Below, piece by piece: positions 1-35,946 of a stretch of DNA of 35,946 nucleotides. The position numbers were made by a program, and so were the translations under genes. Below the pieces are notes generated by a model that saw nothing but the letters and a program-made list of their open reading frames with translations, searched no databases and was not told the origin of the DNA. Numbering within the stretch: position 1 is the stretch's first letter; every line of letters begins with the position of its first letter. This DNA comes from an uncultured Methylococcaceae bacterium (GTDB lineage Bacteria > Pseudomonadota > Gammaproteobacteria > Methylococcales > Methylomonadaceae): positions 1 through 35,946 of the forward strand of contig CAIYOW010000043.1 in the NCBI GenBank assembly GCA_903927955.1. Direction: 5' to 3'.

Positions 1-659
1 ATCACCATGTGCACGCCAAAGGTCAGCGCGATCACCGTCATGATTAACAGTGGCAACGCGCCGCCGTGGTTTAGCATTAACTGCGGCAAACAGCCTTCGC
101 CGTTTTCGCATTGCTGCAGGAACAGCCAGCCTAAGCCAATAGCGGCAATCAGCAGCAGCAGGTTAAAGAAATGCCGGCCCGGCAACAACAACGGCTTGCC
201 GCTGATTTTTTCGCTCAGTTTGCAATAAGCAATCACCGAACCGGAAAAAGTCACCGCACCAATCAGGATGCCAATGTATATTTCAATCTCATGAATGGTT
301 TTTTCCACACCACTTAAGGAGGAGGCATCATCCATAAAATTGGCAAAACCGATCAGCACTGCCGCCATACCCACCAAGCTGTGCATAATGGCGACCAATT
401 CGGGCATTTGGGTCATAGCCACTTTTTGTGCCAACACCGCACCAATAGAGCCACCCAACAAAATGGCCACTATTAAAATGGGATAAGCGGTAGGGGTCAC
501 GGCACTGCTTAAGGTGGTGGCGATAATGGCAATGGCCATTCCCAACATGCCGTAATAGTTGCCTCTTCTGGCGGTTTCTTGGTTGCTCAGACCGCTAAGG
601 CTAATAATGAACAGGATGGTGGCAACAATGTAAGACATCGTAACTAAACTTTGTGGCAT
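1..659 (-). CDS. pntB: NAD(P) transhydrogenase subunit beta (partial)
   Basis: Membrane and NADP-binding subunit of the proton-translocating transhydrogenase, which uses the proton gradient to move hydride from NADH to NADP+. The visible part is the N-terminal, multi-helix membrane domain: the protein starts MPQSLVTMSYIVATILFIIS and continues with the typical PntB stretch GGSIGAVLAQKVAMTQMPEL and then MHSLVGMAAVLIGFAN. The frame is open to the window edge, so the rest of the membrane domain and the NADP-binding domain lie outside. The ATG at 659-657 is preceded by a good ribosome-binding site (AGGAGATTATC) and lies 12 bases after the pntA stop, so the two are co-transcribed. The identification is secure; only the C-terminal part is unseen. 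Confidence 0.96.
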   Translation of the reverse strand, partial: MPQSLVTMSYIVATILFIISLSGLSNQETARRGNYYGMLGMAIAIIATTLSSAVTPTAYPILIVAILLGGSIGAVLAQKVAMTQMPELVAIMHSLVGMAAVLIGFANFMDDASSLSGVEKTIHEIEIYIGILIGAVTFSGSVIAYCKLSEKISGKPLLLPGRHFFNLLLLIAAIGLGWLFLQQCENGEGCLPQLMLNHGGALPLLIMTVIALTFGVHMV

Positions 660-671
660 GATAATCTCCTG

Positions 672-2228
672 TTATTTTCTGAACATTTCCAACATGCGTC
701 GGGTGACTAAAAAGCCACCGACGATATTGACCGAAGCAATTAATATGGAAATCCCGGCAAGGCCCACAACCAGCGTGTCGGTTGCCGATACTTGCACCAA
801 GGCACCAATCACAATAATGCCGCTGATGGCATTGGTGACGCTCATTAACGGTGTGTGCAGCGAGGGCGAAACGTTCCAGATAACTTGATAGCCAACAAAA
901 CAAGCCAGTACAAACACGGTAAAATGTGCCATAAACGAAGCGGGGGCAACCGTGCCCAGCGCAAACAACGCCGCTACGCCGATCAACGGCGGCAACAGTT
1001 GCTTGACTACGCTGGCAGCAGCGGATGGTTGCGGTGCTGTTGCCAATACCGGCGCGGCGGGCTTGGCAGCGGGCGCGGCTGACAAAGTAGGCGGCGGTGG
1101 CGGCCAAGTGATTTTGCCTTCTTTAATAACAGTTGCACCGCGTAGCACTTCATCATCAAAATTGACATGGATGACACCATCTTTATTAGGGCACAGTTCG
1201 GTCAGCAAGTGCCGCAAGTTGGTCGCGTACAATTGGCTGGATTGGTTGGCAAGGCGACTAGGCAAATTGGTGTAGCCGATAATGGTCACATGGTGCTTGA
1301 CCACCACTAGGTCTTTTTCGGTCAATTCGCAATTGCCGCCTTGTTCGGCAGCCAAATCAACTATCACACTGCCCGGCTTCATGGATTGCACCATCTCGGC
1401 GGTGATCAATTTGGGTGCCGGTTTGCCGGGAATCAGCGCTGTGGTGACGATAATATCCACTTCTTTGGCTTGTTGGGCAAACAAGGCCATTTCGGCGGCG
1501 ATAAATTCCGGCGACATGGTTTTGGCATAGCCACCCGTGCCACTGCCTTCTTCCTTGAAGTCGAGCATCAAAAATTCCGCATCCATGCTTTCAATCTGCT
1601 CTTTCACTTCGGGCCGAGTGTCAAACGACCGCACAATAGCGCCCATGCTTTTAGCCGCGCCAATCGCCGCCAAACCGGCTACGCCCGCGCCAATCACCAA
1701 CATCTTGGCGGGTGGGATTTTACCGGCAGCCGTGATCTGCCCAGTGAAAAAGCGCCCGAAATGCTGCGCGGCCTCAACAATGGCACGGTAACCGGCAATA
1801 TTGGCCATGGAGCTTAAGGCATCCAGTTTTTGCGCCCGCGACATGCGCGGCACACTGTCCATCGCCAACACAGTGGCCTGTTTTGCCGCCAGCTTATCCA
1901 TTAGTCCGGCATTTTGTGCGGGCCAGATAAAGCTGATCAAACAGCCGCCTTCGCGCAATAAATCGCATTCGTCAACACCTAGGGCGGTATTCAGTTCGGG
2001 GGCACGGACTTTCAGCACAATGTCCGACTGTTGCCAGAGTGTTGCGGTGTCCGCCACAATGGTAACGCCAGCATCTTGGTAAGCTTGGTCAGACAAGTCC
2101 GCCGCGTCACCCGCGCCGCTTTCCAAGCTGACCGAAAAGCCTAGTTTAATCAATTGTGCAGCCGCCTCGGGGGTGGTGGCAACACGTTTTTCACCGGCGT
2201 GTATTTCTTTGGGTATCCCAATCTTCAT
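672..2228 (-). CDS. pntA: NAD(P) transhydrogenase subunit alpha
   Basis: NAD(H)-binding subunit of the membrane transhydrogenase, 518 residues, close to the length of the undivided E. coli-type PntA. The N-terminal alanine-dehydrogenase-like domain begins [20 protein letters not shown]; the dinucleotide-binding loop [19 protein letters not shown] lies near residues 179-197. The conserved segment [18 protein letters not shown] follows. A proline/alanine-rich linker (about residues 373-405, with WPPPPP) joins the soluble domain to a C-terminal membrane part with several hydrophobic helices, ending MLEMFRK. The gene is therefore the one-piece alpha type, not the split PntAA/PntAB form. The ATG is preceded by TGAGGAGATTTT. 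It leads a pntA-pntB operon likely to supply NADPH for biosynthesis. Confidence 0.97.
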
Positions 2229-2319
2229 AAAATCTCCTCATAATTATTTTTATCGTTATTAGCTATTTTTTTGGAGTGCGGAGTTAAAGGCATTGATTTT
2301 ATTGATAGCCTTTGGTATG

Positions 2320-2348
2320 AGCATAGAAGATTAAGCAATGGTTTTCAA
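2320..2348 (-). promoter_or_regulatory. Candidate sigma-70 promoter for pntAB
   Basis: On the minus strand TTGAAA (2348-2343) and TATGCT (2325-2320) are separated by exactly 17 bases, a good match to -35 and -10 elements. The -10 lies about 92 bases upstream of the pntA ATG, leaving a long AT-rich leader. The assignment is by eye; no transcription start is known. Confidence 0.45.
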
Positions 2349-2460
2349 TAAAAATCTTGTTTTGGCATTAAGGTGGGTATAACAACGCATCTTAAATATA
2401 GTGCCTCCCAAAAAACAAACAATAGTTTAAGATGGTGGCTATCAAAAAAGCAGGCAAAAA

Positions 2461-4551
2461 TTGAAGCACAACATAACAATGATCGAACAGCCGCATAAGC
2501 ACAGCTGCCAACTCCCTAACAACCCCATAACATACCCGTCCGCCGTAATTGCCTGTTCACTTACCCTGGCAAAGCTGCCCAGTCTGCCCCTATTATTAGG
2601 CGTATCGGTTTGCCACCACCGCTTATTGTCTGCTGGTAAAAGCTATAGCCATGTGCTGGCATGGGGGCGCAAACCCAGTGCTGGCTATGCCCACAAAATA
2701 GCTAAACAAAAAAACTTGCCCGTGCTATACATAGAAGACGGCTTTTTGCGTTCGGTAGAACCCGGCAAGCAAGCCATGCCCTTGTCGCTAGTGGCAGATA
2801 ACCTAGGCATTTATTACGATGCCAATGGCCCGTCAAGCTTGGAAGTATTAATAAAGGCGGATTATCAGGCCGGGCAAATCCAGCGCGCCCAAGCGTTAAT
2901 CAGTCTTTGGCGCAGCGCCCGTGTGTCCAAATACAATTTTGCCAGAGACTACCCACGGCCCTTGCCCAAGCCTTATGTGCTGGTTGCCGATCAGGCCAAT
3001 GGCGATCTGTCCATCCAATACGGGCAAGCAAATGCCCAGAGTTTCCAAACCATGCTGGATGCCGCTTTGGCGGAATATCCCAATTGTAACGTTTTGCTGA
3101 AAGTCCACCCCGATGTGGTTTTGGGTGCGAAGTCAGGCCATTTTGATGTTGAAGCGTTAGCCAAAAATCCGCGTATTAAGGTTTGTTCCGATGCCGTGCA
3201 TCCGGTCAGTTTAATTGAACAGGCCGAAGCAGTGTACTGTGTCACCTCGCAAATGGGCTTTGAGGCATTGTTATGGGGCAAGCCAGTACGCACGTTTGGC
3301 ATGCCGTTTTATGCCGGTTGGGGCTTGACCCATGACCACTTGCCTAGGCCAGAACGTCGCCACCCAGTGGCTTTAGAGCCGTTGGTTTATGCCGCACTGA
3401 TAGCCTATCCCCATTATATGGACCCGGAAACCTTAGAGTCTTGTACCGTAGAGCGGTTGATAGAATGGCTAGGGTTGCAGCGACGGATGCGCGGGCGTTT
3501 TCCGGCGATTCTAGAAGCCAGTGGTTTTTCGCTGTACAAAAAACCGTTTGTCAGGCGATTTTTTCAGGGCAGCACGCTTTATTTCGACCGTAAGCCCGCG
3601 CATCGGGCAGCTGATTCCGCCTCTATCGTATGGGGTAACAAGCCCGCCCCAGCCGAAGTCCTTGCCTCAGCCCGCGCTATTATCAGGCTTGAAGATGGCT
3701 TTATCCGCTCAGTCGGCTTAGGTGCCGATTTGATTGCCCCGCAGTCTTTGGCGATGGATAGCCAAGGCATGTATTACGACGCCCGCCACGTTTCCGGTTT
3801 GGAATATCTACTACAAAACACCTGCTATAACGAGGCGTTGCTAGAGCGGGCAAAACTGCTCCGAACCCGTTTGGTGACGGAAGGCTTGAGCAAATATAAC
3901 GTAGGTTCAGGCACTTGGTATCGGACTCAAGCGGGCAGGTGGGCAAGCGGCACATTGATTTTAGTGCCGGGGCAAGTGGAAAGCGATGCTTCGGTTATTT
4001 TTGGCACACAGGGCATTGCCACTAATCTGGCTTTGCTTCAGGCCGTGCGGGCGGCAAACCCCAACGCCTATCTGATTTACAAACCCCACCCCGATGTGGT
4101 CGCTGGCTTGCGCCAACCAGGCAGCGGCGAGGCAGATGTGCGGTTGTTTTGTGATCGGATACTGGTGGATATTGATATGGCGCATTTGCTGGAGCAAGTT
4201 GACGAGGTGCATACCCTCACTTCGTTGACCGGCTTTGAAGCTTTATTGCGGGGTAAAAAGGTGGTGTGCTACGGCTTGCCTTTTTATGCCGGTTGGGGTT
4301 TGACCGAAGACAAATTGCCGTTGCCCAGACGGTCACGAAAACTGAGTTTAGATGAACTGGTGGCAGCCGCTTTGATTTTGTATCCCACTTATATCAGCCG
4401 TACTACCAGAAAATTCACCACCCCGGAACGGGTGTTGGATGAATTGTTGCTCAGGCGGGAACAGACCGCCGTCCGTTTACCGTGGTGGCGGGTACTGTTG
4501 CGTTATTATCTAAAATTAGAAGCCCGAGTGATGCGGTTTTTTAACGGCTAA
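2461..4551 (+). CDS. kpsC: KpsC/WcbA-type capsule beta-Kdo transferase
   Basis: Cytoplasmic glycosyltransferase of the KpsC family, which extends the beta-linked Kdo linker between a lipid anchor and a group 2-type capsule. At 696 residues it has normal full length and shows the internal duplication of the family. Each half has an EDGF(L/I)RS motif (92-98 and 411-417), a K(V/P)HPDVV motif (214-220 and 541-547) and a PFYAGWGLT motif (282-290 and 607-615), fitting two catalytic domains. The start used here is TTG at 2461; an in-frame ATG at 2479 is an alternative, and neither has a clear ribosome-binding site. It is divergent from pntA and converges on the lipid-anchor operon, its TAA (4549-4551) overlapping the TAG of the opposite gene (4550-4548). 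No kpsM/T/D/E exporter gene is in the window. Confidence 0.9.
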   Translation: MKHNITMIEQPHKHSCQLPNNPITYPSAVIACSLTLAKLPSLPLLLGVSVCHHRLLSAGKSYSHVLAWGRKPSAGYAHKIAKQKNLPVLYIEDGFLRSVEPGKQAMPLSLVADNLGIYYDANGPSSLEVLIKADYQAGQIQRAQALISLWRSARVSKYNFARDYPRPLPKPYVLVADQANGDLSIQYGQANAQSFQTMLDAALAEYPNCNVLLKVHPDVVLGAKSGHFDVEALAKNPRIKVCSDAVHPVSLIEQAEAVYCVTSQMGFEALLWGKPVRTFGMPFYAGWGLTHDHLPRPERRHPVALEPLVYAALIAYPHYMDPETLESCTVERLIEWLGLQRRMRGRFPAILEASGFSLYKKPFVRRFFQGSTLYFDRKPAHRAADSASIVWGNKPAPAEVLASARAIIRLEDGFIRSVGLGADLIAPQSLAMDSQGMYYDARHVSGLEYLLQNTCYNEALLERAKLLRTRLVTEGLSKYNVGSGTWYRTQAGRWASGTLILVPGQVESDASVIFGTQGIATNLALLQAVRAANPNAYLIYKPHPDVVAGLRQPGSGEADVRLFCDRILVDIDMAHLLEQVDEVHTLTSLTGFEALLRGKKVVCYGLPFYAGWGLTEDKLPLPRRSRKLSLDELVAAALILYPTYISRTTRKFTTPERVLDELLLRREQTAVRLPWWRVLLRYYLKLEARVMRFFNG

Positions 4552-6104
4552 ACCACTTGGCAGGGCAAACCGGCAGCTTTTAACAGCCGCATAGCCAGTT
4601 CATCAATACTGAGCGGTTGCGGCGGGTTTACTGGGTTCTGTTGGCTCGCCATCCGGCTGTTCCACAGTGCGTAATCCGTGTAGCCATCCGGTGTGCCTAA
4701 TTGTCCGTAAACGCTTGCCATAATAGGCACATGGTCGCCATACCAGCATAGGGTGCTTTGTTTGTCTTGCTCTTGTTGGCGATGCCGTAATTTTTCTGTG
4801 AGCCGTTTCACCATTAAATCAGCATTTTTAAGGTGGCGCAGGTATACCGTTAAATCTTGGCAGTTGGGGGGAGGGGGCAGGTGATGGAACTTTTCCAAAT
4901 CGCCGCTGGCAGGTTTTTCAAGATGCAAGGGGCCATGATTTTCCATAGTGATGACAAAAATAAAAATGGGCTGTTGGCTGGCAGTGTCCAGCAGTTCGAT
5001 AATTTTGTCAGTCACTGCCTCATCGCTGGTATATTGCCCATCCATTTGCCCAGCGTTAAAAGCTTTAATGTCGATAAAATGGTCGAAGCCCATGCGCGGA
5101 TAAACTTGGTCGCGCTGGTAAAAACTGATTGGGTAGGGGTGGATGCAGACGGTTCGGTAGCCGAGTTGTTTGAGCAATCCGGCAAGGTTGGGGATGCCTT
5201 GCTTGGCCAACAGGCGGTAAGGGTTAAACTGGTGTATGCCCAGTTGCTGGCCAGTCAGGCCGGTTAAAAACGCGCATTCGGTGCGTACCGTGTTGGCTCC
5301 CCAAGCAGGCACTTGCAGTCGGCCGTATAGGCAAGAGTCGGCTTGTAATTGGTCGAAATTGTCGAGTACGTTGGCCTTGATGCCTGAATAATAAGGGCGG
5401 GGGTCAAAAAATGATTCGCTTTGCACCACGATAATATCGCTAAGATTATCAGGTAGGCTTGGGGCTATCGGCAAATGGCTAAAGTGATTTTGGCTAAAAT
5501 CATGCCGATCGTACTTTTCGGCAAATCCATAATGCCAAAAAAAAGCGAATTGCCCCAATTGCTGCAAATCTTCATTAGGTTTATAAAGTATTTTGGGCGA
5601 GTGGTGATGGGCAAGGCTTATGCACAGCCCGCTGGTGGACAATAATGCCATGCAAATAAGCAAAAAAAACGCTAGCCCCAATGTGCCTGTTAAGGCAGGT
5701 TCCAAGCCAATGCCCAAGGCGATTGCAGCAATAAATGCCAGTGTTGCTGTTGCCGTGCGGGTGATGCCCAGAAAAGGCAGGTATAGCCTTGGATGCTTGA
5801 TGGCATCGGTAAAATATTCAAAATCTTGGAAAATAAAGGCTTCCTGTAAGGTACTGAATTTGGCCTGATGGACTAAAACCAGTAAGTATTGCATAGCAAG
5901 TATAAGGGCTACGGCAAACCAAGGGCGTTGGCACAGCAACAATAATAGCGTAAAAAGCAACAGCCAAATGCCACAGTGCAGCAAAATGCTGGGCAGGCCA
6001 CGTTGCCGTAACGGCAAAGGTTTGGGCTGTAATATCCGTTCAGGTAGCCATGACAGGCCAAGGCCGCACAGCAAAGGCCAAGCAAGGTTGTGCAGTTCGC
6101 TCAT
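4548..6104 (-). CDS. Membrane LTA-synthase/phosphoglycerol-transferase-like protein
   Basis: Membrane enzyme of the alkaline-phosphatase superfamily, sulfatase/LTA-synthase branch (MdoB-like phosphoglycerol transferases and phosphoethanolamine transferases). The first 170 or so residues contain several hydrophobic helices; the rest is the catalytic domain. Visible active-site signatures are VVQSESFFD (near 226-234), WGANTVRTECAFLTG with the presumed nucleophile Thr272, then TMENHGPLH and a late WYGDHVP metal-binding motif. The ATG at 6104 is chosen because it lies one base after the TGA of the upstream reductase gene; the frame stays open further upstream but that would run into the neighbour. 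Last gene of the polyketide synthase operon. Its position matches wcbQ in Burkholderia from memory. Inferred role: adding a phosphoglycerol or similar head group to the lipid made by the operon; the true donor is unknown. Confidence 0.75.
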   Translation of the reverse strand: MSELHNLAWPLLCGLGLSWLPERILQPKPLPLRQRGLPSILLHCGIWLLLFTLLLLLCQRPWFAVALILAMQYLLVLVHQAKFSTLQEAFIFQDFEYFTDAIKHPRLYLPFLGITRTATATLAFIAAIALGIGLEPALTGTLGLAFFLLICMALLSTSGLCISLAHHHSPKILYKPNEDLQQLGQFAFFWHYGFAEKYDRHDFSQNHFSHLPIAPSLPDNLSDIIVVQSESFFDPRPYYSGIKANVLDNFDQLQADSCLYGRLQVPAWGANTVRTECAFLTGLTGQQLGIHQFNPYRLLAKQGIPNLAGLLKQLGYRTVCIHPYPISFYQRDQVYPRMGFDHFIDIKAFNAGQMDGQYTSDEAVTDKIIELLDTASQQPIFIFVITMENHGPLHLEKPASGDLEKFHHLPPPPNCQDLTVYLRHLKNADLMVKRLTEKLRHRQQEQDKQSTLCWYGDHVPIMASVYGQLGTPDGYTDYALWNSRMASQQNPVNPPQPLSIDELAMRLLKAAGLPCQVV

Positions 6105-6105
6105 A

Positions 6106-6876
6106 TCAGCCGTGGTAATTGAACCACGCCAGCAGTTGTTGTGACCAGCTCGCGGGCAGGGCAGACAGTAGCCAAGTGCCCGCATTGAGCGGAAAGGGGA
6201 AGCTTATTCTGCCACGGTTTTGTTGCAAGCCTTTTACAATGGTGCTTGCGGCCCGCTCAGCCGTCCAGACAAACGGCTTGGGGCCTGGCATATTGGCACT
6301 CATGTCCGATTCGACGTACCCCGGCATCACCACATTAACCTTTATGCCATCCTGTGCAAGCCAACCGCGCATGGCTTCGCCATAAGCTTTTATCGCCGCT
6401 TTGCTGGCGCAATAACTGGGTGTCACCGGCAAACCATAATAGGCCGCCAATGAGCTTATCAGGGCTATTTGCCCGCTACCACGCTGGCGCATGGCGGGTA
6501 CTAGGCCATTGACTAAAGCAAGGGTTGATTTAATGTTCAAATCAATTAGGGTATTAATGTCATGCCAGCTTTCACCTTGGCGTTGCTGGCCATTATTGAT
6601 GTTGATACCGGCATTGGCGATGACCAAATCAGGCAAATTTTGCCCAGTAAGTGCTTGTAACCATTGCTGTAGCTGTGCAATATCGGTCAAATCCAGCACA
6701 ACACAGGCCACTTGTGCCCCCAAAGCTTGGCAGTCTTCGCCCAGTTTGTCCAAGCGCCCCCGATCGCGCCCCTGCAAAATAATATACCGGCCGGGGGCCG
6801 CATACGCTTTTGCCAATGCCCCACCAATAGCGCCACTAGCCCCGGTGATCAATACCGTAGATTTAGTAGAGGTCAT
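6106..6876 (-). CDS. Short-chain dehydrogenase/reductase (WcbP-like)
   Basis: NAD(P)-dependent oxidoreductase of the classical SDR family, 256 residues from the ATG at 6876. The cofactor loop TGASGAIG is at 11-18, the NAG motif at 88-90, and the catalytic Ser (141/142), Tyr155 and Lys159 lie in LISSLAAYYG and SYCASKAA. The C-terminal 50 residues contain a hydrophobic stretch, suggesting membrane association. A GTG at 6894 would add six residues; ATG is preferred because it directly precedes TSTKSTVLITG and has GGAA upstream. It overlaps the kpsS-like gene by 14 bases and ends one base before the next gene, so it is translationally tied to both. Inferred role: reducing the ketone made by the oxoamine synthase, like 3-ketosphinganine reductase; the substrate is not proven. 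Confidence 0.85.
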   Translation of the reverse strand: MTSTKSTVLITGASGAIGGALAKAYAAPGRYIILQGRDRGRLDKLGEDCQALGAQVACVVLDLTDIAQLQQWLQALTGQNLPDLVIANAGININNGQQRQGESWHDINTLIDLNIKSTLALVNGLVPAMRQRGSGQIALISSLAAYYGLPVTPSYCASKAAIKAYGEAMRGWLAQDGIKVNVVMPGYVESDMSANMPGPKPFVWTAERAASTIVKGLQQNRGRISFPFPLNAGTWLLSALPASWSQQLLAWFNYHG

Positions 6877-8104
6877 AGCAACGTTCCAATGCACATTTTT
6901 CCTGAGTTAGGGCTTGGGCAGCATGGTAAGCCGCTAATTTTGTGCCTTCTTGGCTGTATAGGCTACCGTTGATTTGCGTGGCGTAGATTACTGTTTTGTG
7001 GAAGTCAGCAAACAATAGTGGGTCTGGACAGGGTGCTTTTGCCCAGAAATCATCCAATGGCCCTTGAAAAGTCAGGCCATCCATACTAAAAATTGAGTCC
7101 GCCAGGGTGATGGTTGGGCGGTTGAGCGCCAAGGACACGCCAGCTGTGGTGCTATTGACCGTCACGGTGCCGAGCGCGTGTTGCAGCAATCTTCTGATAT
7201 CGCCGCTTTCAAAATAGACAGTCCGTCCCACCATATCGAAGGTGGACTCAAGATCACGGATGATTTTTTTATAATCGATCTGGCCTATATCGAGCGGATG
7301 GTTTTTGATGACCAGATAGCTGTGTGGCGGGGCATGTTGCGCAAAAGAGGCCATGACAACTTTAACCGCTTCCGCCATATTATTAAAGTTTGAATAATGG
7401 GTGATTTGGGCATCGCTGTTGAGTTGTAGCGGGAACAAATAGAAGGGCGTTTTGCTGGTTAGCAGTGCGTTCAGCTGTTGTAATTCTTGCTGTTTAATAG
7501 TGTTGATATGTACAGTCCGTTTTACAAAACCGGTATATTCAGTGTAAATGCTATAAGGCGAGTGGGTGTTGTAATAAGGGGTCAATAAGGGATTGCACAC
7601 CCCGGCAAGATGATAGATGACATCATGTAGCGCTTGTGGGGCGAAAGACGATTTAAAATCTTGTGGTGGACGTTGTTCTGGCAAGCGTTTGGCCACTCTT
7701 TTATACCAGTCAGGATGCCGTGGCAGCAGGGAATGGCCATTGACCCCATCGCATTCCAAGGTAATCCAGTAAGGCCGGAAGTAACCGCATTCCACTACAA
7801 AAGTACGCACACCAAACGGTGCGGCATTATCAATGGCGGGTTTATGCACCGGTCGGCAATTGCCAAATATGATTTGGTCGGTTATGCCATAGCGCGTCCA
7901 GACGGCGGCCATAAAATCCTGCAAATTGACCAAACGGTCACGAAATATAAGGGATTTTTTGGTTTGCCAGTACAGCAGGTCGCCGCTGTTGAAGTTGATT
8001 TTATGGACAGCATGACCTTGCGCCATTAGCTGGTCGGCAAGGCGGGAAAAAAGTGGCGAACAAGGGCCTTGTAAAAAAAGAAATGAACGCTTGATGTTAG
8101 CCAA
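6863..8104 (-). CDS. kpsS: KpsS/WcbO-type capsule Kdo transferase
   Basis: Capsule biosynthesis protein of the KpsS family, which in E. coli places the first beta-Kdo on lyso-phosphatidylglycerol. It has 413 residues, near the normal length. The N-terminus shows the family signature FLFLQGPCSPLFSRLADQL followed by HAVHKINFNSGDLLYW; later motifs are YFRPYWITLECDGVNGHS, VIKNHPLD and VTVNSTTAGVSLALNRPTIT. The start is TTG at 8104: an in-frame TGA lies just upstream, a GGGA sits about 8 bases before it, and the next ATG would remove the conserved N-terminus. The gene follows the oxoamine synthase after a 41-base gap. Together with KpsC it implies that a Kdo linker is built on a lipid, perhaps the product of this operon instead of lyso-PG. 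Confidence 0.88.
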   Translation of the reverse strand: MANIKRSFLFLQGPCSPLFSRLADQLMAQGHAVHKINFNSGDLLYWQTKKSLIFRDRLVNLQDFMAAVWTRYGITDQIIFGNCRPVHKPAIDNAAPFGVRTFVVECGYFRPYWITLECDGVNGHSLLPRHPDWYKRVAKRLPEQRPPQDFKSSFAPQALHDVIYHLAGVCNPLLTPYYNTHSPYSIYTEYTGFVKRTVHINTIKQQELQQLNALLTSKTPFYLFPLQLNSDAQITHYSNFNNMAEAVKVVMASFAQHAPPHSYLVIKNHPLDIGQIDYKKIIRDLESTFDMVGRTVYFESGDIRRLLQHALGTVTVNSTTAGVSLALNRPTITLADSIFSMDGLTFQGPLDDFWAKAPCPDPLLFADFHKTVIYATQINGSLYSQEGTKLAAYHAAQALTQEKCALERCYDLY

Positions 8105-8145
8105 AAGCGCATTCCCAAGTCATCGGCCGATTAATGCCGGATTGT

Positions 8146-9468
8146 TCACATTGCTTCATGGAGTGCCTGAATAGTTTGGTCTATTTGCTCCTCGGTATGT
8201 CCACAAGAAATAAAAAATCTTAATCGGGCGCTTTTTTCCGGGACTGCAGGATAAAGTATGGGCAGTACATTGATGCCCTGTTCAAATAGGGTTTGTGCCA
8301 GCTGTGCGGCTTTAGCCGAACTCCCGGTCATAGCGGGTATGATAGCATATCCTTGGCTGAGCCCCGTGTCGATGCCAGCGGCTCGCGCTTGTTGGAAAAA
8401 ATAACGGGTACGCGCTTGCAAGGTGCCTACACGGTCTGGTTCGGAGCGGATAATCTGCAACGCCCTCAGTGCGGGTGCGGCGACTTGTGGCGGCATACCT
8501 ACGCTATATAAAAAACCCGGCGCTAAAAACTTTAGGTGTTCAATCAATGCAGATTCACCGGCAATAAATCCGCCACAACTGGCTAATGATTTGCTGAGTG
8601 TACCCATCCAAATGTCAACGCTTTTGCCGTCAATACCGAAATGGTCGCGAATGCCTAAGCCCATGCCACCTAAAACGCCCAAAGAATGCGCTTCATCAAC
8701 CATCAAAAAGGCATGGTGTTTTTCTTTAATGGCAATAAAGCTAGGCAAGTCGGGAATATCGCCATCCATGCTGTACAACCCCTCAATAACAATCAATACC
8801 CGCTGATAATGGTGGCGTTGTTCGGTCAGCAGGCGGTCTAACGCTTCATGGTTGTTATGCGGGAAAGACAGGCGTTTCGCACCGGACAGTTGGGCACCGG
8901 CCCAGCTGCTGTTATGGATAAATTCATCATGCAAAATCAGGTCGTTGGAGCCAAATAAATAACTAATGGTGGTGACATTGGTGGCATGGCCGCTGACCAT
9001 GACAACCGCATCGTCCACACCATAAGCATCAGCCAAGGCCATTTCCAATTGCCGGTGGATAGCCCGTTCGCCGGACACCAAACGGCTGGCGGAAACGGAT
9101 GTGCCATAGTGGTCAATGGCGACTTTTGCCGACTCTGATACACGGGCATCACCGGCTAGTTCCAAGTAATTGTAACTGGCATAATTGATGTAGTTGCGCC
9201 TGTTGATTTGGCTGGTGGCACCAGCGATAGTGTCATGTACGCGAAAAAAAGGGTTGCTGATGCCTAATTGATTGCCGCCCTGATGGATAATTTGGATTTT
9301 CTTATAGCCAGGATACTGGTCAAAACGACACCAATCTTGTTGATTTTGTATATTTTTGTTAGTAGGATTTTGGCAGTTCCTGTCATGCTCAGTAGCCTTT
9401 AGCTTACGCTCCAAAGCTTGCTGGATCAGTTTGTCTTTAAGCTGCTTGGATAAGCTTTGTGTCGCCAT
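8146..9468 (-). CDS. Alpha-oxoamine synthase (AONS/SPT family, WcbT-like)
   Basis: PLP-dependent enzyme of the 8-amino-7-oxononanoate synthase / serine palmitoyltransferase family, which joins an acyl thioester to an amino acid with loss of CO2 to give an alpha-amino ketone. It has 440 residues including an N-terminal extension of about 90 residues, lysine- and glutamine-rich at first. Family residues are visible: His161 in SGHATN, Asp258 and His261 in MVDEAHSLG, and the PLP lysine Lys293 in GTLSKSLASCGG. The ATG lies 3 bases after the stop of the polyketide synthase, which ends in an ACP without a thioesterase. This arrangement argues that the enzyme releases the ACP-bound chain. It is unlikely to be a biotin BioF because no other bio gene is nearby and the partner is a PKS. 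The amino acid used cannot be read from the sequence. Confidence 0.88.
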   Translation of the reverse strand: MATQSLSKQLKDKLIQQALERKLKATEHDRNCQNPTNKNIQNQQDWCRFDQYPGYKKIQIIHQGGNQLGISNPFFRVHDTIAGATSQINRRNYINYASYNYLELAGDARVSESAKVAIDHYGTSVSASRLVSGERAIHRQLEMALADAYGVDDAVVMVSGHATNVTTISYLFGSNDLILHDEFIHNSSWAGAQLSGAKRLSFPHNNHEALDRLLTEQRHHYQRVLIVIEGLYSMDGDIPDLPSFIAIKEKHHAFLMVDEAHSLGVLGGMGLGIRDHFGIDGKSVDIWMGTLSKSLASCGGFIAGESALIEHLKFLAPGFLYSVGMPPQVAAPALRALQIIRSEPDRVGTLQARTRYFFQQARAAGIDTGLSQGYAIIPAMTGSSAKAAQLAQTLFEQGINVLPILYPAVPEKSARLRFFISCGHTEEQIDQTIQALHEAM

Positions 9469-9471
9469 AAG

Positions 9472-12400
9472 TTACTGACCGATTACTTTAACGGGACTTT
9501 CAGTGTCAATGGCATGAGCCAAGGCAATCAGTTGCTCACTGTTGATTGCAGAGCTATGGCGTTGAGCCAATTCGTGGATGTGATCGCTAGTGGTGATGGG
9601 TTGATAGGTACTGCTATCGCCGCGTAATTTGCCGAGCAAACGGCTTGCCAGTTTGTTTAAGGTAGCCGCTTCGCCCAGTTCCATCACTGGAATTTGCACA
9701 TCAAAACGCGCTTCGATTGCAAGCATCAGTTCAACCCCCATTAACGAGTCCAAGCCCATGCCATACATAGACTGGTTTACGTCGATTTTTTCTTTGGCGA
9801 TCAATAAGACACGGCTTAGTTCTTCTTTCAGCATATCAACTAAGCGTGCTTGCAGTTCCTCATCAGATAGCGCGTTTAAAAGCTGCTTAATATCTGTGTT
9901 TAAGTCTTCGGTGTTATCCAATTTGCGCTTGCCGCTGGCCAGCCCGTTAAATTTTGGCGAGTGGGAGTTACTGATATATTTGCTTAAAATACGCCAGTCA
10001 TAGTGGCTGAAGCCAAGGGTAGGCGAGTTTTGCAAGAGCATTTGCTCCAATGCATCAAGAGCTGCCGCCGAATTCAAGGCTGCTCCGCCCATGCGGCTTT
10101 GCAAGGTGTCTTTGATGGTTGCATTTCTAGCTAAAAAACCCACATCATCAATCGCACCCCAACAGACACAGGTGGCGGCAAGCCCCTGTTGCCGTCGGAA
10201 TGCCGCTAACGCTTCCAGCCACAAATTGGCGGCAACATAACGGCTTTGCCCGGGGTTGCCAAACAAGGTGGTTGCCGAGGAATATAGCACAAACATGTCC
10301 AATGCTATGTGCCGGGTGAGTTCATGCAAATGTTGTCCGCCCAATATTTTGGGATTTAAAACCTTCTGGATTTGTCCCAAGTCACCGTGGCTTGCCAAAC
10401 CATCTTCAATGACTGCAGCGGCATGGATAATGCCTTTAAGAGGCGGCATAGCCAGTTGGCATTCGGCCAATAGGCCATCTAATGCAGTTTTGTCGCAGAC
10501 ATCACAGGCACGGGCCAATACGTTTACACCTTGCAGGGCAAATGCTTTGACGGCTAATTGCGCTTCCTCAGAACCGGCCCCGCTTCGGCCAATTAAAATC
10601 AGATGCCGCGCACCTTTTGCCACTAGCCATTGTGCGGTGCGTAAACCAAAACCACCCAAGCCGCCGGTCACCAGGTAACTTGCATCGGGATAAAGGTGCA
10701 GCGATTTTTTTGTGGCAGTTTTAGGGGCTTTGGCAAAAATACCATTATTGTATGTGACAACCACTTTGCCGATTTGTTTTGATTGCTGCATGTAGCGGAA
10801 TGCATCAGTTACTTGATGGGCATCAAAAACCGTATAAGGCAAGGGCTGCAATTCACCGCTATTGAACAGTGCCATCATATCAGTGAACAATTGTCGCGCC
10901 AGTTCAGGGCGTGCTTGCAGCAATTGGTCGGCATCAATGCCAAAGTAACTGATATTGTTTCGGAAAGGCCGTAGGCCAATGGTCGTGTTTTCGTAAAAAT
11001 CACGCTTGCCCAACTCCAAAAAACGGCCAAAAGGCTTTAGCACCTGAAAATTCCGGTTGATCGCCTCACCTGCAAGCGAGTTTAAAACTACATCAACACC
11101 TTGGTTGTTGGTTGTTGCCAAAATTTCCTCGGCAAAACTGAGCGATCTGGAATCATGGATGTGTTCAATACCTAGCAAGGTAAGAAAATCACGCTTTTCA
11201 GCGGAACCCACTGTGGCAAAAATTTCCGCGCCTAGCCAACGGGCGACTTGTATGGCGGCAAGGCCAACCCCGCCCGCTGCACCGTGTATCAGCACCTTTT
11301 CACCCGGCTGTAACCGTGCCAGATGGTGGAGGGCATAAAAGACGGTGAAAAAGGCACTGGGCAGCGTGGCGGCGGCGGCAAACCCCAAATGCTTAGGCAT
11401 TGCCGCAATAGCGTTAGTCTGGGTATGGACTAAGTTGCTAAAACTAGCCGGGCCCATACCCACCACCGCATCGCCCGGTTTAAAGCCAACCGCTTTATTG
11501 CCCACCCGGGTAATCACACCGGCAAATTCCAAGCCTAATGATGCGCCGACATAGCCGTTTTCGACCGCTTCATCAGCCAGCAATCCTAGCGCGTACATAA
11601 TATCGCGAAAATTTAGCCCTGTAGCCTTTACGGCAACTTCAACTCTGTCGTCGGCAAGGCTTGTTATAGGTTTGGCTTGCCAGTGCAAATTGCGTAGCTG
11701 GCCCGGCAATTTAAAGCCTAGTTCTATTTTAAGGTCACTGTCGCCGCTATATGCTAGGGTTGGCGCGGTCAATTGGCTGCGGCTGCGTAGTCGGGGCACA
11801 AAGCGTTTGCCTTGCTGGTCAAGAAACACCTCCTGTTCCCGGTTATTTGCCAGTAGCTCGCTACAAATAGCCGCCAAGGTATCAGCATTGATGAGGCCAG
11901 TGTTGCCGCTAATGTCCAAAAGCCGAATATGGCAGTGGCTGGATTCATTCATCAGACTGCGTCCAAAGCCCCAAAGTGCTGCATCATTGGCAATTTGCAA
12001 CGGCATGTCGGCAAATGCCCGTGGTTGGTCACAGGCATACAGGCTGCTGACATTTTGGGTCAATAACCATAAGTTGATTGGGTTGGCTGTGTTTGCCATA
12101 GCCGCTTTGCTGATTTGCCCCGCCAGCTCGCAACGCTGCGTTTGCGCGCTCGGATCTGTTTGGGCAAACCCTGACAAATGCACAATATGTTGGATATTTT
12201 CCAAGCTATCAGGCAATTGCCAGCACTGTTGGCTATAAATCACAGCTTGCCCCTGCTGTACTAGCAGCTTGCCAAGCTGTTTGGCGAGTATCCGCTCAGG
12301 CTCGTCTGTCCCTGCCATAATAAGCCAGTTGTTTATGGGTAGGGCAGGGAGGGGCGTTGCCAAATCAGGGCTCAGGGCAGTTAACAGAAACACGCCAGAC

Positions 12401-15400
12401 TGGCTATCTGGCAAACATTCGTGGCTTTGGCAGTCGGTGAAGTGATAGCCCTCAAGCTGTTTCAACCATTGTCCGGCCGACAACTGCGCTGACTGCCCTG
12501 TTGTCTGCGCTTGTAACACAAAGTCGACCCAACTAGCGGGCTGTAAACCTATCAACAAAACAGGGCTGTTAGCGGTTAACAGCCGTGACAATTGGTTTAA
12601 AAGCTGCTCTATAGCTTCGGCACTGCTAAAATTCAGCAAGATTACAGCAAAATTTGCAGGGTCATCAGCAAGGGTCAGATTATCTCCTGTTGGTTCGTCC
12701 AGACGTATTGTTTTGAGAGCTGGATAATGGTCTTGCAAGCTTTCGGCGGCATTGATAGCTTGTCCGGACAAACCGACAAAGCAGTAATCGCATTGTGTCA
12801 AATCCAATTGTGGACAAAGTGCGCTGGCAAATTCAGGGGCATCTGCACCGGCTTCCAGAATTTTTAAACGGCCACCGATAGGCAGTTGGGCGATTAATTG
12901 GCGGCATTGCTCAATTAGCAGGTTATTGACTGCCTGCTTACTGGTTTGTTTAAAAACAGATTTGACAATAGCTGCGTAATGATCGCTACTAATCGCGAGT
13001 GTCCCTGTTTGATGGCCTCCCTTGATTGCTTCTGCCAGTCGCAGACCCGCCCGACCAGCCAGATGGGTCAGGTCAAAATATTCGGGATATTCGGCAACCA
13101 AGGTATTCCAAATGGCTTGCGCTGAAAGTTCTTGTGGTTGGTCTGGTGGTGTTGTTTGCCAGCCGCCTTGTTGTGCAGTGAAGCTTAAGTTTTCGACGGC
13201 AAGCGCAACTCCCAATTGTAGCCAATGGCTTAAACGGGGATTATTTTCGCAGCAGCCCATCAGTATGGCTTCAGATAAAAAACCAGAGGCATCCGCTAAA
13301 CAGCTTAATTTTTCGCTAATAAATTGCTGGCATAAGCTGTCCAATAGCGGTTCAACTTCTTGGCTATAGCGGCTAATATTTGTGTCTTTCCTTAAGTTAG
13401 GCAAATAAGCTTGCAGCCATTCTGGGCCAATTGCCAAAGCTGAATGTGCCGCCGTTAAAGGGGCGGCAGTCAGATGATAGTCTAAATAATGCGGTGTGGG
13501 TGGGGCAGTATGATGCAGCCTAACCGCCCTAAAACGCACGGCTTGAAAAATAGCAAGACAATTGGCACTGCTATCAAAAATTGCAAACTCAGTATTTAAG
13601 GAGTGTGCTGAGCGGTGTATTACGGTTGCTTGGGCGCAATAGGGAACGCCCTTGTCAGCTCGTATTAGGATGTTGCCTATCTTAACGGGTACAAAAGTAA
13701 TATCTTCATAGTCCAGCCATTCATCGCACAGGATTTGGAAAACTAACTGGAATGCGCCATCTAAAAAAGCGGGGTGGAGGTAATAATCATTCTGTCCGTT
13801 AGCTATTGATTGCGTAGGTTCAAAAACAGTCAAGGCACTTTGCCCATCACGCCAGCCATGCTTAAGTGTTTGGAATGCCGGGCCGTAGTTAAGACCTGCG
13901 TAGCGGGTCAATAAATGGTGGCTGTTGCGGTCAAAATCGGGTGTGCGTGTGGGTATGGATGGACAGGCTATGGCAAGCTGTATGCCGCCCGCGTCGGACA
14001 AAATGCGACCAGCCAAATGCGCTACCCAAGTGGTCGAATGCGCCAGTTCGCGGCTGCTTAGTGATAAGCGGCCATCACTTGCAACTGTGCAGCGGACAAC
14101 TTTGCTTATATCAGAGCTAAGCACCAGCGGGGCGCGGATTTCCAGTTCCTCAATAGCCAAGAATGGCCCAGAGTGCAGTTGGTGGGCGGCTGCCAAGGCA
14201 ATTTCAGCGAAGCCCGCAGCGGGAAACAAAATAGCACCGCCAATGTTATGGTCTTGCAGAAATGGCTGCAACTGGGTGTCCAGTTGGTTTTCCCATTGCC
14301 GTTCATGTTGTATTAAAGGGTAGCCCAGTAATGGGTGGCATTTTTTTCGGGTTAATAAATGATACGATTCTGTCGTGTAAGGATGCCAATAGCTTTCCCG
14401 CTGCCAAGCATAGTGTGGCAGATCGACCCGTTTTCCCCGTACTGGGAACCAAAAGTTGGTTTTAAGGCCCGGCTTGTTGTCCAAGCAGCCATTGATTAGT
14501 GTGTGGGCGCAGCACGCGTGGAGCTTGTCAATACCGCCTTGCCCTCTTGTTAAGGTAGGAATAACTGTGCCTTGCACGGCATTTGCCTTAAGGCTGTCGT
14601 GCAAATAAGTTTTCAGGATGGGATGGGCGCTGATCTCAATAAAGGTGTTGATGCCGGTATTGAGTAGCGCGTCAATACTTTGTTGAAAATTGACCGGTTG
14701 GCGAATGTTGTGCCACCAATATTCTGCGTTCAGCTTATCGCCCGATAAGCGCGTTCCGGTAACGGTCGAATAAAAGCCAATGCCACCTGTCATCGGTTTA
14801 ATTGATGCGAGCGAATCTCGGATACCCTGCTCAATCACGTTCATCGCCGGGGTATGGAAGGGATAATCTAAGTTTAAACGTTTGTGGAACACGCGCTGCG
14901 TTTGCAGTTCGGTCGCTAAACTGACCAGCTCCTCATAATCACCCGCCACCGTCACACTGTGATGGCTGTTAATACAAGCGATAACAGTTTTCTGCAAGGT
15001 CAACTGCGCCAATAATACTTGTACCGCTTGCGCACCTAAACCAACCGCCATCATTTCACCCAAGCCTTTGGTTTGGCTCTGGTAATAACTGCGGTAGTAA
15101 ATAACTTGGACGGCATCGGGCAAACTCAGCGCGCCACTGGCCCAAGCGGCGGCCACTTCCCCCACGCTATGTCCAATCACCGCAACTGGCTGGATACCCC
15201 AATCACGCAACACTTCGGTTAGGCCAACTTGCAAGGCGAACAAGGCAGGTTGCGCCATTTCGGTATTTTGATAACGGTTATCGCCCAGTGTGCCGGACAA
15301 TTCTTCTAGCAGGGAATAATCTGCGTATTGGCTAAAATAGCGGTCAATTTCGACCAAAGTTTTCCTGAAAATGCTGGATTGCTCCAACAACACCTGCCCC

Positions 15401-17037
15401 ATGCCTTGCCACTGGCAACCATTGCCCGCAAACACAAAGACGGGGCCTTGCGAGTCGGCAAAATGGCTACCGGTATAAATACCTATTTTTGTTGTGTCAC
15501 TTTGTCCAGTAAAGTTCGTTAGTTTTAGAATGGCCTCTTCGGTATTGCTGGCAAATAACACGGCACACAACGGGTGACGCTCCCGATGAAAAAATGCCGT
15601 ATAGGCAACATCATAAAAGCTGTCCTGCGCCGCTGCAGACATAAAATTTTTTATTGCCAAGGCGTTTTGCTGCAAGGCGTGTCCGTCTTTACCGGACAGC
15701 ACAAGCGGCAACCCAATATCGGTACGGCTATTAGGTGTGCCGGAGCGTTCTTTTTGACGTTGGTCTGGAAGGTTTTGCAGTATTACATGGGCATTTGCAC
15801 CACCAAAACCAAAAGAATTGATACCAATCGTTAAGCGGCCTTGTGCGGGCAAAGGTAAGTTTTCTGTAACGGCCTGAACATTCCATTTGGCAAATTTGAT
15901 GTTCGGGTTAGGATTTTTGATGCCGATGGTGGCGGGTACAATCCGATGTTTTAGGCAATGGATTGCCTTAATTAAACCGGCAATACCCGAAGCGCTTTCA
16001 AGATGTCCTAAGTTGCTTTTAACGGAGCCGATTAACAGGGGAGACCGGCGTTTTTGCCCTAAAGCAACGCCAATGGCTTGGGTTTCAACAGGGTCGCCAA
16101 TAGCAGTGCCCGTGCCATGTGCCTCCACATAATCAATATCTTCCGGGGCAATGCCCGCTTGGGCATAGACACCCGACATGAGCTTGGCTTGTGCGTTGGG
16201 GTTGGGGATGGTGAGCCCCGTTTTGCTACCGTCGGTATTGACAGCACTACCGGCAACAACAGCCAAGATAGGGTCACCATCAGCAATGGCTTGCTGATAA
16301 TTTTTGAGAAAAACTAATCCGCCGCCTTCTGACCTAACGTAACCATCAGCCGATGCGTCAAAAACATGGCATTGTCCGGTTTTCGACAACATGCTGGCTT
16401 TAGAAAAGGAAATAAAGCCGTAAGGGTGCAGATGCAGGCCAATGCCTCCCGCCAGTGCGCTAGCCACTTCGCCAGACCTGATAGCTTGGCAAGCTTGATG
16501 GAGTGCCACCAATGACGAAGAGCAAGCGGTATCTAAAGCAATACTCGGCCCATGTAAATCAAAGAAGTAGGAAATGCGGTTTGCGGCAATGCTGGAAAGG
16601 CTGCCGGTTGCTGTGGTCGGTTCTATCGCGCACAGGTCATCCGCCAACCGGTAGGCATAATCAACATTGGAAATACCGATATATACGCCACAATCACTGC
16701 CGCGCAGTGCGGCGGGCAAAACACCGGCACTTTCAAAGCTTTCCCAAGCAAGTTCCAGCAATATCCGTTGCTGGGGGTCGATCAACGCCGCTTCACGCGG
16801 GGAAATACCAAAAAATGCGGCATCAAATCCAGCGACATCACCAATACTGCCCGCCGCAAAGGTGTAACTGGTGCCGGGGTGGCGTTTGTCAGGGTGCAGA
16901 AAATTTTCTTGAGGCCAGCGTGATGCCTCTACTTGGGTGATTAAGTCTTTTTGGGCGAGAAGGTCATTCCAGAAGGTTTGTTTGCTGGTGCCCGGAAAAC
17001 GGAACGAGTAACCTATTATTGCAACGCGGTTTTGCAT
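9472..17037 (-). CDS. Highly reducing type I polyketide synthase (WcbR-like)
   Basis: Single-module, multidomain megasynthase of 2521 residues. Domains in order: ketosynthase (1-430; DTACSSS with Cys172, His307 in EAHGTGT, His345 in SNLGH); acyltransferase (530-830; Ser624 in GHSVGE, YPFH motif near 725, suggesting malonyl-CoA); dehydratase (900-1180; His930 in the HxxxGxxxxP motif, Asp1093 in HPAFLDGAFQ); a methyltransferase-like stretch with an eroded SAM loop (LKILEAGADA, 1391-1400); enoylreductase (1770-2095; LIHGAAGGVG at 1916-1925); ketoreductase (2118-2300; GGLGGFG, Tyr2267 and Asn2271); and acyl carrier protein (about 2385-2470; Ser2431 in GLDSL). A 50-residue tail follows and no thioesterase is present. 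All reducing domains look intact, so iterative synthesis of a saturated fatty-acid-like chain is inferred. The ATG has no obvious ribosome-binding site. Confidence 0.93.
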   Translation of the reverse strand: MQNRVAIIGYSFRFPGTSKQTFWNDLLAQKDLITQVEASRWPQENFLHPDKRHPGTSYTFAAGSIGDVAGFDAAFFGISPREAALIDPQQRILLELAWESFESAGVLPAALRGSDCGVYIGISNVDYAYRLADDLCAIEPTTATGSLSSIAANRISYFFDLHGPSIALDTACSSSLVALHQACQAIRSGEVASALAGGIGLHLHPYGFISFSKASMLSKTGQCHVFDASADGYVRSEGGGLVFLKNYQQAIADGDPILAVVAGSAVNTDGSKTGLTIPNPNAQAKLMSGVYAQAGIAPEDIDYVEAHGTGTAIGDPVETQAIGVALGQKRRSPLLIGSVKSNLGHLESASGIAGLIKAIHCLKHRIVPATIGIKNPNPNIKFAKWNVQAVTENLPLPAQGRLTIGINSFGFGGANAHVILQNLPDQRQKERSGTPNSRTDIGLPLVLSGKDGHALQQNALAIKNFMSAAAQDSFYDVAYTAFFHRERHPLCAVLFASNTEEAILKLTNFTGQSDTTKIGIYTGSHFADSQGPVFVFAGNGCQWQGMGQVLLEQSSIFRKTLVEIDRYFSQYADYSLLEELSGTLGDNRYQNTEMAQPALFALQVGLTEVLRDWGIQPVAVIGHSVGEVAAAWASGALSLPDAVQVIYYRSYYQSQTKGLGEMMAVGLGAQAVQVLLAQLTLQKTVIACINSHHSVTVAGDYEELVSLATELQTQRVFHKRLNLDYPFHTPAMNVIEQGIRDSLASIKPMTGGIGFYSTVTGTRLSGDKLNAEYWWHNIRQPVNFQQSIDALLNTGINTFIEISAHPILKTYLHDSLKANAVQGTVIPTLTRGQGGIDKLHACCAHTLINGCLDNKPGLKTNFWFPVRGKRVDLPHYAWQRESYWHPYTTESYHLLTRKKCHPLLGYPLIQHERQWENQLDTQLQPFLQDHNIGGAILFPAAGFAEIALAAAHQLHSGPFLAIEELEIRAPLVLSSDISKVVRCTVASDGRLSLSSRELAHSTTWVAHLAGRILSDAGGIQLAIACPSIPTRTPDFDRNSHHLLTRYAGLNYGPAFQTLKHGWRDGQSALTVFEPTQSIANGQNDYYLHPAFLDGAFQLVFQILCDEWLDYEDITFVPVKIGNILIRADKGVPYCAQATVIHRSAHSLNTEFAIFDSSANCLAIFQAVRFRAVRLHHTAPPTPHYLDYHLTAAPLTAAHSALAIGPEWLQAYLPNLRKDTNISRYSQEVEPLLDSLCQQFISEKLSCLADASGFLSEAILMGCCENNPRLSHWLQLGVALAVENLSFTAQQGGWQTTPPDQPQELSAQAIWNTLVAEYPEYFDLTHLAGRAGLRLAEAIKGGHQTGTLAISSDHYAAIVKSVFKQTSKQAVNNLLIEQCRQLIAQLPIGGRLKILEAGADAPEFASALCPQLDLTQCDYCFVGLSGQAINAAESLQDHYPALKTIRLDEPTGDNLTLADDPANFAVILLNFSSAEAIEQLLNQLSRLLTANSPVLLIGLQPASWVDFVLQAQTTGQSAQLSAGQWLKQLEGYHFTDCQSHECLPDSQSGVFLLTALSPDLATPLPALPINNWLIMAGTDEPERILAKQLGKLLVQQGQAVIYSQQCWQLPDSLENIQHIVHLSGFAQTDPSAQTQRCELAGQISKAAMANTANPINLWLLTQNVSSLYACDQPRAFADMPLQIANDAALWGFGRSLMNESSHCHIRLLDISGNTGLINADTLAAICSELLANNREQEVFLDQQGKRFVPRLRSRSQLTAPTLAYSGDSDLKIELGFKLPGQLRNLHWQAKPITSLADDRVEVAVKATGLNFRDIMYALGLLADEAVENGYVGASLGLEFAGVITRVGNKAVGFKPGDAVVGMGPASFSNLVHTQTNAIAAMPKHLGFAAAATLPSAFFTVFYALHHLARLQPGEKVLIHGAAGGVGLAAIQVARWLGAEIFATVGSAEKRDFLTLLGIEHIHDSRSLSFAEEILATTNNQGVDVVLNSLAGEAINRNFQVLKPFGRFLELGKRDFYENTTIGLRPFRNNISYFGIDADQLLQARPELARQLFTDMMALFNSGELQPLPYTVFDAHQVTDAFRYMQQSKQIGKVVVTYNNGIFAKAPKTATKKSLHLYPDASYLVTGGLGGFGLRTAQWLVAKGARHLILIGRSGAGSEEAQLAVKAFALQGVNVLARACDVCDKTALDGLLAECQLAMPPLKGIIHAAAVIEDGLASHGDLGQIQKVLNPKILGGQHLHELTRHIALDMFVLYSSATTLFGNPGQSRYVAANLWLEALAAFRRQQGLAATCVCWGAIDDVGFLARNATIKDTLQSRMGGAALNSAAALDALEQMLLQNSPTLGFSHYDWRILSKYISNSHSPKFNGLASGKRKLDNTEDLNTDIKQLLNALSDEELQARLVDMLKEELSRVLLIAKEKIDVNQSMYGMGLDSLMGVELMLAIEARFDVQIPVMELGEAATLNKLASRLLGKLRGDSSTYQPITTSDHIHELAQRHSSAINSEQLIALAHAIDTESPVKVIGQ

Positions 17038-17142
17038 GCTAAGGAATCTGGTCTTTGGTGGCTGGGTGAATAATAAATAACCAAGGGGGAAGGAGCAAAA
17101 TAAGTAATGCCAAATTCGCTCAACAAATACCCGTACTCAATG

Positions 17143-17170
17143 ACCATAAGAACGCCAAATATAATGACAA
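17143..17170 (-). promoter_or_regulatory. Candidate sigma-70 promoter for the PKS operon
   Basis: On the minus strand TTGTCA (17170-17165) and TATGGT (17148-17143) are separated by 16 bases. The -10 lies about 105 bases before the PKS start codon, in the 269-base region shared with the divergent membrane-protein gene. No strong promoter for the rightward gene was seen here. Assigned by eye. Confidence 0.35.
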
Positions 17171-17306
17171 ACCCTTATTAAAGGATTAAAAAAACAATTG
17201 GTTGCAAATAGTAGCCAAAAAAAGTTGCATAGTGGCGCAAGAGGTTGTAAGTTTCACTGGTATTTACTGGATAAAAATTGCTTAACCCCATTACTAGGAA
17301 TGATAC

Positions 17307-17972
17307 ATGAAAAATATTACTTTATCAGCTAACGAAGCCAGTATTTTGGCGGGCAACAAATTACTTAAAAACACCTATTTATTGTTGTCAATGACTTTGC
17401 TTTTCAGTGCCGTCACTGCCGGTGCGGCGATGGCTCTTGACTTGCCCCACCCTGGTTTTATGATCACCTTGATAGGCTACTTTGGCCTGTTATTTTTAAC
17501 CACAAAATTTCGTAACAGCGCATGGGGCTTGGTCTTTGTTTTTGCATTGACCGGTTTTATGGGGATGACGTTGGGGCCCATTTTAAACTTCTATGTCAAG
17601 GCCTTCAGCAATGGTCACGAACTGATTCTGATGGCATTGGGTGGCACTGGCGCGATCTTTCTGGGTCTATCGGGTTATGCTCTAACCAGCAAAAAAGACT
17701 TCAGTTTTATGGGTGGTTTTTTAATGGTGGGCGTAATGGTGGCTTTTTTGGCTGGCATTGGGGCAATGGTGTTTGCAATACCTGCGTTGTCGCTAGCGGT
17801 CTCGGCGATGTTCGTTTTGTTGATGTCAGGTATCATCTTGTGGCAAACCAGCGACATGATTCATGGTGGTGAAACCAACTACATCATGGCCACAATCAAC
17901 CTCTACGTCAGCATTTTTAACCTATTCACCAGTTTGTTGCAGATTCTAGGTGTGCTAGGCGGTGATGACTAG
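17307..17972 (+). CDS. yccA: Bax inhibitor-1/YccA family membrane protein
   Basis: Inner-membrane protein of 221 residues, almost entirely hydrophobic with about seven predicted transmembrane segments, matching the Bax inhibitor-1 (UPF0005) family. In E. coli YccA is a substrate and modulator of the FtsH protease. The N-terminus (LSANEASILAGNKLLKNTYLL) and the C-terminal pattern (NYIMATINLYVSIFNLFTSL followed by LLQILG) are typical of the proteobacterial group. The ATG is supported by AGGA eight bases upstream. It is a single-gene unit: divergent from the PKS operon and closed by a strong terminator 25 bases after its stop. A connection to the lipid cluster is not supported. Confidence 0.93.
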   Translation: MKNITLSANEASILAGNKLLKNTYLLLSMTLLFSAVTAGAAMALDLPHPGFMITLIGYFGLLFLTTKFRNSAWGLVFVFALTGFMGMTLGPILNFYVKAFSNGHELILMALGGTGAIFLGLSGYALTSKKDFSFMGGFLMVGVMVAFLAGIGAMVFAIPALSLAVSAMFVLLMSGIILWQTSDMIHGGETNYIMATINLYVSIFNLFTSLLQILGVLGGDD

Positions 17973-17997
17973 GCGGCATCAGTATCACGTCATCAGC

Positions 17998-18027
17998 AAA
18001 AAAGCCCGGTTTGCACCGGGCTTTTTT
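17998..18027. terminator. Bidirectional Rho-independent terminator
   Basis: A perfect 13-bp stem: an A-run plus GCCCGGT (17998-18010), a 4-base TTGC loop, then ACCGGGC plus a T-run (18015-18027). The A/T tails make it work on both strands, so it can end both the rightward yccA-like transcript and the leftward transcript that includes the TIGR04073-type gene. Confidence 0.93.
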
Positions 18028-18036
18028 GCGTCAGGC

Positions 18037-18405
18037 TTATGGCAGCAATTCCCAAGTTTTTCTGTAGGAAGTTTCTTGGCCCCAATTTTCCCATACAAAG
18101 CCAGGTTGTACAATCGGTTTGGTGGGGATAAAAAAAGTCACCAAATCGCCGGCACCGCTTAATGTGCGTCCGACCATGTGGAACAAGCCAGTTACAAAAC
18201 CCGCTGTGGCGGCATAGCCGACACCGTCGGTTTTTTTGGTCACCATGACAGTTTTTGGTATCTCGGCGATTCCAGTCGCCGCATTAATGACCCCGTAACC
18301 TATCTTTGTGCCTAGACGGGATATGTAAGTGGTGGCGGAAGCAGTGTAAGAGACTGATATAAAAAGCACAAAAACGAGCAGCAATTGTTTGGATAGCGCG
18401 GGCAT
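18037..18405 (-). CDS. Secreted protein, TIGR04073-like (exosortase-associated)
   Basis: Small exported protein of 122 residues. A signal peptide is clear: a short positive start, then the hydrophobic run LLLVFVLFISVSYTASA ending in an Ala-x-Ala-like site. The mature part has GYGVINAATGIAEIPKTV, then GLFHMVGRTLSGAGDLVTFF and PTKPIVQPGFVWENWG. This pattern matches my memory of family TIGR04073, small proteins often found in genomes with exosortase systems; no exosortase is visible here. The ATG at 18405 is preceded by GGAGGATTCC; a TTG four codons earlier is not needed. It lies 75 bases downstream of the RND pump gene on the same strand and may share its transcript, ending at the shared terminator. 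Function unknown. Confidence 0.75.
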   Translation of the reverse strand: MPALSKQLLLVFVLFISVSYTASATTYISRLGTKIGYGVINAATGIAEIPKTVMVTKKTDGVGYAATAGFVTGLFHMVGRTLSGAGDLVTFFIPTKPIVQPGFVWENWGQETSYRKTWELLP

Positions 18406-18480
18406 GGAATCCTCCAAAATAATTAATACAAACCTTCTGTGGATAGTAGCATACCTAAAAGGCTTTATACAGTGCTTGGC

Positions 18481-21400
18481 TTATCGGTTGGCCCGTTCGG
18501 ACGATGGAGCAGAGACTAAATTGCCGTAGCGCAGCAATAGGCTGGGCAGCAGCAACAGGTTTAGCACAGTGGACGAAGCCAAACCGCCGATAATAATAGC
18601 CGCCATCGGCCCCATAATTTCCCGCCCTGGATTGTCGCTATTGGCGGCAATAGGCAACATAGCCAGCGCGGTGACCAAGGCCGTCATCAAAATGGATGGC
18701 AGCCGCTCTTGGGCACCTTGGGTGGCGGTTGCCAAATTCCAAGGCAAATTTTCAATTTCCAATAAATGCCGGTAATGTGACAATAACATAATGCTGTTGC
18801 GTACGGTGATGCCGAACAGGGTGACAAAACCCACCACAGAGCCGACCGACAGGCTGGCATTAGTCAGCCATACCGCCAACACCCCGCCTAACAAAGCAAA
18901 CGGCAAATTTGCCAAGGTCAGCAGCATAATGCGCAGGTTACCGATAGCCATGTAAATCAGCATCAGCACACCGGCACCCGCCAATAAGGACTGTATGATG
19001 AGTTTGTCGCGGGCCTCGGCTTGTTCAATCGCTGCACCGGTATACTCGGGATAACTGTCCGCCGTAAATATGATCTGTTTGGCAACCTGATGCTTCAGCG
19101 TCTGCATGAATTCATCCAAATCTTGATCGGCTGCCACATTGCAGGTGATGGTTTGCAGCCGTTGTGCGCCTTGGTGCAGTATATTGTAGCGTCCGGCCCC
19201 ATAGTGGATGTCCGCCACTTGCCCCAGTTTGATCAGACCGCCATTGGCTAAGCGGATGGGCAGTTGGGCGATGGTTTCGGCTTGGCTTTTGAGTTCGGGC
19301 GGTAGGGTGACGGCAATGTCGAAAACTTTATTGCCTTGCAGGTTTTTACCGACAATGTGGGTTTCGTAAGCTGTTTGTAAGGCAGCCGTGACTTGCCCCG
19401 GCGAGACTCCCCAGAGTGCCAACTGGTCATAATTTAGGCCAATTTGCACTAATGGCGTGGTCGGCTGCGAGCGTATTTGTACATCTTGCGCACCTATCAA
19501 ATCCCGCATAATAGCGGCAACTTGTTGGGCTTTTTGGTCAAGCTCGGTCAAGTCATTGCCATAAATATTGACCACTACGGCGGCAGTGTAACCGGCAATG
19601 GTTTCATCGATGCGCTCAGTCAGGAAGGTGTTGACTTCAAAAGTAATGCCGGGAAATTCGGCCAGCACAGCGCGGATTTGGTCTTTTACGGCTTGTTGGC
19701 GCTTGCCTGGCAAAGGCTTAAGCCGCACCTCGTATTCACTGTAATGACTGCCATAGGTATCCGCACCCCGTTCGGCCCGCCCCGCCCATTGCGAAACCGA
19801 TTCCACGCCGTTAATTTCCATGACTTGCCCGGTGATCTTATTGCCGATGCGCAACGACTCTTGTAAAGAAGTGCCGGGCAAATTACTGGTGTGTATCATG
19901 TAATGGCCTTCCCGCAAGTCCGACAAAAACTGGGTGTTCAGATAGCCAAAACTACTGATACCCGCAATACATAACACGGCTATAAACGACAACAGCACGG
20001 TTGAATGCCGGAAACAGCTTTGCAACAGCACGGTATAGCGGGGTTTTAACCAGCGGATCAGTGGCGGCTCTTGGTTGTCTGTGGCTGAGGTGTTGTCCAA
20101 CAATAGCAAACATAAGGCAGGTGTAACCGTCAAGGCCACCAGCAGCGACACTAAAATAGCCAGGATATAAGACAGGCCCAGTGGTGCGAACAACCGACCC
20201 GCCACGCCACCTAAGGTCAACAGCGGCACAAATACCAGGGCCACGATAAAACTGGCATAGACTACCGAACTGCGCACTTCCAGTGAGGCGTTAAAAACCA
20301 CTTGTTGGCGTGGCAAAGGTTGGGGCAGGAAACAGTTTTCGCGTAGACGGCGGAAAATATTTTCAGTGTCAATAATGGCATCGTCAACCACTTCGCCTAG
20401 TGCAATGGTCAGGCCGCCCAGCACCATAATGTTGAGGTTGGCGCCCGTTTCCAACAATACAAGAGCCGCTCCCATCAGTGAAATAGGGATGGCCAGTGCG
20501 GAAATAAACGCAGTACGGATATTGAATAAAAAAAAGCATAACACCAGCAGCACAAACAGGCTGCCTAGCAACAAGTGTTCGCTGAGGTTCTCCACGGAAC
20601 GCTCGATATAATCCGCCGGGCGAAACAAATGGGCGTGGAACTGGATATGGGCACTGTTAAAAATGGGGGTAAATTCCTGCAACACGCTTTCAACTTGTTT
20701 CGATACCGTCAACGTGTTAGCGCCAAACTGACCGATCACCATCATGACAATCCCTGGCTTACCCATAATTTGCGCGGCACTTATGGGCGGTTCTGGGGCA
20801 TAGCGTAGGGTTGCCACTTCGCCTAAGGTGGGGGGGCGCACGTTTTGGCTGGCGGGTGTGTTGACCACCAGTTGGCTGAATTGTTCCGGGGTGGCGGGCA
20901 AATCAGCCACCTGTACGGTGAAGTGCTGGTTACTGTTTTCGATAAATCCGCCGCCCGGGTGGCTAGCGGCTTGTGTGGCGGTGTTGATGATGTCATCCAG
21001 TGACAGGTTAAAACGCCGCAATTGCTGGGGGTCGGCCTGAATTTGCAATTGTGCGGTTTCGCCACCAAACACATTGACATCGGCAACACCCGGCACCGCC
21101 AATAGGCGAGGGCTGATAGTCCAGTCCACCAAGCTGCGTAGCTCCATCAGGCTTTTGCTGTCGGAATTTAGGCCGATGGTCAGCACCGTGGCTGAAGAGG
21201 ATGATAAGGGAATGGCAACCGGTGTCATGCCGGGTGGCAAATGGCTGGCTACCCTAACCAGCCGTTCACTGACCAATTGCCGGTTACGGTAAACGTCGCT
21301 ATTTTCTTGGAAGCTTGCGGTAATGACCGATAAGCCTTGGATTGATTCTGAATGTACCGAATGCAAGCCTACCAAGCCACTGATGGCCGACTCAATTTGC

Positions 21401-21600
21401 TTGGAAACTAATATTTCCACCTGCCCTGGGGATAAGCCGGGTGCTTCGGTTTGGATAATGACACGCTTGGGCGAGAATTCAGGGAAAATATCCAGACCCG
21501 CAGTCGTTAAACGGTAGCTGCCATAGAGCAACACCAATAAGGCAAGCGCTACGACAATCCCCGCATAGCGAATGGAAAAACGGACGAGGATGGACAGCAT
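18481..21600 (-). CDS. HME-type RND efflux pump, CusA/CzcA-like
   Basis: Inner-membrane resistance-nodulation-division transporter of 1039 residues, the proton-driven pump of a three-part efflux complex. The N-terminus (MLSILVRFSIRYAGIVVALA, then GLDIFPEFSPKRV) and the loop QTEAPGLSPGQVEILVSKQI are characteristic of the heavy-metal branch. Transmembrane segment 4 carries the proton-relay signature GGLTIALGEVVDDAIIDTEN (about 395-414) and FRRLREN, typical of this branch. A second large periplasmic half is followed by a C-terminal helix bundle. No membrane-fusion or outer-membrane partner gene lies next to it: upstream is hicA (209-base gap) and downstream the small secreted protein. The start codon lacks a visible ribosome-binding site. 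The metal or other substrate cannot be decided from the sequence. Confidence 0.9.
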   Translation of the reverse strand: MLSILVRFSIRYAGIVVALALLVLLYGSYRLTTAGLDIFPEFSPKRVIIQTEAPGLSPGQVEILVSKQIESAISGLVGLHSVHSESIQGLSVITASFQENSDVYRNRQLVSERLVRVASHLPPGMTPVAIPLSSSSATVLTIGLNSDSKSLMELRSLVDWTISPRLLAVPGVADVNVFGGETAQLQIQADPQQLRRFNLSLDDIINTATQAASHPGGGFIENSNQHFTVQVADLPATPEQFSQLVVNTPASQNVRPPTLGEVATLRYAPEPPISAAQIMGKPGIVMMVIGQFGANTLTVSKQVESVLQEFTPIFNSAHIQFHAHLFRPADYIERSVENLSEHLLLGSLFVLLVLCFFLFNIRTAFISALAIPISLMGAALVLLETGANLNIMVLGGLTIALGEVVDDAIIDTENIFRRLRENCFLPQPLPRQQVVFNASLEVRSSVVYASFIVALVFVPLLTLGGVAGRLFAPLGLSYILAILVSLLVALTVTPALCLLLLDNTSATDNQEPPLIRWLKPRYTVLLQSCFRHSTVLLSFIAVLCIAGISSFGYLNTQFLSDLREGHYMIHTSNLPGTSLQESLRIGNKITGQVMEINGVESVSQWAGRAERGADTYGSHYSEYEVRLKPLPGKRQQAVKDQIRAVLAEFPGITFEVNTFLTERIDETIAGYTAAVVVNIYGNDLTELDQKAQQVAAIMRDLIGAQDVQIRSQPTTPLVQIGLNYDQLALWGVSPGQVTAALQTAYETHIVGKNLQGNKVFDIAVTLPPELKSQAETIAQLPIRLANGGLIKLGQVADIHYGAGRYNILHQGAQRLQTITCNVAADQDLDEFMQTLKHQVAKQIIFTADSYPEYTGAAIEQAEARDKLIIQSLLAGAGVLMLIYMAIGNLRIMLLTLANLPFALLGGVLAVWLTNASLSVGSVVGFVTLFGITVRNSIMLLSHYRHLLEIENLPWNLATATQGAQERLPSILMTALVTALAMLPIAANSDNPGREIMGPMAAIIIGGLASSTVLNLLLLPSLLLRYGNLVSAPSSERANR

Positions 21601-21809
21601 GAAGATTAGATATTAAGCAATGACGGGCTGAATATAGCATTACGGACAGGGGCGACCCGCATGATTGGCTATAGCGGTTGCTTACCTGTGAAAACTAAAA
21701 ACTTTGCCAGCCTGAATGGCGAGTAGTTCCTCGAAAGCCAAGTAGCCGAACCCTGATAAAAAACACAACTCAATGATAAAAAAATAATTCCTGTTTTTTA
21801 GCCAATTTA

Positions 21810-22016
21810 TCAAAAATCACGTTCCGTTAAGCCAGCATCTTTGAGCAATTTGCTCAAAGTTCCAATTTTTAAATCTTGATTACCATGAACGGGTACTGTC
21901 AAAATTTCAGTTTTGCTGGGATGAGTATAAATATGATGACTACCGCGAATCCGTTGCAACTGCCAGCCTTGTAAATGCAACAATTTACAAAAAGACTTGC
22001 TAGAAATGGACTTCAT
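21810..22016 (-). CDS. hicA: HicA-type mRNA interferase toxin
   Basis: Small basic protein of 68 residues with the HicA double-stranded-RNA-binding-like fold: KSFCKLLHLQGWQLQRIRGS, then HHIYTHP with the catalytic histidine, and the C-terminal LKIGTLSKLLKDAGLT. HicA toxins cut mRNA when their HicB antitoxin is lost. Its ATG overlaps the hicB stop in an ATGA, so translation follows that of the antitoxin. It is the last gene of the long leftward run that begins with fhcB. All key features are intact, so the toxin is probably functional. Confidence 0.93.
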   Translation of the reverse strand: MKSISSKSFCKLLHLQGWQLQRIRGSHHIYTHPSKTEILTVPVHGNQDLKIGTLSKLLKDAGLTERDF

Positions 22017-22216
22017 AATTCAATTTCGGCAATTTGTATTTGATTATTGCCCTTGATTCGCAGGGAAGCAACTTCTAACCAACCTTCCGCCGCCTCTTTT
22101 ATATTAAATAGTGTTTCCTCAAATGTTTCACCTTCTGAAACACAGCCAGCAAAAGCAGGGATTTCAGCCCAAAAACCACCTTCTTCGGCGGGGTGAACCA
22201 CAACCTGTAACTTCAT
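22013..22216 (-). CDS. hicB: HicB-type antitoxin (short form)
   Basis: Antitoxin of 67 residues with the degenerate RNase H fold of HicB: VVVHPAEEGGFWAEIPAFAG, then CVSEGETFEETLFNIKEAAE. It stops shortly after this domain, so it belongs to the short HicB type with no separate helix-turn-helix or ribbon-helix-helix DNA-binding domain; autoregulation through its own promoter is therefore doubtful. Its ATG overlaps the fhcC stop in ATGA, which couples it to the C1 operon. Antitoxin-before-toxin is the less frequent gene order in many described hicAB loci. Confidence 0.92.
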   Translation of the reverse strand: MKLQVVVHPAEEGGFWAEIPAFAGCVSEGETFEETLFNIKEAAEGWLEVASLRIKGNNQIQIAEIEL

Positions 22217-23034
22217 AGTTGCTCCAACCTTACCAAAATCTCACCGCGCCCCATTTCTGCCATATCCCCAGCATAACGCCGTACCCGGTTAAATACAGCG
22301 GCATGGTCTGCAAATTTTGAATGCAATGGTGCGAAAGCTTTGAATAATAGCGGCAAAAAGGCCAAAGTGTGCGTTCCGCAATCATTGAAGCTGGCTGATA
22401 ATGGCGGTGTGTGCCACAGCAATAAGGTGCCACGGTGCATGGCATAGCCCGTATAACGCCCTGTTTGTCCCATCACGGCAATCGTCCCTGCAATCATACG
22501 GGAGCCGCAGTAATCCCCGGTATTGCCTTCAATCAAAATGGTGCCGCGCCTTAAACAATCACCGGCACGTTCGCCAGCGTTGCCTTTGACCAAGATCAGC
22601 CCGCCTTTCATGCCCATTTTGTTGCCGGGCAAGGGGCCGCCTAAAAAATCGCCGGTGTTGCCCGCGATTTCCAGATAGCCTTTTTTCATTTCGCAACCGG
22701 CGTACAAACCGGCATTGCCGGTGACAGTTATGGTCCCCGCCGTCATGCCTATTGCCAGATAGGCACCGGCGTCGCCTTCCACGGAAATGCTGCCACCAGC
22801 CAAGTCTTTGCCGATGAAGTCCAGTTTCTCAAAACTGTTTTTGATGATGATATGCTGTGCATCTGAACCAGAAATAGTGAACAATTCATCGGCACGCAGC
22901 TTGCGGTTGCCGCTTTGCAATTCAATAGCGGCAATTTGGTCGGGGTCTTTTCCCTGTAGCTGGTGGCAGACCAACGGGGACATATCAACGCGCTGGGCGG
23001 GGCGGGTTTTTAAGGTGAAAGTTAGTGCGCTCAT
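22213..23034 (-). CDS. fhcC: Formyltransferase/hydrolase complex subunit C
   Basis: Subunit C of the Fhc complex, which converts formyl-tetrahydromethanopterin to formate in methylotrophs. It has 273 residues and resembles archaeal FwdC/FmdC. The central part is a right-handed beta-helix of repeating turns rich in G-x-x-x-G, for example GDLGG-like units GNAGLYAGCEMKKGYLEI, GNTGDFLGGPLPGNKMGMK, GNAGERAGDCLRRGTILI and GNTGDYCGSRMIAGTIAV. It starts inside the fhcD stop (ATGA overlap at 23034-23031) and its own stop overlaps the hicB start in the same way. Expected to act with fhcA, fhcB and fhcD in the cytoplasm. Confidence 0.96.
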   Translation of the reverse strand: MSALTFTLKTRPAQRVDMSPLVCHQLQGKDPDQIAAIELQSGNRKLRADELFTISGSDAQHIIIKNSFEKLDFIGKDLAGGSISVEGDAGAYLAIGMTAGTITVTGNAGLYAGCEMKKGYLEIAGNTGDFLGGPLPGNKMGMKGGLILVKGNAGERAGDCLRRGTILIEGNTGDYCGSRMIAGTIAVMGQTGRYTGYAMHRGTLLLWHTPPLSASFNDCGTHTLAFLPLLFKAFAPLHSKFADHAAVFNRVRRYAGDMAEMGRGEILVRLEQL

Positions 23035-23927
23035 GCCATAATCTCCTGTAAATGAAAGTGGAACGGCCCCAGTTTACCGCCGTAATTGCCCGCGCTGATG
23101 CGCTTGATGCCCGCCTCAGCACCCAAATCGCAAATCGCCTGAATGCCCACGCGCATCGCTTGGTCAATGTCTTCTTTGCTTAAACCATCAATGACAATTT
23201 CCATCACTGACTCAATTTCCGGCGACAAATCAGTGGCGGTCATTCCTTTTAAGGTTGGGCAGAAGGCATCATTAGTTGAGGCGTTCAATGTTTTGTATTT
23301 GGAACCCACCTTAGAACCGGAACGCACCACCCCGCCAGGGAACGGCATAATCACATTAGGGATTTTCCGCATGGCATCAATAGCCGCTTCGCAAGCAGCC
23401 AATGCTTGCGGTTGCGATTCCGCCAACACCAGAAAATTACCACCGCCGACTGCATCGACTTGCCCAGTGGTTGCTTCCGTCAAAAACTCACCATCCATAA
23501 CCGGAATCCGCCAGTAACGTTTGCCGTCGATCACTTTGGCAATTTGGAAGCCGTCGCCAAAATAGCGCAAGTTTTTACCTAAAGGGATTTTAATATCGCT
23601 GTAAATACCGGCAAACAGTGCCGAGGTCGGCGAAGTCAGCACACATTGCCCGGCACGGGTTTCCAATTGCTTGGCCAGCCCTTTGCCGCCCATAGCAAAA
23701 ATCAACACCGCAACCCCAGGCCGCCCGTCCGGTGTTTGCTCAGGGCTTAATGTCCGTTCAATACCGGCCTCACAGCCACAAGCGATAACCGAAGTGGCAA
23801 AGCCCGTCATCGCTTGTGCGGCAATCAGCGCCCATTTTTCATTGTGCGCCGTGATAATGGCACGGGTCGCCTTCATCGGAAAAGCTTCCGCAAAGGTTGC
23901 GTCGATAGTTACACCGTTAATAATCAT
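23031..23927 (-). CDS. fhcD: Formylmethanofuran:H4MPT formyltransferase, FhcD
   Basis: Formyltransferase subunit (Ftr/FhcD) of the Fhc complex; it moves the formyl group from tetrahydromethanopterin to the methanofuran-like carrier for hydrolysis to formate. Length 298 residues is normal. It begins MIINGVTIDATFAEAFPMKA and includes ATSVIACGCEAGIE, TPDGRPGVAVLIFAMGGKGL and IPLGKNLRYFGDGFQIAKV. The ATG at 23927 is chosen because this matches the family N-terminus; the longer open frame upstream adds unrelated residues. It is preceded by a 151-base stretch containing the severed end of the TOPRIM-like gene, so it is separated from fhcA by about 1.8 kb of non-fhc sequence. Confidence 0.96.
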   Translation of the reverse strand: MIINGVTIDATFAEAFPMKATRAIITAHNEKWALIAAQAMTGFATSVIACGCEAGIERTLSPEQTPDGRPGVAVLIFAMGGKGLAKQLETRAGQCVLTSPTSALFAGIYSDIKIPLGKNLRYFGDGFQIAKVIDGKRYWRIPVMDGEFLTEATTGQVDAVGGGNFLVLAESQPQALAACEAAIDAMRKIPNVIMPFPGGVVRSGSKVGSKYKTLNASTNDAFCPTLKGMTATDLSPEIESVMEIVIDGLSKEDIDQAMRVGIQAICDLGAEAGIKRISAGNYGGKLGPFHFHLQEIMA

Positions 23928-23961
23928 GGTTGCTCTCTTATTGAAATAGTTTAAATTCTGA

Positions 23962-24627
23962 TTACGCAAACAGTAGGGTTAGCCATCGTGCAAAAGTTTT
24001 GGCAAGTTCATGGTCAGGATTCAAGGCTCTTGCCGTTATCGCTTTGCCTAACGGCATGCCCGGTTCATCTTGCCAAGCTCAAAACGTATGGATGACAGCT
24101 TTAGTTTTGTGTGTTTCGCTAAAGGTGGTGTATTGGCTGTTTTTGGCATCATTGACACATTTTTCAGCAAAACTAAGTGCTGCGGGGGCTGCCAATTTTA
24201 TACAGAAATCTTCCAGCATCCCATCCAGTTGATTGTTGGGCATCAGCCAAATGCCTATTCGGGCAAATTTTTTCGTTGCATGTTCTGAAGCGGGGATAAT
24301 AGTGCCTAATTGCTGAGGTACTTTTGGAATGGTTATGCCATCTTTTTGTAGCCTGTTTGTAACAGCTTGCCATTTTGCAGTTAAATTAGGGTTATCTGCG
24401 TCAATTACAATACCGATAATTTCTTGTTCAGACCGTTTAAGTAGCGACGATAGTCTTTTTAATGCCTTTTCATCAGAACCGCATTCGTATAAACCAAATA
24501 AATCTTCAGAAAGATTGTGATGCTTACAAATTGCTGAAATAACGTGACAATCATTGATGCCTTCGGTGAGCAGGACTTTAGGGCCCTCATGCTTAAAAGC
24601 CATAGACGGGCTACCGGACTTCGACAT
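23962..24627 (-). pseudogene. TOPRIM-like DUF3226-type protein, interrupted by in-frame TGA
   Basis: Partner of the upstream ATPase. The uninterrupted part (24627-24079) gives 182 residues with a TOPRIM-like core: LLTEGINDCHVISAIC (acidic Glu) and GIVIDADNPN (Asp-x-Asp), followed by SEHATKKFARIGIWLMPNNQ. After HTF comes a TGA at 24081-24079, and the same frame continues for 38 codons, reading AWQDEPGMPLGKAITARALN and on to ARWLTLLFA before TAA at 23964-23962. This tail looks like the normal end of DUF3226-type proteins, so the gene is a 221-residue ORF with a nonsense codon. The start is uncertain: ATG at 24627 overlaps the ATPase by 17 bases, while ATG at 24603 lies 7 bases after its stop. 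It may be an inactive allele, a truncated active protein, or a sequencing error. Confidence 0.75.
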
Positions 24628-25717
24628 CAGTTTCTAGGGAATCCGCAAGAGCTTCAATATCATATTCCTCAGCAAAAATACTTTGATTACGGTTGTACAA
24701 TCTGAAAAAAGCCCCAGTTTGCGGGTATTGAGTCCAAACTTTGCCAAATCCGGCTATGCAATCACGGCTATGCGTGGTACAAAACACTTGTACATCAAGT
24801 GTTTCTGCCAATCGAAATAAAACTTCCCAGACAGATTGCTGTACAGTCCAGTGTAAGCCGTTTTCAAACTCATCAATCAACAACACCCCGCCTTTGGCAT
24901 TGACCAAGGCAAGGATTATGTGGAATACACGGGTTACGCCATCACCTAGGCTTTTGAGTGGTAAACGCTCATTTTGGTTGGCTAGTTTAACCACGGGCAC
25001 ACGCTCCCTTCTGTCACCGACAACAAATGCGAGACCTACTATAGATTTTTCAACGAACTTGAGCGATTCAAGCACATCTTTTTCCGGTTCTTGTAAGCTA
25101 ATGGCATCCCATAATTCAGCCGCTTTTGTATCGGTAAGACCTTGTGTCGAGACAAACAAGCAAGGTTTACTTGGTAGTTCTATTTTAAAGCTATTTCGTG
25201 CCGTTATTGGAAGAAAACCGCGCTCTTCAGAAAAATACCTTTGGGTTACATTATTTTTTTCAGATATAACAAATATGTCAACGTCGTCAAAATAGCTAGT
25301 ATTAGAATTTTGCAGCTCTTCTGGCTCTATTTTTCGTATGTTTTTTTTATCAATAGATTCTTCAACTATAAATGCCGCCGTTTTAACAGTTAAAGGAGCT
25401 TCATTTTCTTTAATGGCAATCGTAAAACCCGGGCTAGTCAAATCAGGTATTTTGTGCCCTTTAAAAAAATGCCTGACAGGATTCGAGCTAAGCAAATTTG
25501 GATAGTTCCGAGAATCCGAGCCATAGTTTTCTTGCCGCGCTATGATAATATCTTCAATAGCACTTAGCGAAGCATTGGAAACATAAAGCCAAACCGCTTC
25601 CAAAAACGCGCTTTTGCCCGCATTATTCCGGCCCACAATCAGGTTGACCCTGCCCAACCGCTTGATCGTGAGTGTGTCGAAAAGCCGGAAGTTTTCAATA
25701 TATAATGAAGGCAGCAT
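24611..25717 (-). CDS. AAA/ABC-type ATPase of an OLD/PARIS-like pair
   Basis: ATPase of 368 residues with the SMC/ABC-like fold of the AAA_15/AAA_21 group. It begins LPSLYIENFRLFDTLTIKRL and has Walker A GRNNAGKS (29-36), a signature-like SLGDG (256-260), Walker B GVLLIDEFENGLH (277-289) and an H-loop TTHSRD (His316). Such ATPases paired with a TOPRIM-like protein are known in anti-phage systems such as PARIS (AriA/AriB) and resemble OLD nucleases cut in two; a defence role here is inference. The ATG is preceded by AAGGA. It sits 37 bases after fhcA and before fhcD, on the same strand, splitting the fhc operon. By eye its sequence is more AT-rich than fhcA and fhcD, suggesting later acquisition. 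Confidence 0.85.
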   Translation of the reverse strand: MLPSLYIENFRLFDTLTIKRLGRVNLIVGRNNAGKSAFLEAVWLYVSNASLSAIEDIIIARQENYGSDSRNYPNLLSSNPVRHFFKGHKIPDLTSPGFTIAIKENEAPLTVKTAAFIVEESIDKKNIRKIEPEELQNSNTSYFDDVDIFVISEKNNVTQRYFSEERGFLPITARNSFKIELPSKPCLFVSTQGLTDTKAAELWDAISLQEPEKDVLESLKFVEKSIVGLAFVVGDRRERVPVVKLANQNERLPLKSLGDGVTRVFHIILALVNAKGGVLLIDEFENGLHWTVQQSVWEVLFRLAETLDVQVFCTTHSRDCIAGFGKVWTQYPQTGAFFRLYNRNQSIFAEEYDIEALADSLETDVEVR

Positions 25718-25754
25718 CAAGTTTCCTTAAGTGATAACCACTGCAATAACTGGC

Positions 25755-27407
25755 TTATACCGTCGGATGCACAGTCACACTACCCCGCCCATCTTCAGTA
25801 ATCTCATCATCACTGATCTTAAAATTGTCCATTTTCATAGTCAGGTAACGGTCAAAATAGTCTTTTAAGCCTTTTTCCACCGACGGGTCAAAATCCGGTT
25901 TTACCGTATGGGTGGTGCCCCATTTGGTGGCGACAATGTTGCCATCCACCACCACCAACTCACCGTCTTTAAACACATAATCCGGTTTTTCAAACATGTG
26001 TTCACGGTTGGGGTTATCCGTATAAACAGTAATGTCCGCCCAATTGCCCGCCGCCAAACCGCCACGGTCTTTCAGGCCAATCAATCTGGCGGCACCGGCA
26101 CGGGTCATAATGGCAATTTCCTGCAAACTGTACTCGCGGTCTATGGAAGCGAGCGTGGTCATTTTTTGTGCTTCAGGATGGATGGTCGCCAACATATCAT
26201 TGCGGAACGACTTGTCCATCAGCAACCGGATCAAATGTGGGTAGCTGGTGAAGGGTGCGCCGTTGGGATGGTCAGTGGTCAAGAAAATGCGCCACGGGTC
26301 ATCAACCAGCAAGAAAGTTTCCAAGCCGATGGCCCATTGCAAGGCATTGACAAAATTCTGGTCGCGATATTTGAACGGCACCACCCCACACCCCGCATCA
26401 CATTCAATATCCATAGTCACCCATTTATTAGGGCTGGCATGTTTATGGTTGGCGTGTTGGCGCATACTATCGCCGGATGCCGTCACCGTTTGTCCAAATA
26501 AGATTTGCCCGACATCAATAGTGATGTTCTTATTTTTATTGATGGATTCGGCAATTTGTGCAGCACCGGAAGAAAATTTAAAGTCACCTTCTGTGCCATA
26601 GCTATGGAATTGGATATGCGTCAAATGCATAGGCAGGCCACCGATGCCTTGGATAGTGTCCAAGGTAGTTTGCACATTACCCGGCACACCCAAATTGCAG
26701 CCGTGCACATGCAGCGGGTGGCTAACCCCCAGTTGTTTAACCGCCGTTGCCAAAACCTGCAATATATCGCGCGGGGTTACACCGTAATGACAGTTTTGTT
26801 CATCCAAATCAAGCTTGCGTTGGTTGAATTTAAAGGCATTAATGCCGCCGGGATTGACCACTTTTACGCCAATGGCTTGGGCTGAATTGATCGTCCACGC
26901 CACATAATCATTAATCGCCTGTTGGTCTTTTTTGGCGGTGAGCATCCTGAGCAAATAATCATCACTGCCCAGCATCACATAACCGCCTTTATCCAAAATA
27001 GGGATATCCGCCATTTCCATGTGCGCTTGGCGGGCGTTAATGGGTAACAAAGCCGGTTCAAAACCCGCCGTATAACCCATTTCTGCATAACGGTAGCCGG
27101 TCACAAAAGTGCTGGGCATGGCATGACCACAACCGGAACGGCACAGGGCGGTGCGGGCGACCGGGTCGGAACGGTGGTCTTCGGGCAACAAGGTACGGGC
27201 AATATTACCCTTGCCGCCGCCAATATGGGTATGCATGTCAATAGCACCTGACATCACCACCTTGCCGTTAAGATTATATTCTTTATCGGGTGCAGCTTCA
27301 GTAGGGGCATGGATGATACGCCCGTCTTGTATGTAAATGTCCTGCTGTTGACCGGCTATGCCGCTGGCAGGGTCGTACACCGTGCCGCCAGTAAGTTTGA
27401 TTAACAT
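25755..27407 (-). CDS. fhcA: Formyltransferase/hydrolase complex subunit A
   Basis: Hydrolytic subunit of the Fhc complex, 550 residues, an amidohydrolase-superfamily protein related to archaeal FwdA/FmdA. The metal-binding motif DMHTHIGGGKGN is at 57-68 (His59, His61); further metal-site candidates are HVHGCN, LTHIQFHSYG and TTDHPNGAPFTSYPHLIRLL. It should hydrolyse the formylated carrier to formate, the branch point of methylotrophic energy metabolism. The start has GAGGAT seven bases upstream and lies 46 bases after the fhcB stop. Full length and motifs argue that it is functional. Confidence 0.97.
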   Translation of the reverse strand: MLIKLTGGTVYDPASGIAGQQQDIYIQDGRIIHAPTEAAPDKEYNLNGKVVMSGAIDMHTHIGGGKGNIARTLLPEDHRSDPVARTALCRSGCGHAMPSTFVTGYRYAEMGYTAGFEPALLPINARQAHMEMADIPILDKGGYVMLGSDDYLLRMLTAKKDQQAINDYVAWTINSAQAIGVKVVNPGGINAFKFNQRKLDLDEQNCHYGVTPRDILQVLATAVKQLGVSHPLHVHGCNLGVPGNVQTTLDTIQGIGGLPMHLTHIQFHSYGTEGDFKFSSGAAQIAESINKNKNITIDVGQILFGQTVTASGDSMRQHANHKHASPNKWVTMDIECDAGCGVVPFKYRDQNFVNALQWAIGLETFLLVDDPWRIFLTTDHPNGAPFTSYPHLIRLLMDKSFRNDMLATIHPEAQKMTTLASIDREYSLQEIAIMTRAGAARLIGLKDRGGLAAGNWADITVYTDNPNREHMFEKPDYVFKDGELVVVDGNIVATKWGTTHTVKPDFDPSVEKGLKDYFDRYLTMKMDNFKISDDEITEDGRGSVTVHPTV

Positions 27408-27453
27408 AAGTTATCCTCGTAATGCTTTGTGCAAATTGGGCGGGTGGGCGTGG

Positions 27454-28719
27454 TTAGTCCGGGCGGCAGCGTTGTTCAATGGCGTTCAGCACATCCGCAG
27501 TGCTAGGCAGGCCAGAATCGCGTAATTTTTTTAGCCGTATCGCCACCACATTGTCCATGCGGAAGGCATGACCGGCATGGTCAATGCCAGGGGTGCCCAC
27601 AGGTATGTAAACATCCGGTTCTTTGCTAAATTTCATACCCGAACGGCCAATCACGATGGTCGGTATATCGGTCTCAGGCGGCACAGACAGGGCATTAAAG
27701 GCCTGCACCCAAACCAGCACATCGGCTTCGCCATCCGCCAGTAGCAGACGGGAGTCATTCAAGAACGGGTCGTATTCGGGATAACCACGGCTAAAGCGCG
27801 TCCTGGCCGGATAACCGGTAGTCCAGCCACACACTTGGTTAGCTGTTTGTTCGCCTTCCTTACCCGCCAAAGGCAGGCCGGAACAGCGGGTGTTCTGCAT
27901 ATTGATGTCTTTTACCATCGCCGACAGTGTTTGCACAGTCAGTTCAGCTTGGCTATAAGCCAGCGCCCCCGCCGCCCACGTCACCACGCTGTATTTAGCG
28001 GCCCGCAACTGTTCGGCAACCGCTTGTAAATCGGCAACGGCAATACCGCCTACACTGTCCACGCGCACCGGTTGGTTTTTCACCAATGCCCGCAACACCG
28101 CCATCACATCAGGCAGTTCCGTCAATGGGCATTCCAACACGCTCGCCTTAGTGCCGTTGGGCGAGGTGGAGCTGTCACCGGATGGCGCACGGCCCAAATA
28201 GATCACTTGCCGTTGCTTAGGGTCTTGCAAAAACATCGCCTCAGTCCACAAATAACGCTCAAAAAAGCGCGGCGCAAAGGCTTCCACGTCAGTGCCGACC
28301 ACCAGCAACAGGTCGCAACGGTTTTTCACTTCCGCCAGCGTAGTGTTCATCCAGCCATTGGCTTGCATGGACAAGAAGTTATTGCGGGCCCCGACAAAAT
28401 TCATATTATCAACCACCGCACCGCAGCGGTCAGCCAGCGCCAATAAACCGCGCATACCATTCACATCGGTGGCGCAGCCGCCTATCACGGGTAGCCATGC
28501 GCTTTGCAATAGCTTCGCTGCATGGCTTATGGCAGCATCCAAATCAACCTCTTGACCCGCCACGCGCGCGCGGGTGTCAACAATAGGCTGCTCGAACAGC
28601 GGTGTGTTGACCGCGCAACCATTGGCCGTCACCTTTAGTGACAAACCGTCCACGGCAATGCACAAGTCATCAGTGCCGATACCACAAAAAGGACTGGGTA
28701 CTTCAGTTATTTCAGTCAT
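27454..28719 (-). CDS. fhcB: Formyltransferase/hydrolase complex subunit B
   Basis: Subunit B of the Fhc complex, 421 residues, related to the molybdopterin subunit of archaeal formylmethanofuran dehydrogenase (FwdB/FmdB). The N-terminus VPSPFCGIGTDDLCI keeps only a remnant of the CxxCxxxC iron-sulfur motif, as expected for the bacterial protein, which does no redox chemistry. Conserved stretches include LLQSAWLPVIGGCATDVNGM, ARNNFLSMQANGWMNTTLAE and NQVCGWTTGYPARTRFSRGY. First gene of the operon; the ATG has AAGGAC eight bases upstream. A perfect 12-bp palindrome (AGCATTAATGCT, 28758-28769) lies 39 bases before the start and might be a regulatory site, though this is only a suggestion. Confidence 0.95.
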   Translation of the reverse strand: MTEITEVPSPFCGIGTDDLCIAVDGLSLKVTANGCAVNTPLFEQPIVDTRARVAGQEVDLDAAISHAAKLLQSAWLPVIGGCATDVNGMRGLLALADRCGAVVDNMNFVGARNNFLSMQANGWMNTTLAEVKNRCDLLLVVGTDVEAFAPRFFERYLWTEAMFLQDPKQRQVIYLGRAPSGDSSTSPNGTKASVLECPLTELPDVMAVLRALVKNQPVRVDSVGGIAVADLQAVAEQLRAAKYSVVTWAAGALAYSQAELTVQTLSAMVKDINMQNTRCSGLPLAGKEGEQTANQVCGWTTGYPARTRFSRGYPEYDPFLNDSRLLLADGEADVLVWVQAFNALSVPPETDIPTIVIGRSGMKFSKEPDVYIPVGTPGIDHAGHAFRMDNVVAIRLKKLRDSGLPSTADVLNAIEQRCRPD

Positions 28720-28901
28720 TGAACTGTCCTTACTCGGTTGATAATATCTAAAAGGGTAGCATTAATGCTGGCCATTGGCGATATTTTAGCCTGAAATGCC
28801 AAGCTTGTCTTGGATAAGCGGATGGGCAGGGTGGGGGTATCGGGCGGTTGTGGCATAAGGCTTCAGATTGCGCGTTGCTAGGCGGCGCAATACGCTGGCG
28901 C

Positions 28902-29002
28902 TAGGGTGGTTTGCCATTGAGAAACCAACCTACAAAAGGTGGCTGTGACGGCAAACCGGCAAGCCGTCACAGCACTGTAGCAAAAAAATCGCCCGCTTCG
29001 CG
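28902..29002. repeat. Composite repeat unit, copy 1 (hairpin plus 73-bp repeat)
   Basis: An 11-bp inverted repeat with one mismatch (TAGGGTGGTTT at 28902-28912, AAACCAACCTA at 28922-28932) leads into a 73-bp element (28930-29002). The 73-bp element contains a perfect 10-bp palindrome, GCTGTGACGG and CCGTCACAGC, and ends in an A7 run followed by TCGCCCGCTTCGCG. It matches copy 2 at 66 of 73 positions with no gaps. Confidence 0.85.
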
Positions 29003-29075
29003 TGATAGGCGGGCCCGCTTCTTGTAAAGAGGCCAATTCCGCCCGTTTCTTAACAGGCAATAGCTTCCTATCATC

Positions 29076-29106
29076 GTAGGGTGGGCAGGTTTTTTTGCCC
29101 ACGCGG
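29076..29106. repeat. 31-bp REP-like hairpin, copy A
   Basis: A 31-bp element beginning GTAGGGTGGGCAGG and ending GCCCACGCGG; its arms GTGGGCA and TGCCCAC can pair. The copy at 30322-30352 is identical except for one base and has the same orientation. The two copies lie on either side of the DUF1566 gene. Confidence 0.85.
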
Positions 29107-29123
29107 ACAGCACCGGATTTGAC

Positions 29124-29223
29124 AAGGTGGGCACAAACAGCGTGCCTACCCTACAAAAATCGGCTGTGACGGCAAACCGGCAAGCCATCACAGCACCCTG
29201 GCAAAAAAATCGCCCGCTTCGCG
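29124..29223. repeat. Composite repeat unit, copy 2 (hairpin plus 73-bp repeat)
   Basis: A REP-like hairpin (GGTGGGCAC paired with GTGCCTACC, 29127-29150) runs into the second 73-bp element (29151-29223). Read on the minus strand the hairpin begins GTAGGGTAGGCACGC, so it is an inverted, diverged relative of the 31-bp elements. The internal palindrome of the 73-bp element has one mismatch here. Confidence 0.8.
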
Positions 29224-29225
29224 GG
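29203..29225 (-). terminator. Rho-independent terminator of the DUF1566 gene
   Basis: On the minus strand a CCCGC-GAA-GCGGG hairpin (29225-29213) is followed by CGA and seven T residues (29209-29203). It lies about 28 bases after the DUF1566 stop. It is formed by the end of repeat copy 2; copy 1 could form a similar but longer-looped structure at 29014-28982. Confidence 0.75.
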
Positions 29226-29253
29226 AAAAGAAAAGTATTAAAGGGTTAAATGG

Positions 29254-30231
29254 TTAAAAAGCCCGAACAGCGCGCACTGCAAACGGGAGGTACTTATTGT
29301 AGTCGTAGTTCGCGCTGTCACTGCCAAAGCCTTGGAACCACGTGTAGATGGTGTCGTTCTCACTCGAACTCCAGTAAATACTATCGGCAAAACCACCCAC
29401 AACAGTTCTGTTAAGGTACAGTTGGTTAAGCTCATCCTTGGACGGCAAGTACCAGTCGCTATAACCGCCCAGCACCAGGTCGTCACAGAGTTTGGCGGCA
29501 TAGCTGCCTGCCCCTTGAGCTTTGACAATGGCGGCGGTGTTGGCCTGGCCGGTGCCGATGGCGGTGCCGGTCGCCCCCGTGGTGATCCAACTGCCGTTAT
29601 ACCATTGGATGCCATTCGGGTAAGCGGGGGCTTGGTCATACGGTGCGGCAATCAGGCCGTGTTTTCCTGTCTTGTCAATATAGGCTATCTTGCCGCCTTG
29701 GTAGCTTTGGCCCAGGGTGAGTTTTGATGGGGTGTAGCTTGCGAAGACCACCTCACCGACCCCCAGTTGCTGGCTGTTGGGGATGCCACCGGCGTTGGTG
29801 CTGACCAACCCGGTCTTAGTGAACACCCAGCGGGTGCCGACATTGTTGTTGAGCATCAGTTGCACCCAGCCGTTGCTGGCGGCGGTTTGGTCAACGGTCA
29901 CTTGGAAACAAGGGTAGCTGGGGTCGGTGCTGGAACAGCTGGTGTTGCCCACGGCATTGCCTTTGGGGTAAACATTATAGGTGGCGTTGGTTGAGGTGCT
30001 GCTGGCGGGTATTTGTATCCACAGCTGGTAAGTGCCCGCCTTGGGGGCTGTCCAATTGACGCTGCCGGGGCTGCCGCCGACCAGTTCGATGGTTTGCAGC
30101 TTGCTGAAAGCCGGGTAGACCGGCGTGCCGGTGGGCGTTGCCGCCACAGCGGCGGTCAGGTTAAAGACCACCAGCAGCAACGCGGCGGCTAGCTGGCTGA
30201 TGGGGTTTGGTCGGGCGGTGTTTGGCTGCAT
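29254..30231 (-). CDS. Secreted DUF1566 (Lcl-type) domain protein
   Basis: Exported protein of 325 residues. A signal peptide is evident: after a polar start, SQLAAALLLVVFNLTAAVAA (about 12-31). Residues 40-165 look like a golvesin-type beta domain (VNWTAPKAGTYQLWIQIP and FQVTVDQTAASNGWVQLM), a tentative call. Residues 165-325 are a DUF1566/Lcl C-terminal domain: YQGGKIAYI, then GGYSDWYLPSKDELNQLYLN, YWSSSEND and the end FAVRAVRAF. This domain occurs in adhesin-like surface proteins such as Legionella Lcl, where it is a fimbrial/adhesion-associated module. TGAGG precedes the ATG. The gene is clearly more GC-rich than its surroundings, lies between direct repeat copies, and occupies the place where hoxH would be expected after hoxY. 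Confidence 0.82.
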   Translation of the reverse strand: MQPNTARPNPISQLAAALLLVVFNLTAAVAATPTGTPVYPAFSKLQTIELVGGSPGSVNWTAPKAGTYQLWIQIPASSTSTNATYNVYPKGNAVGNTSCSSTDPSYPCFQVTVDQTAASNGWVQLMLNNNVGTRWVFTKTGLVSTNAGGIPNSQQLGVGEVVFASYTPSKLTLGQSYQGGKIAYIDKTGKHGLIAAPYDQAPAYPNGIQWYNGSWITTGATGTAIGTGQANTAAIVKAQGAGSYAAKLCDDLVLGGYSDWYLPSKDELNQLYLNRTVVGGFADSIYWSSSENDTIYTWFQGFGSDSANYDYNKYLPFAVRAVRAF

Positions 30232-30321
30232 GATGTGGCCTCAAAGATGTTATAAATACAGTGGCTTGCCCTAACGGGCAGGCTATTTATAACGTATGCC
30301 ATTAAAGTTTTCAAGTGTTTG

Positions 30322-30352
30322 GTAGGGTGGGCAGGTTTTTGTGCCCACGCGG
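30322..30352. repeat. 31-bp REP-like hairpin, copy B
   Basis: Second copy of the 31-bp element of 29076-29106 (30 of 31 positions identical), same orientation. It begins 38 bases downstream of the hoxY stop codon and 90 bases upstream of the DUF1566 gene. Confidence 0.85.
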
Positions 30353-30390
30353 TTTTAGCTTAGCCACGTTCAGCCAGGCCCAAGCCAATA

Positions 30391-30930
30391 TCAATCATAA
30401 TGCACCAAAGCGTAATCCAACTGCGGCTCTTTCCCTTCCAACAAATCGGTAAGGAACTTCCAGAACACATCGGCGGAAGGTGGGCAGCCCGGCAGGTAGT
30501 AATCTATTTTGACCACTTCATGCAAGGGGCGGACTTTGTCCAATAATAACGGCAATTCAATATCACTGGGAATTTGCGGATTTTCCACGCCAATGCCATC
30601 CAGATAAGCTTCACTTAGGCATTCTTCCAGCGGAATAAAATTCCGCATAGCAGGCAAGCCACCATTAATAGCGCAAGCTCCGACAGCCACCAGAATTTTG
30701 CACTGTTTACGGAATTCGCGCAGGGTGTGGACATTCTCAGAATTGCACACGCCGCCTTCTATCAGGCCAATGTCACAACGGCCGCAATGCTCAATATCGG
30801 TGATGGGCGAGCGGTCGAACTCGACCCGCTCGGCGAGTTGTAGCAGGCGTTCGTCCAAATCCAAAAAGGACATGTGGCAGCCGAAACAGCCCGCTAGAGA
30901 AGTGGTTGCAACGCGGATTTTATTCGCCAT
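30391..30930 (-). CDS. hoxY: NAD-reducing [NiFe]-hydrogenase small subunit
   Basis: Small subunit of a cytoplasmic bidirectional (group 3d-type) [NiFe] hydrogenase, carrying the proximal iron-sulfur cluster that passes electrons between the NiFe site and the diaphorase. It has 179 residues from ATG 30930. Cluster cysteines are visible in LAGCFGCHMSFLD (Cys15, Cys18), VGACAINGG (Cys86) and PGCPPSADVF (Cys149); ITDIEHCGRCDIGLIEGGVC is also typical. No twin-arginine signal is present, fitting a soluble enzyme. The ATG overlaps the hoxU end by 11 bases; a GTG at 30942 is an alternative start. The obligate partner, hoxH, is absent downstream in this window. Confidence 0.93.
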   Translation of the reverse strand: MANKIRVATTSLAGCFGCHMSFLDLDERLLQLAERVEFDRSPITDIEHCGRCDIGLIEGGVCNSENVHTLREFRKQCKILVAVGACAINGGLPAMRNFIPLEECLSEAYLDGIGVENPQIPSDIELPLLLDKVRPLHEVVKIDYYLPGCPPSADVFWKFLTDLLEGKEPQLDYALVHYD

Positions 30931-31636
30931 GGGGATGCTCACTTGCTAGGCTGACTTCGTTTATTTGATGATGGTCGTAGACACGCTGGCCTATCGGCAC
31001 TTGGTAAGCGGTGTGTTTGATTAAAATAGCACCGGTCGGACAGATATGCGCCGCCTTGTCGCCGCTATCCAAATCGCTGTCTTTTAGCTGACCGCTAGTA
31101 GAATTGACAAGCAAATGTTTATTGATGCCACGTCCACTGATAGCAAACACGGCTTTACCGTCATGCTCGCGGCTGGCGCGGACACACAGGGTGCAAAAAA
31201 TACAACGGTTGTGGTCAATCAATACCTCAGGATGCGAAGCGTCCATAGCCCGATGGGCATAAAAAAGCGGGAAGTGGTCATCCAGCATATTTAAATGGTA
31301 AGCCACCGCTTGCAATTGGCAATTGCCGGTTTTTTCGCACGAGGGGCAAAAATGGTTGCCCTCGACAAACAGCATTTGGGTGATGGTTTTGCGGTCACTG
31401 TTCAGTTCTTGCGTATTGTTCAACACTTCTTGGCCTTCAGCGGCCGGAAAGGTACATGCGGAACAATTGCGCCCATTCACCTTAACCGTGCAAAGCTTGC
31501 AGCTGCCATGCGGGGTAAATTCCGGGTGGTGGCACAGGTGTGGGATATACACATCGGCAGCGGTCGCCGCTTGCATAATCGTCTGGCCTTCGGTAAACGG
31601 AATGGCTTTGCCGTCTATAGTGATGGTTTTACTCAT
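30920..31636 (-). CDS. hoxU: NAD-reducing hydrogenase diaphorase subunit HoxU
   Basis: Iron-sulfur subunit of the diaphorase half, 238 residues, related to the N-terminal part of NuoG. It has an N-terminal [2Fe-2S] domain (Cys35, Cys46, Cys49, Cys61 in CHHPEFTPHGSCKLC and NCSAC), a His-Cys3 [4Fe-4S] site (His95, Cys97, Cys100, Cys106 in HFCPSCEKTGNC) and a further [4Fe-4S] site (Cys145, Cys148, Cys151 in CIFCTLC, with Cys199 in HICPTGA). All ligands are intact. It begins 8 bases inside hoxF and has AGGAGA upstream, so the two are translated together. Confidence 0.96.
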   Translation of the reverse strand: MSKTITIDGKAIPFTEGQTIMQAATAADVYIPHLCHHPEFTPHGSCKLCTVKVNGRNCSACTFPAAEGQEVLNNTQELNSDRKTITQMLFVEGNHFCPSCEKTGNCQLQAVAYHLNMLDDHFPLFYAHRAMDASHPEVLIDHNRCIFCTLCVRASREHDGKAVFAISGRGINKHLLVNSTSGQLKDSDLDSGDKAAHICPTGAILIKHTAYQVPIGQRVYDHHQINEVSLASEHPHGE

Positions 31637-33416
31637 AATCTTCTCCTACTTGCGCCAAATGCGCGGCGGCATCGTGCCTATCTGCCATACGCCGCGCCGT
31701 TGCCAAGGCGGCATCCAGATCGAAGCCAGGTTCGTAACTGATTTTTTTCAATTTCGCTTGGTACAGCTCAGGGTAACGGGCCAAGGTGGTCAGGATGGGG
31801 TTAGCGGCGGTTTGCCCTAATCCACAATGGCTGTAATTTTTGACCAACTGGCAGAGCGATTCCAGTGCCGCCACATCACCTGCTGAACCGTGCCCGTCGA
31901 CAATTTTGTCCAACTGTTTTTTAAGCAGGGAAGTGCCGACCCGGCAAGGGGTGCAAAAACCGCAGCTTTCATGGGCAAAAAAGTGCGTGAAATTGTTGAC
32001 GATGTCCAAGATATTGCGGCTAGCGTTGAAGATGATAAAAGAGCCGCCGGTAGCCAAATCTTCAAATGCCAATTTCCGGTCAAATTCTTGGCGGCTGATA
32101 AATGTGCCGGAGGGCCCGCCAACTTGTACGCCCAGCACATCATGTGCGCCACAGTCGTCCAAGATAGCTTGTATAGTTGTGCCAAACGGGTATTCGTAAA
32201 TGCCGGGGCAGGCGCAATCGCCACAAATGCTGAGGATTTTAGTGCCTTTGGATGGCCCCGTGCCGATGCTGGCAAACCAGTCGCCACCCTGCACCGCCAC
32301 TGCAGCCGCTGCCAAAAAGGTTTCGACATTGTTGACCACGGTAGGTTTACCCAGATAACCTTGTGTCACTGGATACGGCGGGCGGTTGCGGGGGATGCCC
32401 ATTTTGCCTTCCAGCGATTCAATCAGTGCCGATTCTTCACCGCAGATATAAGCCCCCGCACCTAGGCAGATTGCTATATCAAAATCGAAGCCTTGCCCTA
32501 AAATATTGTTGCCCAGCAAGCCTGCATCACGCCGCTGTTGCAAAACGGCTTGCAGTGGCTCATGCAAGAACAAATACTCACCGCGCAAGTATAAAAAGCC
32601 TTGTCGGGCACCAATAATGGCGGCACAAACGGTCATGCCTTCAAACACTTGGTCGGCATAACTGTTCAACAATACGCGGTCTTTAAACGTACCCGGTTCG
32701 CCTTCATCGGCATTGCAGACCACATAGCGGGTGGTTTCGCTTTCTTCAGAGCAAAACCGCCATTTCATAGCGGTTTTAAAACCCGCACCACCCCGCCCGC
32801 GCAAACCGGCCCGGTCAATTTCTGTCAAGGTTGCCGCAATGCCTCGGTCAAATGTCGCTTGCAAAGCCTCGCCCATAGTCATTGTCCGGCTAAGCAGAAC
32901 ATCCGTTTTTTGTATATTGTCGTGCACAGCAAACAATTCACTAGGCCATTCCGGCAGCGGCGTTCGGGCATTGATCAGCGACACAATCACATCAAGCTTG
33001 GCACGGGTAAGCTGGGTCAAGGGCAAGCCATTGACCAAACCGGCCGGCCCTTGGTCGCATAAACCGGTGCAAGAAGTATTAGCCAAACTGACCAAGCCAT
33101 CTGCCCGTACCGCACCTATGCTAACTTGCAGGCGATCTGCCAGGTAGCTGATAAGGTCTTGCTTGCCGAGCATCTGGTCAGTGATGGAATCGCTGATTAG
33201 CAGCTCGTATTGGCCTTGCGGCTGTAAATGCAGAAAGCTGTAAAACTCAACAATGCCGATTATTTGGCTGCGTGGCAGCTGCAACAAGCCCGCCAACGCT
33301 TCAATCGCCGGTTCGGGGATATGGTGATAACGGGCCTGCACCGCCCTTAGTATGGCTAACAGATGGTTGGCTTGATAGCCATAAGTCTTAGCGAGTTCCT
33401 GCAAAAATGCTGTCAT
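31629..33416 (-). CDS. hoxF: NAD-reducing hydrogenase diaphorase subunit HoxF (HoxE-HoxF type)
   Basis: NAD+- and FMN-binding subunit of the diaphorase, 595 residues. The N-terminal 150 residues are a HoxE/NuoE-like thioredoxin fold fused to HoxF, as in the Ralstonia-type soluble hydrogenase; only one cysteine pair is seen there (SCTGLCDQG), so this domain may not bind a normal [2Fe-2S] cluster. Then come the NADH loop GLRGRGGAGFKTAMKWRF, NADEGEPGTFKDR, the FMN-site stretch CLGAGAYICGEESALIESLE and the [4Fe-4S] ligands ESCGFCTPCRVGT plus SHCGLGQ. The ATG at 33416 is preceded by AGGCGG; a TTG ten codons earlier is less likely. First gene of hoxF-hoxU-hoxY. Confidence 0.95.
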   Translation of the reverse strand: MTAFLQELAKTYGYQANHLLAILRAVQARYHHIPEPAIEALAGLLQLPRSQIIGIVEFYSFLHLQPQGQYELLISDSITDQMLGKQDLISYLADRLQVSIGAVRADGLVSLANTSCTGLCDQGPAGLVNGLPLTQLTRAKLDVIVSLINARTPLPEWPSELFAVHDNIQKTDVLLSRTMTMGEALQATFDRGIAATLTEIDRAGLRGRGGAGFKTAMKWRFCSEESETTRYVVCNADEGEPGTFKDRVLLNSYADQVFEGMTVCAAIIGARQGFLYLRGEYLFLHEPLQAVLQQRRDAGLLGNNILGQGFDFDIAICLGAGAYICGEESALIESLEGKMGIPRNRPPYPVTQGYLGKPTVVNNVETFLAAAAVAVQGGDWFASIGTGPSKGTKILSICGDCACPGIYEYPFGTTIQAILDDCGAHDVLGVQVGGPSGTFISRQEFDRKLAFEDLATGGSFIIFNASRNILDIVNNFTHFFAHESCGFCTPCRVGTSLLKKQLDKIVDGHGSAGDVAALESLCQLVKNYSHCGLGQTAANPILTTLARYPELYQAKLKKISYEPGFDLDAALATARRMADRHDAAAHLAQVGEDYE

Positions 33417-33562
33417 GGTGCGCCGCCTGGGGATGAGGGATTGCAAAGTGGTATATATTGTAAGGGTATTTTGTTGGGAGAGGCTAAATTTTAACTGACC
33501 ACGCTTGGCTACAGATCAGAACAATCATCATTGTGAAGATGTAAATCCTTTTATATGTTATT

Positions 33563-33691
33563 TCATTGTCGAATCTTCAGGTAGCAGGTGATGGCGGCGT
33601 TGACCGCTTCGGGTGATTTTTCGGCAAATGCGGCTTCTTGGCTGGACAGACGCAGGAGTTCTTTATTTTGATATTGAATTGATATGTACAT
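33563..33691 (-). CDS. Possible 42-residue ORF or gene remnant
   Basis: A short leftward frame from ATG 33691 to TGA 33563 reads MYISIQYQNKELLRLSSQEA, AFAEKSPEAVNAAITCYLKI, RQ. Its codon choice looks coding-like and similar to neighbouring genes, but it has no convincing ribosome-binding site and its start overlaps the tacA promoter. I do not recognise it. It could be a small protein, the end of a lost gene, or chance. Confidence 0.25.
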   Translation of the reverse strand: MYISIQYQNKELLRLSSQEAAFAEKSPEAVNAAITCYLKIRQ

Positions 33692-33707
33692 CGAATAACC
33701 GTACACT
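33679..33707 (+). promoter_or_regulatory. Promoter of the tacAT module with operator-like palindrome
   Basis: TTGATA (33679-33684) and TACACT (33702-33707) are separated by exactly 17 bases, a good sigma-70 pattern placing the transcript start just before the AGAGG ribosome-binding site of tacA. An inverted repeat, TGTAC at 33685-33689 and GTACA at 33701-33705, fills the spacer and touches the -10. This is the expected layout for autorepression by a ribbon-helix-helix antitoxin; the binding itself is inferred. Confidence 0.55.
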
Positions 33708-33731
33708 AATAAAGAATAGAGGTCATCTATT

Positions 33732-34016
33732 ATGAAACAAGAAGCTCACCGCACCGCGCGTATTGAAGCGCGAATCACCCCAGACGCTCTTGCGCTTGTC
33801 CGTCGCGCAGCCGAGCTGCAAGGTTGCAGCCTAAGCGATTTTTTGGTTACAGCGGCACAAACGGCAGCCTACAAGACGATAGAAGAAACCCATATCATTC
33901 GCTTGTCAGCCGAAGATCAAATCCGTTTTGTTGAACTCCTCCTCGATCCACCAGCCCCATCACCTGCTATTGTTAGAGCTTTTGAGCGCAATCGCGAACT
34001 ATTTGGTACTAAGTGA
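33732..34016 (+). CDS. TacA-type (DUF1778) ribbon-helix-helix antitoxin
   Basis: Antitoxin of 94 residues of the DUF1778/TacA family. The N-terminal ribbon-helix-helix DNA-binding part is seen in RIEARITPDALALVRRAAEL followed by QGCSLSDFLVTAAQTAA; the C-terminal toxin-neutralising segment shows IIRLSAEDQIRFVELLLDPP and AFERNRELF. TacA proteins block a GNAT-type acetyltransferase toxin that acetylates aminoacyl-tRNA, and repress their own promoter. AGAGGTC precedes the ATG. Its stop overlaps the start of the toxin in GTGA, as is common for these pairs. Confidence 0.93.
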   Translation: MKQEAHRTARIEARITPDALALVRRAAELQGCSLSDFLVTAAQTAAYKTIEETHIIRLSAEDQIRFVELLLDPPAPSPAIVRAFERNRELFGTK

Positions 34017-34514
34017 TACCGCCGTTTCATATAGAACGGCTTACCAGTGCGCATGATCGTTCGGGCTTTTGTTGTGGTACTGATGCCCTTGACCGTTATT
34101 TGCGTGAACAGGCAAGCCAAGATATGCGTCGCCGTGCCGCTTCCTGCTATGTCGCGGTTGACCTCCGCCACCTCCGCTTTGGCTAGCTACTATACGCTTG
34201 CCGCCGCTGGAATTCCGCTGACTGATTTACCAGAACACCTTGTTAAAAAACTGCCCCGCTATCCATCCGTTCCCGTTGCAGTACTGGGCCGCTTGGCGGT
34301 TGACACCGCTTTTCAGGGGAAAGGTATAGGTTCCGGTCTTCTGGGTAATGCGATACAGCGCGCTTTATATTCTGAGATTGCCGTTGCCGCGCTTGTTGTT
34401 ATTGCCAAAGATGAACAGGCGGAAGCCTTCTACCGCCATCATAATTTTCTTAACTTTGGCAGTTTGCCTCGCCAACTTATCCTGCATCTTTCAGCCTATC
34501 GTTCTTTTATGTGA
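34013..34514 (+). pseudogene. TacT-type GNAT acetyltransferase toxin, frameshifted
   Basis: Toxin partner of the DUF1778 antitoxin, broken by a one-base shift. From the GTG at 34013, overlapping the antitoxin stop, the frame reads IPPFHIERLTSAHDRSGFCC, GTDALDRYLREQASQDMRRR and SCYVAVDLRHLRFG, then TAG at 34184-34186 after 57 codons. The rest of the protein lies in the next frame: SYYTLAAAGIPLTDLPEHLV, VAVLGRLAVDTAFQGKGIGS (the acetyl-CoA loop), GLLGNAI, then EAFYRHHNFLNFG, ending at 34514. Joining the two near 34160-34185, by skipping one base, gives a complete GNAT protein of about 166 residues. An ATG at 34047 in the second frame is not a natural start. The allele is probably inactive unless the shift is a sequencing error. 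Confidence 0.85.
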
Positions 34515-34657
34515 TGTTAGCCTGTGTTCTGTGTTTATGAAAAAAGTGGCTAGACATATTCTGACATTTGGTAGCCGTTTTCCTTAAGTGAGTCCTATGC
34601 AATCGTCATGTGTGCCTTGCTGTTGCCTATTTTTCGGCATTTTCGCCGCCTCACCAT

Positions 34658-35946
34658 TCAATTAGCCGACAAAGTCAAAAAGCTAATAATTTTTTTATTG
34701 GCTTCAGGTGGGTCAAGGGTCGTGTCAAGGATATAAATGCGCGCTTGGTTGATGCCCCCCTTGTCCAGCATGTATTTGGCTATGGCTTGCGCCCGCCATA
34801 TTGCCAACCCCTTCAGGCGTTCTTCTTCGGGTTTGATGATTTCATACAGTTTTTGTTTGGCGACTTCATAAAAATCAGCATCTTTCTGATTTTTCAATTG
34901 CGGTGTGCCCAGTAGGGATTTGTCTGCCAGCAGCGGAAATTGCTCAATGAACATAGCAGCCAATAGGCGTTGGTAATCGCTTTGGGACAATTCAACATAT
35001 TCCGGGCGGATTTTTTGGGCATTGATTTTATTAAGCTCATCGGCACGGCGTTTTTTCAGTTGGTCATACAACGCATCATCGCGGATTGCCGGCCAGTCCT
35101 GTGCTTGGTAGGCCGCCCCTTTTAATTGCAGATTCAGTTCAGGCCGTGCTTGCAGGGCTTTGGCAATAATATCCAGCTTGTCCGTTTCCGATTTTTCCAG
35201 TTTCGACTCACCGGCACTAAAGCTGATGGTGCTGATGTCTTTTTCGTGGCTGTCAAACAGCGAGGCCATCACCTTAAAGGGGGCTTGTGCCAACTTGGCC
35301 AGAGAATTAGTGAAGGCATTGTTGATCACTTCACCTAAGTTGAATCGAGGGTCTTCCAAGCTGCCGGACACCGGCACGTCAAAGTTGATTTTACCGCTGT
35401 CATCCTTCAATAAGGCGATGGCCAGTTTGATGGGGATAGTGACCGCATTGGGGTTGTCAACTTTTTCGCCCAATTCAAAATGGTCAATCAATAATTTATT
35501 GCTGGCGGTCAGTTGCTGGTCGGTAACCTTGTAATTTAAGTCTAGGTTCATTTTGCCATTTTCCACTTTATAACCGGCAAACTGCACCATATAAGGCGAA
35601 ACCAGTGGCATAGGCAAGCCATTGAAGCTGACTTGAATATCGTAATTGCCTTTTACCGGGCTGATCTTCCCTTTGATGTCCACCGGTGCCAATTCATAGG
35701 CATTACCGCTTAAGGCCATTTTAATACTGGCATCACTGTCCGAGGCAATGCCGCTGGCACCACCATCCAAACTTTCGATGTGTGCGGCGAATGGCAAGAT
35801 CAGCGAAAGGTCAGAAAAGTCCGATGACCCTTCAATAATATGCAGCTTGCCTAATTTATACCACGGTTTGCTGCTGTTGCTGGCGGTGGCTGCGGTGTTG
35901 GTTTGGCGGGTCGGGCCACTGCTCTTGTTGATGAGCAGGTTAGCAA
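34658..35946 (-). CDS. DUF748/AsmA-like envelope protein (partial, C-terminal part)
   Basis: C-terminal 429 codons of a large protein whose frame is open to the window edge; upstream codons read LLINKSSGP and KPWYKLGKLHIIEGSSDFSD, so the start is outside. The pattern SFNGLPMPLVSPYMVQFAGY, KMNLDLNYKV, LLIDHFELGEKV, IPIKLAIALLKDDSGKINFD and VPVSGSLEDPRFNLGEVI is diagnostic of DUF748 proteins, which are long envelope proteins related to AsmA/TamB-type lipid-transfer or assembly factors. A C-terminal segment with SFSAGESKLEKSETDKLDII resembles an OmpA-like start. Function is not established; a role in the outer membrane or periplasm is inferred from the family. Confidence 0.85.
   Translation of the reverse strand, partial: ANLLINKSSGPTRQTNTAATASNSSKPWYKLGKLHIIEGSSDFSDLSLILPFAAHIESLDGGASGIASDSDASIKMALSGNAYELAPVDIKGKISPVKGNYDIQVSFNGLPMPLVSPYMVQFAGYKVENGKMNLDLNYKVTDQQLTASNKLLIDHFELGEKVDNPNAVTIPIKLAIALLKDDSGKINFDVPVSGSLEDPRFNLGEVINNAFTNSLAKLAQAPFKVMASLFDSHEKDISTISFSAGESKLEKSETDKLDIIAKALQARPELNLQLKGAAYQAQDWPAIRDDALYDQLKKRRADELNKINAQKIRPEYVELSQSDYQRLLAAMFIEQFPLLADKSLLGTPQLKNQKDADFYEVAKQKLYEIIKPEEERLKGLAIWRAQAIAKYMLDKGGINQARIYILDTTLDPPEANKKIISFLTLSAN

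What the first reader, a model, noticed from the sequence alone, without database searches (positions are those of the whole stretch)
4548..17037. PKS + alpha-oxoamine synthase + SDR + KpsS/KpsC: a candidate pathway to a novel Kdo-linked lipid anchor
Seen: five leftward genes with gaps or overlaps of 3, 41, -14 and 1 bases, encoding a fully reducing PKS with terminal ACP and no thioesterase, a serine-palmitoyltransferase-like enzyme, KpsS, an SDR and an LTA-synthase-like membrane enzyme, facing kpsC. Known: oxoamine synthases can release ACP-bound chains as amino ketones, and KpsS/KpsC put Kdo on a lyso-PG-like lipid. Inferred: the PKS chain is condensed with an amino acid, reduced to an amino alcohol (sphingoid-like), given a phospho head group and then primed with Kdo. 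The set resembles wcbR/T/O/P/Q/A of Burkholderia pseudomallei, whose lipid chemistry is, as far as I know, unsolved.
Basis: partly seen in the sequence, partly recalled or inferred. Interest (0 to 1): 0.8.

Follow-up and report, generated by a model that had tools for sequence, protein, structure and literature searches.

The report
Capsule genes with sphingoid-like anchor pathway
A methanotroph-like bacterium carries a known type of capsule gene cluster that seems to build its own amino-alcohol lipid, much like the backbone of sphingolipids, as the anchor on which the capsule sugar is started, instead of borrowing an ordinary membrane phospholipid.

Summary
In detail: a fully reducing PKS without thioesterase, an alpha-oxoamine synthase (AOS), KpsS, an SDR and an LtaS-fold membrane enzyme lie in one leftward array facing kpsC. 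The kind of locus is known: S. meliloti rkp-1 has the same five genes, and 77 of the 80 best AOS relatives have the PKS in the DNA held. New is comparative evidence for what the module does. (1) PKS-AOS and KpsS co-occur in two genome samples. (2) KpsS, which touches the lipid, splits into two clades that follow the module; KpsC does so much less on the same 35 loci. (3) PKS and AOS are fused in other bacteria. (4) Where KpsS-LTAS lacks PKS and AOS, the genome has an SPT-like gene of sphingomonad type (2 of 2 tested). (5) The LTAS-like protein is closest to phosphoglycerol transferases. Best reading: PKS chain + amino acid (probably serine) -> ketone -> sphinganine-like base -> phosphoglycerol headgroup, a lyso-PG mimic primed by KpsS. 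No chemistry is shown, there are exceptions, and the side of the membrane on which LTAS acts is a difficulty.

The parts
9472..17037 (-). PKS (RkpA/WcbR type): KS-AT-DH-[degenerate methyltransferase-like region within ~1163-1780]-ER-KR-ACP, no thioesterase
   Evidence: Pfam/NCBIfam; motifs over 71 orthologues longer than 2300 aa, (GHSVG 71 of 71; AT motif YAFH 68 and YPFH 3 of 71, read as malonyl-specific from recalled rules; no full ExGxGxG in 71 rows)
8146..9468 (-). alpha-oxoamine synthase (RkpG/WcbT position), Lys293, Asp258, His261 invariant in 9 rows (window included; roles recalled), N-terminal extension of ~80 aa
6863..8104 (-). KpsS-type beta-Kdo transferase (TTG start), QxxxD motif Q227-D231
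   Evidence: 27 invariant columns in 34 KpsS rows
6106..6876 (-). classical SDR, proposed 3-keto reductase (RkpH/WcbP position)
   Evidence: generic SDR in PDB searches
4548..6104 (-). membrane enzyme of LtaS/GacH fold family (RkpI/WcbQ position), proposed phosphoglycerol transferase
2461..4551 (+). KpsC, two Kdo-transferase modules, QxxxD at 178-182 and 505-509

Best explanation
The five leftward genes are the lipid-anchor module of an ABC-transporter-dependent capsule system of rkp-1/wcb type. Proposed path: the PKS builds a straight saturated chain on its own ACP; the AOS releases it by decarboxylative condensation with an amino acid, most likely serine; the SDR reduces the ketone to a sphinganine-like amino alcohol; the LtaS/GacH-like enzyme moves phosphoglycerol from phosphatidylglycerol to the 1-OH, giving a lyso-PG mimic with a sphingoid instead of an acylglycerol; a KpsS of a separate clade puts the first Kdo on it and KpsC extends it; KpsMTED, encoded elsewhere in the genome, exports the chain. 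Shown here: gene content, conserved motifs, co-occurrence, KpsS clade, PKS-AOS fusions in other bacteria, SPT-type genes where PKS-AOS is missing. Inferred: every reaction, the amino acid, the order of the LTAS step and a flip of the lipid.
For: Co-occurrence: of 369 gammaproteobacterial genomes (window's included), 7 of 8 with an AOS beside a full-length PKS orthologue have full-length KpsS against 9 of 361 others (Fisher 5e-10); counting all 12 AOS genomes, 7 of 12 against 9 of 357 (4.6e-8). Of 398 Pseudomonadota genomes, partly the same ones, 15 of 24 with AOS against 43 of 374 (2.4e-8). LTAS (E<=1e-30) in 11 of 15 KpsS genomes with AOS against 4 of 43 without (6e-6). KpsS tree: 26 module-type rows against 8 others, one branch, 100/100. 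On 35 matched loci KpsS needs 1 change of label, SH-aLRT 96, KpsC 6. Exchange: of 27 AOS-less KpsS genomes fetched, two (G655, G669) have LTAS beside KpsS, and both have a strong SPT hit (618 and 470 bits) against 1 of the other 25 (p 0.0085); both proteins hit sphingomonad-type SPT chains 2x8u/2jg2 best, and in G655 the gene lies with ACP, AMP-ligase and epimerase-type reductase genes, so a second SDR would not be needed. Fusions: PKS with ACP followed by AOS in one reading frame in Planktothrix L283 and G523 L278. LTAS profile: GacH phosphoglycerol transferase 7.6e-31, then LtaP, LtaS; no ethanolamine-phosphate transferase up to E 0.01. Own genome: KpsE and KpsD-like on C91, KpsM and KpsT on C138.
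Against: No chemistry. AOS meets no SPT cut-off, so Ala or Gly is not excluded; alphaproteobacterial SPTs score below some KBL/KAPA-type chains with it (189 against 202 bits). The G655 and G669 SPT genes do not pass the model's curated cut-off of 670 either (0 of 27). The SDR is generic: no ketosphinganine reductase among the 60 best PDB hits shown of 463. LTAS catalytic domain is presumably periplasmic and KpsS cytoplasmic. KpsC also clusters by label more than shuffles do (1 of 500 as low), and 14 of 26 linked but only 4 of 27 bare loci were dropped from that control. Exceptions: G676 has SDR-LTAS-PKS-AOS but no KpsS at E<=1e-30; G314 has KpsS-SDR-LTAS but only a 33% AOS-family hit; G459 has an SPT hit and KpsS without LTAS; 4 of 13 fetched AOS genomes show no SDR/LTAS beside KpsS; G289 and G197 have AOS beside a diverged PKS and no KpsS. 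A Cupriavidus plasmid KpsS (L194) without visible module falls in the module clade, whose support in the 79-row quick tree is 92. A 2025 review describes the Kdo-PG terminus as conserved across these systems (PMC12220298, passages). S. meliloti 1021 poly-Kdo is described as having a 'phospholipid anchor' (title of Fraysse 2005 seen as a reference, and passage in PMC7902896); if that is a plain acylglycerol lipid, the reading fails for rkp-1.
Confidence: 0.55

Rival explanations
1. The PKS-AOS-SDR lipid is the anchor, but the LTAS-like enzyme acts later, in the periplasm, adding phosphoglycerol (or another group) to the exported glycolipid or capsule; KpsS puts Kdo directly on the amino alcohol.
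For: Topology: N-terminal hydrophobic segments, then a long C-terminal catalytic part, and LtaS/GacH relatives work outside the cytoplasm (recalled). LTAS is not beside KpsS in some AOS genomes.
Against: Known KpsS acceptors are PG/lyso-PG with a glycerol hydroxyl (PMC10148158, PMC7694667, passages). LTAS stays beside KpsS in G655 and G669, where PKS, AOS and the classical SDR are not found nearby.
Confidence: 0.2
2. The anchor is ordinary lyso-PG and the module makes a separate amino lipid that helps assembly or export, or that decorates the envelope.
For: S. meliloti 1021 anchor is called a phospholipid. PKS-AOS pairs also occur in genomes without KpsS hits (G289, G197) and on a Planktothrix plasmid.
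Against: KpsS follows the module in phylogeny more strictly than KpsC; SPT-type genes where PKS-AOS is missing.
Confidence: 0.18
3. AOS uses alanine or glycine, so the lipid is a 1-deoxysphingoid (fumonisin logic) and any phospho group sits on the 3-OH.
For: AOS scores highest with bioF (340.6 bits) though below cut-off; the fungal fumonisin PKS/AOS/SDR set uses alanine (recalled).
Against: Exchange with SPT, which makes a 1-OH base; best solved relative is an SPT.
Confidence: 0.2
4. AOS is a biotin-pathway KAPA synthase or a 2-amino-3-ketobutyrate ligase that lies beside capsule genes by chance.
For: Family bits with bioF.
Against: Two other AOS-family hits are in the genome (C59, C16). In the gammaproteobacterial sample orthologues (45% identity or more) are set apart from the rest (38% or less), though the phylum sample also has hits at 40-47%. 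PKS in the DNA held for 77 of 80.
Confidence: 0.02

Closest known systems
Sinorhizobium meliloti rkp-1 region (rkpA-G-H-I-J), here strain Ak57 pSymB L186
   Same: Same five parts in the order PKS-AOS-SDR-LTAS-KpsS: PKS 35-38%, AOS 47%, SDR 27%, LTAS 26%, KpsS 35%. A review says it makes a specific lipid carrier for K polysaccharide (PMC4881576).
   Different: KpsS lies in another place in the order; kpsC faces the array here; the names rkpG-J are matched by order, partly recalled.
wcbR/T/P/Q/O/A of Burkholderia capsule loci
   Same: PMC3908369 (part 1 of the text and passages) calls most wcb and rkp genes homologues, with a type I PKS and capsule genes; Burkholderia and Paraburkholderia loci here show LTAS-PKS-AOS.
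Bacterial sphingolipid SPT with ACP and acyl-ACP synthetase (Caulobacter; PMC9386255, passages)
   Same: ACP-bound chain plus amino acid by an AOS-family enzyme; present where KpsS-LTAS lacks PKS-AOS.
   Different: Chain comes from fatty acid synthesis, not a dedicated PKS; the AOS here meets no SPT cut-off.
Fumonisin/sphingofungin assembly (highly reducing PKS without TE + AOS + SDR; recalled; SphA is among the PDB hits)
   Same: Works like it: off-loading of a PKS chain by an AOS, then ketone reduction.
   Different: Fungal, no capsule; other amino acids; likeness of AOS only at superfamily level.
E. coli group 2 KpsS/KpsC with (lyso)PG
   Same: Same types of Kdo transferase and exporter.
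   Different: No PKS, AOS, SDR or LTAS in the K1 stretch read; KpsS in another clade.
GacH / LtaS / LtaP phosphoglycerol transferases
   Same: Fold family and aligned catalytic motifs.
   Different: Scores 39.8 against a cut-off of 970 for LtaS; substrate unknown.

Membership tests
rkp-1/wcb-type capsule lipid module | Monomodular fully reducing PKS next to an AOS | tested here: met
rkp-1/wcb-type capsule lipid module | SDR, LTAS-like and KpsS-like genes in the same locus | tested here: met
rkp-1/wcb-type capsule lipid module | Needed for capsule production | not testable with these tools
   no experiment; exporter genes are present
Serine palmitoyltransferase (named equivalog) | Score over a curated SPT cut-off | tested here: not met
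   308.3 of 640, 269 of 500, 197.7 of 670
alpha-Oxoamine synthase superfamily | Fold type I PLP enzyme with catalytic Lys, Asp, His | tested here: met
KpsS beta-Kdo transferase | PF05159 single module with QxxxD | tested here: met
KpsS beta-Kdo transferase | NCBIfam NF050054 cut-off | tested here: inconclusive
   260.6 of 600; none of 398 genomes nor the E. coli control passes it
KpsC | Two beta-Kdo transferase modules, QxxxD in each | tested here: met
LtaS lipoteichoic acid synthase | NCBIfam LtaS cut-off | tested here: not met
   39.8 of 970
LtaS-fold phosphoglycerol transferases | Thr nucleophile, metal ligands and glycerophosphate-side His/Arg at aligned places | tested here: met
   E230, T272, H322, R331, H390, D457, H458 invariant in 24 rows, aligned to GacH/LtaP/LtaS; their roles in LtaS are recalled
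LtaS-fold phosphoglycerol transferases | Phosphoglycerol transfer activity | not testable with these tools
   needs an assay

The most novel reading that the evidence does not exclude
Gram-negative capsules have two kinds of anchor. One is (lyso)PG. The other is a phosphoglycerol-sphingoid made by a dedicated bacterial PKS-AOS-SDR-LTAS path, recognised by its own clade of KpsS, and interchangeable with the sphingoid base of bacteria that already make sphingolipids.
Probability: 0.45. Interest if true: 0.8.

Novelty: new member of a known kind. Interest (0 to 1): 0.62.

Why it matters
The rkp-1/wcb lipid genes have been known since the 1990s and are tied to symbiosis and, in Burkholderia, to a virulence capsule, but nothing in the listings and passages that I saw says what lipid they make. 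The comparison here gives one testable structure and a simple reason why some KpsS enzymes would need a different acceptor, and it points to harmless organisms in which to test it. It would also be a bacterial route to sphingoid-like lipids outside classical sphingolipid producers.

Tried and rejected
Methylated chains: the DH-ER linker looks like a methyltransferase but no row of 71 orthologues has the full SAM motif, so branching is unlikely. KAPA synthase: see rivals. Missing exporter: KpsE/D and KpsM/T are present but unlinked. Ketosphinganine-reductase identity of the SDR: the profile search gave generic SDRs. Residues that tell module-type KpsS from the others: one conservative column only (L228/V), so the clade is not explained by an obvious site. 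swf clusters of sponge symbionts: considered, but Della Sala et al. separate them from wcb/rkp (PMC3908369). Fold of LTAS: the job was accepted and not finished, so no model is used; the second structure job and the fold searches were not run.

Choices that affect counts. KpsS in the gammaproteobacterial sample means the 16 genomes with E<=1e-60 (the weakest is 3.9e-65; 43 genomes have some PF05159 match). The 8 PKS-linked AOS genomes leave out G289 and G197, whose PKS is diverged; with them it is 7 of 10 against 9 of 359 (7e-9). The two genome samples overlap; without the three shared KpsS genomes the phylum count is 13 of 22 against 42 of 373 (4e-7). In one search an SDR was counted only at module-level scores; three AOS-less loci (L227, L238, L263) have a weak SDR hit of 62-85 bits that I did not count. 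Of 43 AOS-less KpsS genomes in the phylum sample 27 were fetched. One search labelled G314 (L173) and L052 as PKS type by their neighbours, though no AOS was found in G314 and no PKS near L052; one search labelled L053, L059, L065 and L092 'linked' because PKS-AOS adjoin KpsS, and is a quick tree because the careful one did not finish. One search used 35 of the 53 loci that I picked, dropping 14 linked and 4 bare ones without a KpsC of 550 aa or more; the KpsS of L181 stands for the KpsC of L044 (same genome, G158). Partners outside the held DNA are missed: 18 of 80 loci show no capsule-type gene, several of them on short contigs.

Print: ten searches of the open-licence library. Papers were seen as passages only, plus part 1 of 5 of PMC3908369. 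The original rkp and poly-Kdo anchor papers are not held, so earlier statements of this idea there cannot be excluded.
Full report
What is there. The window is contig C43 of a 2.94 Mb gammaproteobacterial genome (99.63% complete). Its best AOS relatives are Methylococcaceae metagenome genomes (71-73%), and the window also encodes a formylmethanofuran:H4MPT formyltransferase and hydrogenase- or complex-I-type subunits; a methanotroph is therefore likely, but no marker was tested.

Parts and motifs. The PKS has KS, AT, DH, ER, KR and ACP domains and no thioesterase hit. Over 71 orthologues of more than 2300 aa the AT serine motif GHSVG is kept in 71 and the specificity motif is YAFH in 68 and YPFH in 3, which by recalled rules means malonyl-CoA; the linker between DH and ER is mostly filled in all rows but no row has an intact SAM motif. 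Its best solved relatives are mycocerosic acid synthase type enzymes. The AOS keeps Lys293, Asp258 and His261 in 9 aligned rows and passes no NCBIfam cut-off; its best solved relative is the SPT 3a2b at 232 bits, then human SPT subunit 2 at 206, KBL/KAPA-type enzymes at 202 or less and sphingomonad SPTs at 189 or less, so sequence alone does not settle its amino acid. The LTAS-like protein, as a 24-row profile, hits GacH phosphoglycerol transferase (7.6e-31), LtaP and LtaS, and no ethanolamine-phosphate transferase up to E 0.01; seven catalytic and substrate-side residues are invariant. KpsS and both KpsC modules keep the QxxxD motif, the nucleophile motif described for KpsC in PMC10148158 (passages).

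A known kind. S. meliloti Ak57 has PKS (35-38%), AOS (47%), SDR (27%), LTAS (26%) and KpsS (35%) in that order: the rkp-1 region. Of the best 80 AOS relatives in named genomes, 77 have the PKS, 49 an SDR, LTAS or KpsS and 62 at least one capsule-type gene (kps genes, LTAS or SDR) within the DNA held, across Methylococcaceae, Alcaligenaceae, Pseudomonas, Halomonas, Burkholderia, Nitrosomonas and others. PMC3908369 already treats wcb and rkp genes as homologues, and PMC4881576 (passages) says that rkp-1 products take part in making a specific lipid carrier.

Co-occurrence. In 369 gammaproteobacterial genomes AOS orthologues (E<=1e-111) are in 12, of which 8 have a full-length PKS orthologue beside them; full-length KpsS (E<=1e-60) is in 16; 7 of the 8 have KpsS against 9 of the other 361. 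SDR or LTAS lies beside KpsS in all 7, and in 1 of the 9 others, G314. In 398 Pseudomonadota genomes, partly the same ones, AOS (E<=1e-75) is in 24, KpsS (E<=1e-30) in 58, both in 15. LTAS or a module-level SDR lies beside KpsS in 9 of 13 fetched AOS genomes and 2 of 27 fetched AOS-less ones (p 1e-4). LTAS at E<=1e-30 is in 33 of the 398: 11 of 15 KpsS+AOS genomes and 4 of 43 KpsS-only ones; 18 of the 33 have no KpsS at its limit, and many of these matches cover mainly the catalytic part and look like other families.

KpsS follows the lipid module more strictly than KpsC. A careful tree of 34 KpsS proteins puts 26 module-type and 8 other rows on two sides of one branch, 100/100. A quick tree of 79 rows puts all 33 linked, 5 of 6 AOS-in-genome, both LTAS-only and 1 of 38 bare rows in one clade (SH-aLRT 92), with E. 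coli K1 and Klebsiella outside. On 35 matched loci KpsS needs 1 change of label (96); KpsC needs 6, at least 4 forced by well-supported branches, though it too clusters more than shuffles do (1 of 500 as low). KpsS meets the lipid and KpsC extends Kdo, so this is what an acceptor difference predicts. Co-inheritance of linked genes is the alternative; the KpsC control speaks against it, weakened by the loss of 14 of 26 linked loci from it.

Exchange with sphingolipid synthesis. Among 27 AOS-less KpsS genomes two have LTAS beside KpsS (G655, G669). Both carry a strong SPT hit (618 and 470 bits; all others are 252 or less except G459 at 494, which has no LTAS beside KpsS), though below the model's cut-off of 670. 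Their best solved relatives are SPT chains 2x8u and 2jg2. In G655 the gene lies with an ACP, an AMP-ligase and an epimerase-type reductase; PMC9386255 (passages) describes SPT genes co-occurring with an ACP and an acyl-ACP synthetase, and the reductase link is recalled. In G669 an epimerase-type reductase and an AMP-ligase flank it. This would explain why their KpsS loci need neither PKS, AOS nor SDR. Three Novosphingobium plasmids carry SDR-LTAS-KpsS without AOS in the stretch read; one (L193) has a weak PKS-type hit of 101 bits some 10 kb away; the one scanned has a fatty-acid-hydroxylase gene; their chromosomes were not searched. The numbers are small (p 0.0085), and G679, with the same KpsS-LTAS pair, was not tested for SPT.

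Release of the chain. In Planktothrix (L283) the AOS is fused behind the ACP of a KS-AT-DH-ER-KR-ACP PKS, and in G523 (L278) the same order is seen from the end of the KS on, the frame being cut at the stretch's end. This supports off-loading of the PKS chain by the AOS, as in fumonisin synthesis (recalled). A formyl transferase family gene occurs in 11 of 94 loci, next to AOS in 10 (PF00551 in the 8 scanned): an enzyme type that acts on amines, not seen beside the window's AOS.

What does not fit. The LTAS active site should be periplasmic while KpsS works in the cytoplasm, so either the lipid flips or LTAS acts later. G676 has the module without a detected KpsS; G314 has KpsS-SDR-LTAS without AOS; G459 has an SPT hit and KpsS without LTAS; G289 and G197 have AOS with a diverged PKS and no KpsS. 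A review calls the Kdo-PG terminus conserved (PMC12220298, passages), and the S. meliloti 1021 anchor is called a phospholipid in sources that I could not read further. Verdict: an ordinary locus of a known but, as far as I saw, chemically unsolved kind, with new comparative evidence for a sphingoid-type anchor.

Noticed in passing
L040, L041, L052, L057, L071, L074, L087, L088, L092, L094, L095: Formyl transferase family gene (PF00551 in the 8 scanned) in the AOS neighbourhood, next to AOS in 10 of 11; possible N-formylation of the amino lipid.
   Followed up: partly
L283:3551-11188; L278:12838-19899; L279:2198-8011: PKS-AOS fusion proteins, the first on a cyanobacterial plasmid with no kps gene among the nine features listed.
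   Followed up: partly
L314 (G676): Complete SDR-LTAS-PKS-AOS module in a genome where no KpsS was found at E<=1e-30.
   Followed up: partly
L042 (G289): AOS (59%) and SDR (53%) beside a diverged PKS that has a Pfam methyltransferase domain, in a genome without KpsS hit: possibly a branched sphingoid-like product.
   Followed up: no
window 24079-25720: DUF3226 gene overlapping an AAA ATPase gene (AAA_15/AAA_21), a pair that might be an OLD-type nuclease or defence set.
   Followed up: no
L132 (G000:C91) 4204-10908: KpsE and KpsD-like genes beside what look like dTDP-rhamnose genes and a 1308-aa protein: possibly the rest of the capsule locus.
   Followed up: partly
Phylum sample, family f223 (e.g. 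L236, L238-L240, L242): A family in which many genomes carry a long-branch KpsS without AOS (except G427) and without LTAS beside it.
   Followed up: no
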